Source: a virus
IMG/VR virus record: IMGVR_UViG_3300026382_000002
Coordinates: 97,462 to 161,461 of that record
Reading direction: 5' to 3' (one strand)
Length of the DNA: 64,000 nucleotides
The translations under genes and the position numbers were made by a program. Under the pieces are notes generated by a model. That model did no database searches, was not told the DNA's origin, and was given only the letters and a program-made list of their open reading frames with translations. Below are positions 1 through 64,000 of the stretch, in pieces; position 1 is the first letter of the stretch, and every line of letters starts with the position of its first letter.

Positions 1-1444
1 CTTTAACCAATGCTTTTACATAATCAGTATCTAACTGCATCCCATCCATTATCAACATCCATCCACCGTTATCCATATCACAATAAACGGAAACTTTTTT
101 ATCTCCTACTCTAAACATATACATTCCGTTTCCTGTGGCTCCGGCATACACATACCCATCAGGAGGGTTTAGATATTCTTCAGCATTTTCAGGAATCCAT
201 CCATCGCTAAATTGTTTTACCCCATTAATCTCTACAATGGTTACAGGCTCAGGTTTAAAGTCGGCTGGAGTTGTGTCGTCTGGCGGTGTTATATCGACAA
301 TTCCTTCAACCTCCTTATATAACCTCATAAAACCTGCCCAAGGCATTTGTTTAAATAAAATATAGCTCATTATCTCATCCATTGTCTGAGCACGAGAATT
401 AGATGTATACACCATAAACCACTTCTTGTAGTGGTCATAAATATATGCGGCTATACCTGTTAATTTATAGTCCGGATTTGCTTTTTTCTGTTTTATTTGG
501 TCTGCTACAGATGCAAAATTGAAACCGTCTAAACTATATATAATATTGCTATATTTTAAATATTCTTGCCTCAAAGATAAATAATGTTTTATTTTCTTTC
601 TATCCGGCAAATATTCCTGAATTCCCCATTCTAATAAATATCTTTTATATTGAGGAATAAACGGCTCCTGGTATCTGTCCCATATTATATCTTTGGGATT
701 TTCTGGGAAAAGTAAATATCTTGGATTGTCTTCTATTAAAGAATAAATTTTCAGATATCTTTTTGCAGTAGGATTGGAAAATATATAATCTAAGTCGAGT
801 TTGAACTTAAAATGTATAGCATATTCTTTTCCTGATTTTATTATAGGCATTACCGCAAGCTGATATCTATACTCAGGTTTAGGTCTATATCCTACAATAT
901 AATATCCGGGAGGTATAACAATTTTATCGTTCATAGGTAATATAAGAGCATTGGCTTCATCGGGCCATGTTTTGCCTTTTGGAAGCAGTATAACATAATA
1001 CCTATAATATTCATCTAAAAAAAAATTATTATAAAACCACAGGTTTGCGGTAATGAGATTTGTTGTTTTTTTTGTAGCTGTTTCATCGTTGTACCAATCA
1101 AATACTTTGCTTGGGTTTGTTGGTATTAAATCCCCATACCAGGGAACCATATTTTGGTTTCTGCTTACCCACATTGTCTCAAATCCGCTTTTTGTTCTAT
1201 TTCCATTCTCATCAACTATATCCCAAAAAAATGTTTTATTCGTAATTAAATGCGCCCTAAACGTTCCAAAATTAGGTAAATATATATCATTTCCACCAAG
1301 ATATATATCAACCCATCCGTCTGGGGTCATTTGGTCAAATAAATTGTCTGAGGCTAATTTCATTGATAAATCAGGGTCTTTGTAAAAAGCAAAATTGCCT
1401 ATATCAAAAATATTTTTATAACCCAATTTCTGTCTCACTTTCAT
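1..1444 (-). CDS. Partial tail-associated protein with fibrinogen-like C-terminal motif
   Basis: An uninterrupted minus-strand frame runs from ATG 1444 off the left edge (about 481 codons seen, C-terminus missing). The first 370 residues are rich in Tyr, Trp and Asn and match no family I recognise. A proline/threonine linker follows near residue 385 (ITPPDDTTPADF). At about residue 450 comes VYCDMDNGGWMLI, which matches the entry motif of fibrinogen-related domains (YCDM.t.gGGWt.i). Such domains bind sugars or proteins, so a receptor-binding or adhesin role is inferred. The start is uncertain: ATG 1444 overlaps the preceding gene by 29 bp and has no good ribosome binding site; ATG 1363 is an alternative. 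Confidence 0.6.
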   Translation of the reverse strand, partial: MKVRQKLGYKNIFDIGNFAFYKDPDLSMKLASDNLFDQMTPDGWVDIYLGGNDIYLPNFGTFRAHLITNKTFFWDIVDENGNRTKSGFETMWVSRNQNMVPWYGDLIPTNPSKVFDWYNDETATKKTTNLITANLWFYNNFFLDEYYRYYVILLPKGKTWPDEANALILPMNDKIVIPPGYYIVGYRPKPEYRYQLAVMPIIKSGKEYAIHFKFKLDLDYIFSNPTAKRYLKIYSLIEDNPRYLLFPENPKDIIWDRYQEPFIPQYKRYLLEWGIQEYLPDRKKIKHYLSLRQEYLKYSNIIYSLDGFNFASVADQIKQKKANPDYKLTGIAAYIYDHYKKWFMVYTSNSRAQTMDEIMSYILFKQMPWAGFMRLYKEVEGIVDITPPDDTTPADFKPEPVTIVEINGVKQFSDGWIPENAEEYLNPPDGYVYAGATGNGMYMFRVGDKKVSVYCDMDNGGWMLIMDGMQLDTDYVKALVK

Positions 1445-1691
1445 GAAAGATTTTGTATTCAATATCTACACCTATATCCTTCAGATAAATCAATGCACTT
1501 AATACATCATCTATTTTTCTTGTAACATCAAATTGTTCAGTTATTTTTATCTCTTTGCCTATCAAATTTTCTATATACTCTTTCCAAAAAATATTGTATT
1601 TTATCGGAAGAAACTTTATTCCGTCTTGTTCTATAATTGTTGATTCAAAAACCACCACCCCTTTTTCACGTATCGTTACACCATAATACAT
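1416..1691 (-). CDS. Hypothetical protein, 91 aa, in virion gene block
   Basis: Starts MYYGVTIREKG with ribosome binding site CAGGAG six bases upstream. It is a soluble, mixed alpha/beta sequence without membrane segment or known motif. It lies between the 650-aa protein and the fibrinogen-motif protein on one transcript, so a tail or baseplate part is the contextual guess. Confidence 0.6.
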   Translation of the reverse strand: MYYGVTIREKGVVVFESTIIEQDGIKFLPIKYNIFWKEYIENLIGKEIKITEQFDVTRKIDDVLSALIYLKDIGVDIEYKIFHESETEIGL

Positions 1692-1705
1692 AACTAACTC
1701 CTGTT

Positions 1706-3658
1706 TTAATATGGCATCATAATCCTTAATAGATTATCATCCAGGTCTTTTGGCCCTACCATCATATTTGGAAACCCTGGAGAGACTGAGAAATTTATTC
1801 TCCCACCCTCGTTCCACATTACATTATTTATGTTACTTGATACTCTTATCGCCCTAACTGTTCTCAATAATGTCGACATTCCGTTTGATAGCGGCTTTTT
1901 AGTTTCAATATAGGAAACTTTTTCTATAGCCCCATTTTTATATTCGCTAATATAGTAATCCCTAAAATACAAATTACTTTTTGAATCATCCATTGCAACA
2001 GCCATTTTTCTATGGTCTAGCATATGCCATCCGTCTGGAATATCCTCTTCATACATTAATATTGATTTCTTTTTTGACGGTATCAGTTTATATATTTTAA
2101 TTTTGTATTTAGGTGGATGATAAGTATTTACTAAATAGTTATTTTCTTTATTTGCTAATCCGTTAACATCGACCCATCCCCATACAAATATTTCATCGTC
2201 ACCTCTTATTTCCACATCACACACAACGTTTAGAGAATCCTGCGGAAGAAGTTCAAATTCTATTACTGACAAACATCCAGCTGGTCCAAGAGAATAGTAT
2301 ACAGCATCCTCTGAAAAGTTTTTCGTTTTAGAAACTTTTATCTTTCTTATCGGAAAAGGAAACTCTTTCTCTATAACATTCGCAGTTAAAACCTGTACAA
2401 CAGTTGAATAAAACGAATCAAAATCAACTTTCGTTAAATCGGCATAGGGATTAAATGTTTGCCACTCTCCAGATTTGGAATCCTTATATCTTTTTATATA
2501 GTCCTGCTTGTAGACTTTAAAATATAACACACCCCACAGATAAGGGTCGCTGAATATTTCTCTCAATGCTTTTAAAGAAGAAACAGTGTCGCCCATTCCG
2601 TATACTATGCCAGATATAGTTTTTATTACACTCTTAGATATATCTTCTGCTTCTTTAAAAAAAGCATCATAATCTATTTTTTCATTTCCATAATAATCTC
2701 TCACAAAATCTGTATGTAAGTTATGAGCTTTATAATAAGATACTATGTAATCAACTAGTGAGCTCAGTATTTTAGGATTACAATTTTGGGAAAGAGAACT
2801 AAAGTAATCTGTAGCTTCAGTAGAGAAGTTTTTTCTATTTAACACAGCTGTTAGTTTTTTAAAATTTTCAAGGCAGGCAGTTATGTCATACTCCACATTT
2901 AATGAATCTCCATTTGATGACATGCCTTGAGAATCGGAGAGTGCTTTTAATTGTGATGTTTTTATCTTTTTGTTGTCTGTTCCACTATATGAGGCAATAG
3001 TTACATTCCCTAAGGTCTCTTCCTTACAGGCAACCGTTTTTTCTCTGGAATAAGCTCCCAACGCTTCAAAAACTCTTTTTCTGTCTTTGCAAGATAAGCA
3101 ATTTAAAAAAGATGTTTTTTGAAAAAGCGTTATACGTTGTTTAAACATTTTATCGGCTAATGTATCAAATCTTATCCAAGAAGTATTGTTTATTTTCTTA
3201 ATAGATTTTTGAGTAGGTAAAATCCCTCTTACTTTAAACCATGCTGTATCATTTTCAATAGGCTTGTCTAAGATAAAAACAATTAGATTTGTTAAATCAA
3301 AATACAAGTTTCCGTACAACACTGTATTCTCATCTAACACTTCAAAAACTGAATATGGAGTAAATGCACCTGAGAACTCAAACGTGTGGTAATAAATCAG
3401 TTTATATACATATGTATGGTTTGGTGAGAGAATTTTTAATACAGAACCGCCCGTAAACATTTGAAAGATATATATGGAGTTGTTATACACTTTTATTGCT
3501 ATTATTACATCATCAGGGTCGTGTGCCCATTCTTTTATATCTGCTAGGGCAGAGAGAGACAAATTTGCATCGCCGTCTACATTGTAAAAATTATCTATAG
3601 CTTCTTGAACACCGTTTTCAGGCGGCAAGACCTGTTTGGTTATTTTTTTCCAAATCAA
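1706..3658 (-). CDS. Large virion-type protein, 650 aa
   Basis: A 650-aa frame starting at TTG 3658 with AAGG about ten bases upstream; the TTGA overlap with the stop of the preceding gene indicates coupled translation. Beta-rich and aromatic, with a paired cysteine motif CLSCKDR near residue 190 and a low-complexity stretch near 225-250. No family recognised. Size, position among virion genes and composition suggest a tail or baseplate structural protein. The N-terminus ITKQV only loosely resembles the L-x-K-x-(A/S) motif of its neighbours. Confidence 0.7.
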   Translation of the reverse strand: MIWKKITKQVLPPENGVQEAIDNFYNVDGDANLSLSALADIKEWAHDPDDVIIAIKVYNNSIYIFQMFTGGSVLKILSPNHTYVYKLIYYHTFEFSGAFTPYSVFEVLDENTVLYGNLYFDLTNLIVFILDKPIENDTAWFKVRGILPTQKSIKKINNTSWIRFDTLADKMFKQRITLFQKTSFLNCLSCKDRKRVFEALGAYSREKTVACKEETLGNVTIASYSGTDNKKIKTSQLKALSDSQGMSSNGDSLNVEYDITACLENFKKLTAVLNRKNFSTEATDYFSSLSQNCNPKILSSLVDYIVSYYKAHNLHTDFVRDYYGNEKIDYDAFFKEAEDISKSVIKTISGIVYGMGDTVSSLKALREIFSDPYLWGVLYFKVYKQDYIKRYKDSKSGEWQTFNPYADLTKVDFDSFYSTVVQVLTANVIEKEFPFPIRKIKVSKTKNFSEDAVYYSLGPAGCLSVIEFELLPQDSLNVVCDVEIRGDDEIFVWGWVDVNGLANKENNYLVNTYHPPKYKIKIYKLIPSKKKSILMYEEDIPDGWHMLDHRKMAVAMDDSKSNLYFRDYYISEYKNGAIEKVSYIETKKPLSNGMSTLLRTVRAIRVSSNINNVMWNEGGRINFSVSPGFPNMMVGPKDLDDNLLRIMMPY

Positions 3659-4560
3659 GTGCTTACCTTATATTTGTTAGCTAGTAGACCTACTTTATTA
3701 GCATATTCATTCAATTCACTTAAAGGCCTATTAAAAAAGTATCTGTCTACAAGCTTACCGTTAATCAACTTCTCAAAAGCATTGTTGCCATGCCCATATA
3801 TAAAACCTATTTTCTTACCTTGTTTTCCAAATTCATAAGATTCTTTTAATGGCTTTTTCACAAATTTTTCATTAGATATTTGTTGTAACTTATTGTGCAT
3901 ACCCCATACTTTTTGCAAAGCTTTATTTTCAGGTTTTTTAATCTTAGCCGCTAAAAGCCTTTTTGTTCCGTTAACAACAGGCATTAGTGGTTCTATAGCA
4001 CCTAAAGCAGCGTTGCCTGCTATTTCACCAATTACCCCTTCTTTAGAATTATTTTTTAAAGCTCTTGATAATGTTTTTTTATCTATATGTCTTAGCTCTT
4101 CAGCAGCCCCTTTTGCAAATCTTCCTATTCCATTATTAAGATGAACCTGTTTTAATTCTCCTAACGCTTCATCCGGAAGATTTTTTATCTTTGACAACAA
4201 TTCATTTATCCTTGGCCCTAACACTATCCGCAGCGCTTTATTTTGCAATATCTTTTCTACTGTTTTTCTATCTAAATTTCCAGTAGACATCCTATGAAGT
4301 AAAGCTTTGGTTTTCAATTTCATATTAGGCAACTCTTTTACAACATCTCTAGCTTCATCTACCAATATCCCTTTTTCTGGAACAAAAGCATTACCAAGGC
4401 CATCAAGAAATTTACTTTTATTAACACCTAACAATTGTCGAACAAATTCTCTTCCCCCTTTTTCATTCAGCAATTGTTTTTCTGCTGCAAGATTTTGAGC
4501 AGCGTGTCCTGCCACGGTGGTCAATAAATTTTCAAGAAAAGCGGTTTTTTTTAAAGACAT
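3655..4560 (-). CDS. Helical virion protein with N-terminal LKKTA processing-like motif, 301 aa
   Basis: Start ATG 4560 follows AGGGG. The protein is lysine-rich and almost wholly helical. It begins MSLKKTAFLENLL, so the L-x-K-x-A motif lies at residues 3-7, the position it has in the neighbouring small proteins. It contains the alternating hydrophobic/charged pattern of helical bundle proteins and no transmembrane segment. An internal head or core protein is inferred from the motif and from adjacency to the 1616-aa polyprotein. Confidence 0.65.
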   Translation of the reverse strand: MSLKKTAFLENLLTTVAGHAAQNLAAEKQLLNEKGGREFVRQLLGVNKSKFLDGLGNAFVPEKGILVDEARDVVKELPNMKLKTKALLHRMSTGNLDRKTVEKILQNKALRIVLGPRINELLSKIKNLPDEALGELKQVHLNNGIGRFAKGAAEELRHIDKKTLSRALKNNSKEGVIGEIAGNAALGAIEPLMPVVNGTKRLLAAKIKKPENKALQKVWGMHNKLQQISNEKFVKKPLKESYEFGKQGKKIGFIYGHGNNAFEKLINGKLVDRYFFNRPLSELNEYANKVGLLANKYKVST

Positions 4561-4571
4561 CACATCCCCTA

Positions 4572-4886
4572 TTATGTAGACGCTAAAACTTCAGCTAATG
4601 CTTTTTGTACTCGTTCTTCTTTCTCTCTTTTTTTTCTATCATAAAAATCATATCCTGTTTTGGCCGCCATTGTTCCTAAGAATCCTGCCCCGATGCCTGC
4701 TAGACCATGAATAAATTTATTTTTTAGTCCTCTGCTTTTATAAGCAGAAACCATTCCTAAAGCCGCTGCAGGAATTGTCCCTCTTTGAACCATTGTGTAA
4801 TAACCATCAGTTAAATCATCTTTAATAGTTTCTTTGTCGTCTCCGTCTATATCCACAGATACTTTTATCAATTCTAAGGCTTTCAT
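4572..4886 (-). CDS. Small glycine-rich virion protein with MKALxLIK leader, 104 aa
   Basis: Starts MKALELIKVSVDID after an AGGA site; the motif LIKVS is at residues 6-10. A hydrophobic Gly/Ala segment (AGIGAGFLGTMAAKTGYDFY, about residues 62-82) could insert in a membrane or pack as a glycine zipper, and the tail is charged and helical. The leader and glycine-rich core are shared with the genes at 9951, 10171 and 10540, so these form a set. Likely an internal virion protein trimmed at the leader (inference). Confidence 0.65.
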   Translation of the reverse strand: MKALELIKVSVDIDGDDKETIKDDLTDGYYTMVQRGTIPAAALGMVSAYKSRGLKNKFIHGLAGIGAGFLGTMAAKTGYDFYDRKKREKEERVQKALAEVLAST

Positions 4887-4948
4887 TGTGCATCCTATAA
4901 ATGTTTTTGTTTATTCTACCAAAAATATGGAAAAAGGTGAAGAAAAAA

Positions 4949-7900
4949 TTAGTTGTTGGAGTTTAAGTCTTTATAAGTTAGATAAGCGGCAGCGCCTCCA
5001 AGAGCCGTTCCAGCCAGACCACCTTTAATAGCTCCTTTCATTGGAATTGATTTTAATTCTTTTTCAATTTCAGGAACTTTTCTATGAACTTGATGTAATA
5101 ATTTAAAATCAACGTGTTTATATTTATTTACCACGTCACTGTTTCTTAATTCTTCTTTAGCTTTCATGAAATCGTTTAATGCCTGTTCTATTTTTGAGTA
5201 TTCATTTTTATCCTTAGGGGCTCTAATGTTTTCAATTTCTTCCATCACTTTTCTATATTCAGATTCATTGCCTGATTCTTTGTGTTTAGCAAGTTCTTTG
5301 TATAGCTTTTGTAATTCTGTTAGCTGTTTTTCTCTTGGTAAATATTTTTCTTCTGCATCATATATTTTATTTTGTAAAGTTTTATATTGTTTTAATATAG
5401 GCTCCCTTTTATTTAAGTCTTGTTTAGACATTGTGTTTTTACCTGCTTTAAATTTTTTTAGACTTTCCCTTAATGAATCCACTATTTGCGGTGTATCGTA
5501 TTCAGCCTTAAAATCTTTAAAATGTTTATACCCTTCCCCATCTTTTACATACATATTCGATGTTTGTTTTATGTTTTCAAATGCAGGATACAGTTTTGCC
5601 TTTTTTATTTTTCCTGCTTTATGCCCTAAAAAACTTCCAACACCCGCACCTGTTCCAACTAGACCAGCATATATCATAGCATCGGTTTTTTTATAGTCAT
5701 CATCACTGCTTTGTTTTTTTAACAACATATTAGTAGTTGATATTTCGTTTTTCTTTCTAATATTATGGTTGTTACCAAAACTATATCCCGCTACAGCTCC
5801 AAATCCAGCTCCTATAAACATATCTTTTGCTTTTTTTGTATTAAATGCGCTTGTATCCACATCTAAAGCTCTTTTGATTTTATCGTAAGACGCTTTTCTT
5901 TTATGTGTATATTTTGCACTCTCTTCTGCTGCAGCATTAACTGCATTTTCCAAGTCTGTAAACATACCTGCATTTTTTATACTCTCTATCTTAGCAATAG
6001 GATTAACAAAATCGTTATCAATTGTTCTGTCTGCAAAATCTTTTATAACCTTAGTTTTAAATCTATTCCCAAGTAAACCTAAAGCCCCTCCGGCTATTAT
6101 TCCTGTTCCTACATAAGGCGAAATATTATAATGTTCTTTATTTCTAGGGTCTCCGTCTTTATGAATTTTACTTAATTTATCATAGGCTTTATCAGCCATA
6201 TATGCAAGAGTTGCACCAGCGGCAGCTCCAGCTAGAGATTTACCAACTATTTTACCCTCAGCGGGTTTAATATATTCCCCTAATGATTTTTGTGCGTCAA
6301 GATGCGCTTTGTATAGTTCACCCTCTTTAAAAGATTTATTTAACTTTTTCTTTATCTGTATATTTCTGTCTATAATTTTTTGTTCAAGCTCTTTTTTTGC
6401 CTGTTTTATTTCGTGTAAGTTTTTAGGGAGTTCCTTATGTACGTTTTTTTTACCTCTGCTTTTTATATACGAAGCAGCTTCCATTACCGGTCTAATTATA
6501 AGGGACTTAAAAGGACCTTCAGGCTGAGGGTCTTTTACCATAAATTTATCAATCTGTTTTTCATATTCTCTTAGCTTTTGAGCTTCCGGAGATTTTCTTA
6601 TATTATGCATAACTTCATTATAATGAGAGTTTATTGCATTCTCTATTTTTTTAACAGCAGGCATATCCTTAATTTTTGAAAAAGTTTTATCTTTTTTTAA
6701 TCTATCAAATATCTCTTTTGCTTCAACAGGGTCACTATCTTTTAGTAATTCAAATTTACCCAAAAGAGCTCTTGCTTTCTCTACTTCTTTTTCGTTATCA
6801 AGTTTACCAAAAATACCGCCTGTAATTCCGCCAGCCAAAGCCCCTAAGGCCATACCTCCATTACTATGATTATCATCAGAAGCTGTTTTTCCTAAATGCT
6901 TTTGTCTTTTTTTCTTATACTGTTTATAATCAGCATATGCAGCAGGCGAAACTAGTCCCAATCCAACAGCTACTGTACCAGGAGCTCCCCAGTCAGAAAT
7001 AATATCGTTATATTTTTTACCTACTTCACTTATTTTCTCAGTTTCATTAAAATCTTTAGTTCCAAGTTCTTTTGTGCCTTTATCTATAACTTTATCCAGT
7101 GTCTTATTAATAGGAACAGCTAATTCATCAGCTACTTTATCAGGGTCAATACTTTTTGTTTTCATAGCATCCCCCATTATATGTTTACCCGTTTCAGCGT
7201 AATCATGCAGAAGACCTTTATCAAAAGTCTTTAGTCTTTTCTCTAGATTCTCAAGCCCCAATTCTTGTTTAGTTTTTTTTACCTGTCTATTTCTATCTGC
7301 TGCCCAAGGATTTCTTGCATACTCTGTAACCGTATCATTTCCAATTACTTTTTTTAATTTGTTTTTCGTTAAACCTCTTTTCAGCATTTCGTGATTTATT
7401 TTACCCTCATCGTAGGCCATCCTGTTAACCATTCCAAGAGACGGAGAAAGTAAATAATCGGATGCCGCATCACTTAAATATGTTTTAGTGTTTACTTTTG
7501 TTATATCATCGTTTAGTAAACCTCTGGCAAAATGTTGAGCCGCATCCAATCCTGTATATTTTTCAGCTAAATTTGTTTTTGAAATCATAGGCTTGCCTAT
7601 ATTCCAGGCAGCTAATGCAGGCTCTACCATTCCCACTAATCCTGCTGCAGGCAACCTGCCTTTTTCCTCAAGCTTTTTGGCCTCCTCGACGGGTAATGTT
7701 TTCTTTTTCAAGTGCAATACATCATCTACATCTTTACCTAAAAAATCATATACTTTTCCAATTGTAGAACCTTTTTCCCTTTCTCTACCTAAATACCCAA
7801 ACGCTTTATTGTAGGTATCAGTTAAAAACCCGGTCTTTCTTGGAGGCGAATATTTATCTGGATTTTTACCATTCAATGTTTTACTTAATTGATGCATAAC

Positions 7901-9799
7901 CGTATCTTTGTATGCTTCACTTATTTTGTCCCAATCTTTTTTACTCAATGTTTTCTTAGCTCTATCTAGCCCTTCTTGTAAAATAGCATTTTGTTTTGCT
8001 GCGTTTGTTGCAAAAAACATATGAGCCAATCCCGAATGCGGAGCAACATCCAGAGCTTTTGCATAATCTCCATTGGACAAGGCATTTAAGAACAATTTAT
8101 CTTCAGGTCCCAAGTTGTTTAACTTCACCCCTTTTTCTTTTAATTTCTTACCTAATTCCCTAGCTTCATTCTTCATTACATTAGCGTCTGGGTTTAACAC
8201 CCCTTCTATGAAACCGTCCCCGAGATGCGAAAGAACGCTTTTAGAAACTTTTCCCTCATTTCCTTCCATTAAGTTTCTGCTAAATTTCTTATACACCCCA
8301 CCTGAATGCAATTGTCCTTTTATGTATAAATTTTGTAAAACATGTGCTATTGCAGGAGAGGCGACAGATTCTGCGCTTGATTGTTTAACCAATCTTTTTT
8401 TATTGACATAGTCTTGAGCTGTTATCATTGTATCAACCGGAGAAGCGGTTATCCCGTTACCAACAATACCTGCGGATAACAGAGTCGAACCTATGGCAGC
8501 CACTTTAGCGTCTTTGTCATACTTAAACTTTTCAGCTTTTCTAATAGCTTCTTCTTTCCCTTTCTCAATAGATTCTAAAAATTCATTTCTTTTTTTTGAA
8601 CTCAATACATCTTCATCTTTCATATCTTTAAATATGTCTTTTTCTTTTTTCAATTTATCTAGTGATTCTATATTTTTACCACCTTTAATTGCGCTCCCTA
8701 TACTCTTAAACATAGGTCTTAGAACAGGCCTATACATTCCTCCTAACATTGCAGCTCCACCTGCTACCTCTATTATTTTTGCTGCAGTGTTTATTTTATC
8801 ATTTGTTTCAGGGTCTTTTATAAGTCCCGGGTTATATGGATTTATTTTTTTTGACGCAAGCTGATAGGCACCAACTAGAGCCAATGGAACTGAACCCCAC
8901 TTAAGTGTAGAGGAATGTGTCTTAAAGAAATTTGCCGGATTCATACCTATTTGAGAAGCAAATATACGAGCTTTATCAGCGCTTTCTTGCAATTTTACAT
9001 TTATATTATTCAACTCTTTTCTAAGTTTCACCGCATCATAACCTTTAGCGCTTTCTAATTTTTCATATATTTTTTCTTTCTCTTTTTGTAAAGCGTTCAC
9101 ATCTGCTAAATGTTTTTTATACATAGATTCTTTTTTACTATAACTTTCATTTAGCTTATCGCCCAATTTATCTGCTCCTATTCCGGCTATATACATTGCA
9201 GCTGCAGTTGCAGGAACAAAAGAGCTTTTATTTTCAGCTGTATATTGTTTGAGAGTGTCCATTTCTTTGTCTGTTATATCACCATCAGAGCTTTGTTTAA
9301 TTAGATTTTTTAAATATTCTTTTTGTTTTTTTTGTTGATATGCGTAGCTTAAACCTGAACCTAGTATTGAAGCAACCCCTACCCCTATGGCTGCATTTCT
9401 TTTTTTTGTAGCATCTCTTATAATATTGTCTATTTTCTGTAATTCTTGTTGTCTTGCTATTTCTGCCTCTGCTTTTAGCGCATCCAGAAACTCAGGCTTA
9501 GTTTTGCCTGGTAAAAACTTTGTGGCATAATTGTATTTACCAGCTTCTTTTAAATAATGTTTTTTTTCATCTTCATTCGAAGCCATTATAGCTTTATCTA
9601 ACGCTTTCAATTTTTTATTTTCAAAATATGTTTTATCACTTGTATGTTCGATTTTTCTTCTTATAGATGGATACATTTCTGTTTTTAGATGATTCACTCC
9701 AGCTACAGCACCAGAGGCAAGCGCTAAAACTGCGAAGGGCGAAGAAACTTCGGTTGGAGAAATAGGTGGTTTATTATTCTCTTTTCTTTCTTTAGCCAT
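4949..9799 (-). CDS. Giant modular virion polyprotein, 1616 aa, four internal protease-like sites
   Basis: Start ATG 9799 is preferred over the in-frame GTG at 9805 because AAGG lies nine bases before the ATG. The sequence is very rich in Lys, Ala, Gly and Asp and mostly helical. Four near-identical short motifs occur: LIKQSSDGD (ending near residue 175), LVKQSSAES (near 478), LGKTASDDN (near 977) and LKKQSSDDD (near 1368). They divide it into modules of roughly 168, 304, 499, 391 and 254 residues. Every module except the third starts and ends with a glycine/alanine-rich hydrophobic segment, with coiled-coil-like regions between; the third has one only at its end. The motif equals the leader motif of neighbouring small proteins and one inside the prohead protease. 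Inferred: a precursor of several internal or DNA-ejection proteins. A tape measure protein is the main alternative. Confidence 0.75.
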   Translation of the reverse strand: MAKERKENNKPPISPTEVSSPFAVLALASGAVAGVNHLKTEMYPSIRRKIEHTSDKTYFENKKLKALDKAIMASNEDEKKHYLKEAGKYNYATKFLPGKTKPEFLDALKAEAEIARQQELQKIDNIIRDATKKRNAAIGVGVASILGSGLSYAYQQKKQKEYLKNLIKQSSDGDITDKEMDTLKQYTAENKSSFVPATAAAMYIAGIGADKLGDKLNESYSKKESMYKKHLADVNALQKEKEKIYEKLESAKGYDAVKLRKELNNINVKLQESADKARIFASQIGMNPANFFKTHSSTLKWGSVPLALVGAYQLASKKINPYNPGLIKDPETNDKINTAAKIIEVAGGAAMLGGMYRPVLRPMFKSIGSAIKGGKNIESLDKLKKEKDIFKDMKDEDVLSSKKRNEFLESIEKGKEEAIRKAEKFKYDKDAKVAAIGSTLLSAGIVGNGITASPVDTMITAQDYVNKKRLVKQSSAESVASPAIAHVLQNLYIKGQLHSGGVYKKFSRNLMEGNEGKVSKSVLSHLGDGFIEGVLNPDANVMKNEARELGKKLKEKGVKLNNLGPEDKLFLNALSNGDYAKALDVAPHSGLAHMFFATNAAKQNAILQEGLDRAKKTLSKKDWDKISEAYKDTVMHQLSKTLNGKNPDKYSPPRKTGFLTDTYNKAFGYLGREREKGSTIGKVYDFLGKDVDDVLHLKKKTLPVEEAKKLEEKGRLPAAGLVGMVEPALAAWNIGKPMISKTNLAEKYTGLDAAQHFARGLLNDDITKVNTKTYLSDAASDYLLSPSLGMVNRMAYDEGKINHEMLKRGLTKNKLKKVIGNDTVTEYARNPWAADRNRQVKKTKQELGLENLEKRLKTFDKGLLHDYAETGKHIMGDAMKTKSIDPDKVADELAVPINKTLDKVIDKGTKELGTKDFNETEKISEVGKKYNDIISDWGAPGTVAVGLGLVSPAAYADYKQYKKKRQKHLGKTASDDNHSNGGMALGALAGGITGGIFGKLDNEKEVEKARALLGKFELLKDSDPVEAKEIFDRLKKDKTFSKIKDMPAVKKIENAINSHYNEVMHNIRKSPEAQKLREYEKQIDKFMVKDPQPEGPFKSLIIRPVMEAASYIKSRGKKNVHKELPKNLHEIKQAKKELEQKIIDRNIQIKKKLNKSFKEGELYKAHLDAQKSLGEYIKPAEGKIVGKSLAGAAAGATLAYMADKAYDKLSKIHKDGDPRNKEHYNISPYVGTGIIAGGALGLLGNRFKTKVIKDFADRTIDNDFVNPIAKIESIKNAGMFTDLENAVNAAAEESAKYTHKRKASYDKIKRALDVDTSAFNTKKAKDMFIGAGFGAVAGYSFGNNHNIRKKNEISTTNMLLKKQSSDDDYKKTDAMIYAGLVGTGAGVGSFLGHKAGKIKKAKLYPAFENIKQTSNMYVKDGEGYKHFKDFKAEYDTPQIVDSLRESLKKFKAGKNTMSKQDLNKREPILKQYKTLQNKIYDAEEKYLPREKQLTELQKLYKELAKHKESGNESEYRKVMEEIENIRAPKDKNEYSKIEQALNDFMKAKEELRNSDVVNKYKHVDFKLLHQVHRKVPEIEKELKSIPMKGAIKGGLAGTALGGAAAYLTYKDLNSNN

Positions 9800-9814
9800 A
9801 ATCACAAACCTTTT

Positions 9815-9850
9815 TTATGTAATTATAGCTAAAAAAAGAGAGGAATCGAG
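9815..9850 (-). promoter_or_regulatory. Promoter for the 1616-aa virion gene
   Basis: On the minus strand a T-tract (CTCTTTTTTTA) is followed directly by GCTATAAT (-10 hexamer at plus coordinates 9822-9827). There is no good -35 box. This is the same arrangement as the promoter of the RNA gene at 26205. It lies 23 bases before the ATG. The rest of 9800-9950 shows no open frame. Confidence 0.6.
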
Positions 9851-9950
9851 GAATTATTGTTTATTTATAGAAGTTCTCTCTCTCGTTTTAATGTGTAGTC
9901 CATCTGTCTTTTTTATACCTTTAGCACCTATCTTACATCTTTTCTATTTT

Positions 9951-10169
9951 TTATCTTGAGGCTACATAACCAGTGGCACCAAGACCTAACCCAAGACCTC
10001 CCCATCTTACACCATTCAATACTCTTTGCATTGAAAATTCAGGTTTAGCAGGCCCTGTGTTTCTGTTTTTTCTAATAAAATCTTCGACTTCAGAAGCAGT
10101 AACCCTACCTCCTCTTACTACTCTAGGCATAGCTGCCGATTCTTTGTATAGTAAACTTAATGCTTTCAT
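9951..10169 (-). CDS. Small glycine-rich virion protein with MKALSLLYK leader, 72 aa
   Basis: Starts MKALSLLYKESAAM behind AAAGGGG; the motif LYKES fits L-x-K-x-(A/S). It ends in a glycine-rich hydrophobic helix (WGGLGLGLGATGYVASR) reaching the C-terminus. A short basic, proline-containing middle separates the two. Its leader is nearly identical to those at 4572 and 10171, which argues for one shared maturation or packaging signal. Confidence 0.65.
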   Translation of the reverse strand: MKALSLLYKESAAMPRVVRGGRVTASEVEDFIRKNRNTGPAKPEFSMQRVLNGVRWGGLGLGLGATGYVASR

Positions 10170-10170
10170 G

Positions 10171-10530
10171 TTACCCCTTTAATAATGATTTTCCAAGACC
10201 AAATGCATTACTCAGAAAGCTTCCACTTCCTGATATTACTTTACCAACTCTTCCCATTCCATTAAGAACGCCATGCAACGAGGTTGCATTCTGTACTTTG
10301 CCAAGCCCTGAATTAATCTTGTTTGCCATTTGCAGTTGTCCTGCATCAGTAATTTTACCACTATTTATCGCATTGGTCAATTTATTGTGTAAGAATTTAC
10401 TTCCATAATGTGTACCAGCCACCATTGTTCCTAATGCTGCGCCAGATAATACTCCGTTTTTAATTGCAGAGCCTGGACCTTGTTGCTCTTCATATATATC
10501 TGCAATTTTAAGCAATTTTAACGCTTTCAT
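10171..10530 (-). CDS. Small glycine-rich virion protein with MKALKLLK leader, 119 aa
   Basis: Starts MKALKLLKIADIYEE behind AAGGAG; LLKIA fits the shared motif. Then come an acidic spacer, a Gly/Ala hydrophobic segment (GVLSGAALGTMVAGTHYG, about residues 27-44) and a second glycine-rich stretch near the C-terminus. One base separates it from the next gene. Likely an internal virion component of the same set. Confidence 0.65.
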   Translation of the reverse strand: MKALKLLKIADIYEEQQGPGSAIKNGVLSGAALGTMVAGTHYGSKFLHNKLTNAINSGKITDAGQLQMANKINSGLGKVQNATSLHGVLNGMGRVGKVISGSGSFLSNAFGLGKSLLKG

Positions 10531-10539
10531 TTACACTCC

Positions 10540-10986
10540 TTATATATCTTCCATTACTGGATGTGGATTTATATCATCTAAAGTTTTTTTTGCACCATAC
10601 ACTCCTATTGTTGTCCCCAAAATCCCCAAAGCACCATATCTTCTTGCTTTAACTATTGGTTTATACTCATCTTTTAGCACTGTTTTTAAAGCGGAACCAT
10701 CAAACGCTTTATACTTTTTCGCTAAATCTTTTAATTTTTCACTCATTTCTCCTGTTTCTTTGTAAGAAACTATATCCTTTAATCTTTGCTTATATTCTCT
10801 GGCTTTTTTTGAATATTCCTTAGTAGAATCTCTTGTCTGTTTATATTTTTTTGCTCCGTATAGTCCCGAGGCAGCACCTCCGGAAAACATCAAAAAATCT
10901 CTTTCCAAATGCTTATTGTTATCCGTATTTGTATCATTCATAGAATCATCCATGGGTAGATATTGTTGAGAAATTTTATAAAGCAT
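10540..10986 (-). CDS. Virion-set protein with MLYKIS leader, 148 aa
   Basis: ATG 10986 is chosen because GAGGA lies eight bases before it; it overlaps the 3' end of the preceding gene by 11 bases. It begins MLYKISQQYLPMDDS, so L-x-K-x-S is at residues 2-6. It has two glycine-rich hydrophobic segments (FSGGAASGLYGAKKY and YGALGILGTTIGVYGAKK) around a lysine-rich helix, the same plan as the modules of the 1616-aa protein. Confidence 0.6.
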   Translation of the reverse strand: MLYKISQQYLPMDDSMNDTNTDNNKHLERDFLMFSGGAASGLYGAKKYKQTRDSTKEYSKKAREYKQRLKDIVSYKETGEMSEKLKDLAKKYKAFDGSALKTVLKDEYKPIVKARRYGALGILGTTIGVYGAKKTLDDINPHPVMEDI

Positions 10987-11221
10987 CTTTTTGGTCCTCA
11001 CATATTTTTTTTGCAACCCTTATTGCTCTTTCATAGGTTTCAGTCTCTTGCACTAATTCAGTCAATGATTCTTTGTGGTGGACTATTATAACATAATACT
11101 TATTTTTAATAATTTTTTTCTTTGTGTAGACACTAAACATATTACCATTTCTTGTTGAAGAACATATGCAACGAGGAAAGATATTTAATATACTTCTAAT
11201 GCATCGTATTACTTCTTTCAT
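10976..11221 (-). CDS. Hypothetical protein, 81 aa
   Basis: Begins MKEVIRCIRSIL behind AAAAGG. Basic, cysteine-containing, with a beta-strand rich middle (YYVIIVHH) and a helical end. No family recognised. It is the first gene of the left-hand transcript, directly after the promoter near 11241, and its end overlaps the 148-aa virion-set gene. Confidence 0.55.
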   Translation of the reverse strand: MKEVIRCIRSILNIFPRCICSSTRNGNMFSVYTKKKIIKNKYYVIIVHHKESLTELVQETETYERAIRVAKKICEDQKDAL

Positions 11222-11234
11222 TTTTAAACCTTTT

Positions 11235-11276
11235 TCATTAATTATATTAAAAACATAACCTAAAAAAAAAGAGGGG
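11235..11276 (-). promoter_or_regulatory. Putative promoter for the left virion gene block
   Basis: On the minus strand: TTTTTTTTTAGG, then GTTTTTAATATAATTAATG, with TATAAT at plus 11241-11246, 20 bases before the start of the 81-aa gene. T-rich upstream DNA plus a perfect -10 hexamer match the other promoters here. The preceding CCTCCCCCTCTTTTTTTTT run lies just downstream of the 11282 gene and could also help end transcription of the accessory block, though it forms no clear hairpin. Confidence 0.45.
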
Positions 11277-11281
11277 GAGGA

Positions 11282-11626
11282 CTAACATTTTGCCTTTTCC
11301 TCTTCCCATATCTCCTTTGTTTCTTGTGGAATACGCATTGCGTCTTTTATTACTTGGGCAGGCGTATACTCTGGATACCCTATATACTTTTTAAACGGAT
11401 ACAAGGCAGCTGAGTATATAATTAACCCCGCACTCAAAATACACGCTATTATTGCCACCACTACAACCTCAATTGCTATCAATATACAACACCCTTTTCT
11501 CCCTATAATCTTACCAAATTTACTCATAACACATTCCTTTTTTATATAAATATTTGCATTCACCCTTGCCTTGTTGCCATTTTTTTCAACATTTACTTCA
11601 ACATTGACTTTTTTGTTTCTCTTCAT
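11282..11626 (-). CDS. Small membrane protein, 114 aa (or 79 aa from internal start)
   Basis: ATG 11626 has AAAGGA six bases upstream. A lysine/asparagine-rich N-terminus is followed by one long hydrophobic stretch (AIEVVVVAIIACILSAGLII) that is a clear membrane segment, then a short polar tail. A second, in-frame ATG (MSKFGKIIG) also has its own AAGGA, so two products are possible. Function unknown. Confidence 0.5.
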   Translation of the reverse strand: MKRNKKVNVEVNVEKNGNKARVNANIYIKKECVMSKFGKIIGRKGCCILIAIEVVVVAIIACILSAGLIIYSAALYPFKKYIGYPEYTPAQVIKDAMRIPQETKEIWEEEKAKC

Positions 11627-11855
11627 AAGGGTCCTTTCCTTGTTTTGTAACAATATATTTATAATCCCAGTGAGCCTTATCTTCCCCGTAATACACTCTT
11701 TCTCCTTTGAAATCCCAATCATAATCATATCTCAGAGTATATATTATAGCAGAAAGCCTACTTATGTAATTTTGTAAACACCAGTTTCTTGTAACTGCCC
11801 CTCTTTTTTTTAATTCTTCTACCACCTTTTTCATTTGAGATTCATTTGTTGCCAT
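11598..11855 (-). CDS. Winged-helix DNA-binding protein, 85 aa
   Basis: The pattern VVEELKKRGAVTRNWCLQNY followed by RLSAIIYTLRYDYDW is the small phage helix-turn-helix type (variable part, then 'R.s.iI..LR..gw.f..') common in phage accessory genes. The fold is therefore a winged helix-turn-helix, and the likely role is DNA binding or transcription control. Overlaps the membrane protein gene by 29 bases. Confidence 0.6.
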   Translation of the reverse strand: MATNESQMKKVVEELKKRGAVTRNWCLQNYISRLSAIIYTLRYDYDWDFKGERVYYGEDKAHWDYKYIVTKQGKDPYEEKQKSQC

Positions 11856-11903
11856 TTTATCTCCTCCCTTTACTTTATTAAAGTATGCTTTACATAGAGC
11901 TTC

Positions 11904-12164
11904 TCATTCGTTTTTCTTACTCTCTTTGTATATTTCTTCGTCTATCGCATTAACAACTTCCTCTATTTCTATAAGATATCTATAAAGTCCGAGCGTTGAA
12001 GCTATTGTTATAAGAGATATTGTTACAACCCAATAACATACAATATCTTCATCATCTGTAAAAAAGACAGAGATGAAACTTATAAGACTTGCCCACCAAA
12101 AAATTCCATACTTACAATCCAAGTCCCATATTTTTTTAATTATTTTCGTCAACAAAATCTTCAT
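11904..12164 (-). CDS. Two-pass membrane protein, 86 aa
   Basis: From ATG 12164 (MKILLTKIIKK) there are two hydrophobic segments (FWWASLISFISVFF and YWVVTISLITIASTLGLY) separated by a short acidic loop, then a charged tail. No ribosome binding site is evident; it overlaps the upstream gene by 29 bases, so coupling is likely. A small inner-membrane phage protein, function unknown. Confidence 0.5.
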   Translation of the reverse strand: MKILLTKIIKKIWDLDCKYGIFWWASLISFISVFFTDDEDIVCYWVVTISLITIASTLGLYRYLIEIEEVVNAIDEEIYKESKKNE

Positions 12165-12375
12165 CCGTGATGTATTCTTTGTAGCCACTGTTAACATAAA
12201 TAAAGTGATACGCAGAGGTTAAATCCATTGCCATAAACTTCATTGCCCCATTTACATACACCTTATAAATCTTCACAGTTGTTGTTTTTCTTTGAGTTGG
12301 ATTTTGAACTCCAAGCTCCATTTCAGAGCACACTTCTTCAATAGCATAGTCAGGATTATGTTTAAAAACTAACAT
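12136..12375 (-). CDS. Hypothetical protein, 79 aa
   Basis: Starts MLVFKHNPDYAIEE behind AAGGTG. Short beta-rich sequence with acidic C-terminus (DEDFVDENN). No motif recognised; one of the compact accessory genes that overlap neighbours on both sides. Confidence 0.5.
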   Translation of the reverse strand: MLVFKHNPDYAIEEVCSEMELGVQNPTQRKTTTVKIYKVYVNGAMKFMAMDLTSAYHFIYVNSGYKEYITDEDFVDENN

Positions 12376-12641
12376 TGTTCACCTTTTGCTTCTCTTATTA
12401 ATTCTCTATTAAAAATAATTGCTTTCTCTATGTCTAATATCCTTTGAGTTATTTTTGAATACTCATCGGACGTTCTGTCATCATTAAAAATTTTAACCTG
12501 TTTTTCCACCAATTCTTTTTTTAATTGTTCTGCTTTTTTAAGTTTAAACTCTAAAGCGTCCAAATATTTCATGTTTACAAACTCTTTAGCTGAACACCCA
12601 TAATAATAGAATGAATCTTTAATATTTTTATTTATTTCCAT
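12369..12641 (-). CDS. Helical hypothetical protein, 90 aa
   Basis: Starts MEINKNIKD behind AAGGGAG. Two long lysine/glutamate-rich helices with heptad-like leucines (residues 28-55 and 62-85) suggest a coiled coil. Overlaps the small upstream gene by 14 bases. Confidence 0.5.
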   Translation of the reverse strand: MEINKNIKDSFYYYGCSAKEFVNMKYLDALEFKLKKAEQLKKELVEKQVKIFNDDRTSDEYSKITQRILDIEKAIIFNRELIREAKGEQC

Positions 12642-12795
12642 TCACTCCCTTTATCCACCATTTTGCATATTTTTTTGCATCTTTTCCTGTTATACCTATT
12701 TCATCCATCAACAACACTTTAACCTTCATCAAATTTTTAACGTTTGAAGCCTTTTCCTTTAAAAAAGAAATTATCTCTACAGGAATATCATTCAT
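12628..12795 (-). CDS. Small protein, 55 aa, coupled to the pyrophosphohydrolase gene
   Basis: Found by reading the gap. ATG 12795 overlaps the TGA of the MazG-like gene (ATGA) and the frame stays open for 55 codons to 12628, beginning MNDIPVEIISFLKEK and ending KWWIKGVNGNK. A helical, basic protein. Coupling and frame integrity support it; no family recognised. Confidence 0.5.
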   Translation of the reverse strand: MNDIPVEIISFLKEKASNVKNLMKVKVLLMDEIGITGKDAKKYAKWWIKGVNGNK

Positions 12796-13373
12796 TGTTT
12801 CTCTTTGTGCTCATCTGCTTTAAGTACACATTTACTATATTCAGGCTCGTATGTTTTTACATTTTCGTCTTTTTGAAATTTACCATCAACTATCTTTCCG
12901 GTCCTGCTATTTATGTGTCTAGCCATTTCATATAATACACATTTTGGACAATACCCCATTTTCATTATAGCACCTACACCAAGTTCACATATGTCAGCGA
13001 ACGCATCAATAATGCTTTCAGGAGTTATCTCTTTTTGCTCGAGTCCAAACTCCACCGCAGTATCTTTTACAAACTCAACAAATTTGTTTTTAAGCTTTTC
13101 TCTTTTGCTTTTTGGTACATCATAACCAAGTGCCTCAAACAATTCCTCTACAACATTTACCGATTCATTAGACCATTGATAAGGTTGCTTGTCAAGCATT
13201 CTGTCTTTTTGAAACTTCACCATCAATCTTAATGGGTCGTTATGCAGTTCTTTCAGCATTGCTTGCAAAACCAAAGCTTCTTCTCTCATCTCATCGTCTA
13301 TTGTTTTATCTTTTTTCAACCCTTCAAGCTCTTCTATGAATTCCTTAATTTTTTCTTTATTTTTCTCTCTCAT
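12792..13373 (-). CDS. MazG-like nucleotide pyrophosphohydrolase, 193 aa
   Basis: All-alpha protein with the features of the MazG/PRA-PH superfamily. VEELFEALGY (about residues 71-80) matches the EExxE metal-binding helix, and IIDAFADICELGVGAIMKMGYCPKCVLYEM (split by the metal-binding D near 126) matches the second helix 'DaxxDixxxxxgailklG.dp...eE'. A final 'NSRTGKIVDGKFQKDENVK' resembles the nmsK..dGk tail. Such enzymes hydrolyse NTPs or dNTPs to NMP and pyrophosphate. In phages they adjust nucleotide pools or counter ppGpp-type signalling. The substrate is not readable. Confidence 0.65.
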   Translation of the reverse strand: MREKNKEKIKEFIEELEGLKKDKTIDDEMREEALVLQAMLKELHNDPLRLMVKFQKDRMLDKQPYQWSNESVNVVEELFEALGYDVPKSKREKLKNKFVEFVKDTAVEFGLEQKEITPESIIDAFADICELGVGAIMKMGYCPKCVLYEMARHINSRTGKIVDGKFQKDENVKTYEPEYSKCVLKADEHKEKQ

Positions 13374-13480
13374 TTTTGCTCCTTTATTTTTTCTTTAAAT
13401 ATTATATAAAAAACAGCCATTATTGGTAGAATAACAGATAAATAAGCAATAATATTGGCCACGCTATCCATTGCTTTCAT
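13370..13480 (-). CDS. Single-pass membrane microprotein, 36 aa
   Basis: ATG 13480 (MKAMDSVANIIAYLS) has AAAAGG eight bases upstream. The central LSVILPIMAVFYIIF is a transmembrane helix with lysines after it. Its TGA overlaps the ATG of the pyrophosphohydrolase gene (ATGA). Confidence 0.5.
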   Translation of the reverse strand: MKAMDSVANIIAYLSVILPIMAVFYIIFKEKIKEQK

Positions 13481-13619
13481 TGAAAAACCTTTTCTCTCTG
13501 CGTTCAGTCTCATTGCAAATATTAAAACTCTCGACGAGCCTATTGCAACCCACAACTCTTGTATACACCATACATTTAACTCTTTTATTTTCGTTTTTAG
13601 TCAAAACTCTATTTTGCAT
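13464..13619 (-). CDS. Hypothetical basic protein, 51 aa
   Basis: ATG 13619 (MQNRVLTKNENK) has AGAAAGG six bases upstream. Short, basic, with three cysteines. It overlaps the microprotein gene by 17 bases. Could be a chance frame; the ribosome binding site is the main support. Confidence 0.35.
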   Translation of the reverse strand: MQNRVLTKNENKRVKCMVYTRVVGCNRLVESFNICNETERREKRFFNESNG

Positions 13620-13668
13620 AATAAGCCTTTCTTCTGTATTAATTTTACACAAACACCCCTCTCTCAGA

Positions 13669-13691
13669 GATAACTATTTTCTATAGTTATC
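13669..13691. promoter_or_regulatory. 9-bp inverted repeat, possible operator
   Basis: GATAACTAT, five-base loop TTTCT, ATAGTTATC: a perfect 9-bp inverted repeat. It sits in the 178-base non-coding stretch 13620-13797. The same stretch has promoter-like minus-strand sequence (TTGAAATTAAAGTGTATATTTAGATACAAT, split here by weak spacing). No T-run follows the repeat, so a protein-binding site fits better than a terminator. Confidence 0.4.
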
Positions 13692-13797
13692 CATATGATT
13701 GCACTTAATATTGTAGGGGAAATGTAAGGCTATTGTATCTAAATATACACTTTAATTTCAAGAGTGCAAAAACCATTAAAAGCATAAAAGAATAGAT

Positions 13798-14025
13798 TTA
13801 ATGTTTTTTATTTTTTTTAAGATATTTATCAAGCGCTTTCTCACTGCAAAATTCTTTTATAACAAGAGAGGAATCTCTCTCAGTTAAGAACCTGTATACA
13901 TCCTCTCTGTTTTTAAATATTTTAAAATTAATTCCACGATAATTGTAAACACACATCCCGTTGGTTAAGAATTCTATTGTTTCATCTGGTTTTACATAAT
14001 CTGTATCAAACACTTCTACTTTCAT
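13798..14025 (-). CDS. Hypothetical protein, 75 aa
   Basis: Starts MKVEVFDTDYVKPDE; its ATG overlaps the stop of the YopX-like gene. Beta-rich first half and lysine-rich helical end (DKYLKKNKKH). The pattern 'I.Y.G..F.V...R......L' is a common phage accessory style, but no named family. Confidence 0.5.
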   Translation of the reverse strand: MKVEVFDTDYVKPDETIEFLTNGMCVYNYRGINFKIFKNREDVYRFLTERDSSLVIKEFCSEKALDKYLKKNKKH

Positions 14026-14639
14026 TCCTTATCCTTTTTATTCGCTATTTCTCCCAATGTTTCATATGTTACGGTTGCTGCTTTTATCTTTTTGTTTCTG
14101 TTTTTCTTTTTTTCTTCAATAGTTTTTTTAATATATTCTTGAGCCGATTCAACCGCTTCTTCTAAAAAATTTATCGCTGCATCCATTCCATTTAATTTTA
14201 CAAGTTCGGGATTCTCATAAACATTCCCAACCAAATAACATTCAACATCACCATGCAACGGTTGAGAATCATACACCGTATTCTCTTTAAAATCCTGAAA
14301 ATTTTCGTAAACTTTAACCCTGTATGAGGCGCAACCTTCATCGTATTCAATTACGCCTCTTATCACTTCTTGCTCTTTAGAAGGCATTTTAGGTAAAACC
14401 AAATCTACAATATCAAACTCAAATAGCGGTTTACCATCCTTGGACAAAAAACCTATCTCTTGTCCAACAGTAAGAGGGTCCACCTCAAATCTTTTCTCAA
14501 GCCCTGGAAAATTATTCTCCTGCAGCCAAATTATATCTGTGTTAACAATAAACCAACCGTCTTCAGTTATTAAGAGAAATCCATAAACCCAACCTTGCTC
14601 TTTATTGTAGCCTCTATATTCTCTTATTTCACCTTTCAT
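14022..14639 (-). CDS. YopX-family protein, 205 aa
   Basis: Matches the YopX domain: REYRGYNKEQGWVYGFLL at the start, then a 'VDPLTVGQEIGFLSKDGKPLFEFDIVDL' type section (residues about 70-95), corresponding to 'vG.yTGlkDknGkeIyEGDIv'. YopX proteins are common in Firmicutes and Proteobacteria phages; function is not established. The C-terminal third is helical and lysine-rich. One of three YopX-like proteins here. Confidence 0.65.
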   Translation of the reverse strand: MKGEIREYRGYNKEQGWVYGFLLITEDGWFIVNTDIIWLQENNFPGLEKRFEVDPLTVGQEIGFLSKDGKPLFEFDIVDLVLPKMPSKEQEVIRGVIEYDEGCASYRVKVYENFQDFKENTVYDSQPLHGDVECYLVGNVYENPELVKLNGMDAAINFLEEAVESAQEYIKKTIEEKKKNRNKKIKAATVTYETLGEIANKKDKE

Positions 14640-14650
14640 TTTTCACTCCT

Positions 14651-15445
14651 TTAAAATTTAAGTCGTCTATATGCTTTGACAACCCATTCATCATTTAAGT
14701 GCGGATACGGCTCCCAACTGTACTCATTATCAATTAGATTTGGAGTAACATTCCTCTCCCCTGCATCATCATAAAAGAAACTGTTATCTACTGCATCGTA
14801 AAACCTGACAGTTCTTGAAAACGGAATATTGTTGTCACAGATAAATACAGGCTGTCCATCCCATAATTTATTTTTTTCATTATACGGGACATCTTCCCAT
14901 TTATATTTCTTTCTTGCATCGGAAAGAGTTACCTCATCGCCTATTTCATAGGATTCACCCAGGGTAAATGTTTTATTGTATTCTTTTTTTGCTTTTTCCT
15001 TATCAAATATAAATAATACCTTAAACGTATCTTCAGACAAGAATTCAACAATCATAAAATCATTTTTTTTAATTTCTCTTCCCTTTTCTTTTTTGACCCT
15101 AAAATTGCTAACATTCCATCCGTGTTTTGAAAGGTCTTCAAAAAAAGTTGTATTAGGGTCTGTAGGAACTGCAGAGAATACCATTTCAATAGGCTGCCAT
15201 TTATCTTCATTGTATACCTCTATTTTCTTTTTATCGGCAATGGCCTTTCTTAATTCTGCAAACTCATCATTAATTACATATTCGGCATCCGAACTCCACA
15301 ACGGGTCGCTTTGTAAATGCCATTTCGACATATAATAAGGATAATACCCATCTGGCATTTTACACCAAATCCTTGCTTCTTCAGACTGGTCTCTCCACCA
15401 TTCCATTGCTCTCCAGTGTCTTTTTAATGCTTTTCTTGAAATCAC
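14651..15445 (-). CDS. Phage accessory protein rich in Trp/Tyr, 264 aa
   Basis: GTG start at 15445 follows AAGGAGG. N-terminus is Trp-rich (HWRAMEWWRDQSEEA), then 'DPLWSSDAEYVINDEFAELRKAIADKKKIEVY', a pattern seen in many phage proteins with a repeated 'W...P.w....Y' layout (shown in parts: DPLWSSDAEYVI, EFAELRKAIADKK). Late 'LWDGQPVFICDNN' and 'FYDAVDNSFFYDDAGER' repeat the same theme. No enzymatic motif; function unknown. Confidence 0.55.
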   Translation of the reverse strand: MISRKALKRHWRAMEWWRDQSEEARIWCKMPDGYYPYYMSKWHLQSDPLWSSDAEYVINDEFAELRKAIADKKKIEVYNEDKWQPIEMVFSAVPTDPNTTFFEDLSKHGWNVSNFRVKKEKGREIKKNDFMIVEFLSEDTFKVLFIFDKEKAKKEYNKTFTLGESYEIGDEVTLSDARKKYKWEDVPYNEKNKLWDGQPVFICDNNIPFSRTVRFYDAVDNSFFYDDAGERNVTPNLIDNEYSWEPYPHLNDEWVVKAYRRLKF

Positions 15446-15789
15446 TTGTCCTCCTTGCTTATAACTTTATACATTGTTTTCACTTCTTTAATAAACCTTT
15501 CCTCATCAAAAAAGATATCCCCTTCATCCAAGTCAACATCAAAGCAATGTTTTATATTCAGTGTAAGGGTAGCTACTTTTTTGTTTTCTTTATATACATT
15601 GGCTTTAGTAATTAAATTGTCAAATAATACGCTGTGACCGTAATCCTGGCATCTTAGATAGCGGTTGTTAATTCTCATTCTTACCACATACTCTTCTCCG
15701 TTGTATTCAAACTTTAATTCAACACTTAATTTGTCTATAGGAAACCAGACATATTTTTCAGGCGTTCCTACCTGAATGCAATGTGGCAT
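15442..15789 (-). CDS. Hypothetical protein, 115 aa
   Basis: Begins MPHCIQVGTPEKYVWFPI. Largely beta-strand with alternating hydrophobics, ending in a helical basic tail. Overlaps neighbours by four bases on one side and about 32 on the other. No family recognised. Confidence 0.5.
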   Translation of the reverse strand: MPHCIQVGTPEKYVWFPIDKLSVELKFEYNGEEYVVRMRINNRYLRCQDYGHSVLFDNLITKANVYKENKKVATLTLNIKHCFDVDLDEGDIFFDEERFIKEVKTMYKVISKEDK

Positions 15790-15991
15790 ATTTCACCTCC
15801 TCGTTTATAATTAGATTTCTTTTATGTTTTTTACACATTTTTATCAACTGCTGCAAAGCAAAAGCTTTATCCCCTTCTACATTTCCGACTACAACCCTTG
15901 CAAAATATTCCGCTCCGCCTTCAGTTAAGATTTTATCCGGTATGCTTAGATTAACACCGTTTTTATTGCCGCTTATTTTAAATGGTTTCAT
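15758..15991 (-). CDS. Hypothetical protein, 77 aa
   Basis: ATG 15991 (MKPFKISGNKNGVN) has GAGGAG seven bases before it; longer frames lack a site. Beta-rich N-terminus, helical centre (KAFALQQLIKMCKKHKR). No motif recognised. Confidence 0.5.
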   Translation of the reverse strand: MKPFKISGNKNGVNLSIPDKILTEGGAEYFARVVVGNVEGDKAFALQQLIKMCKKHKRNLIINEEVKYATLHSGRNA

Positions 15992-16037
15992 TATCTCTCC
16001 TCTCAAATCTGTTATACCAATTCGCAAGTCTATCTAA

Positions 16038-16379
16038 TTAATTTTCTTCTTTTTTATCAATTTTCAGAGTACCTTCATCTTTAATCCACATGCTATCTTT
16101 CTCACATTTACATGGGACTAAAGTTGGCGTCGCTGTAAAAGTGCTATTAGATATTAAATATACACGATTATGGAAACATTTATAGGACATACCATAGTCT
16201 TCTGCTGTAGAGATTCTTCCAGAAGATGTGCTTTTAAAATAAAATACAGTTTTACTTCTGACATTACATTCAAAGTTAGTAACTTTTTCATATTTAAAAT
16301 ATTTTTTTTCTATTTTAAATAATTCTTTGCTCCATAAATTTAAAGATAAAAATATAAGAAAAAGAATTTTAGCTTTCAT
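16038..16379 (-). CDS. Secreted cysteine-containing protein, 113 aa
   Basis: Begins MKAKILFLIFLSLNLWSKE, a classical Sec signal peptide likely cut near residue 17. The mature part has four cysteines (FEC, YKC, PCKC) that could form two disulfides in the periplasm. No family recognised. Phage-encoded exported proteins often act on the envelope or on superinfection; here that is only a possibility. Confidence 0.55.
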   Translation of the reverse strand: MKAKILFLIFLSLNLWSKELFKIEKKYFKYEKVTNFECNVRSKTVFYFKSTSSGRISTAEDYGMSYKCFHNRVYLISNSTFTATPTLVPCKCEKDSMWIKDEGTLKIDKKEEN

Positions 16380-16435
16380 TTTTACTCCTTTAGTATTGTT
16401 TAATTCTTAATTTAACCTAGATGTTAGGTTCATTT

Positions 16436-16588
16436 TCATTTTTTATTATCCAAAAATCTTAATAAATCTTCCAACATAGCCTTAAGCAAGAGATGGTCTC
16501 TCTTGCATTCTTCCTTAGTGCACTTATCTTTTAATACTTCTTCAATGTGTTTAATAGCTTCTTTCACATCTTGGATAGAGTATTGCAT
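16436..16588 (-). CDS. Small helical protein, 50 aa
   Basis: Found by reading the gap 16380-16714. ATG 16588 follows GGAG and opens MQYSIQDVKEAIKHIEEV, a two-helix protein with a Cys pair (CTKEEC) at the turn, resembling a helical hairpin. Ends LRFLDNKK. Confidence 0.55.
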   Translation of the reverse strand: MQYSIQDVKEAIKHIEEVLKDKCTKEECKRDHLLLKAMLEDLLRFLDNKK

Positions 16589-16598
16589 CGCCACTCCT

Positions 16599-16718
16599 TT
16601 AATTAATATTTACAGAGCAGTTTTTAAAACAATACATCGCACCAATTCTTGTGTCATCTTTTACTATTCTTTTTTTGATTTTGATTTGAATTTTTTTTGT
16701 AGTTTTTTCTGTTTTCAT
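16599..16718 (-). CDS. Small basic protein, 39 aa
   Basis: Found in the same gap. ATG 16718 follows AAGGAG and overlaps the upstream stop (ATGA). Begins MKTEKTTKKIQIKIKKR; very basic first half, two cysteines near the end. Possibly nucleic-acid binding; length and charge are the only clues. Confidence 0.45.
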   Translation of the reverse strand: MKTEKTTKKIQIKIKKRIVKDDTRIGAMYCFKNCSVNIN

Positions 16719-17002
16719 TTTATTCTCCTTTCAAATTTGTTACAACCAAAATTTTTATTATTTAAAATATCTAATGTGCACTTGAATTTCGCACCTTGGA
16801 ATATCCTGCATTCTCCATCTTTATATTTAGAGCAGTTTTTACAAACTCTACTTTCTAAATCGTCATAGATTTTGTCTATAAAAGCATCCACAACACTACC
16901 CTTGTAAGGTAGTTTTAAAATTTTATCAAAACAATATTCAAACATTTCTTCAAAAACTCCGCCTTCTTTCCAAAATTCTTTTTTAGCTTCTTTTCTAGTC
17001 AT
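16715..17002 (-). CDS. Cysteine-cluster protein, 95 aa
   Basis: Helical N-terminal half, then VCKNCSKYKDGECRIF and two later cysteines (KCTLD, FGCNKFE): a C-x2-C...C...C...C set that likely binds zinc or a metal cluster. Similar short 'C..C....gC' proteins are common in phages; function unknown. Confidence 0.5.
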   Translation of the reverse strand: MTRKEAKKEFWKEGGVFEEMFEYCFDKILKLPYKGSVVDAFIDKIYDDLESRVCKNCSKYKDGECRIFQGAKFKCTLDILNNKNFGCNKFERRIK

Positions 17003-17324
17003 TTTTCTCCCTTTGTTTTTTTAAACATTGTATATCTACTATAAATCCACCGAGCAACTCTTCCTTGTGCTTTAACAGTGTTTCACATTCCTCTTCTGTT
17101 AAATCATGCACATCTACCCCGTCAGCAGAACCTATAGCATTATAGGCCATCCCTTCTCTTCCTGTGTATTTTCTAACAAACTCTTCAACATCATCAAAAA
17201 GCCCTTCTATACCTGCCCACATTTCATTAATTTTCTCTTCTTCATCGAAGTCTTCATCATCTCTGTATATTTCAATATATTCATACTCTAGGCCTTCTTT
17301 ATCAAACTTTACTTCAAATATCAT
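16995..17324 (-). CDS. Acidic hypothetical protein, 109 aa
   Basis: Begins MIFEVKFDKEGLEYEY. Strongly acidic (DDEDFDEEE) with a helical C-terminus. Overlaps the cysteine-cluster gene by eight bases. No family recognised; small acidic phage proteins are sometimes DNA mimics or inhibitors, which is not shown here. Confidence 0.5.
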   Translation of the reverse strand: MIFEVKFDKEGLEYEYIEIYRDDEDFDEEEKINEMWAGIEGLFDDVEEFVRKYTGREGMAYNAIGSADGVDVHDLTEEECETLLKHKEELLGGFIVDIQCLKKQREKND

Positions 17325-17325
17325 T

Positions 17326-17550
17326 TTACACCTCCTCTATTGTTTCTTCTAAAAATTTTAAAATTTCCTTTTTTGTTGCAAAAACTTTTTTTTCTGGAAC
17401 TTGTCCAACATCTTTAACCCAATAAGTTATCTGTATTCTTCCATCCCAATTTATATCAGCAACTATGTTAAGAACTTTGGTCTTACGAATTTTGTCCCTA
17501 TAAATCACATAACATTCTGCATTTATATCCAATTTTGTCTCTATTTTCAT
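17326..17550 (-). CDS. Hypothetical protein, 74 aa
   Basis: ATG 17550 (MKIETKLDINAECYV) follows AAGGAG. Beta-rich with a short helical C-terminus. The layout (barrel-like strands with 'vyrdkirktkVlnI..di') is SH3-like, but too weak to name a family. Confidence 0.5.
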   Translation of the reverse strand: MKIETKLDINAECYVIYRDKIRKTKVLNIVADINWDGRIQITYWVKDVGQVPEKKVFATKKEILKFLEETIEEV

Positions 17551-17551
17551 T

Positions 17552-17854
17552 TCATTCTCCTTCCAAATCAAATTTTCCTGAATTTAGGATGTCGCAAATA
17601 GGGACTTCAAATTTAATTTCGTCCCAGAACAATGTTTGATTGCCTTTTGAATAGAAAGCCACACCGTTTAAATCATAATAACCATAACCGCTATAAGTAT
17701 CGTTAAATTCGACTTCCATTAAATCAAAATCTTTTTCAGGAGTAACATTCCAGTTATCTACATCAGAGGCTTTTAATAACTCTATAACAGTACCCCACCC
17801 AAATTCAAAATCCCAAACTCTGTCTCCCGTTTTTATTCCATCAAAATAAGCCAT
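17552..17854 (-). CDS. Hypothetical protein, 100 aa
   Basis: Begins MAYFDGIKTGDRVWDFEFGWGTVIELL. The 'GDRVWDFEFGWGTV' start is an SH3/Tudor-like barrel opening found in phage and bacterial proteins that have 'kvGDrVwd...G.GtV'. The rest is beta-rich and aromatic. First gene after the promoter near 17881? No: that promoter lies upstream at 17881 and reads into this gene. Confidence 0.55.
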   Translation of the reverse strand: MAYFDGIKTGDRVWDFEFGWGTVIELLKASDVDNWNVTPEKDFDLMEVEFNDTYSGYGYYDLNGVAFYSKGNQTLFWDEIKFEVPICDILNSGKFDLEGE

Positions 17855-17874
17855 TTTGTTTCCTTTCCCATATC

Positions 17875-17910
17875 TTTCGCATTATAATATATTTTACACT
17901 TATTTAAAAG
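17875..17910 (-). promoter_or_regulatory. Putative promoter for the 17552 gene
   Basis: Minus-strand ATATTATAATGCG gives TATAAT at plus 17881-17886, 27 bases before the ATG at 17854, with AT-rich DNA upstream (TTTTAAATAAGTG). One of few gaps of about 70 bases in this block. Confidence 0.4.
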
Positions 17911-17923
17911 GAATTCGCCCTTT

Positions 17924-18334
17924 TTATTCCCGCATTTTATCTAACAACATCTCAAGCATTTCTTTTTGATTGTTTTCATCTTCAAGTCCTTTATATGAAA
18001 ATTGGTTAAACACATCATCATCATAATAAGAATCCTGATAGTCGCAACAGATTGGCACTTCATAATTTTTTATTGCCCTAATTATTTCATCTGAATTATC
18101 ATAGTTATCTTTAGCGTAGTCAATTAGAACGTTTTTCATCTTTTGAGCGCCGAGTTTCAAACAGCTAAACATAAAATCATTAAACTCTATCGGCTCTGAC
18201 GCCCACTCTCTTGTATATTCTACTATTTGATGAGGTTCAAGCTCAAAATCCTCCATTTTGTCAAACAAATGTTCCCAAGCTGAAGAATTACCGCCAAATG
18301 CTTCGCATAGAAAATCAAAATATTTATTATCCAT
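17924..18334 (-). CDS. Hypothetical protein, 136 aa
   Basis: Begins MDNKYFDFLCEAFGGNSSAWEHL. Acidic, helical, with an Asp/Tyr-rich stretch (DYQDSYYDDDVF) near residue 105. No family recognised. Confidence 0.5.
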   Translation of the reverse strand: MDNKYFDFLCEAFGGNSSAWEHLFDKMEDFELEPHQIVEYTREWASEPIEFNDFMFSCLKLGAQKMKNVLIDYAKDNYDNSDEIIRAIKNYEVPICCDYQDSYYDDDVFNQFSYKGLEDENNQKEMLEMLLDKMRE

Positions 18335-18393
18335 TTTTATTCCTTAATATTGAATTTTGTTGTATTTTTGAATTGTTTTGTTTTTATAGTCTT

Positions 18394-18927
18394 TCACCCT
18401 ATTTCAACACACATATTTTTAAGGTCTACATTCATTGCAACCTCAAATATATCTTCATCGGAAAGCTCATCGATAGGTGTTGCCTCTTTTTCGCTTTTTT
18501 CATATAACTCAACAACATATGAATCAAGCTCATCGGCAAAATAATAATCATTCCCCTCATCGACATAAAGGCTTTTATATTCTACATCCGCTGTCGAATA
18601 TTCAGTTTCTACAACCAAAGCTTTACCTTTTGCTTTCAGGTCGCTATTTATTCTATGTAGCAACTCTATTCGAACTTCAATCATTTCTCTTATTAAGACA
18701 TCAATATCAACCGCTTTTCCTTTTACCTCAAACCTGTCGATTAACACTTTCATCATCTTTTCAACCAAGTCTTCATACCTGTCCCAGTCTCCAAGAATCT
18801 GTAAAGCAAGGTCATAAAATCCGCCCGCACCTTTTACATCTTTATATGCTTCATCGTTGCGTTTATGACACGCCCACCTAGCCTTTTCGGCTATATAACC
18901 CATCACTGTCAGACTTTTTAATCTCAT
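18394..18927 (-). CDS. Hypothetical protein, 177 aa, paralogue of the 36063 gene
   Basis: The core GAGGFYDLALQILGDWDRYEDLV followed by an 'R.e...ida..rI..lveaRi.l...' helix matches GANGYWDLAGELTGWYDNAQDV in the gene at 36063 in order and spacing (only parts cited). Helical first half, beta/acidic second half. Function unknown, but the duplication suggests a useful phage function. Confidence 0.55.
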   Translation of the reverse strand: MRLKSLTVMGYIAEKARWACHKRNDEAYKDVKGAGGFYDLALQILGDWDRYEDLVEKMMKVLIDRFEVKGKAVDIDVLIREMIEVRIELLHRINSDLKAKGKALVVETEYSTADVEYKSLYVDEGNDYYFADELDSYVVELYEKSEKEATPIDELSDEDIFEVAMNVDLKNMCVEIG

Positions 18928-19853
18928 ACTGTCTCCTTTGAAAGCTTATATATTTTTTCAATAACTTTTTTACCTTTGCCTCTCCAATGTGCATCTATCC
19001 ACTTTGGCTTATTAACGCCTTCTTTTGCATACCATTGATTTCTCCAATGCCCCCTTACCAGCCAAGTTGATTCTCTATGAGTAACAACATCTCCGGTAGA
19101 ATTTACAGAAGGGGCTTTTTTCTGAGTTACCTTTACATAGTTCATTGTATGCTTAGGAATATTATTTTTTCTGGAAGGCGTTCCTTTAACAATCTTTTTT
19201 GTCACAGTTTTCTTATATTCTTCCGATTCCCTCGCCATAGTAATATACATAAAAGCGGAAAGAATTTGATATACCTCTGTTTTTTGATAGTCATTAAGTT
19301 TAGAATCATTTAAAGATTCTTCTACAGTGTTATGTTTTACGTCAATCTGCACTTCCGTAAAGTGTTTTTTGATTACTTCTTCCAAATTAGGGTTATTGTA
19401 TTCTTGCGGAAGTCCTAATATTTTTAACGTTATTCTATCATTGTCTGATAAAAACAATACATCCAGCACTTCTTCATGCTTTATTCTTAACAACCCAACC
19501 GAAAATGGAAGTTTAATCTGGGCTGGATTTAATTTTCCAATTGTCTTTTCGGAAAACTCACTTTTCCAGTCGTCTGCTGTTGCGTCAATAAACACCAACC
19601 CATTTTCAATAATTAAATATGCTATTACTATTTTTGAAAACATTGAGGCTGCGTAAATATGTAATCCGTCATCCTCTACTCCCATTACGCTTCCCGGAGG
19701 AAAATCTTTTCTTATTATAGCCTCAATTTTTTTCAATAGGTTTTTTCTTATTTGCTCAATTACCTCTTTATTGTCATAATTTTCAAAGAGTTTTTTTACT
19801 TCAGGCAATAAATGTAAATATTGCTTAAAGTATTTAAAAATCGGATGCCTCAT
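18924..19853 (-). CDS. AcrVA2-like protein, 309 aa
   Basis: Length and layout resemble AcrVA2, the Moraxella anti-CRISPR (about 320 aa) that lowers Cas12a by targeting its mRNA during translation. The clearest link is the C-terminus: VRGHWRNQWYAKEG then KPKWIDAHWRGKGK (about residues 265-297). This corresponds to AcrVA2's RRGHWHGYWQGTG...RVRWQP end. The centre is mixed alpha/beta and the part before the motif is basic and linker-like. Homologues with this end are widespread in phages of hosts without Cas12a, so the target may be another protein. The function is inferred from family resemblance recalled from memory. Confidence 0.5.
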   Translation of the reverse strand: MRHPIFKYFKQYLHLLPEVKKLFENYDNKEVIEQIRKNLLKKIEAIIRKDFPPGSVMGVEDDGLHIYAASMFSKIVIAYLIIENGLVFIDATADDWKSEFSEKTIGKLNPAQIKLPFSVGLLRIKHEEVLDVLFLSDNDRITLKILGLPQEYNNPNLEEVIKKHFTEVQIDVKHNTVEESLNDSKLNDYQKTEVYQILSAFMYITMARESEEYKKTVTKKIVKGTPSRKNNIPKHTMNYVKVTQKKAPSVNSTGDVVTHRESTWLVRGHWRNQWYAKEGVNKPKWIDAHWRGKGKKVIEKIYKLSKETV

Positions 19854-19862
19854 ATAACCTCC

Positions 19863-20117
19863 TTAATAAAATATAAACAAATCGACATCCAGATATTTCT
19901 CAAGCACCTGTTGTATTGTAGACAAGGAGCTTTCGTTCGGTTTATCGTCATCATCATAATATTCGGGATTGGCATATTTTTCCAACTGCTCACGTGTAAA
20001 GAATATGCCTGTGCCCTCTTCCGTAGACGCAAACTCATAACCTTTAAGAAAATCATATCCGTCATTGCTAAGAATAATTTTTACATATCTTCCACTTGGA
20101 TTCATTTCAAAACTCAT
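19863..20117 (-). CDS. Hypothetical protein, 84 aa
   Basis: Begins MSFEMNPSGRYVKIILSNDGYDFL. Beta strand followed by acidic helix, with an Asp cluster (YYDDDDKP) in the middle. Overlaps the zinc-ribbon gene by four bases. No family recognised. Confidence 0.45.
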   Translation of the reverse strand: MSFEMNPSGRYVKIILSNDGYDFLKGYEFASTEEGTGIFFTREQLEKYANPEYYDDDDKPNESSLSTIQQVLEKYLDVDLFIFY

Positions 20118-20746
20118 TTTAGCTCCTTTAAGATTTCTTCAATTTCATTTAATGCATTTGGAACAGTTTTCAATGTTGCGTTTTCCACTATCTCATTAAC
20201 TGTATCATATATAACTTTGGGAACTGTTCTCCCTAAAATTACACCGGTATCGTTTCTTACAATACTTCTAATTTTATAGTCAAATTCTTTTTCATCAATA
20301 AATATGTCATATGCAGAAAAAGGTGTATTCGTATCCCACGTTTCACGTTCCATATTTCTGCGGATTTCACATCTTTTATTTTTTTTATCGTAGCCTATAG
20401 TAGCACTATGATATTTATATTCAAGATAATATTCATCAAATGCATCGCTGCCCAGCATATCCGTGAGTGTAACTTTTGAATAATCAAACCATGTTCTCCC
20501 GAGTTTATCTTTTAATATCTTTTTAGATATTACATAAAAGTCTTTGTTAATCACTTTACTTTTAGAATGAAGTCTTATATGGTTATCTACAGTATGATAA
20601 TCATTGCCTATTGTTTGACCAATGATTGTATGTATTTTACTATGTCTTTCCCCACACTTTGGACAATATACATAATAGTCATCAGAACCAAATTCTACCT
20701 CTGCTCCACAAATACATTTTTTTGTTGCCGGTATATCAAATCTCAT
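20114..20746 (-). CDS. Zinc-ribbon protein, 210 aa
   Basis: N-terminal KCICGAEVEFGSDDYYVYCP plus KCGERH gives C-x-C...C-x2-C at residues 11-34, a zinc ribbon. The remaining 170 residues are mixed alpha/beta, with no catalytic motif. Zinc ribbons here suggest nucleic-acid or protein binding. Confidence 0.5.
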   Translation of the reverse strand: MRFDIPATKKCICGAEVEFGSDDYYVYCPKCGERHSKIHTIIGQTIGNDYHTVDNHIRLHSKSKVINKDFYVISKKILKDKLGRTWFDYSKVTLTDMLGSDAFDEYYLEYKYHSATIGYDKKNKRCEIRRNMERETWDTNTPFSAYDIFIDEKEFDYKIRSIVRNDTGVILGRTVPKVIYDTVNEIVENATLKTVPNALNEIEEILKELK

Positions 20747-20779
20747 TGCTTTTTCCTTTAAATTTATTTTAGCTAACCA

Positions 20780-21190
20780 TTACAGTTGAACAACAGCAGG
20801 ATTGTCTTCCGTGTATTTAACTTCTTCTTTCAAAACAACTTCATACCTGTCATATTTTGGTTTTATATGTTTAATGTAGTAATCGTAAGCCTTTTCGCAG
20901 GCCTCTTCTAAAGTATCTCCCAGAAAAGAATCTTTTTTATCCCAAAATAACATAGAACGGTCTCCATTAACAAAATAAATTCTCCATTTGCCTTCGTTTA
21001 CGTGGGGTTCATCTCTTTTTAGGAATTTTAATTTTGCCCAGGCTTTCCCGTCAGGGTTAACAAAACGAATAGGCACTGCAAGTTTCTTTTCCTGTTTTGT
21101 TCCTCCTGAAAAAACATCATATTTATTGTTTTTAATATACCTAACTTCAAACCCTATCCCTTCTTGTGTTAATTTCTCCATTGCATTCAT
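20780..21190 (-). CDS. Hypothetical protein, 136 aa
   Basis: Begins MNAMEKLTQEGIGFEVRYI. Alternating beta strands with 'FLKRDEPHVNEGKWRIYFV', then a helical end followed by a charged tail. No motif recognised. Confidence 0.5.
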   Translation of the reverse strand: MNAMEKLTQEGIGFEVRYIKNNKYDVFSGGTKQEKKLAVPIRFVNPDGKAWAKLKFLKRDEPHVNEGKWRIYFVNGDRSMLFWDKKDSFLGDTLEEACEKAYDYYIKHIKPKYDRYEVVLKEEVKYTEDNPAVVQL

Positions 21191-21200
21191 TTACTCTCCT

Positions 21201-21812
21201 TTATTTTACAACAATTCTTTTTCCTATAACATCTCCAACAAATTTTACATTTGCACCTTTTTTACCGATAAACAACCCTTTTTTATCTTTTGGGAACAAC
21301 AGTATTACATTGTCTTTTTCTTCCACTTCAAAATCATCTGTGCTTATAACGCTTTTTTCAAGCAAGAACTTATATATAGCAGCTATTTGCTCTTTTCTGC
21401 TTTCATATATTTCCGTATACTCTGAGTTGCGAATATACGGATACGATTTCCCAGCACGTGTATACATTCCGTCACAGAAATGGAACGGAGTATTCTTTGC
21501 TAAAACACCCCATTTTCTTCTAGGATGAATCACAGCGTTTTCTCTGATGTGCTCTGGAGCATGGTCTACTAACCTTGATTCGTGAAAGTAGGTAGCATAA
21601 AAAAGAGTGTAATACTCATGCTCTCTAATTTTTTTCAACCTTTCTTTCATATTGTCAGCTTCTTTTCTCCACATATCTGCTTTTTCCATAAAAAATTCAT
21701 CTTTATTTCTCAACCCTTCTTCAATTTCATCTATCCACTTTACAAGCTCATTTGGATTGTATGTAGGTTTGAATCCTCTGTATGTTAGTTCTTTAATACT
21801 TTTTACTTTCAT
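21201..21812 (-). CDS. Protein with C-terminal KH RNA-binding motif, 203 aa
   Basis: ATG 21812 (MKVKSIKELTYRG) follows AAGGAG. The N-terminal two thirds are helical and charged. The C-terminus reads LFIGKKGANVKFVGDVIGKR, the KH core (I-G-x-x-G...v..i....g..I) with the RNA-contacting GKKG loop. KH proteins bind single-stranded RNA or DNA. A stand-alone phage KH protein of this form is unusual; it may act on phage or host transcripts. Confidence 0.55.
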   Translation of the reverse strand: MKVKSIKELTYRGFKPTYNPNELVKWIDEIEEGLRNKDEFFMEKADMWRKEADNMKERLKKIREHEYYTLFYATYFHESRLVDHAPEHIRENAVIHPRRKWGVLAKNTPFHFCDGMYTRAGKSYPYIRNSEYTEIYESRKEQIAAIYKFLLEKSVISTDDFEVEEKDNVILLFPKDKKGLFIGKKGANVKFVGDVIGKRIVVK

Positions 21813-21831
21813 TTGTTCTCCTTGTTCTATT

Positions 21832-22758
21832 TTATTTTTTATTAAGTGCATTTTCTAAGTCTTCATATATTCGTTCTAACTTTTCAACCACCTCTCGATA
21901 TTTTTCACTTATTTTTTCAGGGGTATAAAACCTGCCCATAGATTTATCCCTAGTCGCCCATGCATATCTTTCTTTGACTCCCTCAATTCTTTCATTAACA
22001 TAGTAAAAGAATCTTTCTTTATGAGAGGCAACTATTCTTCCGTTTCTCAGGACTTCATATACGTTTATATGCGCCTTATTTATGAACTTTTCTCCTTTAA
22101 TACCTAGATATTTTTCTTCTCCCTGAAGGAACGTTGTGAACTCTTTTACCACACCTATGGCGTTTTCGCACGCACTGGAACTCCCACAGAATTCCTTAAG
22201 CCCAAAAATCACATCTTTGTTTACTTTATACAATTCGCTAATAGCATATGCTAAATTGTACAATGCCCTCTCTATTGCATCTGTTTGCTCATTCGATTCC
22301 AATGTAAGAATATTTATGTAGTCTTCTATTGTAGATTTTGAAACAAACCCGTATTTAATAACTGCATCTTTATATAAAAGCAATAACTCTCTTACCTCTC
22401 TCGCTTCTCTTTCTAATTTATCTATTGGCGTTTTCCAATGGTTATTAACAGGATACAACTTTTCAAACTTTTCAAGCAGCCTGTCTAATTTCTCTGCGAA
22501 ATATTTTCTTTTATATTTATCCAATATAAAATAAAACAATCTTTCAGTTCTAGGCAGTCTGCTAAACTCCCATAACTTTGTTGCCTCTACTCTTTCCTGT
22601 ATTAGTTTTCTTGCTTCAAGCCCTTTCTTTATTTTCCCTTGTCTTAATTTGGCTATTGTTGTTTTATGCACATCAAATCTTTCAGCCAGTTCCTCGTCTG
22701 ACATTCCACCGTCAGATAACATTAATATTTCTGCTACTTCAGCTATTGATAGTTTCAT
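21832..22758 (-). CDS. HTH-domain protein, 308 aa
   Basis: The N-terminal SDGGMSDEELAERFDVHKTT followed by IAKLRQGK is a helix-turn-helix with a basic end, in the style of transposase/sigma-like HTH_7. The rest (about 250 residues) is helical, very rich in Lys, Glu and Tyr, without a nuclease or recombinase motif. Likely DNA-binding; could be a regulator of the neighbouring accessory genes. Confidence 0.5.
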   Translation of the reverse strand: MKLSIAEVAEILMLSDGGMSDEELAERFDVHKTTIAKLRQGKIKKGLEARKLIQERVEATKLWEFSRLPRTERLFYFILDKYKRKYFAEKLDRLLEKFEKLYPVNNHWKTPIDKLEREAREVRELLLLYKDAVIKYGFVSKSTIEDYINILTLESNEQTDAIERALYNLAYAISELYKVNKDVIFGLKEFCGSSSACENAIGVVKEFTTFLQGEEKYLGIKGEKFINKAHINVYEVLRNGRIVASHKERFFYYVNERIEGVKERYAWATRDKSMGRFYTPEKISEKYREVVEKLERIYEDLENALNKK

Positions 22759-22773
22759 TTGCTCTCCTTTTAT

Positions 22774-22950
22774 TTAGTATTCCTCGTATTGTACAGCTCT
22801 TAATCTAACCTCTTCTTCACTTACCTGAACCCATAAAGAGTTTTCACATCTCTCAACTTTTATATACACCCGTCCGTTATCTTCTTCGGCTTCAATGCAA
22901 TTCATCTCATACCAAAGAATTGCTTTTTTAATAATTGATTCATTAAGCAT
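22774..22950 (-). CDS. Small protein, 58 aa, paralogue of the 28356 gene
   Basis: ATG 22950 (MLNESIIKKAILWYEM) follows AAAAGGGG. The layout 'I.KAi.Wy......AeeD.GrVyi.V........v.vs..Ei..Ra..yeE' is shared with the 63-aa product at 28356. A short helix, two strands and a helix. Function unknown. Confidence 0.55.
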   Translation of the reverse strand: MLNESIIKKAILWYEMNCIEAEEDNGRVYIKVERCENSLWVQVSEEEVRLRAVQYEEY

Positions 22951-23052
22951 AAAAACCCCTTTTAAAATTTTGCTAGAACAAAACAGTTCCATTTATATAT
23001 AACTTAAATATTTTTAAATTCCTACTAAACAAAAAAAAAGAAAGAAAACCGT
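22951..23052 (-). promoter_or_regulatory. Gap with promoter-like sequence
   Basis: The minus strand carries TTTCTTTTTTTTTGTTTAG after the end of the 23053 gene, then AAGTTATATATAAATGG about 24 bases before AAAAGGGG. TATATA is a possible -10. No other frame is open. Weak evidence. Confidence 0.3.
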
Positions 23053-23868
23053 TTAAATAAGCACGGCTGAGAGATATATCTCTATATTATCGCTATACAG
23101 CTTTAAAACATCATCTTCAATATAATGTTTCCAACTGCTCCCTAATATATCTGCTACTTTAGCGATGTACTTACTTCTAAACTGTTTATTGCCTATAACA
23201 CACAGCTCTCCGGATGTATCGATTTCATAAAGGTTAATATCTTTTCCTTTGTTTTTATCCACATTTAGCTTTTTGTGGGTGTCCATATAGCCTTCAACTA
23301 AGTTAGACGAAATCAAACATTCGTTATCAACCTTGACTGCAAACGTATTCTTACACAGCAAGATATCTTTTCTATCAAACTCTAAAGCCGCTTCGCCTAC
23401 CAAAGAAAATCCTATTTCATCAGGTAGTCCGGTATCGGTATTTATTCTAATCAATATAGTTAAATCACTGGCCTCGGCATAGTCTTTAAACAGCCTTACT
23501 CCCTGAAACTCCAGACCGAAATTGCTATTGTGTTTATGCGTAAACGGCATTAATGTTTTTATAAGTTTCATTTGCTCTTCCGTAGGATTAACCGCACCGT
23601 TTAATTTTTTGTTTTTGCAGGAAATCTTTGAGCTGCTGTATTTGATAAACCAGTCCTTTGGAGAAAAGTTTTTTATTTTAGATTCTATGCTTCGCAGCTC
23701 GTCTATATTATAATTTACCTCCCCTATTGTTTCATCAACATCGTACGGCTCCATTTCGTTTCGAATATATTCTTTAACATCTCCGCCATAATCTTCTATA
23801 ACTTTTATAGCATCTTTTTCGGTAAGCTCATATTCCTCAACTACAGTTTTTACTATTTCCACTTTCAT
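23053..23868 (-). CDS. Hypothetical protein, 271 aa
   Basis: Begins MKVEIVKTVVEEYELTEKD, a small acidic helical domain of about 55 residues, then a beta-rich body ('LEFQGVRLFKDYAEASDLTI' and 'FAVKVDNECLISSNLVEGYM'). The body has a vague sliding-clamp flavour, with paired 'v.i....l.atD..' strands, but no reliable match. Overlaps the HTH gene by 32 bases. Confidence 0.5.
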   Translation of the reverse strand: MKVEIVKTVVEEYELTEKDAIKVIEDYGGDVKEYIRNEMEPYDVDETIGEVNYNIDELRSIESKIKNFSPKDWFIKYSSSKISCKNKKLNGAVNPTEEQMKLIKTLMPFTHKHNSNFGLEFQGVRLFKDYAEASDLTILIRINTDTGLPDEIGFSLVGEAALEFDRKDILLCKNTFAVKVDNECLISSNLVEGYMDTHKKLNVDKNKGKDINLYEIDTSGELCVIGNKQFRSKYIAKVADILGSSWKHYIEDDVLKLYSDNIEIYLSAVLI

Positions 23869-24490
23869 TGTTGCTCCTTAATATTTTTCTTCTTCTGATT
23901 CTGACATAGCTATCGTTACAGCCTACTAACGCAGCAATTTTTCTTGATGAGCCGGAGGGATATTTTCTTATCAGCTCATCCAGCTTCTGCGTATCTATCT
24001 TTCGATTTTTTTTTACATATTTCCGTAAACCGAAATATTCCACTAACTCTCTTAATTTTCTGCCCGACAGTCTTAATTCTTTTGAAATCTGCATAGTTGT
24101 CATTCCCTCTTCAAACATTGTTATTAGTTGGCGTTTAATTCTGCCTGAATGCAGATTTCTTTTTTTAGTGTATGCTTTTTTATCAATCTTTTTCTCTCTG
24201 TATAATTTCTCTTTGAGCCTTGTAACAGTTGCTTCTGACAACCCCAGTATATCTGCTATTATTTCCGTTGAGTATATTTTTTCTTTTATAGCTTTAAGGA
24301 CCAGCTCCTTTCTTAGTTTGGCGAAATTAAGTTTATGTTTTGCAAGCGTGTATTGAGCTGTCCCATCGCTTACGTTAAAATAGTCTATAAACTGCTTTTT
24401 ATTGGTTATTTTTGCATAATAGCAGAACTCTATTAAATAATCCCTGCTTTCTCTTATTTTCTCAAAGGTTTCTTCTTTGGAATTGTCCAT
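23837..24490 (-). CDS. Protein with four tandem helix-turn-helix motifs, 217 aa
   Basis: Four HTH-like units follow each other: NKKQFIDYFNVSDGTAQYTL (residues 30-50), STEIIADILGLSEATVTRLK (about 74-93), TTMQISKELRLSGRKLRELV (about 124-143) and SSRKIAALVGCNDSYVRIRR (about 182-201). Between them are basic linkers. This is the build of a protein that reads a long DNA site, like resolvase/transposase DNA-binding parts, but no catalytic domain is present. Confidence 0.55.
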   Translation of the reverse strand: MDNSKEETFEKIRESRDYLIEFCYYAKITNKKQFIDYFNVSDGTAQYTLAKHKLNFAKLRKELVLKAIKEKIYSTEIIADILGLSEATVTRLKEKLYREKKIDKKAYTKKRNLHSGRIKRQLITMFEEGMTTMQISKELRLSGRKLRELVEYFGLRKYVKKNRKIDTQKLDELIRKYPSGSSRKIAALVGCNDSYVRIRRRKILRSNNESGNSKNCS

Positions 24491-24510
24491 TTTTATCTCC
24501 TATCAACGGT

Positions 24511-24774
24511 TTATTTGTTAGACGTTATATCTTTGTATGCCTTAGCGTCAAGTATTTCGATATGTCTGCCGTCTTTAAGTCTTGCATAACAATGCTCTTT
24601 TATAATTTCAAATACATCTCCGCTGTCAGAAAACTGCTTTACTATCTCCGCCCATTTTTTGATAGCTGCTTCTTTAGTGAAATAAACTGCTTTAATTTCT
24701 ACCTTTTCACAATCGCTTATCACTACGCTATGTGTGGGTATCCCGTCTTTAGCCCCGTTTATTTTAATCTTCAT
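24511..24774 (-). CDS. Hypothetical protein, 87 aa
   Basis: Begins MKIKINGAKDGIPTHSVVIS. Beta strand, then helix ('TKEAAIKKWAEIVKQFSD') and strand, with the compact style of phage inhibitors. No family recognised. Confidence 0.45.
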   Translation of the reverse strand: MKIKINGAKDGIPTHSVVISDCEKVEIKAVYFTKEAAIKKWAEIVKQFSDSGDVFEIIKEHCYARLKDGRHIEILDAKAYKDITSNK

Positions 24775-24970
24775 CTATTGTTCCTTTCTCGTTTATCTCT
24801 TTAATTCTCTTTTCAGCTTCTTCTTTTGTTTCTTTGTATTCGAATTCAATCAGCTCTACATAGTCTCCGTTTTCATCGGCAAGGTAGATTTCCACACAAT
24901 AAGGCGCCGAGGAATTTGACTCGGCAAACTCTTCGTTTAAATATGCCCTGACGGTGTATTTATCATTCAT
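24764..24970 (-). CDS. Acidic small protein, 68 aa
   Basis: Begins MNDKYTVRAYLNEEFAESNS. Three strands followed by an acidic helix (KETKEEAEKRIKEINEK). Overlaps both neighbours by 8-11 bases. No family recognised. Confidence 0.5.
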   Translation of the reverse strand: MNDKYTVRAYLNEEFAESNSSAPYCVEIYLADENGDYVELIEFEYKETKEEAEKRIKEINEKGTIDED

Positions 24971-25463
24971 CTCTTACCTTTTTAGCTTTTAGTTCTTTTA
25001 ATATTGTCTCCAATGTTTCAATAGCGTAATCCAAATTAGTTTGGCTATCATCTTTGTGATAACTTGTCTCAATTACCAGATGGTGCTCATCCCTAATTGT
25101 TACATCTGCCACAGTCCACGGATTTACATTTACTCTAGCTATAAACTTATCCCAGGGGCCGAGCACTACACTATAAGTGTCTTCGTTATCTCTTATACCC
25201 ACTACGGCTTTAACCTTTCCGTAATAATTAAACAACGGTTTTGCTAGAGAACTATAATACCAAGCCCTTATTAAATCAAGGTGCTCGAGCTCAATTTCTA
25301 CTTTTTTAATAAATGAAGAATATTTCACCCATTTCCCTGTATTCGGATTTAAAAATTTTTCTTCTATTTCTCCGCTCTCATAAACAATTCTTTTTTCTGT
25401 GGCAATTTTTTTGTTTTTATAGAAAAGCTCTATAGTTGTTTCGTTTTTTATATTTTTTTTCAT
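24963..25463 (-). CDS. Hypothetical protein, 166 aa
   Basis: Begins MKKNIKNETTIELFYKNKK. Beta-rich, alternating charged, helical end (LDYAIETLETILKELKAKK). No motif recognised. Confidence 0.5.
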   Translation of the reverse strand: MKKNIKNETTIELFYKNKKIATEKRIVYESGEIEEKFLNPNTGKWVKYSSFIKKVEIELEHLDLIRAWYYSSLAKPLFNYYGKVKAVVGIRDNEDTYSVVLGPWDKFIARVNVNPWTVADVTIRDEHHLVIETSYHKDDSQTNLDYAIETLETILKELKAKKVRDE

Positions 25464-25473
25464 ATAAACTCCT

Positions 25474-26151
25474 TTAACAACGTCTTTCTAAAAACGGATT
25501 TATTTTCTTAACAAAGCCTTTCCACGTAAGGTCACCGTTTATATAGTCCTCAACGGCTTCGCAGTCGTATCTAAATACAGGGAACACATTATTGTATAAA
25601 TAATCATTGGCGGCCATTCTTCTTATTTTTTTCTCATCTGGCATTTTTATTTCTTTACATTCAAAGTCAATAAAGATTGAATCTACATCAGCGTCGTCAC
25701 CACCATAAACACAAACGCTATATTCCATTCGAGGCTCTAGATAAATTCTGTTTTCATTTAATTTCATTTGTTTGATTTCGCTGTCAACCTTTCTTAAAAA
25801 CTCCAACACGTTATACATACTGTCAAGCTTATTACCAGTTAACCCATAATCAGGCATGCCCACGTCTTTAACGCAATTAAATATATAACGATGCTCTTTT
25901 AGAATTTCATGATATTTCTCATAAGAATGCATTTTTCCACAGTATTTCTCTTTTACAGCCTCTATTTCTTTTTCAAACTCCGCTCTGATTTTTGCAGCAG
26001 TTTCCTCTATTCCAGCTCTCATCTCATCAGGAGACACCATCGTAGGATTAAAAGTGTCTTCCGTAAAAATCTCATCGTCTTTATGGGGAGTTGAAGGATA
26101 CACCTCAACTATAAAATCTTTATATTTCACTAGATAGTTTGTTATTTTCAT
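25474..26151 (-). CDS. Hypothetical protein, 225 aa
   Basis: Begins MKITNYLVKYKDFIVEVYPS. A central charged helix (RAGIEETAAKIRAEFEKEIE) suggests coiled-coil pairing; the rest is mixed. Ribosome binding site AAGGAG. It is the first gene after the RNA gene region at 26205-26341, and it is transcribed away from it. Function unknown. Confidence 0.5.
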   Translation of the reverse strand: MKITNYLVKYKDFIVEVYPSTPHKDDEIFTEDTFNPTMVSPDEMRAGIEETAAKIRAEFEKEIEAVKEKYCGKMHSYEKYHEILKEHRYIFNCVKDVGMPDYGLTGNKLDSMYNVLEFLRKVDSEIKQMKLNENRIYLEPRMEYSVCVYGGDDADVDSIFIDFECKEIKMPDEKKIRRMAANDYLYNNVFPVFRYDCEAVEDYINGDLTWKGFVKKINPFLERRC

Positions 26152-26189
26152 ATTTACTCCTTTTATTTTTTTTAATTATCTTTACTAAT

Positions 26190-26212
26190 AAAATATTTTT
26201 TTGCTATAATAA
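26190..26212 (+). promoter_or_regulatory. Plus-strand promoter of the structured RNA gene
   Basis: AAATATTTTTTTGCTATAAT: a seven-T tract directly followed by GC and a perfect TATAAT (26205-26210), no -35 box. The same combination precedes the 1616-aa gene on the other strand. It matches the known Campylobacter-type housekeeping promoter. Confidence 0.65.
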
Positions 26213-26214
26213 CA

Positions 26215-26344
26215 CTGCCGGTATCAGTAGCCGCAGCGCAGAACTTTTTAGAAAGTCTCCTCTGTTCATTTAGCGCCTCTTTTGGAAAGGAGCAAGCCCT
26301 CAGCTTATGGGGGAGGTGCAAACCTGCTTGCTCCTTTCTTTTAG
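26215..26344 (+). ncRNA. Structured non-coding RNA, about 130 nt, class unknown
   Basis: It lies in the gap 26152-26348 between minus-strand genes and reads against them. It has its own promoter and an intrinsic terminator. Predicted helices by eye: CTGC/GCAG with inner GGT/GCC (26215-26236); GCGC/GCGC (26236-26239 with 26273-26276) enclosing CAGA/TCTG and ACTTT/AAAGT with a TTAG loop (26239-26264); and a 13-bp perfect stem (26285-26297 with 26326-26338). That stem encloses AGGT-GCAA-ACCT, a GNRA-type tetraloop hairpin, and is followed by TTCTTTTA. No frame of useful length. I do not recognise 6S, tmRNA, SRP, RNase P or a known riboswitch. Confidence 0.65.
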
Positions 26345-26348
26345 ATTG

Positions 26349-27446
26349 CTATATTGTAAACTTTATATCTTCAACAACATTTTCTTTTTGGTACACTTCA
26401 TCAATATTTTCGATACAAGCCCTGATTATTTTTTCAGCTTTTTCAAGCCTGTATTCGAACAGTTCATTAGATTCCTCACGGGCTATCAATTTACTCACTT
26501 GCTCTAGCGGAAATGTAATTCCTTTTAGAACAAGATGTGCATCACCGAATTCATTCCATTTAATGTATGTTTTATATTTCTTTTCTACATACGCATCTAA
26601 AATCTCACTAATGTGCAGCACTTCTTTTTCTACATGGTCAGGTATTGTAAGAATTTTTGATTCAAATATAAATTTCTCCTGCCCGATAGTTTTAAACCAG
26701 ATAGCCAAGACAGGCGTATCGCCAACAACTTGGTAAACAGGTTTTTCGTTAGTAGCTTTGTTTTGTTCCATAATATCTCCTTCTGGTTGTTTTGATTCGT
26801 TTAAAGTATTATCTTCTATCATTGTTGCGCTCCTTTTTTGATTATTTAAATACAACTCAACTTCATTATACAATTTATCATCACCGAATTTCTTCACAAG
26901 TTTCAGGATTTTCTGTTTATCCCCGTACGTCTCATAAGCCATCACTGTCGGGTCGTCTTCCTGAAAAGCCATTTTTAAATATTTTACATATCTTTTAGCC
27001 GCTTTTTCATCACCCTTTTGCAAATAATAATATACTTCATCTACCTTGCTCTCGAAATGAACATTTTCTATCACTTCACCTTTTTCGCAGACAATAATTC
27101 CAGATTCCCTCGTTTCATCAGTATAATTATCTACAACCCTGCAGCTATATTTTTCTGATACTTTTCTCAACCCTTCAACCGGAGGTCCCCACGGAGTATC
27201 TCCTACCACAACTATTTCATTTTCATCAATACGCTTTAACTCTTCCCTGGAGGTATCCCATTTAGCCCCTATCTCCTTATATATATCGTCTCCATCTTTT
27301 AATTCAAGAAGACGTGAGAATAGCCCTTTGTAATTTTTCCTATCATTAAACAGGTTTTTTATTTTTAATTTAACCCTCAATTCCCTGAATTTTTCTTCAT
27401 CGTCCATTTTTTCAAACTTTATTGTATTGTGTGTCCAATCTGGCAT
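26349..27446 (-). CDS. Api92/YubB-like ferredoxin-fold protein with extra C-terminal region, 365 aa
   Basis: The N-terminus MPDWTHNTIKFE matches the 'MPNWc.N.l.i.g' start of the YubB/Api92-like family. The region GAKWDTSREELKR ... VGDTPWGPPVEGLRKVSEKY (about residues 60-105) carries its 'G.KWd.....f.TaWsPP...l..ls..yp' signature. After about residue 215 an unrelated 150-residue C-terminal part follows, with a low-complexity linker (NTLNESKQPEGD). The family is common on plasmids and phages and its function is not established. Confidence 0.6.
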   Translation of the reverse strand: MPDWTHNTIKFEKMDDEEKFRELRVKLKIKNLFNDRKNYKGLFSRLLELKDGDDIYKEIGAKWDTSREELKRIDENEIVVVGDTPWGPPVEGLRKVSEKYSCRVVDNYTDETRESGIIVCEKGEVIENVHFESKVDEVYYYLQKGDEKAAKRYVKYLKMAFQEDDPTVMAYETYGDKQKILKLVKKFGDDKLYNEVELYLNNQKRSATMIEDNTLNESKQPEGDIMEQNKATNEKPVYQVVGDTPVLAIWFKTIGQEKFIFESKILTIPDHVEKEVLHISEILDAYVEKKYKTYIKWNEFGDAHLVLKGITFPLEQVSKLIAREESNELFEYRLEKAEKIIRACIENIDEVYQKENVVEDIKFTI

Positions 27447-27458
27447 TTTTGCTCCTTT

Positions 27459-27992
27459 TTAGTTTTTTACATTGCATTTGTTTCCAAATTTTACAGAGTT
27501 TATAATGTTTGCTATAAACTCTACAAGAAAGTACCTATTATAAATACCGCATTTTTGATAATCTTCCGCCTGATACACATAGACCTCTTCATCCAATAGA
27601 TTTACCTTCATATCCATTTCTACTTTATAATTGTCAACACACATAATCATAGTTCCGGTAACAGTTTTATCCTGTTCACAATATTCCTCTTCCACGAAAT
27701 CGTATAATTTAAAAAAGCTGTCATAATCCCTAATATCTATTTCATAACTTAAAAATTCCTCAAGTATTTCAAGGGCTCTCAATTCCCTTTCGTTTCTAAT
27801 TCTGTTACCGTCAACTGCTCTTTTTATTGTTTCAACCTGTTCATCCGTATAGTTTTCAAGCACATACCCAATTGCCCCGTTTGCATTTTTTACAACAACC
27901 TCACGGTTATCTTCATTTACTTCTATAACGGGCATCGGCATACCGGAGATAAGCTCCAGCAGTCTTTCAAAACTTCTTTTCAATAAAATCAC
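27459..27992 (-). CDS. Hypothetical protein, 177 aa
   Basis: GTG start at 27992 behind GGAG. Begins MILLKRSFERLLELISG, then a beta-rich section and an acidic centre (DIRDYDSFFKLYDFVEEEY). No family recognised. Confidence 0.5.
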   Translation of the reverse strand: MILLKRSFERLLELISGMPMPVIEVNEDNREVVVKNANGAIGYVLENYTDEQVETIKRAVDGNRIRNERELRALEILEEFLSYEIDIRDYDSFFKLYDFVEEEYCEQDKTVTGTMIMCVDNYKVEMDMKVNLLDEEVYVYQAEDYQKCGIYNRYFLVEFIANIINSVKFGNKCNVKN

Positions 27993-28003
27993 ACTTGCTC
28001 CTT

Positions 28004-28369
28004 TTAATAGTTGTCCATCCAGATTTTTAGCGTTTTCCTAATTATAGCCCTCTTAAAACCACCTAATGTTTTATATTTATTTTTATATATAACAGTTCTG
28101 TTGCAGGTTAGCATATCTATAATTTCGGCTCTGTCGTCACTAACTGTTACTTTGCATCCGTTAACTATTTGATGTTTATGAATCAGATTTAATTGTTCCG
28201 GATGTTCTATTTTTTTATTTCTTTCGTTAAATTTATCGTTAATTAAACCTAAGAAAGCTTTCTTTACGACATCATAAGGCACTACGATTGTCCCGTTGTT
28301 ACTTTTAAATGTGTTATTTCTTATCTCCGCCAGCGCCTTATTTAGTTCATTTTTATTAATCGTCTTCAT
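28004..28369 (-). CDS. Hypothetical protein, 121 aa
   Basis: Among three consecutive ATGs, the last (28369, MKTINKNELNKAL) is best placed behind GGAG. Helical ends, beta centre. The C-terminus 'YKTLGGFKRAIIRKTLKIWM' resembles phage proteins with a 'GFkrAI.RKtl' tail. It overlaps the next gene's 3' end by 14 bases. Confidence 0.5.
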   Translation of the reverse strand: MKTINKNELNKALAEIRNNTFKSNNGTIVVPYDVVKKAFLGLINDKFNERNKKIEHPEQLNLIHKHQIVNGCKVTVSDDRAEIIDMLTCNRTVIYKNKYKTLGGFKRAIIRKTLKIWMDNY

Positions 28370-28547
28370 CATCATCTCCATACATTTCATCAAACAATTC
28401 AGCTCTGTAATCTATCTCAGCCGCTGACACTTCAACGTTCTCAGTATCATCATATCCATTAACCTGAACAAATACTTTACCCTCGTCTTCGTATGCGCTT
28501 ATACCTCTTATATTAAACCATCTCACTGCTTTTTCAATATTACTCAT
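28356..28547 (-). CDS. Small acidic protein, 63 aa, paralogue of the 22774 gene
   Basis: Begins MSNIEKAVRWFNIRGISAYE. It shares the helix-strand-strand-helix pattern and the spacing of 'KA..W......A..D.G.V...V' with the 58-aa protein at 22774. Ends in an Asp/Glu run (DDDEDD). Confidence 0.55.
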   Translation of the reverse strand: MSNIEKAVRWFNIRGISAYEDEGKVFVQVNGYDDTENVEVSAAEIDYRAELFDEMYGDDDEDD

Positions 28548-28573
28548 GGACTTCTCCTTTGTTTTTATTTACA

Positions 28574-28804
28574 TTAGACTTCTACAATAGTTGCAGCTTC
28601 TTGTTCTCCGTATTTATTTGTCCAGCTTACAAACAACTCGTCTTCTTCTATACCTCTAATATATTCATTAACCCAATATTTACCCTCAACGTTGTCTCTT
28701 ACAATCTGTTTTAGCTCTTCTTTTGCAGCTTCTAAGTTGTTTCCATAGTTAATTACATCAACTACCATACCGTTTTCTGTTTTAATCAATAATACATTTT
28801 TCAT
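28574..28804 (-). CDS. Hypothetical protein, 76 aa
   Basis: Begins MKNVLLIKTENGMVVDVINY; strand-strand-helix-strand. Ribosome binding site AAGGAG. It lies just downstream of the repeat cluster at 28836-28950. No family recognised. Confidence 0.5.
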   Translation of the reverse strand: MKNVLLIKTENGMVVDVINYGNNLEAAKEELKQIVRDNVEGKYWVNEYIRGIEEDELFVSWTNKYGEQEAATIVEV

Positions 28805-28835
28805 TTATTTCTCCTTTTATTTAAATTTTAATGAT

Positions 28836-28950
28836 TTTAAGAAAAGTTTAAGAAAAGTGGTAAAAACAGTGTATCTCTATATACCCAAAAACGCACTTTT
28901 CTTAAGAGTTGCTTAAGGATTTTTGCATTATCTGCAATTTCGCTTAAGTT
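28836..28950. repeat. Cluster of TTTAAG/CTTAAG repeats with a long inverted repeat
   Basis: In the 150-base gap 28805-28954: TTTAAGAAAAG occurs twice in perfect tandem (28836-28846, 28847-28857). TTAAGAAAAGTG (28848-28859) is answered by its inverse CACTTTTCTTAA (28894-28905). Further CTTAAG/TTTAAG copies stand at 28912, 28933 and 28944. No coding frame fits well. It may be a protein-binding array or a control hairpin ahead of the 28574 gene. Confidence 0.55.
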
Positions 28951-28954
28951 TCGT

Positions 28955-29338
28955 TTAAGATTCCTGTGTCCATTGAATAGGTTTTTGACCATAATCATCA
29001 AACGCATATTCATTGCAATGAGGAATTGTATAATGGCATATATATCTATCTGTTTCTTTGCCTTTTCTATTTTTAGGCACACAATAGAACTTAACGCTAA
29101 TCAGCTTAACCATTTTTATAATAGATATAGAAGTCATTGGTATCATAAAAACTTCTCCGGTAATTGCGTCTTCCACATCTATAAGTCCAACAAAGTTTTT
29201 GTTATCATTAATATAATCTATATCAAGCGCAACCACTATTTTACCGTTATTACATTCAATCTGCCAACAATCTATTTCTTTAATAATATTCGTATTTACA
29301 GGGTTTGAGCACGGCATTTTTAATGAAGTTTTACCCAT
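28955..29338 (-). CDS. Hypothetical protein, 127 aa
   Basis: Begins MGKTSLKMPCSNPVNTNIIK. Beta-rich, with cysteines at several points (PCSN, DCWQIEC, YCVP, ICHY, HCNEY) that may bind metal. Small gap repeats follow its stop. No family recognised. Confidence 0.5.
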   Translation of the reverse strand: MGKTSLKMPCSNPVNTNIIKEIDCWQIECNNGKIVVALDIDYINDNKNFVGLIDVEDAITGEVFMIPMTSISIIKMVKLISVKFYCVPKNRKGKETDRYICHYTIPHCNEYAFDDYGQKPIQWTQES

Positions 29339-29540
29339 TGTATTCTCCTTTGCATTGTAGTGTTATTTTTTCAGCAGTGATTTTCATCTTTGATGAAGGC
29401 ACCACTACCCTGGATAGCTCTTCCTCGCCTTTTTCTTTTACCTTTTTCGCAGCTTCTTCACAAGTATCAGCTATTACATGTAAATCATAGCTGTACTCTA
29501 TCTTTTTAACCACTTTAACGTTTATTACGTAAGTTTTCAT
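29331..29540 (-). CDS. Hypothetical protein, 69 aa
   Basis: ATG 29540 (MKTYVINVKVVKKIEYS) follows AAAGGA. Strand-helix-strand with a lysine/glutamate helix (CEEAAKKVKEKGEEEL). A compact single-domain protein with the common phage 'y.v.v.........v.a.s.eeA..kA' layout. Confidence 0.5.
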   Translation of the reverse strand: MKTYVINVKVVKKIEYSYDLHVIADTCEEAAKKVKEKGEEELSRVVVPSSKMKITAEKITLQCKGEYNG

Positions 29541-29550
29541 TTGGATTCCT

Positions 29551-29892
29551 TTACAAAATATCAAGACTGTCAAGCGCCTCGTATGCAGCTTCCAACAACC
29601 CGTCATTGCTAAGTTTAACCGTTTCATCCGTGCATATGGTTACAATGAACATCAGGTTTGCTTTAATCGCACATTCAATTTCTTCCAACGCATCCTTTTC
29701 AAGAGGCTTACCATCATATACGGCTTCCGAAACTTCAATATTTTTAATTTGAACACTCGTTTCCCAATCGTCCCTTATAAATCTTAAAGGACCTGAGAAT
29801 ATTACATTCATTCTAAAAGGTTTGTCTTTATAAAACTTATCATCAAATACCGGTTGATGAATAAACATATCATTCAATTCTATATGTATCAT
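29551..29892 (-). CDS. Hypothetical protein, 113 aa
   Basis: Begins MIHIELNDMFIHQPVFDDKF. Beta-rich first half, helical second half. No family recognised; ribosome binding site GGAG and one-base spacing to the upstream gene. Confidence 0.5.
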   Translation of the reverse strand: MIHIELNDMFIHQPVFDDKFYKDKPFRMNVIFSGPLRFIRDDWETSVQIKNIEVSEAVYDGKPLEKDALEEIECAIKANLMFIVTICTDETVKLSNDGLLEAAYEALDSLDIL

Positions 29893-30648
29893 TTACTCTC
29901 CTTTACTGCTTAATTTGTATGATTCTGCGACAGCTTGGCCTTTTTTGGCAACTATTTCAACACTGCTTACATAATTGCTATATTCCGTAATATTCTGATA
30001 CATCTCCATAACTCTGTCGTAAGACACTTTGTTTAATTCTACATCTTTAACAATATATACCCCGTTTCTATATACACCCAGCAGTTTTCCGTTTTTATCT
30101 TCAAACGGTCCAAATGCAATATCCATTTCCCAATCTATGATTTTTAATTCTTTTTTACGCAAAGAAGTGACGGATACGTTTATCTTTTTAGCGTATCTTT
30201 CAAGGTTTTGAGCGTCAATTTTAAATTTAAAATCAAATATTCCGTCATATATCTCTTTAGGTTCGGCATTCCTTTTAACTTCCTGCAATTCCTCTACAAT
30301 AGCCAATGGATATTTTCTAATGATAGACGGGTTGCTAACTGCATTTAATTGTTTAAACGCACCTTCGTCATCAACAGCTATAAAACAGCCTGTATAGCCG
30401 CATACTTGAACCTCGTACTCATATTCATATATATCCATAATTCTTTGACCCTCTTCAATGTAATGGTCATTTTCATCTGGGATACTCGATACCTTAACCA
30501 ATAAGACGTCATCAGGCATTGCGTCAGGAGAATTTTCTCTCCCGAGAGTCCTAAATTTCATCGTTTCGTTGTCCCAGCTCCATTCCGTTACTGTGCCTTC
30601 ATCTGTTACCTGATAAGCTTTATATTTAAACTCAGACAAAAATCTCAT
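29893..30648 (-). CDS. Hypothetical protein, 251 aa, weakly YopX-like
   Basis: Begins MRFLSEFKYKAYQVTDEGTV. The segment 'GQRIMDIYEYEYEVQV' resembles the 'G.eIyegDiv.v' step of YopX proteins, but the earlier part of that domain is not clear. The remainder is a charged alpha/beta region. Assignment tentative. Confidence 0.45.
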   Translation of the reverse strand: MRFLSEFKYKAYQVTDEGTVTEWSWDNETMKFRTLGRENSPDAMPDDVLLVKVSSIPDENDHYIEEGQRIMDIYEYEYEVQVCGYTGCFIAVDDEGAFKQLNAVSNPSIIRKYPLAIVEELQEVKRNAEPKEIYDGIFDFKFKIDAQNLERYAKKINVSVTSLRKKELKIIDWEMDIAFGPFEDKNGKLLGVYRNGVYIVKDVELNKVSYDRVMEMYQNITEYSNYVSSVEIVAKKGQAVAESYKLSSKGE

Positions 30649-31189
30649 CTCTTACTCCTTTTAATCTATATACAGCATCAATGATTTTCTTTTCCTCATC
30701 TTCGTATTTCTCTAAATTTAGCCAGTTTCCTAACGCTATCTCAATATCCGGCAATAAATGTTTATCAGAGAATGTAGGAGAACTGACGCAGTTTTTGGAG
30801 TGCTCGTAAGCATATATACAAACATCGTCAACAACTTTTTGATACAACGTATCGTCAACGTTGGCAAAGCCCAGATTTTGGGCATATTCAACACTGACAG
30901 TTCTGTATGTTTTTTCAAATTCTACTTTTTTAAGCTCAACCATAGTGTTAATCATTTCATCAACTAGAGGCCTTATCTCATTAACGTCTTTAGGCTCTCT
31001 ATCTAAATCTACTTTAATTTCAAATCTGAACATAGGACCACGTAATGTAACAAGTTCCCATCCATATAAACTTTTTTCATTTACATTTTGCTGGGCACTT
31101 AAATAGATATATTTATCCACTATCAGATAGTGATTGATAAATTTATCATTTTGTTGTTTGAAATAGTCTTTTCCTTTAAAAATTTTCAT
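30632..31189 (-). CDS. Hypothetical protein, 185 aa
   Basis: Begins MKIFKGKDYFKQQNDKFINH; alpha/beta, with a helical C-terminus. Overlaps the next gene by 17 bases. No motif recognised. Confidence 0.5.
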   Translation of the reverse strand: MKIFKGKDYFKQQNDKFINHYLIVDKYIYLSAQQNVNEKSLYGWELVTLRGPMFRFEIKVDLDREPKDVNEIRPLVDEMINTMVELKKVEFEKTYRTVSVEYAQNLGFANVDDTLYQKVVDDVCIYAYEHSKNCVSSPTFSDKHLLPDIEIALGNWLNLEKYEDEEKKIIDAVYRLKGVRDEIFV

Positions 31190-31228
31190 TTTTTTATCCT
31201 TTTTCCTTAGGTGTTTTTTGGGTTAAAA

Positions 31229-31312
31229 TTAAAAAAGTCTATCACTTATTACCCATCCTATTACAAAGCCGGCAAAGACCAGAAGCAGTTCCAAGACCAG
31301 AGAGCAATTCAT
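31229..31312 (-). CDS. Single-pass membrane microprotein, 27 aa
   Basis: Found by reading the gap 31190-31308. ATG 31312 overlaps the preceding TGA and has AAAAGGA six bases upstream. The peptide MNCSLVLELLLVFAGFVIGW plus VISDRLF is one transmembrane helix. The perfect ribosome binding site supports translation. Confidence 0.5.
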   Translation of the reverse strand: MNCSLVLELLLVFAGFVIGWVISDRLF

Positions 31313-31974
31313 TGTTTGTCCTTTTTAACATCGGTACATTTAATTTCCTCTGGAATATCATAATATTTATTGCCGTTGCAGTCCCACCATGCCCCTTCTT
31401 CAATAATGTATTGTTTAACTGCCTCTTCAGAAGTTCTATACTTAAAATCCGCTTCAAGACGTTCATATGCCCAGTCGGCAAGTTCTTTTGCAATGCTTAA
31501 TACAAATTCGGCCTCTTCATCGCATTCATCATATTCTTTTCCGCATTTATCGTTGCACTCCCAGTCTTTTACATACATTGTGTTTGAATGGTGATAACGT
31601 GAACTCTCTCTTTCAATTTCAACCCATTCTAAACATTCGTCGATTTCTTTAACGCTTTTCGCTAGCCTATGGAGGACTTTATCTTTAGGGGCGTAATCTT
31701 TTATCTCTTCGACCGGGTCTTTATCCGGTTTGGACCAGGTGCCTGTAAAGCATGCTCCATCTCCCTGAGAATAAAAACCTGTGTAATTAAAATCCTCAAC
31801 ACTGAAACCGAGAATTTTGGCAATTGTCTCAAAATCATACTTAAACCAATCTGCATCCCACCATTGTTCTATTCTCTCACATTCATTTTCGACTATTTTT
31901 TCAGCTGCAGGAAAATTGAAATCCTCCATTGATTCAAATTTAAATAATTGCGTTGTTACAGTTGCCGTTTCCAT
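31309..31974 (-). CDS. Phage protein with SQGDGA motif, 221 aa
   Basis: About residues 65-78 read FYSQGDGACFTGTW. This 'sGf.sQGDGA.F.G' motif occurs in a family found in many phages and mobile elements. Later a cysteine set (ECNDKCGKEYDEC) and a C-terminal section with 'EEGAWWDCNGNKYYD'. Acidic, helical. The family has no assigned activity that I know of. Confidence 0.5.
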   Translation of the reverse strand: METATVTTQLFKFESMEDFNFPAAEKIVENECERIEQWWDADWFKYDFETIAKILGFSVEDFNYTGFYSQGDGACFTGTWSKPDKDPVEEIKDYAPKDKVLHRLAKSVKEIDECLEWVEIERESSRYHHSNTMYVKDWECNDKCGKEYDECDEEAEFVLSIAKELADWAYERLEADFKYRTSEEAVKQYIIEEGAWWDCNGNKYYDIPEEIKCTDVKKDKQ

Positions 31975-32023
31975 TTCTTTCTCCTTATATAATAATGTAT
32001 ATACAAAATTAGTTCAGAGAGGA

Positions 32024-32947
32024 TTATTCCTCTCCGTTATAATATAGCTCTACCACACAGTCTGGGCAAATGTTGACTCCATCATTTGCTAGTTCAGCAG
32101 CATATTCTCTCAATTTGTACCCTTCAATTTTTTCCCATGGTTTATACATTTTTTTGGTAGCCAGTTTCTCTTTTCCGCACAAAGACGTTGAATCGTTTAA
32201 ACTGAAAATATGCTTATATCCATTTACCTCTTCTATTACGTAGGCATCGGATTCATCTTCTTTTGCATTTTTGTTTACGCCTTGGATTATATCTGTCAAA
32301 TCTAGATAACTAATTTTAGGTTTGGTAGAAAATCCGTATCTTTTAAGATACTTAGATAATGGACCGGGCATATTTGCTTCAATCTTTTTCATTTCTTCCA
32401 AAGTAAGATAGTTTATCTGAATTACTCCGCTTATACCCGTTACAATGTTTTTGCTCATATTTTCAACCCATTGATGCCCCATTAATTTTGCAAGCCAATT
32501 AAGAACTGCATAAATTGCATTTTCATCATCTTGATATTCATCTTTAAAGAAAAACAACGCAGAATATGCAGATTCTTTTTCTGGTTTAACCAATACTGCT
32601 TTTTCAGACAATCCATACAGCAAACTGCTTAGCGTCATAAATCCGTCTTCCAGTTCGGGATTTTCTATTGCAAATCCATAGTTTGAAGGACTGAAAATTA
32701 CTTTAAAATCACCGTCAACTGTTTTAATCCCATCTCCTTTAGGAACAAACAGCTTCATACTTACGGTATCCCCTGTATAAATTTCATCTCCGTTTCTGTC
32801 TACGTCAACAAATACTCCGACACTATCGGGCAATACGGGAATTACATCGCTGCTAGGAGTAACTATTACATCTTTACCCTCAAACTTAGCGTAGTATCCA
32901 TATACTTTTTCTTTTTTTGATTCGCTTATTCCTCTGAATTTAAACAT
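32024..32947 (-). CDS. YopX-family protein, 307 aa
   Basis: ATG 32947 (MFKFRGISESKKEKVYGYYA) follows AAGGAG. The N-terminal 70 residues are a YopX domain: start 'kFRGis....kWvYG', end GVFVDVDRNGDEIYTGDTVS. A 230-residue C-terminal extension ends with a CxxC-like pair (NICPDC). The longest of the three YopX-like proteins. Confidence 0.65.
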   Translation of the reverse strand: MFKFRGISESKKEKVYGYYAKFEGKDVIVTPSSDVIPVLPDSVGVFVDVDRNGDEIYTGDTVSMKLFVPKGDGIKTVDGDFKVIFSPSNYGFAIENPELEDGFMTLSSLLYGLSEKAVLVKPEKESAYSALFFFKDEYQDDENAIYAVLNWLAKLMGHQWVENMSKNIVTGISGVIQINYLTLEEMKKIEANMPGPLSKYLKRYGFSTKPKISYLDLTDIIQGVNKNAKEDESDAYVIEEVNGYKHIFSLNDSTSLCGKEKLATKKMYKPWEKIEGYKLREYAAELANDGVNICPDCVVELYYNGEE

Positions 32948-32985
32948 TTGCTCTCCTTGTTTCAAATTTTTTAATGATTTCTATT

Positions 32986-33282
32986 TTACACCGTTGAGGA
33001 TGAAAACCCTGTTCTGTTTTTTAATTTTTCGCTCTCCTCGTTTTGAATCTCGGTTATATCCTCTTCATACATTTCCGAAGAATCAACATCTCTAATATAT
33101 TCATCAACTTCAGTAACTTCACACTTATCCAACAATTCTCCTCCGCCGTTTACGAAAATATCATATCTGCCATCAATTATTTCTTCTTTTAATTTTTCTA
33201 CATCAACATCTTCAGGCACTTTAACTTTAAATATAACAGTTTTATATACGGCAATCGGCACATTAACTTTTAACGTCTTCAT
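32986..33282 (-). CDS. Hypothetical protein, 98 aa
   Basis: Begins MKTLKVNVPIAVYKTVIFKV. Beta start followed by acidic tail; the start resembles that of the 76-aa protein at 48749. No family recognised. Confidence 0.45.
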   Translation of the reverse strand: MKTLKVNVPIAVYKTVIFKVKVPEDVDVEKLKEEIIDGRYDIFVNGGGELLDKCEVTEVDEYIRDVDSSEMYEEDITEIQNEESEKLKNRTGFSSSTV

Positions 33283-33499
33283 TATCTCTCCTTATTCTTT
33301 CTTTTTTTATTGTTTCCCACCCAAAATATGAACCACCTACAAAATCAGCGTATTCTCCAAATCTTTGAACGGTTAGATATTTCTCTAACCATATTACGCT
33401 TCCATCATCCATTGTTGTGGGCAAGAAAGCAAATTTTATAACTGTTCTTGTTTGCCCGATTGTAGTTTCCTGCTTAGGTCTAGTTTTAAAAAGCAGCAT
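33263..33499 (-). CDS. Hypothetical protein, 78 aa
   Basis: Begins MLLFKTRPKQETTIGQTRTV. Beta-rich with 'FAFLPTTMDDGSVIWLEKYL'-type strands, the compact style of phage proteins with 'W.e......y'. It sits between the secreted protein and the 98-aa gene. Confidence 0.45.
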   Translation of the reverse strand: MLLFKTRPKQETTIGQTRTVIKFAFLPTTMDDGSVIWLEKYLTVQRFGEYADFVGGSYFGWETIKKERIRRDNEDVKS

Positions 33500-33865
33500 T
33501 TATTCTCCTCTCTTTTTTTCCACTTTTTCTTTGGACATGCAAAAATATTTAATGAATATATTACCTTGTTTAGGTTTATACATTATTGCCAAATTACCAG
33601 AAGGCAGCTCTTCCGCAACAATAATGTTTCCTTTTTTGCTTTTGTAATATTCTATCCCGTCTTTTTCAGAGTATTTATGATATACTTCTTCCACATCATA
33701 AATTACACTATTATCTTTACCTATTACTGCCACTTTCATTTCTGGTTTTGTGAGTTTCTTTAAAATTTTAAATGTGACAGCATCTACTATTTCGACAGAA
33801 GCGCAATAATATTGTTGCGCCATTAGACCGCTAATAAAAACCAATAATCCGATTAACTTTTTCAT
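33500..33865 (-). CDS. Secreted two-cysteine protein, 121 aa
   Basis: MKKLIGLLVFISGLMAQ is a clear signal peptide, likely cut after residue 16. The mature chain begins near QYYCAS and has a second cysteine close to the end (YFCMSK), so N- and C-termini may be joined by a disulfide. Beta-rich. Periplasmic location expected; role unknown. Confidence 0.55.
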   Translation of the reverse strand: MKKLIGLLVFISGLMAQQYYCASVEIVDAVTFKILKKLTKPEMKVAVIGKDNSVIYDVEEVYHKYSEKDGIEYYKSKKGNIIVAEELPSGNLAIMYKPKQGNIFIKYFCMSKEKVEKKRGE

Positions 33866-33879
33866 TTCTCGTCCTTTTT

Positions 33880-34764
33880 TTATATTTTTTTATTTAAAAA
33901 TTTTTCAGCATCTTCTAGCAAATCAACATAGTCACTACCGAAATTTTCATCTTTGCAAGCCATATCAATGATTGTTCCATTTCGTTTTACTACATTAAAT
34001 ATGGCATATACATCATGCTCTTCACCTTTTTCATTATCGACGATTTTGCCTGTTACTTTCCAGTCTTGAGTTATCTCACCGCTATCGTCAATGTCACTGC
34101 ATACTAATTCAACATCTTCACCTGCAAATCTTATTTTCGGTCTTGTCCATAGACTAAACTCTGTACACCAAGGACCCATTGCATCTATTTTAAATACAAA
34201 ATCTTCACTTTCATCGACTTTCTCTTCAACTATCTCCTGTGGAGGTTTGTTTTTGCAATATTCATACCAACCGGAATCGCTTTCCTCCACCTTTGTAAAA
34301 CCATATTTACTTAGGTCTAGCCAACTAGGCGCCGCTTTTTCGGGATTGTTTAACAATGTGTCGTTTATATAGTCTTCTTCATTTTCTTTTATAGAATATA
34401 TTGCTCCACCTTTTATATAATAAGACGGCGTCCATCCGTAATCATCAGCTACACATCTGAAAGCCAAGCCCTCTTCGCTTTGCACCCATTCATCGCTCCA
34501 TTCTATTTCATAACCATTTTCAGTTATTTTTCCAATGACTGGGTTTTCAACCATATTCCAGTTTGCAAAAAGTATTTCTTTTTCAGGGTCTTCGTATCCA
34601 GGTTCCCCGTAATGTTCGCACCACCATTCGATTAAACCTATTTCTTTAAGGGCGTAAACTATATCGTCTACCGACCATCCTTTTACGTTTTCTTCCGTGA
34701 TAACTTCACCATTATCATATTTTTCTTGAAGTTTTTCTACAAATTTTTCAAATTCTTTTTCCAT
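33880..34764 (-). CDS. Hypothetical protein, 294 aa
   Basis: Begins MEKEFEKFVEKLQEKYDNGE. Rich in Trp, Glu and Asp, with 'AFRCVADDYGWTPSYYI' near residue 110 and a C-terminal beta section. No catalytic motif; overall charge strongly negative. Confidence 0.5.
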   Translation of the reverse strand: MEKEFEKFVEKLQEKYDNGEVITEENVKGWSVDDIVYALKEIGLIEWWCEHYGEPGYEDPEKEILFANWNMVENPVIGKITENGYEIEWSDEWVQSEEGLAFRCVADDYGWTPSYYIKGGAIYSIKENEEDYINDTLLNNPEKAAPSWLDLSKYGFTKVEESDSGWYEYCKNKPPQEIVEEKVDESEDFVFKIDAMGPWCTEFSLWTRPKIRFAGEDVELVCSDIDDSGEITQDWKVTGKIVDNEKGEEHDVYAIFNVVKRNGTIIDMACKDENFGSDYVDLLEDAEKFLNKKI

Positions 34765-34773
34765 AAATACTCC

Positions 34774-35031
34774 TTAAAAAAATTCTAAATAATCTGGCAT
34801 GGATAATTGCATTTCGCACAATTCATTATCGCCTATAATGTAATGTTTATTGAGAAAGGTTATTACATCAAAAGCGTTATCGACACAATTAAGGTCAACA
34901 AAGATTGACCTTTTCTCATTGCACTTCTTTTCTTCAACGCACAAGTCTAGAAATTCTTTTTTTAAAAGCCTTGCTATATCGTCAATCGAATTTCCAGAGG
35001 CATTAAATGCACACACGGTATATCTATGCAT
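34774..35031 (-). CDS. Hypothetical protein, 85 aa
   Basis: Begins MHRYTVCAFNASGNSIDDIA. Alpha/beta with five cysteines. Overlaps the upstream gene by eight bases. Confidence 0.45.
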   Translation of the reverse strand: MHRYTVCAFNASGNSIDDIARLLKKEFLDLCVEEKKCNEKRSIFVDLNCVDNAFDVITFLNKHYIIGDNELCEMQLSMPDYLEFF

Positions 35032-35617
35032 TTATCTCCCTCCATTTTTTCTTTATTTCTGTAAATGCCACACTGCCTTGTTCTTTAACTTTTTCACGGC
35101 AGAACAATAATAGCTCTTTAAGTTTGTCGTCCAAATAATAAATATGTGAATCCATAAACGGACTCACTCCGTCAAACACATAATATGCAAGCTCTAAACT
35201 TTCGGAAAAATCCATACCGCAGCCCGTAAGAGATAAAACACAAACCTCCAAATCCAATATATTGTTAACCGTAACTGATGGTATTTCCAATTCAAGAAAC
35301 AAAGGCATTTCATAATTACAGTTTTTACTTTGCAGCACGTAATGCATATTATACATCGGATAACATCTTGAATTTACATATTCTTCCCAGTAATCGCTTT
35401 CTTTAAAATTATTAAGTATTTCCGATAAATCCCCGTTCTTCTTTGCTTCGGCAATAAAAGCATCAACATCTTCCACATTGTAAAAATCACGCACATATTG
35501 CTCAAACTCGTATATCTTTATTATTTTTTCATCATCTTTTTCCAAAAATTCAACTTCTACATTTTCATTGCTTAGACTATCTAGCATTTCATTATCCAAA
35601 TAAATAGTGTAACTCAT
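35024..35617 (-). CDS. Hypothetical protein, 197 aa
   Basis: Begins MSYTIYLDNEMLDSLSNENV. Acidic, mainly helical, with a cysteine-rich middle (CVLSLTGCG). No family recognised. Confidence 0.5.
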   Translation of the reverse strand: MSYTIYLDNEMLDSLSNENVEVEFLEKDDEKIIKIYEFEQYVRDFYNVEDVDAFIAEAKKNGDLSEILNNFKESDYWEEYVNSRCYPMYNMHYVLQSKNCNYEMPLFLELEIPSVTVNNILDLEVCVLSLTGCGMDFSESLELAYYVFDGVSPFMDSHIYYLDDKLKELLLFCREKVKEQGSVAFTEIKKKWREINA

Positions 35618-36000
35618 TGTTCACCTCCTTCTTCCATATTGTTGAGCAGCTCAGTTAAAACAGACATTATTCCTGTAACAACAGTAACCGGTGGTAAGAG
35701 ATTTGAACTCAAGACCACATACAACTCATCTTTATCAGACATAGCAACCATCATATCTACTTTACATTCCTCCGCAAACATATTTCCTGCAACCACTTCT
35801 GCGAGAAGCGTATCATTTTCAGACGCTTCTTTTCTGAATTCTTCATAGCTAAACAAATCTTTATCAAGATGCCACACTGTGGAATTAGAAGCATCCCCTT
35901 CATTCATTTTAATAGCAATTACATCATCATTGGGGCTCCAGTTATTAAAATATTCATTAAAAGAAATTGATTTCATATTTTTTATCTTTTCTAAATTCAT
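35614..36000 (-). CDS. Hypothetical protein, 128 aa
   Basis: Begins MNLEKIKNMKSISFNEYFNN. Helix-strand mix with a hydrophobic C-terminal helix ending in GGEQ. Four-base overlap with the 197-aa gene. Confidence 0.5.
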   Translation of the reverse strand: MNLEKIKNMKSISFNEYFNNWSPNDDVIAIKMNEGDASNSTVWHLDKDLFSYEEFRKEASENDTLLAEVVAGNMFAEECKVDMMVAMSDKDELYVVLSSNLLPPVTVVTGIMSVLTELLNNMEEGGEQ

Positions 36001-36062
36001 TGTATCTCCTTTTGTTTTTATTAGGAAAAATTTTCCCTTTTATATATATCTTTTTTTTCTTG

Positions 36063-36569
36063 TTATTCCTGCAGTTTAGACAAGTCGATATTATATACGG
36101 CTTTGTCAAATATTAACTCAGGTAGGGTTGAAGTGTTGTAAGTTCCTTTCGTAATTGTGTCGACAATAGATGTATCCTCTTCGTATATTTCATCTATCAC
36201 CTCTCCGTTTTCTTTATTTGAAATCAGCCATTGGGTTGTGGTTTTTTCTACCTCAACCTTTTCAAACACAACACCTTCTTTCTCTAAACTGTTCATTTTT
36301 CCGACAAGCGCTATAGTTCTGGCTTCCACCACTAATTCAATGAACCTATCTACGTTTATTTTTCTGTTAAGAAAGAAGCTTTTTAACGCTTTATACATTA
36401 CATCTTGCGCATTATCATACCAACCGGTAAGTTCTCCAGCCAAATCCCAATATCCATTTGCACCTTTTTCGTCAGTTCCATCTGTTAACTCCTTGTTTTT
36501 ATAACGCTCATTTATTTTTAAAATTGTTTCATATAGATTTGCAAAATTAGACATATCGTATACATTCAT
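36063..36569 (-). CDS. Hypothetical protein, 168 aa, paralogue of the 18394 gene
   Basis: GANGYWDLAGELTGWYDNAQ and the following helices (VDRFIELVVEARTIALVGKM) align with the 177-aa protein at 18394. The C-terminal third is divergent and beta/acidic. Function unknown. Confidence 0.55.
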   Translation of the reverse strand: MNVYDMSNFANLYETILKINERYKNKELTDGTDEKGANGYWDLAGELTGWYDNAQDVMYKALKSFFLNRKINVDRFIELVVEARTIALVGKMNSLEKEGVVFEKVEVEKTTTQWLISNKENGEVIDEIYEEDTSIVDTITKGTYNTSTLPELIFDKAVYNIDLSKLQE

Positions 36570-36579
36570 ACCTCCTCCT

Positions 36580-36831
36580 TCAAATAATTGAATTTTTCAA
36601 GTAATTGATTTTTTTATTGCAGTCTTTTACATTGTTGCTTTCACGCTCCAATACTCTAAGCAATAAGTTTATTTCAAATGGCGTCATTTTCATTACCTCA
36701 TCTACAAAGTCACCATAAGGAAGCGCAATTACCTCTCTTGCAGCTTCTATACCGACTTCTTCATCCCAATATTCTTCATTATCATACCTTTCCAATATAT
36801 CGTTTGTTAGAGCTTCTCTTATCATAGACAT
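36580..36831 (-). CDS. Hypothetical protein, 83 aa
   Basis: ATG 36831 (MSMIREALTNDILERY) follows AAGGAG. Helical, acidic first half and a basic C-terminus (CNKKINYLKNS). Longer frames lack a ribosome binding site. Confidence 0.5.
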   Translation of the reverse strand: MSMIREALTNDILERYDNEEYWDEEVGIEAAREVIALPYGDFVDEVMKMTPFEINLLLRVLERESNNVKDCNKKINYLKNSII

Positions 36832-36841
36832 TTTATTCTCC

Positions 36842-37144
36842 TTATGCAGTTTTGTTTTTTGACCATTCCGGCCACAATCTATCTCTAAAATTAGCAGGCA
36901 ACCTATATCTGACAAGCACTTTCCCGCAACCATACCTTTTTTTTATATGCTCTACAGCTTCATTTATAGCGGCAACGGAAGCCTTTTTTGTATGTTTACT
37001 GTAATATTCCAGACTTATCTCATCAAGTGGACCGTTGAGAGTAATATATGGCAAATTGCCTGTATTGGCTGTAGCATCTAATAGTATAATTAAAATATCT
37101 TTAGTGATTTTGTCTATTCTTACCATGATTTCAGTTGCTTTCAT
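36842..37144 (-). CDS. Hypothetical protein, 100 aa
   Basis: Begins MKATEIMVRIDKITKDILII. Alpha/beta, basic C-terminus 'FRDRLWPEWSKNKTA'. Overlaps the large upstream gene by 14 bases. Confidence 0.45.
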   Translation of the reverse strand: MKATEIMVRIDKITKDILIILLDATANTGNLPYITLNGPLDEISLEYYSKHTKKASVAAINEAVEHIKKRYGCGKVLVRYRLPANFRDRLWPEWSKNKTA

Positions 37145-38519
37145 TCTGTTCTTCCTCCATTCTTTTTATAGCAGCCTTTATTGCATTTAGCACATATCTT
37201 TTTTCATTAGAATTGGCCATCTCATATAACTTTTTACCGTTTATACACTCAACTTTTTGAGTATTTATTTTGTGTCTTTCAATAAAGGCCATTGTCCCGG
37301 CTTTACAATTTCCTCCTTTAAGAGAGTCTTCAAAAGTTACACATACTTTTTCAGCTTTTGCTAATATTTCTTCCGTTCTTAATCTGTTTAAATACCTAGC
37401 ATAAAGCTTATTATGAATTTCTCTAAGTTTCTCTAAAACAATTCTTTTAAGCGACTTTTCAGGAGATGCTATCTGCTTGTCAAATACATCAAGCAGAAAC
37501 TCCAGCCATGAAATGTGATATTCCTCCCCATGTTTAATAAAAGCGTCTATTTTTATAGAAGTACCGGGCACAAATGTTTTTTCAAGGCCCATACCTAGTT
37601 TTTTAACCATTTTTTCAAAACCGGGAATATCTTTTTTTGCACTGGCTATTTCTATAAAAAACGAATCACCCTCCCTTTTTACAATTTCGTATTTGATGAG
37701 TTCTTTGATTTCGGAAAGAGGCAGATTGCATATTTCGTCGTCGCTTGTTAATTTATTGGATATCTCTATAATAGCATCCAAGTCAACGCCCAATTCTTCA
37801 ATAGATTCAACTAGATGGTTTTCATTAATCTCATCCCATATAATATCTGGAAGAGAATTAATTTCCATGCTTTTTTTCCAATCAGCAATTATTTCAATAA
37901 TTTTCTCACTTTCTCCCTCTGGAACCATATAAATGCCGTAGCCGTCAAACGATTCCCACTCCAGTTCACCATTTTCGTTATAAAAAGCATATTCGAAATA
38001 CGCATTACCATACTTAGGAACTACATACCACCTCTTACCCTTATAAGTGTAACAATCAGTATTCTTGGCTATTTCATTTATATCCTCACACATCATTTCG
38101 AAACCGCCCTCATTCCAAAAACAATCTAATTCAGCATCAGATATATCCCACGCATATGTTTCGATGCTGTCAATTACCCAATCTTCATCCAATACTGAAT
38201 CAGAATTAGTTGCTATTATATAACCATCTGGTTTATGGTTTTTGATAAAATTTATATCCCTTTCACTTTCATCAACCACTTCCTCGTACCCATACATTCT
38301 CTCATATAAATCTTTTTGAATTGAAAACATTTCATCTCTATCTTCTAGGTCAAGTCCTTTAATAATAATGTCGTATTTGCAACCATACCCAAAAGTAATC
38401 CTTTTAACTTCATCAAATACGGCAAATGCTCTACTATTAATCCACTCTATCTTCCAATAGCTGTTTTCGTTTTCTATAAATTCTTCTATTAATTTGTATA
38501 TTTTTTCAGTTTTTGTCAT
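37131..38519 (-). CDS. Large hypothetical protein with DSLxxGNC motif, 462 aa
   Basis: Acidic first half rich in Trp and Tyr, then a mainly helical second half. Near residue 396 it reads CVTFEDSLKGGNCKAGTMAF. This matches the 'vtl.DSl.aGNC..GT..F' motif seen at the C-terminus of various bacterial and phage proteins of unknown function, followed there as here by a helical basic end. No enzyme motif otherwise. Confidence 0.5.
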   Translation of the reverse strand: MTKTEKIYKLIEEFIENENSYWKIEWINSRAFAVFDEVKRITFGYGCKYDIIIKGLDLEDRDEMFSIQKDLYERMYGYEEVVDESERDINFIKNHKPDGYIIATNSDSVLDEDWVIDSIETYAWDISDAELDCFWNEGGFEMMCEDINEIAKNTDCYTYKGKRWYVVPKYGNAYFEYAFYNENGELEWESFDGYGIYMVPEGESEKIIEIIADWKKSMEINSLPDIIWDEINENHLVESIEELGVDLDAIIEISNKLTSDDEICNLPLSEIKELIKYEIVKREGDSFFIEIASAKKDIPGFEKMVKKLGMGLEKTFVPGTSIKIDAFIKHGEEYHISWLEFLLDVFDKQIASPEKSLKRIVLEKLREIHNKLYARYLNRLRTEEILAKAEKVCVTFEDSLKGGNCKAGTMAFIERHKINTQKVECINGKKLYEMANSNEKRYVLNAIKAAIKRMEEEQNESN

Positions 38520-38973
38520 ATTGTCTCCTTAATAACTTCTCAATTACCTCTTCAGCTTTTTCTTCTGTTAGCCCTTCTTTAAAATCTGTTTGAACAAATC
38601 TGTTTTCCGGGATAACAGAGCACGCTTCTCCACATATATCATAATTCTCGTCATCAATTACGACAAATGCAATATTGTTTATATCTGCGTTTTCTTCAAT
38701 CCAATGCATTATCTGCTCCCCTCTCCATTCTCTCTGCCTTGGAGTTATACCGATTACCTTATCAACATATTTAAAATTAACCGTTTTTAAAAGCTCTATA
38801 GCCTCTTCACACCAGGATGAAGATATAACTATATCTGCGTTGGTTTTCTTTATGATAGATTCAAGATTTTTAGTAAGGTCTTCTTCGATGTATTTCCAGT
38901 TGGCGAGAGAGGAGGAAGGGGTTCCGTAGGTATTAAGGACGCCGTCAACGTCCAGAAAGATTACCCTCCTCAT
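38506..38973 (-). CDS. HAD-superfamily hydrolase, 155 aa
   Basis: ATG 38973 (MRRVIFLDVDGVLNTYG) follows AAAGGAA. Motif I is FLDVDGVLN (nucleophile D at residue 8, acid D at 10). IVISSSWC matches motif II, and a late 'IDDENYDI' fits the acidic motif IV. The spacing and 'T.......R..eI..Wi' section recall HAD_SAK_2 type phosphatases of RNA repair systems and phage nucleotidases. Substrate unknown; a phosphatase acting on a nucleotide or RNA end is plausible. Confidence 0.65.
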   Translation of the reverse strand: MRRVIFLDVDGVLNTYGTPSSSLANWKYIEEDLTKNLESIIKKTNADIVISSSWCEEAIELLKTVNFKYVDKVIGITPRQREWRGEQIMHWIEENADINNIAFVVIDDENYDICGEACSVIPENRFVQTDFKEGLTEEKAEEVIEKLLRRQYDKN

Positions 38974-39190
38974 CGTGTTTCCTTTCTTTTTCAAGAAGTC
39001 TTTTTCTTTCGTCTTCAATTAAAAAATCTAAATACGTTCTTGCCTTCAACAAGTCTTCAAGACCGTTTTTGTTTTTCCATCTACACACATACTTAATTAC
39101 ATTCCCTTCACAAAACGGTATATCGTTTGCGAGTATAAACTCCACTGGTGTTATTTTCATATCGTAATGTTTCGGAGTTACCTTATCCAT
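38945..39190 (-). CDS. DUF3310 protein, 81 aa
   Basis: ATG 39190 follows AAGGAGG. PKHYDMKITPVEFILANDIP then 'FCEGNVIKYVCRWKNKNGLED' (cited in two parts) and LLKARTYLDFLI are the whole DUF3310 signature (pxHY...piE.i....l.f..GN.iKYv.R...K.G.eDl.KA..yl..li). The family is very common in phages next to nucleotide metabolism genes; its activity is not established. Confidence 0.7.
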   Translation of the reverse strand: MDKVTPKHYDMKITPVEFILANDIPFCEGNVIKYVCRWKNKNGLEDLLKARTYLDFLIEDERKRLLEKERKHDEEGNLSGR

Positions 39191-39491
39191 TAAATCCTCC
39201 TTGCAATACTTGAATGTGAACATTATTACCAGCAAGAGAGCCTTTATCTCTTGCTTTAAATGTGAAGAATTCATCAAATCCCACAAACAGTTCATTATAA
39301 TAACTGGCAATCGTTACATTTATTCCCTTTTTTTGAATGTGCTCGGCTGTCAGTTTGCAAATATGAGCAATGATTTCATCTCCCGTTTTTTCGTTGTCAC
39401 AATACACTTTAACAAACAACTCAAACTTCTGCTTTTCATTGTTTAAAAAACTTACCGGAATTTCATATTCCTGATACGCTTTAATAATCAT
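39183..39491 (-). CDS. Hypothetical protein, 102 aa
   Basis: ATG 39491 (MIIKAYQEYEIPVSF) follows GGAGG and overlaps the TGA of the ThyX-like gene (ATGA). Alpha/beta fold, no motif recognised. Tight coupling to thyX suggests the same process. Confidence 0.5.
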   Translation of the reverse strand: MIIKAYQEYEIPVSFLNNEKQKFELFVKVYCDNEKTGDEIIAHICKLTAEHIQKKGINVTIASYYNELFVGFDEFFTFKARDKGSLAGNNVHIQVLQGGFNG

Positions 39492-40609
39492 AGTTTTTCC
39501 TCCATATACCACTCAAGCAACTCTCTCATCATTTTTGCTATTTGAGCTGTTTGAGCTTGGGTTTTATCTTTGATTAATTCTGGATATGCTTTTCTTTGAA
39601 GTAGAAAATGCATGATAGATTTATCATCATCAATATATCCGCTTAATGTCCACTCTTTGAACTTCATATGATTTGGCCATCTCTGATATGTTTCAAGAGG
39701 ATAGCCTGCTTTTTTAAGCTCTTCCTGGGCTTTAAGTGGAGGTAAACTCAATAGGTGATTTAAAATATCTTCTCTGCTTCCATGCAGCACTCCGCTTTCT
39801 TTAAATTTTTCTTCAATATCAGATGGAAGCCAATATTCATCTTCCTTACTCCATCTGTCAGACTGAGCAATCTGTGTTAATTGCCCGTGAGTTCTTATCT
39901 GCGCAAACACGAAATATGGTGCTCTAATCCTAAATGACACAAATTGAGGTACATCCTTGTTAAAAGGTATCTCATCTTCCTTAAACCCGAAAGAGAGCAT
40001 ATTCCTCATATTCGTGTACACTTCGTAAAAATTATCGGTCATAGGCACCGAATGCGCATATCTCATAAAATCCAACACTCTATCGGTTGATGTTGCAAAA
40101 AACGGCTCAGAATCAACAAGATTAGCAAAAAATCTCCATAACCCCCCTTCTGATTCCTGAATATATATTTTTACAGGAATGTTTTCAAGAGGTCTGCTTG
40201 GACCTTTTTTAACAACTACATCTTCCGGATTGTTTTTTGCCGCATAAATTTTAAACCATCCCTTATCAACAACTTTGTGAGGTGCTTTTCTTATTTCTTC
40301 ATTTCCGCATTTGGAGCAATTTAATATATAAGCATATTCAGTGTCTGTATTGGCATATTCTTTAAATTTTAATACCCCTCCACACTTACTGCATTTCGCT
40401 TCAGTGTAAAAGTCTCCCGCAGCCTCGTGGAAAAATTCATTCCATCTTTTCTCAGGGTTTTTAGACCCTCTTCTTCCAAAAGATACAGAGGCCATATCGG
40501 CCGCAAATTTCATCCTGTTTTCTTTTGAAGCATTTGCATACCTTGATTCTACACTTTCCACAGGATTGATAGTAACTTCCATTCCGCAATCAGTTTTTAA
40601 CGTTTTCAT
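39488..40609 (-). CDS. Divergent ThyX-like flavin thymidylate synthase with inserted zinc ribbon, 373 aa
   Basis: The core PQFVSFRIRAPYFVFAQI followed by RTHGQLTQIAQSDRW (residues 221-253) aligns column by column with the ThyX signature Q..RHR..S.NE.S.RY. The first R of RHR is replaced by T and the second by G; H241, Q237, S250 and R252 are kept and Y becomes W253. The C-terminal KTQAQTAQIAKMM (about 349-361) fits the 'AQ.EIR..' end with its R missing. An insertion with C73, C76, C98 and C101 forms a zinc ribbon absent from typical ThyX. ThyX makes dTMP from dUMP with FAD and methylene-folate. The changed FAD/dUMP loop suggests altered substrate or chemistry, such as a modified pyrimidine (inference). 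Confidence 0.6.
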   Translation of the reverse strand: MKTLKTDCGMEVTINPVESVESRYANASKENRMKFAADMASVSFGRRGSKNPEKRWNEFFHEAAGDFYTEAKCSKCGGVLKFKEYANTDTEYAYILNCSKCGNEEIRKAPHKVVDKGWFKIYAAKNNPEDVVVKKGPSRPLENIPVKIYIQESEGGLWRFFANLVDSEPFFATSTDRVLDFMRYAHSVPMTDNFYEVYTNMRNMLSFGFKEDEIPFNKDVPQFVSFRIRAPYFVFAQIRTHGQLTQIAQSDRWSKEDEYWLPSDIEEKFKESGVLHGSREDILNHLLSLPPLKAQEELKKAGYPLETYQRWPNHMKFKEWTLSGYIDDDKSIMHFLLQRKAYPELIKDKTQAQTAQIAKMMRELLEWYMEEKL

Positions 40610-41190
40610 TTTACTCCTTTATTTGTAAATGTTGGGCCTGCAATAATAACAGGTCCGCTTTCAGCTTCAAAATCAACGTTATCAGAATGATTTCTTTCTT
40701 CTTTTAAACGATTTTTGAAGTATTCAATTATATCGTCTTTCGTTAGGATTTCCTCGTAATCAATTTCAAATTCTCCGCAATCCTGTTCAATTGGTTCATC
40801 TATTCTGTTGTTCCAACCAATCGGTTTATACAACGTTACCACCCATCCTAATTTTCCACTTTCTATAAGCTTATCAATAAGCTCTTCATTAGAATATTCG
40901 TCAACAATTTTAGTATATGCTTCATCAGGGTCACAGGTAGGTACTGAAATTTGATTAGCAAATTTATTCACCTGTTTTGGTTCAAATTCAGCTTGAACAA
41001 ATTCCAACCACTCGATAGTGTCCCAATCTTCAGTTAAATCATCAAACGACACTACCATATCTACATCGGGAAGAACTATTTTTGCATATTTTTGGTCATT
41101 TATCAGCATTTGTTTCACAAGCTCCTCTACTTCGTCTATATTATTGATAAAATCTTCATAAGTTTTTTCTTTCGTCTTAAACTCAATCAT
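40606..41190 (-). CDS. Hypothetical protein, 194 aa
   Basis: Begins MIEFKTKEKTYEDFINNIDE; acidic alpha/beta. Its stop overlaps the ATG of the ThyX-like gene, so the two are coupled. No motif recognised. Confidence 0.5.
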   Translation of the reverse strand: MIEFKTKEKTYEDFINNIDEVEELVKQMLINDQKYAKIVLPDVDMVVSFDDLTEDWDTIEWLEFVQAEFEPKQVNKFANQISVPTCDPDEAYTKIVDEYSNEELIDKLIESGKLGWVVTLYKPIGWNNRIDEPIEQDCGEFEIDYEEILTKDDIIEYFKNRLKEERNHSDNVDFEAESGPVIIAGPTFTNKGVK

Positions 41191-41193
41191 TTA

Positions 41194-41439
41194 TCATCCT
41201 TTGTAATTGATTTTTTCCATCTCGTCTATAACTTCAACTAAGAAGCTTTTAAAAGATGCCGCAAATCCTGCTGGATTTCTTATAAAGCTTTGCCATTTTT
41301 CTTCTATATAACTGTCACCTACTTCCTTATTTAACGCACGCTCCATAAACTCTTTAAATTTTTCAAAATCTATTCTATTGAATAGATATTTATAAATTAC
41401 CTCAAACTCTTTGGCTTTATTTACAGTTTTGTCGTTCAT
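41194..41439 (-). CDS. Helical hypothetical protein, 81 aa
   Basis: Begins MNDKTVNKAKEFEVIYKYLF; all-helical, charged. Looks like a small single-domain protein; function unknown. Confidence 0.45.
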   Translation of the reverse strand: MNDKTVNKAKEFEVIYKYLFNRIDFEKFKEFMERALNKEVGDSYIEEKWQSFIRNPAGFAASFKSFLVEVIDEMEKINYKG

Positions 41440-41450
41440 ATTGTCTCCTT

Positions 41451-41585
41451 TTAATCCATATAGATTTCAAAACCGTTTTCAACTTTATCTGTTTCACCTA
41501 ACTCTACACTAACTTTATACAAATCGTCGTCTTTGTAAATATAGAACCCTTCTTCGCTTTTGTTAAAACGATGTCGCAAACACAC
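41451..41585 (-). CDS. Small protein, 44 aa, non-ATG start
   Basis: Found in the gap 41440-41562. The reading frame NKSEEGFYIYKDDDLYKVSV and on to YMD has clear coding character. The only possible starts are GTG 41585 or TTG 41579, inside the end of the upstream gene, and neither has a good ribosome binding site. It may be coupled, or be a small fragment joined by a frameshift to the 41563 gene. Confidence 0.35.
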   Translation of the reverse strand: MCLRHRFNKSEEGFYIYKDDDLYKVSVELGETDKVENGFEIYMD

Positions 41586-41889
41586 CGTTATCGGCGCTAA
41601 CCTTATTTAATCTTACAGCAATTGCATAGATTCTGTTGTCATCATATGCAACGAATTCATTTTCGTTATCTGCTCTTACGATACTTTGGAACGCTTTTCC
41701 AATATCATTGTATTGACCGTTTTCAACTAGGTATCTTGCGCCCTCTTTCATAAACTCTTCTGCCTCTTTTTTTTCCGCTTTAAAAGCGTTTACAGCTTTT
41801 TCATAATCTGAAAATACTCTTACAACACAATCAGAATCAAGAACAGCTTCTCCACTATTTAATATAGTTACTACATATACTTTTTCCAT
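41563..41889 (-). CDS. Hypothetical protein, 108 aa
   Basis: Begins MEKVYVVTILNSGEAVLDSD. The layout 'vyvV........l....Vf.....A..a...' is the common phage/bacterial type with a strand, then an Ala/Glu helix, then strands. Ribosome binding site AGGAG. No function. Confidence 0.5.
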   Translation of the reverse strand: MEKVYVVTILNSGEAVLDSDCVVRVFSDYEKAVNAFKAEKKEAEEFMKEGARYLVENGQYNDIGKAFQSIVRADNENEFVAYDDNRIYAIAVRLNKVSADNGVFATSF

Positions 41890-41900
41890 TTTTCTCTCCT

Positions 41901-42557
41901 TTAATTATTTAAAATTTCGATTCCGTATGGTATGTACAAACCATCTCCTGCCGGAGCCACATATATACACACAAACATTTGATGTTTCAACAAATCTATT
42001 GCGATTATCAGCTCATCATTGGCTACATCAAAACACGCCATATCCATAGGGATATTTAAATTACCCCTTATTGTTTCAACAATGGAATCAAACGTCAATC
42101 TTTTGTTGCTCACAGCATCCAGCAGTTTATCGCTATTTATTCTTGATGCTTCATATCTTGCAATTATTCGACACTCATCAATACTCATATCAATTTTATC
42201 GTCAAACGCTATTCTATTTGACGGGTCATATTTTAAAACTGCCGGCACTTGCTGCAATTGATACAAATACGTAAACTCATCTTCATCAGAAATTTTTACA
42301 ATTTTAAACCCAAGTTCCTCGAAAGCAAGTTCTATCTCATCAAAATTTTTCACAAAAGTTTTATTAGTAGACATATGAATTAAATCCATCATATGTTTTA
42401 CCAAATAAAACAACGCCTGATTTAAATCATCGGCACAAATCCCCACCATTTGCATATTTTCATCCATAATACAGATATTTTTAAGACCATCAATTGATAC
42501 ATAAAAATTGCCTCCGTTTTCATAGAGTTTTTTAATAAACTCTTTATTTACTTTCAT
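41901..42557 (-). CDS. Hypothetical protein, 218 aa
   Basis: Begins MKVNKEFIKKLYENGGNFYV; alpha/beta, with 'ICADDLNQALFYLVKHMMDL' near residue 40. No family recognised. Its 3' end precedes the 108-aa gene by 11 bases. Confidence 0.5.
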   Translation of the reverse strand: MKVNKEFIKKLYENGGNFYVSIDGLKNICIMDENMQMVGICADDLNQALFYLVKHMMDLIHMSTNKTFVKNFDEIELAFEELGFKIVKISDEDEFTYLYQLQQVPAVLKYDPSNRIAFDDKIDMSIDECRIIARYEASRINSDKLLDAVSNKRLTFDSIVETIRGNLNIPMDMACFDVANDELIIAIDLLKHQMFVCIYVAPAGDGLYIPYGIEILNN

Positions 42558-42777
42558 TTTTGTCCTTTACTTGCTTGATATGTTTAACGTTTTCAATCTG
42601 ATGACAATTTTGTTTGTTTACTTCTTTAATAGCGCTCAATCCACACATTCCGATAAATATAATTCCTCCCATAATCATAAAGCCAACATCTCCGGATTCT
42701 TTTGAGAATTTAGCTCCTAAATAAGCAAGAGATAAAATAATTGCTGCTACTATAATAGCGATACCTAACATTGCCAT
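42544..42777 (-). CDS. Two-pass membrane protein, 77 aa
   Basis: MAMLGIAIIVAAIILSLAYL and 'VGFMIMGGIIFIGMCGLSAI' are two membrane segments with a short loop containing KES; the C-terminal tail is basic and polar. Ribosome binding site AAGGAG. A small inner-membrane protein, role unknown. Confidence 0.55.
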   Translation of the reverse strand: MAMLGIAIIVAAIILSLAYLGAKFSKESGDVGFMIMGGIIFIGMCGLSAIKEVNKQNCHQIENVKHIKQVKDKNESK

Positions 42778-43152
42778 GTTTTCTCCTTTAAACAGTAGTA
42801 AATAGTATTAATAGTGTTTACAACATCCGTATTTTCAACTATTTTTAATTTTCCATCTTCAACTCCATATACAGACTTCATAAAACATTCGATTAAATCG
42901 CTTTCGAAATCTGCATACATTCTTTTGAAACGTTTTTACTGTCAACCTGAACTTTATTTATTTTGACCTCATAATCACCACTATCTTCACAAGGGAGACC
43001 AAATTGGACTTCCCATAATGTTCCATTAACGTCCACTCCTGCGTTAAATACCCGCCAAACTCGACCTCCACTAAAATATCGTTGAAACACTCAGTTCCCA
43101 GCGATATTTTTTCGTTTTGAAATTTATAAACTTCGTATTCTTTAAGCAGCAT
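42765..43152 (-). pseudogene. Gene broken by two frameshifts (about 130 aa if restored)
   Basis: Three consecutive minus-strand frames each look coding only in part. From ATG 43152: MLLKEYEVYKFQNEKISLGT up to ...FGG. The next frame continues 'VFNAGVDVNGTLWEVQFGLP' to '...VDSKNVSK'. A third frame from ATG 42920 continues MYADFESDLIECFMKSVYGV to TTT..KTWQC, stop at 42765. Joined they give one smooth protein. Slip points lie near GGCGGG (about 43053) and CAAAAGAA (about 42925). Either a decayed gene, sequencing errors, or three overlapping small genes. Confidence 0.45.
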
Positions 43153-43445
43153 TACTCCTCCAATTCGTTAATTTTTTCTTCCAATTCTTCAATTGTTTTA
43201 TTCAGTTCATCTATCTCGTATTCCAAATCATCAATTTGTGTTTCAGCAGCAGTTCTCATATCTTCATTAGTTTGTCTTACCTCTTCTATATACGGGAGTA
43301 TTCTTTCCATAAGTTTGTTTGAATACTCCTCAATTTTATTTTCATCAACCTCTAACTCGTTTTCTAGGAAATCTTCAATTTCGCTTTCTATGTTGTTGAT
43401 GTTTTTGTCGATTATTGGGCAAGTATGATTAAAATTAAAACTCAT
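43152..43445 (-). CDS. Coiled-coil protein, 97 aa
   Basis: Begins MSFNFNHTCPIIDKNINNIE. The second half is one long acidic coiled coil with heptad isoleucine/leucine (DDLEYEIDELNKTIEELEEK). Likely an oligomerising protein. Its stop overlaps the start of the broken gene. Confidence 0.55.
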   Translation of the reverse strand: MSFNFNHTCPIIDKNINNIESEIEDFLENELEVDENKIEEYSNKLMERILPYIEEVRQTNEDMRTAAETQIDDLEYEIDELNKTIEELEEKINELEE

Positions 43446-43644
43446 CGTCTATCCTTTCAACAGTAAAAGTAATTGCCTCTTTAACATTCATCATATTAAA
43501 CAATGCAATATCTTCAACATTACGACAATGTCTGCTTCTTACAAGCCCTTGACCTACTACTTTGTCGTTTTCATCATAGTATGTTATCACGTACAAATCC
43601 CCAAAAAATACACGCTTTAACCATCTTTTAAAAGACGTCCACAT
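43435..43644 (-). CDS. Hypothetical protein, 69 aa
   Basis: ATG 43644 (MWTSFKRWLKRVFFGDLYVI) follows AAAGGTGG. Amphipathic basic N-terminus that could sit on a membrane surface, then strands with 'VGQGLVRSRHCRNVED'. Overlaps the neighbouring microprotein by one base. Confidence 0.5.
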   Translation of the reverse strand: MWTSFKRWLKRVFFGDLYVITYYDENDKVVGQGLVRSRHCRNVEDIALFNMMNVKEAITFTVERIDDEF

Positions 43645-43730
43645 TAAAACCACCTTTCATCTTTTTTAGCTTCTTTATATATAGTCACAAGCATAACAAT
43701 TACTATAGGCAATAAAAACAACATATCCAT
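43644..43730 (-). CDS. Single-pass membrane microprotein, 28 aa
   Basis: Found by reading the gap. ATG 43730 stands five bases after a perfect AAGGAG. MDMLFLLPIVIVMLVTIYKE plus AKKDERWF is a transmembrane helix with a positively charged tail. Its stop overlaps the next ATG. Confidence 0.5.
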   Translation of the reverse strand: MDMLFLLPIVIVMLVTIYKEAKKDERWF

Positions 43731-43739
43731 TATAGCTCC

Positions 43740-43937
43740 TTAAAGTGGGTTTATTACAACTCCAGGCTCAATCACCGCATACTCAACCCCTAAATCTCTT
43801 CCAAGCAGGTTGTAGTCGATATAATAAGTTAGAGTTTCTGGAATATTCCCATACAAACCTTCTTCCACCTTAAATCTTGCAAATTTTTCAAGCGTTTCTT
43901 TCTCGTCAGCGCAACCTGGGAAAACATAAATTTCCAA
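43740..43937 (-). CDS. Hypothetical protein, 65 aa
   Basis: Begins MEIYVFPGCADEKETLEKFA. Helix-strand mix; no motif recognised. Ribosome binding site is weak, so the start is uncertain. Confidence 0.45.
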   Translation of the reverse strand: MEIYVFPGCADEKETLEKFARFKVEEGLYGNIPETLTYYIDYNLLGRDLGVEYAVIEPGVVINPL

Positions 43938-43942
43938 ATCAT

Positions 43943-44071
43943 TTAGATATTCAATACACCAAACTCTTTAAGTTCTTCAATTTGCTTTTTTACATCCTCC
44001 CACTTGCCTTTAAATTCTAAACATTCTGTATTTAGGTCGCTATCCTCGTTTAAATATACTTGTAATTCCAT
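43943..44071 (-). CDS. Small acidic protein, 42 aa
   Basis: Found in the gap 43938-44072. ATG 44071 follows AAAGGG and directly follows the upstream TAA. MELQVYLNEDSDLNTECLEF then a helix (VKKQIEELKEFG). Frame integrity and coupling support it. Confidence 0.45.
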   Translation of the reverse strand: MELQVYLNEDSDLNTECLEFKGKWEDVKKQIEELKEFGVLNI

Positions 44072-44072
44072 T

Positions 44073-44381
44073 TTAGCCCTTTACCCAAGTTTCTAATATT
44101 TGGTCAACAGAGTCATCAAAATACAAAGTGTCGTCCGCTTCAACTTTAATACACTCTATCAAATCCGCTTTAAAATCGTATTCATGCTTTATTTCAACAT
44201 CTTTGTCATTTTTACTTATCAACACTTCAGTATCATCAGGGTCAATTATATACGTATTACATCCATCTGATGGACAGTTTATCTGTCCTGTGTAGATTGT
44301 GAAAGTAAGTTTTATACCATCTTTCTCATACATAATTTCTTCATCAGTAATTCTATAAACTTTTAACTCTAACTCAACCAT
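44073..44381 (-). CDS. Acidic hypothetical protein, 102 aa
   Basis: Begins MVELELKVYRITDEEIMYEK; mostly beta strands, strongly acidic (DDTEVLISKNDKDVE, ADDTLYFDDSVD). No family recognised. Confidence 0.5.
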   Translation of the reverse strand: MVELELKVYRITDEEIMYEKDGIKLTFTIYTGQINCPSDGCNTYIIDPDDTEVLISKNDKDVEIKHEYDFKADLIECIKVEADDTLYFDDSVDQILETWVKG

Positions 44382-44397
44382 ACGTCCTCCTTTTAGA

Positions 44398-44991
44398 TTA
44401 ATATATATATCTGAAATAAGCCGATTCGACTATTTTCCAAATAAGCTTATCAATGTCGAATACTTTTTTGTTTGAAACAGCTTTTTTTTTGCAATGCAAT
44501 GCACCGTTCTCAATAATATATAACCCGATATGTTTCTTATTCCTAGATTGCTGTATCTTCTCAAGAGCTTTATCTTCAAGAACAGAGGGGACAACAAAAT
44601 ACAGTACATTGCACTTGTTTAAGTAATTTTCGTATTTAACGTCCTGCTTTAAATCAGTAACAGATGTTTTGACTTCAAATCCGATAACACGACGATTTTT
44701 TGAAAATCTTTCTATAGCAAGGACATCGAATCTTTGATTCTGAATTGATACTTCGTCACAAAGATAGGTTTTGTCCCTGAACTCTTTAAATATAGCTCTT
44801 TTTATCGTGTAGGAATCATATTTCTCTGATGGTGGAATCAGTTTGTTAACCACCCTTAGAACTCTTTTTAATGACTTTGAGATTCTGTCTACACAACCGC
44901 ATTTTTCATCTGAAGGCAAAAATGCTAGCTCATCTTTCAATGCGGTTCTAAGAGTATATAATTCCTCAACCCTCTTCATCGCAGCATCCAT
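44398..44991 (-). CDS. MmcB-like PD-(D/E)xK nuclease-fold protein, 197 aa
   Basis: The segment QRFDVLAIERFSKNRRVIGF then EVKTSVTDLKQDVKYENYL and VLYFVVPS matches the MmcB family core: D (RFDVLAI), then E-x-K (FEVKTS), then 'D...D.Ky..Yl..cn.lyfvvp'. MmcB proteins are restriction-endonuclease-fold proteins linked to DNA repair. The N-terminal third is helical. Start uncertain: TTG 45009, ATG 44991 or ATG 44979, all inside the upstream gene. Confidence 0.6.
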   Translation of the reverse strand: MDAAMKRVEELYTLRTALKDELAFLPSDEKCGCVDRISKSLKRVLRVVNKLIPPSEKYDSYTIKRAIFKEFRDKTYLCDEVSIQNQRFDVLAIERFSKNRRVIGFEVKTSVTDLKQDVKYENYLNKCNVLYFVVPSVLEDKALEKIQQSRNKKHIGLYIIENGALHCKKKAVSNKKVFDIDKLIWKIVESAYFRYIY

Positions 44992-45187
44992 CAAGCAATT
45001 TATATCCAAGTTCTTTTAATTTATCGGCTATTTCTTTGGGTAAAGAACATACTCCGTCATAATCTACAAGCTCTTTACCTTCAAACCACAATCCACCTCC
45101 AACTTCGTCTCCGAAATGAATATGCTCGAAATATCCTTTATCTCCATCAATCTCGATTTCGAAATTTTTAGTTTTAATTTTTAACAT
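44966..45187 (-). CDS. Hypothetical protein, 73 aa
   Basis: Begins MLKIKTKNFEIEIDGDKGYF; beta strands with a glycine turn (DEVGGGLWFEGKELVDYDG), helical C-terminus. Overlaps the MmcB-like gene. Confidence 0.5.
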   Translation of the reverse strand: MLKIKTKNFEIEIDGDKGYFEHIHFGDEVGGGLWFEGKELVDYDGVCSLPKEIADKLKELGYKLLDGCCDEEG

Positions 45188-45405
45188 TAAATCTCCTTTA
45201 TAGTTAATATTGCAGCTTTGCTTAAATTGTTTTTGTGAATCGCCTTTGATTTTTGCGACAGCTCCAAATCTTTCAAGCGCCTCTCAAAAATATCCATACT
45301 ATATATTTGCAACATATCATTTATGAAACTTTCAAACCATATATTTTTAATCAGTTCAAATTCGTCAAATAAGAAATCTTCATACCTTAGTTTATACCCA
45401 TTCAT
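45187..45405 (-). CDS. Hypothetical protein, 72 aa
   Basis: Begins MNGYKLRYEDFLFDEFELIK; helical, with 'RLKDLELSQKSKAIHKNNLS' giving an HTH-like impression that is too weak to call. Confidence 0.45.
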   Translation of the reverse strand: MNGYKLRYEDFLFDEFELIKNIWFESFINDMLQIYSMDIFERRLKDLELSQKSKAIHKNNLSKAAILTIKEI

Positions 45406-45406
45406 A

Positions 45407-45607
45407 TTATTCCTTTGGCTTGAACTTATCTACATATCTTTCAGTGTCCATCTGAATAAAGCCAGGCTTTAGTTGCACTAGTTCTATAGCCTTTAAATAC
45501 AGTCTAGTACTCGGACCGTATTCTTTTAATTCATTCTCTAACTTGTTTATTTTTTTAATAAATTCAAAAACTGAAAGACGTTTAGAAGATATTACTTTCC
45601 CTCGCAA
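45407..45607 (-). CDS. Hypothetical basic protein, 66 aa
   Basis: Starts at TTG 45607 inside the end of the upstream gene; no good ribosome binding site, so the start may be downstream. Basic, helical (FEFIKKINKLENELKEYG). No family recognised. Confidence 0.4.
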   Translation of the reverse strand: MRGKVISSKRLSVFEFIKKINKLENELKEYGPSTRLYLKAIELVQLKPGFIQMDTERYVDKFKPKE

Positions 45608-45891
45608 CTCTTAATTGAAATTTTAATACCCCTTGTGCTTTTCAGTTTCAATTTGTCTTTAACTACAGCAGTAAGTGATTTTGTTAAGATATCGCTTTCA
45701 TCAACTTTAATCACTTGCACCACTCCCGTATTTACAACAATTTTATCCTCTCCTATCTCAATATCTTTAGGATGAATATCCCTAATCCCGTGTTCCTCTA
45801 ATATGTCGAGCACACTTTTTGATAATAAATCCTCTTTTTTATATTTAATCGTTTTTTTCTTCCCATGTTCTACAATAACTAACAATTTCAT
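45592..45891 (-). CDS. Hypothetical protein, 99 aa
   Basis: Begins MKLLVIVEHGKKKTIKYKKE. Regular strand-helix alternation, lysine-rich. No motif recognised; four-base overlap with the 261-aa gene. Confidence 0.5.
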   Translation of the reverse strand: MKLLVIVEHGKKKTIKYKKEDLLSKSVLDILEEHGIRDIHPKDIEIGEDKIVVNTGVVQVIKVDESDILTKSLTAVVKDKLKLKSTRGIKISIKSCEGK

Positions 45892-46673
45892 TGTTCCTCC
45901 TTTAAAAGTAATTTAAAAGGCATCTGTCCATCAAACGGCTCCCAATAGTCAAACACAATATCTTTGTCTTCTTCATAAAGAGGCTCCACATACACAAGAG
46001 AACTGTGCCCAGTCCACCCTCTTTTATCAAATTTTCTTAATTGAGGCGCTTCAAAAGTATCATATACCCAAATATAATCTCCGGGCTCAGGCCTTACTAT
46101 CTCGTGCATTATCTGATGTGACACAATTTCTGCCGGAGTTATTTCTCTATGAAATTTGGATATAAACTTTTTCACTTTTCCATCTTCATCCCTAACAGCC
46201 TTAAACAATGTTTTATCTATATGGCCGCTAGGCGTTTTTAAATGAAGCTTTATAAATTCAGCCTCATTTAATTCTTTAAACACAGAATAATCTAAAATAT
46301 GAGAAATAACTCTTGCGTTTGAATTTTTAATCAATTCTACCAACCTTTTATTTTCGCCAGTAACATTTCCTTCCAACGAAACATACACAAATGAAAGATT
46401 GTCTCTGTCCCATTCGAAGTATCCAATATTTTTCTGTTTGTCATCATCAAATATAGCAGATTGGTCACTCCATTTTATTACATCTCCCGCATATACATCA
46501 ACGCCTTCTTTTGTTGTAAATAAATAGGCGGATAAAGTATTCTTATCCACCTTTTGTCCTCTGATAGAGGCGTAATTCTCATCTTTATACGACAAGACCA
46601 CGGACACTTCTTGCCATACGCCATAATTGGTTCGTCCTTTATATTTTATTTTATTGCAGAATTCCAAACTCAT
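45888..46673 (-). CDS. YopX-like protein, 261 aa
   Basis: The N-terminal part has a YopX-like core: IKYKGRTNYGVWQEV... then FTTKEGVDVYAGDVIKW at about residues 52-68, equal to 'G.eiyegDiv.w'. The C-terminal 150 residues are specific to this protein. Ends at the stop overlapping the 99-aa gene's start. Confidence 0.5.
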   Translation of the reverse strand: MSLEFCNKIKYKGRTNYGVWQEVSVVLSYKDENYASIRGQKVDKNTLSAYLFTTKEGVDVYAGDVIKWSDQSAIFDDDKQKNIGYFEWDRDNLSFVYVSLEGNVTGENKRLVELIKNSNARVISHILDYSVFKELNEAEFIKLHLKTPSGHIDKTLFKAVRDEDGKVKKFISKFHREITPAEIVSHQIMHEIVRPEPGDYIWVYDTFEAPQLRKFDKRGWTGHSSLVYVEPLYEEDKDIVFDYWEPFDGQMPFKLLLKEEQ

Positions 46674-46676
46674 TTT

Positions 46677-47096
46677 TTATCCTTCTTCTATTATTTTTGG
46701 CTGATTTGTTAAATATCTCTCTTCCGCCACTTTTATAGCAACCCTTTCGCTTTTTGTTGCTTCTCCATTCACGGCCAACGTTTTGAAACCAGTTTTCAAA
46801 CTCCAATAATCCCAATTACTCATACTGTCGCAATATACTATCTTATCTACACCAATTTCAGCTGCAACTTTCTCAATATTGTTTGTAACACTCATACCAC
46901 CATATTCATTAATTAAGTCTATAACAACTCCTACTTTATGCCCGTTAATTTCAACTATGTGGTATGCGTAAGAGCTCTTTCCATGTTCGCCCTCTGCTTT
47001 AACAATATTTAGTTTTGATGCGCATACAGGCCCAATCTCCCTGGCCACGGAAGATGGGTTTAAAAGAGGTCTTCCACAAATTTTACAATTACCCAT
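46677..47096 (-). CDS. DUF6011-type zinc-binding protein, 139 aa
   Basis: ATG 47096 (MGNCKICGRPLLNPSSVAR) follows AAGGAG. C-x2-C, then 'dp.Svar.iGPvC' (IGPVCASK) is the small phage zinc-binding module seen in DUF6011-type proteins, with four zinc ligands likely C4, C7, C24 and a later residue. The rest is alpha/beta with a CDS-rich loop (IVYCDSMSNWDYW). Probably nucleic-acid binding. Confidence 0.55.
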   Translation of the reverse strand: MGNCKICGRPLLNPSSVAREIGPVCASKLNIVKAEGEHGKSSYAYHIVEINGHKVGVVIDLINEYGGMSVTNNIEKVAAEIGVDKIVYCDSMSNWDYWSLKTGFKTLAVNGEATKSERVAIKVAEERYLTNQPKIIEEG

Positions 47097-47526
47097 TTTC
47101 CTCTCCTTTAATTTTATCAATAACACTTTCAATTAAATTATTAAACTGACAAAGTTTATCTTCACAATTTTTCTTAGCTTCTTCAAAAAGCTCTTTTACA
47201 GCTTTAAAGAAATATATATCATTTTCATCTGTTTCAATTTTTTCTACTACCACATTTTCTCCATTAAAATACAGAATCCAAACAGATTTATCTGAAAACA
47301 CTATCGTTGCATCATCCATCTCTTTCAACGGGTCACTAACATCTACAGCCACTACAACCCCATCAGGAAGAGATTTTTTTTCAGAAAACACATCTTCTAT
47401 ATATTTTGGCATTTCACCTTCCATATACTCTTCAGCTCCCAGATTAAGTTCCATACAATAATTTCTCCAGATACCAGTTTGATTCTCAAAATTCCAAACT
47501 CTGTTAATCCATAAATTCATTTCCAT
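47089..47526 (-). CDS. Hypothetical protein, 145 aa
   Basis: Begins MEMNLWINRVWNFENQTGIW; acidic alpha/beta, no motif. Overlaps the zinc-binding gene by eight bases. Confidence 0.45.
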   Translation of the reverse strand: MEMNLWINRVWNFENQTGIWRNYCMELNLGAEEYMEGEMPKYIEDVFSEKKSLPDGVVVAVDVSDPLKEMDDATIVFSDKSVWILYFNGENVVVEKIETDENDIYFFKAVKELFEEAKKNCEDKLCQFNNLIESVIDKIKGEENG

Positions 47527-47541
47527 TTTTCTCTCCTTTAA

Positions 47542-48036
47542 TTATTTAAAATTTTTTTCAAAATCAAAATCAAAATATTTTTCAACCAACTCATCATACA
47601 CTCCAAGCACCAATTCAGGTTCACCATCAAAATGAATTTCCCTGTATTTATCTAATTCATCAAAAGTCACCTCCTCACCCCAGTATTTCTCAAGTTCATC
47701 GCCCTGCTCCTGAAGCGATTGAATTGCTTTAAATCCATTTTTACAAGCATCAACATCTGAACAATAACCGAACGCTTTAAAAAAATAAGCACAATCTTCC
47801 GCTTTTTTAAACCCTTCATATTCAAGGTAATATGAATAACCATCCAGAATAGCCAGCATCATCTCTGTGGCTAAATATTTATTAGAGTATTTTACCTCGT
47901 TCATTTCTCTAATAAATTCGGCTTCTCCTTTAAAATCTCCGACTATATACTCAAATACAACTTTTTTTACCCTATTGCTCCAGAATTTTGTTGTTTTTTC
48001 ATCTATTTCTTTTATGCTCAATGGCACTTTTTTCAT
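47542..48036 (-). CDS. Helical hypothetical protein, 164 aa
   Basis: Begins MKKVPLSIKEIDEKTTKFWS; all-helical, acidic C-terminus, Tyr/Phe-rich centre (GYSYYLEYEGFKK). No family recognised. Confidence 0.5.
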   Translation of the reverse strand: MKKVPLSIKEIDEKTTKFWSNRVKKVVFEYIVGDFKGEAEFIREMNEVKYSNKYLATEMMLAILDGYSYYLEYEGFKKAEDCAYFFKAFGYCSDVDACKNGFKAIQSLQEQGDELEKYWGEEVTFDELDKYREIHFDGEPELVLGVYDELVEKYFDFDFEKNFK

Positions 48037-48060
48037 TTTTCAGCTCCTTTTATTTTTAAA

Positions 48061-48360
48061 TTACACGCCGACAAGTACATTGTCAGCCTCCTCTTCTGTA
48101 TATCCCTCTTCTTTAATCCAGTGCTCATATTCTGTGATACACCATTCTCTAACAGCTTCTTCACTTTTATCAAAGTTTCCGGTATCGTACTTATCCCAAT
48201 CTTCTACACCAATCTTTTCAGCTTCTTCTTCACTTATTGAATATTGCTTTGCTCCGCAATATCTACACTCTTCATTTTCATACCAATTTAATGTTTTACA
48301 CTCTCTGCAAATTTTATAATCACTTGGTTTTTGAAAAACTCTTCCTAACACATGCTCCAT
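48061..48360 (-). CDS. Zinc-ribbon protein, 99 aa
   Basis: KICRECKTLNWYENEECRYC then GAKQ is a C-x2-C...C-x2-C zinc ribbon (residues about 18-37). An acidic helical C-terminus follows (SEEEAEKIGVEDWDKYDTGN). Likely metal-binding, role unknown. Confidence 0.55.
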   Translation of the reverse strand: MEHVLGRVFQKPSDYKICRECKTLNWYENEECRYCGAKQYSISEEEAEKIGVEDWDKYDTGNFDKSEEAVREWCITEYEHWIKEEGYTEEEADNVLVGV

Positions 48361-48370
48361 ATTGCCTCCT

Positions 48371-48739
48371 TTATTTCATATAGACAAAATTAAAACTGTT
48401 TCTTGAGCCATCTAAAATAGTTACTCTCCAGCCTTTTTTTCTTGCAAACTTTTTATGAATTTTCCAGAACATATTTTCTGAGTTTGTTAAAAACTCAACT
48501 TCATTAACATATTTGAGATATGTGCTCAGTTTTCTCAAATTTTTCAATACATCATCGTCTTCTACAGCAACAATTCCTATTTTCTCATTTTTTCTCTTCA
48601 TGATTAAATCAAAGTATGTTCTCCCAACCTCTTTAAATTCAGATACCAATTTCCAACCCGCAAGTTTCAACCACAGCTTTCTGAACTCTATTACATCCAT
48701 TATGTCTGATTCGACTTCTGTGAATAATTTATTTGTCAT
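48371..48739 (-). CDS. Hypothetical protein, 122 aa
   Basis: Begins MTNKLFTEVESDIMDVIEFR; alpha/beta ending 'FARKKGWRVTILDGSRNSFN'. No motif recognised. Confidence 0.5.
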   Translation of the reverse strand: MTNKLFTEVESDIMDVIEFRKLWLKLAGWKLVSEFKEVGRTYFDLIMKRKNEKIGIVAVEDDDVLKNLRKLSTYLKYVNEVEFLTNSENMFWKIHKKFARKKGWRVTILDGSRNSFNFVYMK

Positions 48740-48748
48740 ATCACCTCC

Positions 48749-48979
48749 TTATGGTATCCAGTATAAAATATGGCCATCTTCATCGACATTAAATTTTTTT
48801 AAAGAGTCGATATATTTAAAATGAGGTCTCAGCTGTTTTTTTATTTCTGTTTCATACTCGCTAGACAACTCTAAATCTTCTACTACATCATTTTCAAGTT
48901 CAGAAATCAATTCATCATCCTGGATATTTAATTCTATCTCAGTGTAGTAAAGACAAGGAATTGCAACTTTAACTTTCAT
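48749..48979 (-). CDS. Hypothetical protein, 76 aa
   Basis: Begins MKVKVAIPCLYYTEIELNIQ; beta start, acidic end. Start resembles that of the 98-aa protein at 32986. Confidence 0.45.
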   Translation of the reverse strand: MKVKVAIPCLYYTEIELNIQDDELISELENDVVEDLELSSEYETEIKKQLRPHFKYIDSLKKFNVDEDGHILYWIP

Positions 48980-48980
48980 T

Positions 48981-49445
48981 TTAAGCCTTTATATCTATTT
49001 TGTTTCGTTGTTTAAGTTTCTCAGTTATAACTTTTCTTAATTCGCTTTTAAATTCTGCCACCTCTTTGTTTTCCTCTTTGCAGTCATTATCTTCTTTAGC
49101 TCTTTCAATAGCTTCAATCTCATCACTGCTTGCATTAACAAATATTTTTTCGTCGCACGCAATACCTGTGGGGCTTCTTTTTATTTTTTTATATTCTTCC
49201 TCTATTTCAGACAACGCACCCAACAAAGCCCTATTTGATACTTTCAGGCTTTCAACTTCTCTTTTCAATGTATCTTTTTCTTCTGCCAATTTTTGTGCTT
49301 TCCAATACCAATCCACAAGAACTTTTCTGTCTTTTTCACATTCATGCAGTTTTTTCTCAAGTAAGTCTATATATTTTGCTGATTTCTCAACGAGCTGCTC
49401 AAGCCATTCTATTCTTTGTTTGTCATTTGATTTTTTTCTTCCCAT
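48981..49445 (-). CDS. Coiled-coil protein, 154 aa
   Basis: Begins MGRKKSNDKQRIEWLEQLVE, a long charged coiled coil with heptad leucines through about residue 100, then an acidic helix. Probably a filamentous or oligomerising protein; no family recognised. Confidence 0.55.
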   Translation of the reverse strand: MGRKKSNDKQRIEWLEQLVEKSAKYIDLLEKKLHECEKDRKVLVDWYWKAQKLAEEKDTLKREVESLKVSNRALLGALSEIEEEYKKIKRSPTGIACDEKIFVNASSDEIEAIERAKEDNDCKEENKEVAEFKSELRKVITEKLKQRNKIDIKA

Positions 49446-49526
49446 TATTTATCCTTTTTTTATTTTTTTTCGTATGTTTAATTAATTTGTAGAAAGATGA
49501 AAAAAGAAGTAAAGTAGTAGATATTG

Positions 49527-49748
49527 TTATCTGAGTTTTGTATCGTCTATTACGCCAAGCTTTCTTAATTGTTTGAGCTCTTCTATTGAATAAAACACTA
49601 TTCCGAGCATTTGTCCATTTGACCAGTACTCGCACTTAAAGCCGTCTTCTTCAACCTTTTCAGAATAATTGTAGTCTCTATCAAATGCCATGCAGCTAAT
49701 AGTATGCTTTACCCTTTTTAAGGGCACTATTTTTTCTGGACCTCTCAT
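49527..49748 (-). CDS. Hypothetical protein, 73 aa
   Basis: Begins MRGPEKIVPLKRVKHTISCM; strand-rich with a 'FYSIEELKQLRKLGVID' C-terminal helix. Four-base overlap with the upstream gene. No family recognised. Confidence 0.45.
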   Translation of the reverse strand: MRGPEKIVPLKRVKHTISCMAFDRDYNYSEKVEEDGFKCEYWSNGQMLGIVFYSIEELKQLRKLGVIDDTKLR

Positions 49749-50134
49749 TTTTTAACTTTCTTTTTTATTTTATACTTCGCATTAATGAATTCGAGCGATA
49801 AACATAAAGGAATTTTTGTACCATCTTTTTTCACTTCAAAACCGTGTTCACCAATGGTAATTATATCGCCCGTATCAACTCTTTCAGCTACAGTATTATC
49901 ATCAAGCACATCAATAACCTGTGATAATGTTAATTTACCATTTGATGCCCACCCGTCAGCTATTTCTTCTGCCGTCATAAATTCCCTATATCCATTGTCG
50001 TGCTCCACCAAAAATCCCGAAGTCTGGTTTCTTAGGTGAAACTCATCTACTTTAGCAAAGTTTTCAATTGCTTTATTGGCAGACATTGCAATAGCAAATG
50101 CTTTTTTGCTTTTGCTTATTATACGTATCTTCAT
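49745..50134 (-). CDS. Hypothetical protein, 129 aa
   Basis: Begins MKIRIISKSKKAFAIAMSAN; alpha/beta, beta-rich C-terminus with basic tail (KYKIKKKVKK). No motif recognised. Confidence 0.45.
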   Translation of the reverse strand: MKIRIISKSKKAFAIAMSANKAIENFAKVDEFHLRNQTSGFLVEHDNGYREFMTAEEIADGWASNGKLTLSQVIDVLDDNTVAERVDTGDIITIGEHGFEVKKDGTKIPLCLSLEFINAKYKIKKKVKK

Positions 50135-50183
50135 AAAAAACCTTTTGTCATTTTTTTTTAAGAAAGAAAAGGGGGAGAGGCGA

Positions 50184-50366
50184 TTATTTTTCGAACTCTA
50201 CTAGAGCTTTGTTAAACTCTACTTTAAATTTACACAATTCGTTTAATTTTTTCCTTAACCTTCTTCCTCCAGCTTTAGTGTATCTGTTTTGTAGAGACTT
50301 TATCTCTTCAAGAGCTTCTTCAAGAAGAGTTGCCATTGGTGTCAATTCTTTAGGTGCATTATCCAT
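50184..50366 (-). CDS. Hc1-like small histone-like protein, 60 aa
   Basis: KELTPMATLLEEALEEIKSL then a basic end with GGRRLRKKLNELCKFKVEFN: the pattern 'l..le.......g...aagRvRk....l.k...e.rk' of small Hc1-type histone H1-like proteins of bacteria and phages. A nucleoid- or virion-packaging role is likely. Ribosome binding site AAGGAG. Confidence 0.5.
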   Translation of the reverse strand: MDNAPKELTPMATLLEEALEEIKSLQNRYTKAGGRRLRKKLNELCKFKVEFNKALVEFEK

Positions 50367-50443
50367 TCAGACTCCTTTTGTTTTTTTTTGCAACATTATT
50401 GTAACACATTTTATTCAATAAAATCAACATTATTACGCTATTT

Positions 50444-50698
50444 TCAACTGTTTAGTGCATAAGATGTTAATCCAATAGCTGTAAGACCTGCTACAGGAAG
50501 ATGTAAATCTCGTATTGTTTTTTGTTGTTTTTTTAATTTTCTAGCTCTCATACCTCTTGATATGGCTTTATATAGTCTTGCCCTTTCTGCTCTTTGCACT
50601 GCTATTGGAGTAATCTCGTTACCTTCATCAATAACAGTTCTGTATGCCCGTGAGAATAATGGACTTAACGCTATTTTCTTAAGTGCTTTAGCCTTCAT
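50444..50698 (-). CDS. Small virion-type protein with MKAKALKK leader, 84 aa
   Basis: Starts MKAKALKKIALSPLF behind AAAGGAA; LKKIA fits the L-x-K-x-(A/S) motif seen in the virion proteins. The middle is basic and the C-terminus is a hydrophobic helix (HLPVAGLTAIGLTSYALNS). It shares leader and C-terminal helix with the 72-aa protein at 9951, though it stands 40 kb from it. Confidence 0.55.
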   Translation of the reverse strand: MKAKALKKIALSPLFSRAYRTVIDEGNEITPIAVQRAERARLYKAISRGMRARKLKKQQKTIRDLHLPVAGLTAIGLTSYALNS

Positions 50699-50707
50699 CT
50701 TTTTCCT

Positions 50708-51763
50708 TTAGAACTTGGTTTTAACAGCATTATTATACAATATCTCACCAAGCTTAATCATGCATTTAATATTGGAAGGTAATTTTATTATACTGCTTAC
50801 TCCATATAAATCCTCGCTCAATCTTCGGAGTGCAGGCCAGACATTTTTATCAGAAATTTTACCTTTCCACTTTTTACTTTTCTTCTTACTGTCAAATTTA
50901 TTTATAAGAGTAAGGGCTGCTACAAATGTTAGATATGGTTTACTTTCGCTGTCTTCACATCTATAATTTTCTGCAGCTTTTAAAATTTTATTAGCCTTTG
51001 TTATTACTATTTCAGCAATTTCATCTGGCTCTGTATTTGCAATATCGTAATATTTATTAACTACTGTTGCTACATTGTTAAACTCTGGCACCTTGGCTTT
51101 TAGATAATTAAATTCAAATGGCCTCACTTCTTCACCATCAAAGGAAGCCATCCTATACTCTTTAAAGAACTCCAGATATGGGTTGTCTGGAAACATATTA
51201 ACAAGTTCGCTTATTATTCCTACAGCTAACATTAATATTACATCATCTTCACTTAACTCTTTTATCGCCCTTTCAAATTTTTTTTTATGAAGCTTTTTAG
51301 GTTTATCATTGATGTAATAATGTATTTCCTTTATTACTTTTTTATCTATTGCCGTATCTTTATGTCCGTCTTTAATTTTTTTAGGATTTTTATGAAATTC
51401 TTTTAGAAGTTCATCGTTAGAAAATCCGTCAAACGGACATTTTATTTTTTCCCCATATATTCTACATATATAAGGCCTGTCTTTATAGATTATACATTTC
51501 CCGTTCTCATTAAACGGACACATTATGTTTTCAGCATGTATCACTCCAGTTTTCTTATCTATTTTATCAGATGGAGCAAGATAATAAACGCTTGCAATCC
51601 CTTGTAATTTGGAGTCTACAACAACTTCAAGGTTTTTATCTTTCACAATTTTATTGTGCTTTATTAAGATTTTTGCAAGCTCACTATTCGACAACATTGG
51701 TATCACCCTACAACAACTTTGTCCTATTTTGTGACAAGCATCACAAGGGAATTTTTTTTTCAT
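50708..51763 (-). CDS. YkgJ-type cysteine-cluster protein, 351 aa
   Basis: FPCDACHKIGQSCCRVIPML near the start and CPFNENGKCIIYKDRPYICRIYG further on (given in parts: MCPFNENGKCIIYKDR, ICRIYG) match the YkgJ/UPF0153 family, in which eight cysteines bind a metal or Fe-S cluster. A 200-residue C-terminal extension is helical and specific to this protein. Such proteins are rare in phages; function unknown. Confidence 0.55.
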   Translation of the reverse strand: MKKKFPCDACHKIGQSCCRVIPMLSNSELAKILIKHNKIVKDKNLEVVVDSKLQGIASVYYLAPSDKIDKKTGVIHAENIMCPFNENGKCIIYKDRPYICRIYGEKIKCPFDGFSNDELLKEFHKNPKKIKDGHKDTAIDKKVIKEIHYYINDKPKKLHKKKFERAIKELSEDDVILMLAVGIISELVNMFPDNPYLEFFKEYRMASFDGEEVRPFEFNYLKAKVPEFNNVATVVNKYYDIANTEPDEIAEIVITKANKILKAAENYRCEDSESKPYLTFVAALTLINKFDSKKKSKKWKGKISDKNVWPALRRLSEDLYGVSSIIKLPSNIKCMIKLGEILYNNAVKTKF

Positions 51764-51826
51764 TTTTTTTGTCCTTTTTTTTATATTTTTGTATTTTTTT
51801 TGATATTTTAATGTTTTTTTTGAAAC

Positions 51827-52015
51827 TTAAAATTCCTGTTTTTCCATTTTTTCTAAAATTGAATTATCAAATTTCAACTCTGACAATTCTTTGTGATATG
51901 CATTTTTTATAAATTCTTTCAATTTTTTAATGTTTTTAGTTGTAAAGATAAGTTTTTCTCCTTCAATAACATAGTATTTAAAGTTTCCGTTTGCTAAAAT
52001 AATATTTCTTTTCAC
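51827..52015 (-). CDS. Hypothetical basic protein, 62 aa
   Basis: GTG start at 52015 with perfect AAGGAG five bases upstream. MKRNIILANGNFKYYVIEGE then two lysine-rich helices. It is divergent from the SSB gene and shares the control region 52016-52085. Confidence 0.55.
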   Translation of the reverse strand: MKRNIILANGNFKYYVIEGEKLIFTTKNIKKLKEFIKNAYHKELSELKFDNSILEKMEKQEF

Positions 52016-52034
52016 TTGTTCTCCTTTAGTTATT

Positions 52035-52066
52035 TTTTTGTTTTTTCTCGATTTTTCGATATAATT
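52035..52066 (+). promoter_or_regulatory. Promoter for the SSB gene
   Basis: TTTTTTTGTTTTTTCTCGATTTTTCGATATAAT: T-rich upstream DNA and TATAAT at 52060-52065, with AAGG ten bases before the ATG. An inverted TCGA-TTTT-TCGA repeat overlaps the -10 and could be an operator. Confidence 0.55.
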
Positions 52067-52085
52067 CTTAATAAAAAGGTAGCTT

Positions 52086-52529
52086 ATGAGCGTCGTAAAT
52101 GAAGTTAGATTAACTGGTAGATTAACTAGAGATGCTGAGATTAAATATATTAGCTCAGGAACACCCATAGTAACATTTAGTCTAGCGGTTACAAGGAACG
52201 TAAAAGATGGCAACGAATATAAAGAAGTCGTTGATTATTTTGAAACGTCTATGTTTGGAAAAAGAGGCGAGTCTTTAGTTAAACACCTTAAGAAAGGCGT
52301 TAAAGTCTCAATCCTTGGAGAACTGAGACAAGACTCTTGGGTTGACAAATCTGGAAACAAGAAATATAAGACGTCTATTATAACAACTGACATCGATATA
52401 AATTTCCCTCCAAGACAACACAATTCTTCCAACAACAATCAAAACAATCAACACAATTATCAACATTCCAATACTCCAAACACCCAAAATAACTACAACC
52501 AAGAATACGAAGACAAAATTCCTTTTTAG
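52086..52529 (+). CDS. ssb: Single-stranded DNA-binding protein (SSB), 147 aa
   Basis: MSVVNEVRLTGRLTRDAEIK, then 'FSLAVTRN' and 'V.YFETSMFGKRGESLVKHLKKG..VSILGELR.DSWVDKSGNKKY' (parts cited) form the SSB OB fold. The tail ends in YEDKIPF, the acidic tip that recruits partner proteins. Between them is a Gln/Asn-rich linker. It coats ssDNA during replication and annealing. Its TAG overlaps the TAA of recT on the other strand. Confidence 0.9.
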   Translation: MSVVNEVRLTGRLTRDAEIKYISSGTPIVTFSLAVTRNVKDGNEYKEVVDYFETSMFGKRGESLVKHLKKGVKVSILGELRQDSWVDKSGNKKYKTSIITTDIDINFPPRQHNSSNNNQNNQHNYQHSNTPNTQNNYNQEYEDKIPF

Positions 52530-53278
52530 TTTTCTTCGTCTATATCAATAATTTTCTCATCTTGATGTTCGTTTGTTTCCACATTTTTAATGTTTTGGAC
52601 TGCGTTATCATCAATAACTTCATCTTTTGTTTTATTTTTTGCTAACAACGCTCCTGCATCTTCTGTTTGGTTTTCATCAATATTAACAGATTCTGTGACA
52701 ATTTCATCATCAACTCCTTCTTCATAAAAATCAACACCTCCTCTGATATTGAATGCTTTACGAAGAGCCTGGCTCTCTGCTACCTTAATTATCATTGTTA
52801 TAGGCATCTTCTGCCAAAAAGACGTGATTTCTCCGTTAGATTTTCTTTGCACATACTCAGAATATGGAGATTCTACCCTAATCGGGTGTTCCATATCTTT
52901 ATGATATACGATGGCTATGCCAACCAATTCTTTTCTTAACTCCCAGCCATCTGCTGTTTTATGAGGAACTTCTTTTAATTCTGCCCAACTCTCCATTCCG
53001 TTAAATTTGCCGCTCCTGTGGGCAATCGTTAGATATGAATTTCTACCGAGCATAGGTTCTATTTTTGAAACCCAATGCCCATTAATTTTTTGTTTTCTCT
53101 CTATAAAATATATTTCTTTCATTATTGGGTTTAACCCCAACTGTTTTGCCACATTCATACAATACATCATATCCACATCTGTGGCTTGAGGTGGAAAAAA
53201 CTGTTTTCTTATGATTTTCTTTTCTTCTGGTGTATATTCTTCCATATATTTTTCTATTGTTTTTATTTTTTTATTCAT
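52526..53278 (-). CDS. recT: RecT/Bet-family annealase, 250 aa
   Basis: Residues 1-200 follow the Bet/RecT family: 'LGLNPIMKEIYFIERK' (la...gLnP...Eiyf), 'IEPMLGRNSYLTIAHRSGKF' (beta part), 'DMEHPIRVESPYSEYVQR', 'FWQKMPITMIIKVAESQALR' and KAFNIRGG. The C-terminus is an acidic low-complexity tail. It anneals complementary ssDNA with SSB and the RecE-type exonuclease at 55649. Confidence 0.8.
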   Translation of the reverse strand: MNKKIKTIEKYMEEYTPEEKKIIRKQFFPPQATDVDMMYCMNVAKQLGLNPIMKEIYFIERKQKINGHWVSKIEPMLGRNSYLTIAHRSGKFNGMESWAELKEVPHKTADGWELRKELVGIAIVYHKDMEHPIRVESPYSEYVQRKSNGEITSFWQKMPITMIIKVAESQALRKAFNIRGGVDFYEEGVDDEIVTESVNIDENQTEDAGALLAKNKTKDEVIDDNAVQNIKNVETNEHQDEKIIDIDEEN

Positions 53279-53778
53279 TTATCCTCCTTTTTTAGTAAAT
53301 CTTCAATATACATATGGTTATGGGCTATATTTATTGACTTACAGGAAAGGTTATCTTTCCAGGAACAAACGGTAACATATGCACACTCTGACAAATATTT
53401 AATCAAATTAGACATATCCCCATCACCTGACACAATGACAACGTTATCATATGCACATCCATACTGCATACCATATGTAACTATTTTAGCATCTATATCG
53501 TTATCATAATACTCATAACACATATTGTTATATTTGTTTTTCTTCTTTAGCCCCTTTTTAGTTATTACATCAAATCCATGACATGCCATGTAGTCTTTAA
53601 ACCTAAATGTCCCCTCACTTGTCAGAGCCATAAATAGTACGTGTTTAAAATCATTGTCTTCAATTTCAGATTCTATCTTCTCTCTCAATTCAAGTAAGTT
53701 AAATTTCCTTGATTCCTTACTCACTTTGGCTTTTTCGCTAGTTTTTATATTTTCGATGTCATATATCACCAGGGTCAT
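53275..53778 (-). CDS. NYN-domain (PIN-like) nuclease, 167 aa
   Basis: Starts VIYDIENI (first metal Asp) and later shows 'YYDNDIDAKIVTYGMQYGC' and VVIVSGDGDMSNLIKYL, the hallmark 'D..vlvSGDgDf..lv' of LabA/DUF88 NYN domains. These are metal-dependent ribonucleases. In this spot between recT and the exonuclease module it may process phage or host RNA. The final 45 residues are divergent. Confidence 0.65.
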   Translation of the reverse strand: MTLVIYDIENIKTSEKAKVSKESRKFNLLELREKIESEIEDNDFKHVLFMALTSEGTFRFKDYMACHGFDVITKKGLKKKNKYNNMCYEYYDNDIDAKIVTYGMQYGCAYDNVVIVSGDGDMSNLIKYLSECAYVTVCSWKDNLSCKSINIAHNHMYIEDLLKKEDK

Positions 53779-54107
53779 TTCCTGTCCTTAATTTTGGCTA
53801 TAAGTTCGTTAAACGTTTTATGTATTATATCATCCATATCTTTAATTGTTAGAGATGATACATCATACAGTTCGCTTTCTTTAGTGATACCGTCTATTTG
53901 ACAAGAAACCTTAAAGTTTTTCTGACTTATTTTCACTCTAACAGAGCCTATACTCTTATACCCTCCTTTCTTATCATACACATAATCAACTGGACTAATT
54001 TTTCTAAACCCTATCTTCACAAGCTCTTCAATTATCCTGTCTCTATTAGACATATAATTTTTTGAAATTTTTTTCAGTTCATTTATTACCTTTTTTGTTT
54101 TCTTCAT
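53775..54107 (-). CDS. Hypothetical protein, 110 aa
   Basis: ATG 54107 (MKKTKKVINELKKISKN) follows AAAGG. Basic, helical first half, beta second half ('VRVKISQKNFKVSCQIDGIT'). Coupled to the nuclease gene by a four-base overlap. Confidence 0.5.
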   Translation of the reverse strand: MKKTKKVINELKKISKNYMSNRDRIIEELVKIGFRKISPVDYVYDKKGGYKSIGSVRVKISQKNFKVSCQIDGITKESELYDVSSLTIKDMDDIIHKTFNELIAKIKDRK

Positions 54108-54258
54108 CGTTTGCACCTTTCACCTTTTTATATATTCTTACCGCAATTGTAGATAACGCAATTACTATTTTGTTTTTCTTTAATTCTTCCCATTCTTTTT
54201 GCCAGTTTATTTTTTCAATTTCCGCATCAAACTTTATCTCATCTACTTCTTTTTTCAT
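54079..54258 (-). CDS. Small protein, 59 aa, hydrophobic segment
   Basis: ATG 54258 (MKKEVDEIKFDAEIEKI) follows AAGGAG. Charged helix, then 'KNKIVIALSTIAVRIYKK', a possible short membrane segment, then a polar tail. Overlaps the 110-aa gene. Confidence 0.45.
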   Translation of the reverse strand: MKKEVDEIKFDAEIEKINWQKEWEELKKNKIVIALSTIAVRIYKKVKGANDEENKKGNK

Positions 54259-54267
54259 CTCCACTCC

Positions 54268-54495
54268 TTATAGGTCGCTCTTTGCAAGTAAAGAAAAAAC
54301 GCCCATCCATTCCTTTAAAAGAGGGTTGCTAAATTTAACTTCAACCAGATTCTCATCTTTTACCTCATCTTCACATACCACTTCAACAACTCCATCTTTA
54401 ATTATTGCATATAACTTTACCTCTGGAATGTTTACGCTTTTATCTTTTATAGCCTTAAATACTTCCGCACATGTCATAACGTCTTCTTTAACCAT
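54268..54495 (-). CDS. Hypothetical protein, 75 aa
   Basis: ATG 54495 (MVKEDVMTCAEVFKAIKD) follows AAGGAG. Alpha/beta, acidic centre (VCEDEVKDENLVE). No motif recognised. Confidence 0.45.
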   Translation of the reverse strand: MVKEDVMTCAEVFKAIKDKSVNIPEVKLYAIIKDGVVEVVCEDEVKDENLVEVKFSNPLLKEWMGVFSLLAKSDL

Positions 54496-54505
54496 TTTTT
54501 TCTCC

Positions 54506-54967
54506 TTAATAATTTTGTACATATTCCTGATAAAGCTGCTGCACTTTTTCAGCATCTTTAATCCCAATCGCATTAAGAGAGCTCGCAAACTCTTGCATCA
54601 ATTTATATTTCATGTTTGGCACCCATTCTCCATGAATAAGCTCCAAAAATACTCTACCTTTAGCATGAGCCGAAGCCGGAACTCCGACTACATTCATATA
54701 TATCCTGTGTTTGCCGGCACCGTTCCAAGCTCTAACCTTACTAATTCCATCCCAGCATATAGAGTCTGGTTTTTGGTTAGCAACATCGTCATTTTCTATC
54801 TCTTCACCATCAATTAGAGAATATATATCGATATTAATCTTTGATGCGCCTGTAACTGGGTTATCATGATAAACAATAGCTATATCCCCTTCTATCTCAA
54901 CTATATCGTCCTTATTGAATGATTTTAATAATTTTGACGACAATTTGTTAAGCTCTTCAACTGTCAC
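54506..54967 (-). CDS. Hypothetical protein, 153 aa
   Basis: Begins at GTG 54967, MTVEELNKLSSKLLKSFNKD, eleven-base overlap with the 105-aa gene. Beta-rich with 'IAIVYHDNPVTGASKINIDI' and a helical C-terminus. No family recognised. Confidence 0.5.
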   Translation of the reverse strand: MTVEELNKLSSKLLKSFNKDDIVEIEGDIAIVYHDNPVTGASKINIDIYSLIDGEEIENDDVANQKPDSICWDGISKVRAWNGAGKHRIYMNVVGVPASAHAKGRVFLELIHGEWVPNMKYKLMQEFASSLNAIGIKDAEKVQQLYQEYVQNY

Positions 54968-55274
54968 AACTCACCTCCTTGTACTCCAAATCAAGCTCTT
55001 TTGAACAATAATCCAATACATCTTTTACTGAACTAAATGTTTTAATTTCAACCTCATAGTCGTCATACAAAATATTACTACCATCAGAAAAATTCATTTT
55101 CTTTTTCTTTGGCGTCAACCTAACATGTCCCCTGTCCAACAGTTCTTCAATCATTCCCGTGTAATTACCATCATCAACTTTTACATCTACCTCAACTACA
55201 CCATCTTTCTCTTTTATGATTGCTTTAAAAACATCATCCCCAAAGAAAGATATTCTAACTTCGTAACAACTCAT
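54957..55274 (-). CDS. Hypothetical protein, 105 aa
   Basis: Begins MSCYEVRISFFGDDVFKAII behind AGGAGGG. Alternating strands and a C-terminal helix; a compact alpha/beta domain. No family recognised. Confidence 0.5.
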   Translation of the reverse strand: MSCYEVRISFFGDDVFKAIIKEKDGVVEVDVKVDDGNYTGMIEELLDRGHVRLTPKKKKMNFSDGSNILYDDYEVEIKTFSSVKDVLDYCSKELDLEYKEVSCDS

Positions 55275-55300
55275 TTCACCCTCCTAATACTGTTTAGCTA

Positions 55301-55357
55301 TTATTGTTTGTTGCTGGCAAATAATATAGCTAAAATTAACAATACTATTTTCTTCAT
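55301..55357 (-). CDS. Signal-peptide-like microprotein, 18 aa
   Basis: In the gap 55275-55366 the frame MKKIVLLILAILFASNKQ opens at 55357. It looks like a bare signal peptide, either a toxin-like microprotein or the remnant of a lost exported gene. No good ribosome binding site. Confidence 0.25.
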   Translation of the reverse strand: MKKIVLLILAILFASNKQ

Positions 55358-55366
55358 GTTATCGCT

Positions 55367-55627
55367 TTATATGTTAAGCCAAGCCTGTACAATTTTTACA
55401 TCCTCAAGCTCTTTTGGTGAATAACCTATACCATCAATTATTTTTTCACAATTATCCAGGTCATTCAATTCAAACTCGATATAAGGCCCGCCATCCGTTT
55501 CTCTCTCAGTATAATTACTACACTCGGTGTTTTTTTCTAAAAATTCACGCAACTTGTTAAAATCGTCCTCGTCAATCACAAAACAAGCTACTTTAACTAT
55601 GTAAGGTCTATATTTTTTATACTCCAT
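55367..55627 (-). CDS. Hypothetical protein, 86 aa
   Basis: Begins MEYKKYRPYIVKVACFVIDE behind AAAGGAA. Strand-helix-strand, acidic, with an 'LREFLEKNTECSNYTERE' helix. No family recognised. Confidence 0.5.
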   Translation of the reverse strand: MEYKKYRPYIVKVACFVIDEDDFNKLREFLEKNTECSNYTERETDGGPYIEFELNDLDNCEKIIDGIGYSPKELEDVKIVQAWLNI

Positions 55628-55648
55628 ACCAATTCCTTTATTGTTTTT

Positions 55649-56410
55649 TTACTCATCTAAGCTTTTTAAATACTCCCAGTCATACACCATATGTATATCA
55701 AGAATTTTTCCTTGTTCGCAATATTCTTGATATTTCTGCAACACTTCCCCATATTTGCTTCTACCTTTTTCTATTACGCTTTCATGCACTTCAACCGCAA
55801 AACAATTATATGGATTCATGTTCTGCACACATAAGAAAACAAAATGGTCAGCTTTGTACCCTAAACTTTTCAACACATCAAGGTACCAAGCTGCCTGAAC
55901 GTCGTAGTTTCTGCCTATAATATCATTCCTATAGAAACTCTTCTTATCTCCGTATCTGGTAGTTTTAACATCAAAAACAATACCGAGGTCAGGGTTGTAT
56001 GCATCACACCTGCATTTCTTCAAAAATACATCGTCTTTAGCAAGAAACCCTACCTCAGTTTCAGCCCCATATAATGCATCACCAAAAATAACTTTAGCAT
56101 TGTTAATCATTTTTTTTAATGCATTTGCATCTTTAGGTTTAAATCTATAAGCACTAAATCTAAATTTTTCAGGCTCAAGTATTGCTTCGTGTAATGCTGT
56201 GCCCATATTCATTGCATCGCTCTCATCTTTTTGTAGATAGCCTCTTTTTACTACCCTATCAATAGATTCCATCATTTCTTTGATATCGGATGCTGATAGG
56301 GCATCTATTTTTCTATAATCATCGTTGCTCATATCAGGTAACTTACCAAGTTGGTATTTTTTTATAACACTATCTTTTATGTAACCCCAGCATTTATTTT
56401 TTTTAGACAT
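55649..56410 (-). CDS. recE: RecE-type PD-(D/E)xK exonuclease, 253 aa
   Basis: ATG 56410 follows AAGGAG. MNMGTALHEAILEPEKF, then GAETEVGFLAKDDVFLKKCR, then CDAYNPDLGIVFDVKTTRYG carry the catalytic set of the RecE/exonuclease VIII domain (E in the first and the D...D-x-K motif, D140 to K151 roughly). It is followed by 'YDVQAAWYLDVL' (the Q-A helix). Degrades the 5' strand to give ssDNA for RecT. It lies 2.4 kb from recT on the same strand. Confidence 0.75.
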   Translation of the reverse strand: MSKKNKCWGYIKDSVIKKYQLGKLPDMSNDDYRKIDALSASDIKEMMESIDRVVKRGYLQKDESDAMNMGTALHEAILEPEKFRFSAYRFKPKDANALKKMINNAKVIFGDALYGAETEVGFLAKDDVFLKKCRCDAYNPDLGIVFDVKTTRYGDKKSFYRNDIIGRNYDVQAAWYLDVLKSLGYKADHFVFLCVQNMNPYNCFAVEVHESVIEKGRSKYGEVLQKYQEYCEQGKILDIHMVYDWEYLKSLDE

Positions 56411-57246
56411 CAAATCTCCTTAATAATTGTTTTAATGGGTTTTATTTTTTCTGCTTTTAAAAGATTAATTATAGCTTCAACAACTTCATTCTCACTTTTT
56501 CCTGGCTTGCCAACAACTTCAAAAGTAAGAGTCGCTATATATGTGGATTTATTTTTTTTAGTGTTCACGACATTTTCTTTAATTTGTTCAGCAATTTCTT
56601 CTGTTACCTCTTTAACCTCTTCGGTTATTTCTTTTGTTTTATATTCTTCTATAGCCTCTCGCTTGATTCTTTCAACTTCCGCTTTTTTTCTTGCCTCTTC
56701 TTCTTGTATTTCTTTTATTTTAATTAAAATATCTTTAATATCGCTTTCTATTTCTGTTGCCGTACCCTTAGACACATTTCCGGATTGCGTTACAGCAGAC
56801 AGTTTAACATATTTGTTCACATCTAAGAGTCTAAATTCTTCAGGTATATTATGCAATTCATAAAGAGTGTCAACATATTCTTCAATAATTTTCTTAATTT
56901 CATTTTTACGTTGTTCTTCATATTTTGAAACTTGGGTAACCAAAGTCTCTCTTGCATTTTTAACTAATTCAACCAACTCCTTCATTTTTGATTCAAACTC
57001 TTTAAGAGGCAGTTCATACTCTTTCTTAATCTCTTTTCTCTTATCATCAATTGCTTTCGCAAATTTATTAAGAGATGCTGCATCTTTTTTAGCTTCTTTA
57101 ACTCCATCTTCGCTAACAAGAATTTTGAATTTTTCGAGCTTATTTGCTAGCTCATTTTTTATTTCTTCAAACCCAACAATTTCTATTTTTCCTGGTTTAA
57201 AAACGACATTAAAATCACTTTGTATTGCCGGTATTTTTTTTTTCAT
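56410..57246 (-). CDS. DUF1351 phage protein, 278 aa
   Basis: Overlaps the exonuclease start by ATGA. Residues 30-130 hold the DUF1351 pattern (KFAKAIDDKRKEIKKEYELP, then LKEFESKMKELVELVKNARE), long basic coiled coils. C-terminus 'YIATLTFEVVGKPGKSENEV' is a small beta part. DUF1351 proteins accompany RecE/RecT systems in phages; their role is not established. Confidence 0.7.
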   Translation of the reverse strand: MKKKIPAIQSDFNVVFKPGKIEIVGFEEIKNELANKLEKFKILVSEDGVKEAKKDAASLNKFAKAIDDKRKEIKKEYELPLKEFESKMKELVELVKNARETLVTQVSKYEEQRKNEIKKIIEEYVDTLYELHNIPEEFRLLDVNKYVKLSAVTQSGNVSKGTATEIESDIKDILIKIKEIQEEEARKKAEVERIKREAIEEYKTKEITEEVKEVTEEIAEQIKENVVNTKKNKSTYIATLTFEVVGKPGKSENEVVEAIINLLKAEKIKPIKTIIKEI

Positions 57247-57264
57247 ATTTTCTCCTTTGTTAAT

Positions 57265-57927
57265 TTAATTTATTTTTTTAACATTTGTTATTATCTTAAG
57301 TTTTTCTTTCGTTTTATCACTCACATAGTAATCCTCCTTTATTTGTGGTTTAATTAGCTTGTAATCGCTTTTTACTTCTATAACCTTGTCACCTACGCCT
57401 ATTAGTTTTTCTTTCAATACAGAGCCTGTTAGAAGTAAATTAACGTATGTTTGCACAAACTTATCTTCGGCCCTGTTTCTTCTCTTAATATCTTCGTTAG
57501 TTGTTGAATATCCTGTTTTTCTTGCAAACTCTCTCCAACCGCCCATTTTGTTTATTGTTTCAATTATTAATTTATCCTCAAAAACAGGGTTTGCCTTTTC
57601 ACCATAGATAATTGACACATCTAACGCCAAGTTCCACGCATCCTGTGCTATCAGTTTTGCTTCTCTCTCGTCAACTTCATATTCTTTAAAATCTAGAAAC
57701 GAACTTACACGAGGAAACTCTTTTCTTGAATCAAAAGTTTTGCCGCTATGCTCTATTAACTTATCCGCTGCTTTAACGAATTGTTTTATATCGTCGAATT
57801 TTGTAGAAAGGTATTTATAATAAATTTCCATTTCTTCTTCGCTTAGCATAGGCACTCTAAGCAACACAGATACTGCAGTCATTGTTTTTATAAACATAGG
57901 ATAGTCTTTATTTTTGTCCCAATTCAT
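57265..57927 (-). CDS. Loader-like replication protein, 220 aa
   Basis: ATG 57927 (MNWDKNKDYPMFIKTMTAVS) follows GGGAG. The first 90 residues show the pattern of phage helicase-loader partners of the DUF6475 type ('F......l...y....ls......Y...L..f......A......s......FP'). The rest is helical and basic. It stands directly after the replication initiator, which supports this role. Confidence 0.5.
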   Translation of the reverse strand: MNWDKNKDYPMFIKTMTAVSVLLRVPMLSEEEMEIYYKYLSTKFDDIKQFVKAADKLIEHSGKTFDSRKEFPRVSSFLDFKEYEVDEREAKLIAQDAWNLALDVSIIYGEKANPVFEDKLIIETINKMGGWREFARKTGYSTTNEDIKRRNRAEDKFVQTYVNLLLTGSVLKEKLIGVGDKVIEVKSDYKLIKPQIKEDYYVSDKTKEKLKIITNVKKIN

Positions 57928-57928
57928 T

Positions 57929-58843
57929 TTAGCTCCCATTTTGATTTTTTTGTTGCCATCTTCTCAACATTTCCTCTCCTTGCTGTATCGCATTTTTTGG
58001 AGAGTTAGAACTTTTAAAACACGAATAATCAGGTCTGATAGATTGCCATTCTCTCTCCATCATCATATCTAAAATTTTTTGTACAGGCAATCTATGTGCT
58101 GTGAAGCATTCTAAAATATCTTTCAATACTCTTAATGGTCCATTAACTGTTTTGAATGGTTTTTTGATTCTTCTTCTGTATAAAATGATGCTTTTTACGA
58201 ATTCGTCGTCTATGTTGAGTTTTGATTTTAATAAATTATATTTTTCATTATTTAGCAAATCTTCAAATATTTTTAAATCAGACTTGCTTTTAGTCCATTG
58301 TGTGTTAGCAAAATTTTTTTGCTCACTCTCTTTATAAGTATATTTGTTAGAATAATTATCTTCTTTATTATAAGATACTATACTCTTATTATTCTTTTCT
58401 TTATTACTTTTATTTATTACTTTTATAGTATTACTTAGGTGGTTACCGTTTTGGTAATTACCGTCATGGTCATTACCGTCATGGTAATTACCGTAACGGC
58501 TACTTCCGTAGCTAGCATTTCTTTCGTAGTTTGTAGGGTCTGTAAATCTTTCTAAATCTTCTTCTGTCGGATGCAATATCCAATTCCATCCTTTGAACTC
58601 ACCTTCTTTATTTTTTTTAGGAACTCTTATCAACAATCCATGTTCCACAAGCTCTTTTATTCCGCTTCTTATTGACTTTTCCCCTTCTTTCAGTTGATGT
58701 GTTAACCCGTCGTATGAGAAGTTCCATTCGCTGGGTTTTGAGCACAAGAAAGCATACAGGCCTTTAGCTTTCAGGGACATATTTTTGTCATTTAAAACTT
58801 TATTCATAACCACTGTATAATTATCTTGCAATCTGTTTATCAT
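57929..58843 (-). CDS. Replication initiator (lambda O-like organisation), 304 aa
   Basis: ATG 58843 (MINRLQDNYTVVMNKVLN) follows AAAGGAG. The N-terminal 90 residues form a winged helix (MSLKAKGLYAFLCSKPSEWN then FSYDGLTHQLKEGEKSIRS) typical of phage replisome organisers. In the middle comes a repetitive stretch (YGNYHDGNDHDGNYQNGNH) coded by five 15-bp iterons. The C-terminal part is helical and would bind the loader/helicase. Binding iterons in its own gene is how lambda O works. Confidence 0.7.
   Translation of the reverse strand: MINRLQDNYTVVMNKVLNDKNMSLKAKGLYAFLCSKPSEWNFSYDGLTHQLKEGEKSIRSGIKELVEHGLLIRVPKKNKEGEFKGWNWILHPTEEDLERFTDPTNYERNASYGSSRYGNYHDGNDHDGNYQNGNHLSNTIKVINKSNKEKNNKSIVSYNKEDNYSNKYTYKESEQKNFANTQWTKSKSDLKIFEDLLNNEKYNLLKSKLNIDDEFVKSIILYRRRIKKPFKTVNGPLRVLKDILECFTAHRLPVQKILDMMMEREWQSIRPDYSCFKSSNSPKNAIQQGEEMLRRWQQKNQNGS
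58325..58437. other. AT-rich stretch beside the iterons, candidate unwinding element
   Basis: 113 bases almost without G or C (for example TTATTATTCTTTTCTTTATT), directly next to the iterons inside the initiator gene. In lambda-type origins the DNA-unwinding element has exactly this position. Confidence 0.5.
58438..58512. repeat. Five tandem 15-bp iterons, candidate replication origin
   Basis: GGTGGTTACCGTTTT, GGTAATTACCGTCAT, GGTCATTACCGTCAT, GGTAATTACCGTAAC, GGCTACTTCCGTAGC, each exactly 15 bases (58438, 58453, 58468, 58483, 58498). Units 2 and 4 contain the perfect palindrome GGTAATTACC. They lie inside the initiator gene beside the AT-rich stretch, as in the lambda origin. Confidence 0.65.
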
Positions 58844-58904
58844 GCGTTCTCCTTTAGTGAAATTAAAGATTGTTCGAGACATACCGAAATTATATAACAT
58901 AATT

Positions 58905-58936
58905 ACTTAATTTTTTCCGCATAATTGTGTATAATT
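58905..58936 (+). promoter_or_regulatory. Promoter for the plus-strand four-gene operon
   Basis: TTAATTTTTTCCGCATAATTGTGTATAAT gives TATAAT at 58930-58935, with T-rich DNA upstream, then AAAAAGGA seven bases before the TTG start at 58955. The divergent initiator gene lies on the other side (58844-58904), so the gap serves both. Confidence 0.5.
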
Positions 58937-58954
58937 TTAAAAAAGGATGCTGTT

Positions 58955-60850
58955 TTGTTTAAAATTGATACTTTCTTGTCATCGTTTTGGGAGTTTTTTG
59001 AAATAAACAAGCACAAGATACTACCAATATTAAAAAATAACGGAGTAAATATAAATTTAAACAACAATATCTACAGAATCGGCAATACTGTAAGCTCTGA
59101 TTTAATAGAATTAATACATCTCATATATCAAAAAGGAAACATAATCGAATCACTTAAATCTTTTTTTACAGAAATAGGTGAAAATATATTTTTCGATTAT
59201 TCGGCAATAAAAGAGTACAATGATATTGTAGGCATGAATGGTTATTTGAACATGTTTGTTCTTGGCGCTGTTCAGTTTAATAGCGATAAAAATACATACA
59301 AAATTGTGAATTTTTCTGAATTAAAATCAGATTTCGGTGATATTATCGATAAATTTAATTTTATGTTTCCTGAACATTCTGTTTTTAATGGAGATGAAGC
59401 ATTTTTACATATAAACTCTTTTGGGATTATTACTGCTGCAACTGTTAAAACTAATATAGGGTATGTTACATATAAAGCTCCTTACTGTGATAAGGTTTGT
59501 GTGTTTAATGAGAACAAAAACAGAGAATTGTTGTTATCTGGCGATAGTATTAATATTTGCTTCAATAATATTAAAGAAGAAAATCTTGTCATTTTTACAG
59601 GTATTGATAACGAAGAATACAACATTAGATATTCTTTTAAGAAAGTTATATTAAACACAAAAAAACCTTCAGAAATAAATTTCGTATATGGTACCGATTT
59701 AGTAAAGTATAATCAAAATATTTATATATCAGACCGACATATTGAAGATTATATATGTAAATATATTAAAACACACAAAGGGTGGAGTGAAAAATTATCG
59801 GAAATAGATAATGTAATTTCAAACGTATCAAATGAAATTTTTTCAAACGTAATTAAATATACATCAAAAAACATATCTGAGAGCGCTTCTGAGCGATTAA
59901 AACAGATTAGGGTATCCAAGACAGCAAACATATTGAATCTTCTTGATATAGAGCTTAAAGCAACAAAATACAATAGTTTTTTTACATCAAACGATGTAGT
60001 TTGTAAAATAAACGGAATTTATGAAACAATAACAATAAGTGAAAGCGGTAGAAGCTCCTTTATAAACAAACCAGAGTTACTTGAATCTGTTAGAAAGATA
60101 AAACACATTTATAAAAAATTCAAACATATCGATGAAAAAGATATTCTTTCTATGGTTTTCAATGAAATTAAAATACAGTCATTGTCCTTAAACAAAATCA
60201 CTGATTTGGTTTGTGATGGACTATGGGAAGTTAATGGAGATATTTCTCTCGTGTCGAAAAATAAACATTCAAATTTAGATATTTTATTAGAAAACGGGAT
60301 ATATCCATATCCAAAACACGTGACCATAGGAGGAAAAGATTATAAAACGCTTGTCACCATACTTGATAAAATACCTGACAATTTAACTGATTATTATATT
60401 ACTTTTTTAAAAATGATTTTCAAGGGTAAAATGCGATACGAATTGAGTATAAAAACAAAATACGATGCAAACAAGTTTATTAAGCACTTCACTAATTCAA
60501 GTAACTTTATTAAACATATAAGTATTTCAAAAATGAAAACTATATTAAAGAACGTTAATAATTCTAAACTCGTTCTTATGGGAATTTTAAACGAAACTCC
60601 TGATGAGTTTATAGAAATGAACTATGACGAATATTTGGGAACTAAAAAAGAGTATGGAGTTGAATATCAAATTAAAAATTACTCATCATTATTTTTGATA
60701 AATATAGACGAAGATAATGGTATTGACTTTGAAAACATTCCAGATGGCAATGAGCTTATTGACTCTTTAATTAAATATATAGTAAACTGCGATAAACCAA
60801 AATCAAGATTTAAAGTAGTTATCGATAAACTTGAGGAGAAAATTTTTTAA
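58955..60850 (+). CDS. Large unknown protein, 631 aa, first gene of plus-strand operon
   Basis: Start TTG 58955 follows AAAAAGGA. MFKIDTFLSSFWEFFEINKH opens a long Asn/Lys/Ile-rich protein without membrane segments, Walker motifs or recognised catalytic residues. The C-terminal half is helical. It lies ahead of an LSm-like and a nuclease gene, so a nucleic-acid role is likely but unproven. Probably the key partner of the nuclease in the operon. Confidence 0.6.
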   Translation: MFKIDTFLSSFWEFFEINKHKILPILKNNGVNINLNNNIYRIGNTVSSDLIELIHLIYQKGNIIESLKSFFTEIGENIFFDYSAIKEYNDIVGMNGYLNMFVLGAVQFNSDKNTYKIVNFSELKSDFGDIIDKFNFMFPEHSVFNGDEAFLHINSFGIITAATVKTNIGYVTYKAPYCDKVCVFNENKNRELLLSGDSINICFNNIKEENLVIFTGIDNEEYNIRYSFKKVILNTKKPSEINFVYGTDLVKYNQNIYISDRHIEDYICKYIKTHKGWSEKLSEIDNVISNVSNEIFSNVIKYTSKNISESASERLKQIRVSKTANILNLLDIELKATKYNSFFTSNDVVCKINGIYETITISESGRSSFINKPELLESVRKIKHIYKKFKHIDEKDILSMVFNEIKIQSLSLNKITDLVCDGLWEVNGDISLVSKNKHSNLDILLENGIYPYPKHVTIGGKDYKTLVTILDKIPDNLTDYYITFLKMIFKGKMRYELSIKTKYDANKFIKHFTNSSNFIKHISISKMKTILKNVNNSKLVLMGILNETPDEFIEMNYDEYLGTKKEYGVEYQIKNYSSLFLINIDEDNGIDFENIPDGNELIDSLIKYIVNCDKPKSRFKVVIDKLEEKIF

Positions 60851-60859
60851 AGGATTTAT

Positions 60860-61066
60860 ATGTTAGAAAAAGGAACAGGAATAAATAAAAACGAGTTTGT
60901 AGAGTTGTTAATGCAAAAAAAAGATAGAGGTTCAGATTGTATATTAAGAACAATGAAAGGAAATTTTTATGGAAGAATTATATCTGTTGGATTTGATAGG
61001 GTCTCTATTAATCAAGAAGGAAAAGTGCAAACCGTTGAAATTGATGATATTTTGGAGGTGGAATAA
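60860..61066 (+). CDS. LSm/Hfq-like small protein, 68 aa
   Basis: MLEKGTGINKNEFVELLMQK, then a compact barrel: DCILRTMKGNFYGRIISVGF, then DRVSINQEGKVQTVEIDDIL. The Sm1-like 'l.t..G..y.G.i..v..d.v.i' and the end 'v.idDIlev' match the LSm/SH3-like fold. RNA-binding is the natural guess. Followed directly by the nuclease gene (one-base overlap). Confidence 0.55.
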   Translation: MLEKGTGINKNEFVELLMQKKDRGSDCILRTMKGNFYGRIISVGFDRVSINQEGKVQTVEIDDILEVE

Positions 61067-61536
61067 TGGCAAAAAGAAAAATTAAAGAATCAACTATTCA
61101 ACAAATGATTTTGACATATCTTAAAACTAGACGAATATTGCATAATAGAGTAAATAACGGACAATTTTTTATTGAAGAAAGCGGGAAAGATAAATATGGT
61201 AGATTTAGAAGAAAAAAAAGAGCTGTCAGATGCAATACATTAAATGGTATCCCAGATATTGAGGTGTTTGCGTTTATCGAAAAAAGTGGAAATCCTGTTG
61301 TGCAAATACCTATCTATCTTGAGGTTAAAAATGAAACAGGTAGACAAAGTAAAGACCAAAAGTTATTTCAATCAAGAATAGATAGTGCAAATGGTTTTTA
61401 TTATGTCGTGAGAAGTATAGATGACGTTAAAGATGTTTTTGAACAAGCTTCCCAAAAAATTAAAGAAACATTTGGGAATGAGTATAGTCTTAGGTTTTTG
61501 AAAACTTTTTCACTGGTGGAACAGAATGGGATGTAA
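61066..61536 (+). CDS. VRR-NUC domain nuclease, 156 aa
   Basis: KESTIQQMILTYLKTRRILH has the first catalytic E and Q. NTLNGIPDIEVFAF has G..D. The Glu-x-Lys is in YLEVKNETGRQSKDQKLFQS. Together: E...Q, PD, E-x-K, S..Q of the VRR-NUC fold. Such enzymes act on branched DNA or, in phages, can replace resolvases. Its partner is probably the 631-aa protein. Confidence 0.7.
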   Translation: MAKRKIKESTIQQMILTYLKTRRILHNRVNNGQFFIEESGKDKYGRFRRKKRAVRCNTLNGIPDIEVFAFIEKSGNPVVQIPIYLEVKNETGRQSKDQKLFQSRIDSANGFYYVVRSIDDVKDVFEQASQKIKETFGNEYSLRFLKTFSLVEQNGM

Positions 61537-61963
61537 ATACTATGACGAACTTGAACGATATAATTCTGACATATGCTATGATGGACCGAGTAAGGACATC
61601 CTTTATCATAAATATAACATTTTAGTTAATTATGATAAAAATTACTACTTTGATGATTTTGAAGATACATATCCAGAGTATATAGATATAGAAGGGTTCT
61701 CAAAAATAATCGGGATGTCAATATCGACAATTAGAGCATATATTAGAAAAGGCATAATTCCACCACCCATAAAAAGTGAAAAAATTTTCTACCATAAAGA
61801 AAAAGGTATACATTGCGGTTCAGTAAAACATTATTGGGATATATACACAATAATGGACTGGTTTGAGAATATGAAAGAAATCCTTGATTTAACAAGAAAA
61901 AAAACTTGGAAAAATTATGGGAATTATTGTGAAACATTTAAGGGGAAGTGTGAAAAAGGATAA
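61526..61963 (+). CDS. HTH (excisionase/MerR-like) protein, 145 aa
   Basis: Residues about 55-100: IDIEGFSKIIGMSISTIRAY then IRKGIIPPPIKSEKIFYHK is an AlpA/excisionase-like winged helix. Tyr/Asp-rich N-terminus, basic C-terminus. It closes the operon and may regulate it or bind the origin region. Starts at ATG 61526 inside the nuclease gene. Confidence 0.55.
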   Translation: MGCKYYDELERYNSDICYDGPSKDILYHKYNILVNYDKNYYFDDFEDTYPEYIDIEGFSKIIGMSISTIRAYIRKGIIPPPIKSEKIFYHKEKGIHCGSVKHYWDIYTIMDWFENMKEILDLTRKKTWKNYGNYCETFKGKCEKG

Positions 61964-62110
61964 GTAGTAAGTTATTTTCTGATTATAGAAAATACGTGAT
62001 TCCCGCAATTATATACTAAAATTAATGAAAAACTAAAAATACAGCATATATAACCTTAACAAAAAAATGGCATATCCCTCACGCCTAAAGGCTGAGCTTT
62101 ACGGCGCAAT
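61964..62110. other. Intergenic region with GAAAAT-rich sequence and hairpin
   Basis: No open frame. It holds a short inverted repeat (TTTTCTGATTATAGAAAA, 61975-61992) before the 62082 hairpin. Confidence 0.35.
62082..62106. terminator. Hairpin between convergent genes, IS605-like end sequence
   Basis: CGCCTAAAG-GCTGAG-CTTTACGGCG forms a 9-bp stem with one bulge and a 6-base loop, between the ends of the plus-strand operon and the minus-strand 62111 gene. The wording (acgcctaaaggc...gctttacggcg) closely resembles transposon ends of the IS200/IS605 family. It may serve as bidirectional terminator. Confidence 0.5.
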
Positions 62111-62902
62111 TCAGTTAATGTATTTTTTTAGCAGTTCTGTATATTTATTGTACACTTTAGACGATAGGCTACCCTCATTTACTGGGGCATCTTGCAGTTT
62201 AATGTTTTTAAATTTTGTAACTCCAGGAATTGTTTTGGCCTCATAACCATTTGTAACTTTACTCAAAGCGTTAGCTTTTGTAGTGGCTGTCATAATACTT
62301 GGTATTCCCCATCTCTTTAAAGCGTCGCTAGAATAATATTCTAATCTAGGCTCAACCCAGTCTGGCAATTTGCCCTCTTTGTGCGGATGCACCCATATAC
62401 TTCTTTTGCCCTGCAAAGCCAATTCCTGCTGTCTTCTACTTCCTCCATTAGAAACCAAAACTTCTTTATCGTCATTTGCCCATCTTTCTTTTCCATATAC
62501 ACCTGGTATACTTTGAACTTTATCTTTATAGTACCGTTTGTTGTGGAATCTACGTATTTCGGCGTTATTAGAGTATGGAGTTTGCATTTCTTTTAAATGT
62601 TTATTCATTTGCTTACCAGCCGTTCTATATGTTTGTTTTATTTTTTTTAACAGTTCTTTTTTAAGATTTGGGTCTTTGTTGGCTAATTCTTTAAGTTTTT
62701 GTTTATGTCCTACAAAAAGAGCGTGGTGGGCAAGAGAATCAGTAGCTTCTGGGTCTAAAGTATACATAGGCATAGACCTCGCCAACAATTTGCTTTCCCC
62801 TGTTCTTGATGTATTGTCCACATACTTATCAATTATTTCATCAATTGGTTTGTTTTTAAGAAACAAATCAAATCTTGAAGCTGCTATTTTTTGTAATAAC
62901 AT
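62111..62902 (-). CDS. Virion-set protein with MLLQKIA leader, 263 aa
   Basis: Begins MLLQKIAASRFDLFLKNKPI behind AAGGAG; LQKIA fits L-x-K-x-A. The rest is helical, basic and polar (HHALFVGHKQKLKELANKD, then RTAGKQMNKHLKEMQTPYSN) with Trp/His clusters near 195. No family. Directly downstream of the protease gene, so it may be a head or scaffold/core protein. Confidence 0.6.
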   Translation of the reverse strand: MLLQKIAASRFDLFLKNKPIDEIIDKYVDNTSRTGESKLLARSMPMYTLDPEATDSLAHHALFVGHKQKLKELANKDPNLKKELLKKIKQTYRTAGKQMNKHLKEMQTPYSNNAEIRRFHNKRYYKDKVQSIPGVYGKERWANDDKEVLVSNGGSRRQQELALQGKRSIWVHPHKEGKLPDWVEPRLEYYSSDALKRWGIPSIMTATTKANALSKVTNGYEAKTIPGVTKFKNIKLQDAPVNEGSLSSKVYNKYTELLKKYIN

Positions 62903-62918
62903 CGCATCTCTCCTTTTG

Positions 62919-62949
62919 AAAACATTCTAATGTTTTTAAAAACATTATA
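62919..62949 (-). promoter_or_regulatory. Palindromic AACATT sites overlapping the promoter of the 62111 gene
   Basis: AAAACATT-CT-AATGTTTT (62919-62936) and the perfect 18-bp palindrome AATGTTTTTAAAAACATT (62929-62946) overlap a minus-strand -10 (TATAAT at 62944-62949), with CTTTTCTTTTTTTG upstream. Three AACATT half-sites spaced ten bases apart look like a regulator binding site. Confidence 0.5.
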
Positions 62950-62982
62950 CTATAATATATACAAAAAAAGAAAAGTATTAAC

Positions 62983-63024
62983 GTGAGCCACCCCACAACT
63001 AAAGTCAGGGGCTTCCTGTTTCAC
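62983..63024. repeat. IS605-like end hairpin between protease and 62111 genes
   Basis: GTGA (62983) and TCAC (63021) enclose CCCC-ACA-ACT-AA-AGT-CA-GGGG. The wording 'gccaccccacaactaaagtcaggggcttcctgtttcac' (parts) resembles the right-end hairpins of IS200/IS605 elements (gactaaagtc inside ccccc...ggggg). No transposase or TnpB gene is in the window. It could also act as a terminator for the protease gene. Confidence 0.5.
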
Positions 63025-63055
63025 AGTGTGATGTACGCATATGACAAAATAGTGA

Positions 63056-63712
63056 TTAAGATTTTGTAAGCATAGCGTAAGCAGTTCTGTCAGCAGGCCT
63101 GAATACTATGGAGATATCGAATATCTTATAAGGCACACCGCTAATAGCGTATACCCTTCTACCATCGTCAAGTACTTTATTCATTTCAAATTTAAGATGA
63201 TGACATCTATTATCATATGAACCTGTAGTTTTATGTCCACATATTGAGCATAATTCATACGGTGTACGAAGCCCCATTGATACCGCTATTGGCTTACCTG
63301 TTTCAATATAGTTAGGAATATATCTTGCATTTTCTTTTGGGATTTCCATTACAAGTTCAACACGGTGCATTATGTCGTTATAAAAAGCTCTAGTTACTTT
63401 ACCGGAACTTTTACTCATGTCTTTGTTGTCATGATTCCAGAATATTCCTGCGTTTTCAAAATCTTTGTAGTATTTTTTAAGGTCTGCTTCTCTGAAGTAA
63501 TCACCGTTTTTATTTGCTCCGTAAAATTCGGATGCTGTCATACCTATTACTAGCATATATATTTTATTAGGGTCTGGGGCCAGGTTTTTGAAATATTCCA
63601 CACTTTCTGGAACTATTCCGGCTGTTTTAACTAGAAAATCACAACTTCCATCACAATGTCTTGCTTTAGGGTCTATTCTGTATGCCGTTGCGTCAAAGTG
63701 TTTTGTTAGCAT
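63056..63712 (-). CDS. Prohead protease (S78/U35-like), 218 aa
   Basis: Catalytic His in FWNHDNKDMSKSSGKVTRAF (H94), catalytic Ser in PIAVSMGLRT (S145). FDISIVFRPADRTAYAMLT is the typical 'eiSlV..PAn..A' end. A zinc-type cluster C155, C158, C170 and H171/H172 (CSICGH...RCHH) is unusual. Near the N-terminus is FLVKTAGIVPES: L-x-K-x-A at residues 27-31, the motif also present in the proposed substrates, which suggests self-cleavage. Ribosome binding site AAGGA. Role: cuts scaffold and internal proteins during head maturation. Confidence 0.75.
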   Translation of the reverse strand: MLTKHFDATAYRIDPKARHCDGSCDFLVKTAGIVPESVEYFKNLAPDPNKIYMLVIGMTASEFYGANKNGDYFREADLKKYYKDFENAGIFWNHDNKDMSKSSGKVTRAFYNDIMHRVELVMEIPKENARYIPNYIETGKPIAVSMGLRTPYELCSICGHKTTGSYDNRCHHLKFEMNKVLDDGRRVYAISGVPYKIFDISIVFRPADRTAYAMLTKS

Positions 63713-63713
63713 T

Positions 63714-64000
63714 CTAAATCCTTTTTGTTGGTTTGTTATAGTATGTAATATGTGTTTTTGGATATATTATTTTGTTTATCTTCCTGTGTTTTATTATTAA
63801 TTTATATCTATTATCCCTAAAAATATAATTCTTTAAATCATTTGTCTCTTCACTTTTAATCTCATCAAATTTTTTAATAAGCATTCCCTTGCTTATGAAA
63901 TTTATTTTTACTCCTATAGTTTTAGATATGTAAAAGTTTAGATTGAAAATATTGATTTGATTTATCTTTTTACCTATATTATGTATAATGTTTGATGCGA
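63714..64000 (-). CDS. C-terminal part of an upstream virion-region gene
   Basis: An open minus-strand frame runs from the right edge to TAG at 63714, ending 'YYNKPTKRI' with AAAAGGATTTAG as ribosome binding site for the protease. 95 codons seen; basic, Ile/Asn/Lys-rich. In many phages the portal gene precedes the protease, but nothing here confirms that. Confidence 0.5.
   Translation of the reverse strand, partial: ASNIIHNIGKKINQINIFNLNFYISKTIGVKINFISKGMLIKKFDEIKSEETNDLKNYIFRDNRYKLIIKHRKINKIIYPKTHITYYNKPTKRI

Follow-up and report, generated by a model that had tools for sequence, protein, structure and literature searches.

A candidate replication origin inside the initiator gene of an uncultured 161-kb tailed phage

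The DNA analyzed here (the window) is a stretch of 64,000 nucleotides that forms the final 64 kb (97462-161461) of the 161,461-bp virus record IMGVR_UViG_3300026382_000002, whose source is an uncultured tailed phage of 161 kb. The first 100 bases of the record are repeated exactly as its last 100 (window 63901-64000 equals record 1-100). Because of this exact terminal overlap the genome, of approximately 161,361 bp, appears to be complete and circular or circularly permuted, although the record states no completeness. An open reading frame of 1453 amino acids on the + strand (record 13459-17820; L002:13459-17820) joins RNA polymerase beta domains (Rpb2_3, Rpb2_6) to beta' domains (Rpb1_1, Rpb1_2), and a separate - strand gene approximately 25 kb away (record 43148-44905; L004:3148-4905) encodes Rpb1_5, the C-terminal domain of beta'. 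With these beta/beta'-like genes the phage is predicted to carry its own multisubunit RNA polymerase. The nearest full-length relative of this polymerase in the phage collection is that of Salmonella phage Arash, at 29% identity; Arash and Vibrio phage D181 are distant cousins of the phage by terminase (28%) and RNA polymerase (29%), and in both of them PolA and Toprim_2 are present and an HTH_36 initiator is absent. The record also holds a cluster of six tRNA genes (two Lys, Tyr, Gln and two Ser; L006:11405-12094).

The features of the locus are collected in Table 1. The initiator gene is listed with 323 codons; the real start is likely to be M20 at 58843, which has AAAGGAG upstream. The winged helix that the preliminary description had placed in this gene was recovered at its N terminus as Pfam HTH_36 (E 5e-9), and the protein matches the PHROGs families phrog_428, 4707, 270 and 4221, 'replication initiation protein'. 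HTH_36 was the only domain that Pfam found in the initiator, RepA_N being absent. No solved structure matched the protein by sequence, and its structural model (pLDDT 56), too weak overall, yielded nothing significant in Foldseek (best E 0.31); the linker that follows the winged helix is predicted to be disordered (pLDDT ~30, residues 102-182 of the model). Divergent from the initiator gene lies a gene of 641 amino acids on the + strand (window 58925-60850), to which no function was assigned; an open reading frame of similar size (3100-5034, - strand) has the same position in the related record L011, introduced below.

Table 1. Coordinates of the features at the candidate origin and in the adjoining gene cluster (window positions)
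Feature	Position	Strand	Description
RecT-like single-strand annealing protein	52526..53278	-	Pfam RecT E 1.4e-34; same leftward cluster
RecE-like exonuclease (DUF3799)	55649..56413	-	Pfam E 5e-18; phrog_412 exonuclease VIII E 1.3e-34; same cluster
Next gene, proposed helicase loader	57265..57939	-	224 aa; overlaps initiator gene
Initiator gene	57929..58900	-	HTH_36 N-terminus, central origin-coding linker, C-terminal domain as in NrS-3
AT-rich tract, proposed DNA unwinding element	58325..58437		AAGTAATACTATAAAAGTAATAAATAAAAGTAATAAAG on coding strand
Iteron 5	58438..58449	-	Coding strand ACGGTAACCACC; degenerate; adjoins AT-rich tract
Iteron 4	58453..58464	-	ACGGTAATTACC; perfect palindrome GGTAATTACC
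Iteron 3	58468..58479	-	ACGGTAATGACC; palindrome, one mismatch
Iteron 2	58483..58494	-	ACGGTAATTACC; perfect palindrome
Iteron 1	58498..58509	-	ACGGAAGTAGCC; outer unit, degenerate

The iteron array (window 58438-58512) occupies codons 112-137 of the initiator gene, approximately 330 bp into the gene and 3' of the winged-helix codons. On the + strand its five 15-bp units start at 58438 (GGTGGTTACCGT), 58453 and 58483 (both GGTAATTACCGT), 58468 (GGTCATTACCGT) and 58498 (GGCTACTTCCGT); on the coding strand they run from iteron 1 to iteron 5 of Table 1, with a 3-bp spacer after each. A period of exactly 15 bp keeps the units in the reading frame of the - strand gene, where they encode the peptide YGSSRYGNYHDGNDHDGNYQNGNH. 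Thus the preliminary description was right that five in-frame 15-bp units produce a repeated peptide, but it had called all five palindromic, and the perfect 10-bp palindrome GGTAATTACC is present in two of the five only; of the others, the middle unit departs from it at one base and both outer units are degenerate. Over the outermost iteron (window 58498-58513, + strand), antisense to the initiator gene, there is a stem-loop followed by a T-rich tail, which is terminator-like by consensus only.

None of 200 codon shuffles reached the array (period 15). We also used a synonymous-codon null of 20,000 draws, in which the peptide was held fixed and codon usage was the phage's own. Against this null the repeat matches in the window gave p=0.00015, and 19 of 25 dyad pairs were formed where 12.3±1.7 were expected (p 0.00025). 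The palindromes and repeats are therefore not accounted for by synonymous codon choice given the peptides (p ~1e-4). A weight-matrix scan of the whole 161 kb returned this array as its single cluster; no second iteron cluster was found in the genome, the sites elsewhere being isolated ones. When 2.9 million viral contigs were scanned for two GGTNATNACC units spaced 15 bp apart, 39 loci were returned; on visual inspection of their reading frames they seemed to be accidental matches within unrelated genes. None of the 39 was recognized as an initiator gene, and the iteron sequence therefore appears to be lineage-specific.

The AT-rich tract of 113 bases that had been reported beside the iterons is real and is the stability minimum of the genome. 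Calculations with nearest-neighbour energies place both the least stable 60-bp window and the least stable 100-bp window of the 161,461-bp record inside it, even though the tract codes for protein. A+T reaches 85% in the 100 bases adjoining the array, compared with 69% for the whole gene. These properties make it a candidate strand-opening element at which the DNA would unwind. The words AAGTAATA and AATACTA recur in the AT-rich tract of the window and in the equivalent tracts of L011, L014, L064, L069 and others despite differing iterons, AAGTAATA being present in 5 of 14 tracts where 0.6 would be expected (uncorrected for multiple testing). It is possibly a strand-opening motif with a role comparable to that of the DnaA-trios.

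A single-protein scan of the viral contigs with the initiator found no relative, and genome contigs scanned with the initiator alignment gave no match; two related records, L011 (IMGVR_UViG_3300028030_000010) and L014, were reached via the downstream gene and via alignment. L011 shares the local gene order. Its copy of the next gene is 56% identical, and by open reading frame position and a reading of the sequences it also has the divergent gene (641 amino acids in the window, 644 in L011), the VRR-NUC-like gene and a counterpart of the gene at 63056-63712. The L011 initiator gene also contains five units at this position, but their perfect palindrome is another one, GGTCATGACC, and the encoded peptide differs as well. 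In codon-aligned comparisons of the two genes, the winged helix showed 53% amino-acid and 42% third-position identity and the C-domain 42% and 47%, respectively, while the iterons showed the reverse pattern, with 42% amino-acid and 88% third-position identity. The AT-rich tract is likewise conserved in L011 (74% third-position, 49% amino-acid identity); outside these two elements third-position identity lies at 42-47%. In the iterons the window and L011 share 65 of 81 bases and 24 of 27 third positions; the peptides and codon usage would lead one to expect 49±2.7 and 11.2±2.3, respectively, and none of 20,000 draws reached either observed value. Under the synonymous-codon null the L011 array itself had 19 of 25 dyad pairs (12.5±1.7 expected, p 0.00055) and repeat matches at p 0.00015. 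In the iterons it is the DNA rather than the peptide that is conserved, and selection has acted at the DNA level. As evidence against an origin, the preliminary description had named repeats conserved only as protein, with palindromes broken by synonymous drift; L011 displays the opposite, a diverged peptide with the palindromic DNA and the third codon positions retained.

The two halves of the initiator have different relatives. In L014 the N-domain (63% identity) and the beginning of the AT-rich tract, TAAGTAATACTA, are retained; its iterons are degenerate, with a dyad test that was not significant under the synonymous-codon null, and the C-half of its initiator is unrelated, as is that of 80α, which also shares the N-domain. 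The Nitratiruptor phages NrS-2 and NrS-3 have the same C-terminal domain (34% identity to NrS-3, E 2e-17) and the same next gene (26% identity to the gene after the NrS-3 initiator, E 2e-14). They differ in an unrelated N-terminal domain, DUF6291, in their repeats, which are AAAACC runs and 12-bp AT-rich units, and in being temperate with genomes of approximately 40 kb. These matches show that the N-domain and the C-domain of the initiator were inherited separately. The pattern fits a DNA-binding half that would be tied to the iterons and a C-terminal half that would be tied to a partner protein.

Among 21 other phage initiators, 12 had a significant array just after the winged-helix codons, with a period of 14-16 or 30 bp (0 of 200 codon shuffles). 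They are those of L011, Bacteroides phages BF695P3 and C1_85S2P, Vibrio phage 209E38-1, Staphylococcus phages 80α and vB_SepS_456, Lactobacillus phages Lj965 and Lb, Pseudoalteromonas phage PHS3, Planktothrix phage PaV-LD, Enterococcus phage fHoEfm07 and Terrisporobacter phage TPELB_ph1. Two more, NrS-3 and LL-H, had low-complexity arrays, and no such array was found in L014, three Helicobacter prophage homologues, Arthrobacter phage MellowYellow, Streptococcus phage Javan28 or L015. Since the codon shuffle ignores repeated peptides, the arrays in other phages are leads only; the peptide-controlled test covers the window, L011 and L014. In BF695P3 (L008:2307-2381) CCGCATCCGGAAAAC is repeated at 15 bp, and the retrieved regions of this phage, fHoEfm07 (L064), TPELB_ph1 (L069), PHS3 (L062) and PaV-LD (L063) contain in-gene arrays and AT-rich tracts with no origin annotation. 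In Nitratiruptor phage NrS-4 the gene before the loader homologue (L084:1165-1995) has central palindromes of the CCCCTCCC..AAGGGGG type; this may be a further in-gene origin, one whose initiator is unrelated.

The known system that most resembles the locus is that of Staphylococcus phage 80α. Its ORF20 (gp20) is homologous to the present initiator (E 6e-11; 33% identity over the N-terminal winged helix, E 5e-16) and likewise has repeats and an AT-rich tract within the initiator gene, right after the winged-helix codons; in its record a putative origin is annotated at the corresponding position of that gene. An ORF20 mutant of 80α could not be complemented in trans, suggesting an embedded origin (PMC5499656). 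The same study describes SPP1 G38P as a homologue of 80α ORF20, and lambda O as unrelated to the 80α and SPP1 initiators; the SPP1 homology is taken from that report rather than from a sequence comparison here. SPP1 has two origins, separated by approximately 13 kb, and one of them, oriL, is located in gene 38; gp38 binds the oriL direct repeats beside an AT-rich unwinding element, and SPP1 theta replication has been reconstituted (PMC6316719). Where phages of the 80α/SPP1 type have a helicase loader (or helicase) gene after the initiator gene, this locus has a proposed loader, a syntenic and conserved gene in which no known loader domain was found. The locus differs from 80α in its iteron sequence, in genome size (161 kb compared with approximately 44 kb), in a C-terminal initiator half without the Phg_2220_C domain and in a next gene that is not DnaC-like, and from SPP1 in that SPP1 encodes its own helicase, gp40, and none was found in this genome. 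On these comparisons the locus has the tested sequence features of an 80α/SPP1-type HTH_36 in-gene origin.

The preliminary description had proposed a lambda-type origin, and this can be retained for the architecture but not as family membership. Like ori-lambda, the locus has iterons made of inverted repeats midway along the initiator gene, beside an AT-rich tract (lambda annotation; PMC7466680), and a second replication gene follows the initiator gene in lambda as well (PMC7466680). However, lambda has four 18-bp iterons spaced 20-24 bp, compared with five 15-bp units here, the initiator showed no significant similarity to lambda O (BLASTP E 0.02 over 75 residues) and the next gene had no significant alignment to lambda P. 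The RepA_N plasmid replicons offer a further likeness, since in pSK41 a winged-helix N-domain binds Rep boxes located centrally in the rep gene, and the RepA_N N-domain and origin are exchangeable as a block, as in pPR9 (PMC5703833). They differ from this locus, which has no RepA_N Pfam match and belongs to a phage with a different second gene.

The cumulative GC skew had been suggested as a check. Over the whole circular genome it carried no information, owing to a strongly negative net skew, and we used the local sign change instead. In 500-bp bins the skew, until then consistently negative, becomes mostly positive within the interval 155.5-156.5 kb of the record (window 58.0-59.0 kb), where the array lies (155.9 kb). 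Since gene orientation switches at the same place, this result is only weakly supportive. In - strand genes the third-position skew is -0.22 just left of the array and +0.18 at 0-6.3 kb, an opposition that gene orientation alone does not explain; in the + strand genes right of the array it is near zero. Over record 26-155 kb the third-position skew of - strand genes fades steadily the farther the genes lie from the candidate origin (-0.22, -0.20, -0.07, -0.04), which could reflect replication or early/late gene composition.

The next gene is DUF6475-like below the cut-off and its AlphaFold model is unreliable (pLDDT 39). It has no DnaC/IstB domain, nor were IstB/DnaC matches found anywhere in the genome, and in the phage collection its homologues occur in four Nitratiruptor phages only. 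We infer that its product, as the likely partner of the C-terminal half of the initiator, may be a helicase loader. No match to PolA, PolB, PolIII-alpha, DnaB or Toprim_2 was found genome-wide, although divergent polymerases may hide among the many unassigned genes. Because matches to a polymerase, DnaB and Toprim_2 are absent, host replication proteins are probably needed, and the phage probably recruits the host replisome to copy its genome.

Taken together, the L011 comparison, the palindrome statistics and the 80α annotation strongly support the earlier suggestion of an origin inside the initiator gene, and we consider it very probable that the array and the AT-rich tract are the replication origin of the phage, located within the gene for the initiator that would act on it. 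Weighing against this are the degenerate iterons of L014 and their non-significant dyad test, the homologous initiators in which no array was found, the GC skew that coincides with a switch of gene orientation, and a next gene that matched no known loader family. Each of the five palindromic 15-bp iterons would be occupied by an initiator dimer through the N-terminal winged helix, and the resulting nucleoprotein complex would put strain on the neighbouring AT-rich tract and so force it open. The product of the next gene, the proposed loader, would then be recruited by the C-terminal domain of the initiator and would deliver the DnaB helicase of the host together with its replisome.

The strongest competing explanation is that the array is a minor or early origin, with most copies made by RecE/RecT recombination-dependent replication or from a second, unrecognized origin. 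The RecE- and RecT-like genes in the same cluster fit such a scheme, as do the presence of two origins in SPP1 (PMC6316719) and the long way that forks from a single origin would have to travel over 161 kb. We regard it as unlikely, since no second iteron cluster was found and recombination-dependent replication usually needs a first origin-dependent round; it is also largely compatible with an embedded origin. Autoregulation is common among initiators, and a site within the gene could block transcription, so the array might instead be an operator by which the initiator represses or times its own transcription, the origin lying elsewhere. This is improbable given that the least stable tract of the genome adjoins the array and is conserved with it, that homologous genes carry a putative origin at this place, that the scan found no second cluster, and that the array starts approximately 330 bp into the gene, away from the promoter. 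That the repeats are a feature of the protein only, a flexible Gly/Asn/Asp linker arisen by slippage in DNA that has no role, agrees with in-frame units encoding a repeated peptide and with the predicted disorder of the linker, but is very improbable indeed, because the DNA and its third positions are far better conserved than the peptide, L011 restores the palindrome using other bases and the synonymous codon choice is non-random.

These results give an uncultured phage of 161 kb a testable origin mapped to the base pair, and the peptide-controlled statistics show a protein-coding stretch that is selected for its DNA. Origins of this kind are known from the smaller phages 80α, SPP1 and lambda and are less expected in a 161-kb phage with an RNA polymerase and no recognizable DNA polymerase. 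As a tentative picture, which we hold slightly more likely to need revision than to stand as a whole, the phage may represent a lineage of approximately 160 kb that has its own multisubunit RNA polymerase and no DNA polymerase (the cousins Arash and D181 encode one of the polymerase-A type) and that is copied by the host replisome from a single in-gene origin; its initiator would consist of two exchangeable halves, a DNA-binding half that goes with the iterons and a C-terminal half that goes with a previously undescribed family of non-ATPase loaders. The comparison has also yielded unannotated candidate origins in several cultured phages, and the two-half pattern makes the co-evolution of initiator and origin testable by domain swaps. 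If a DNA polymerase is truly absent, this would be a case of a large phage producing its transcripts itself yet borrowing the whole replisome of its host.
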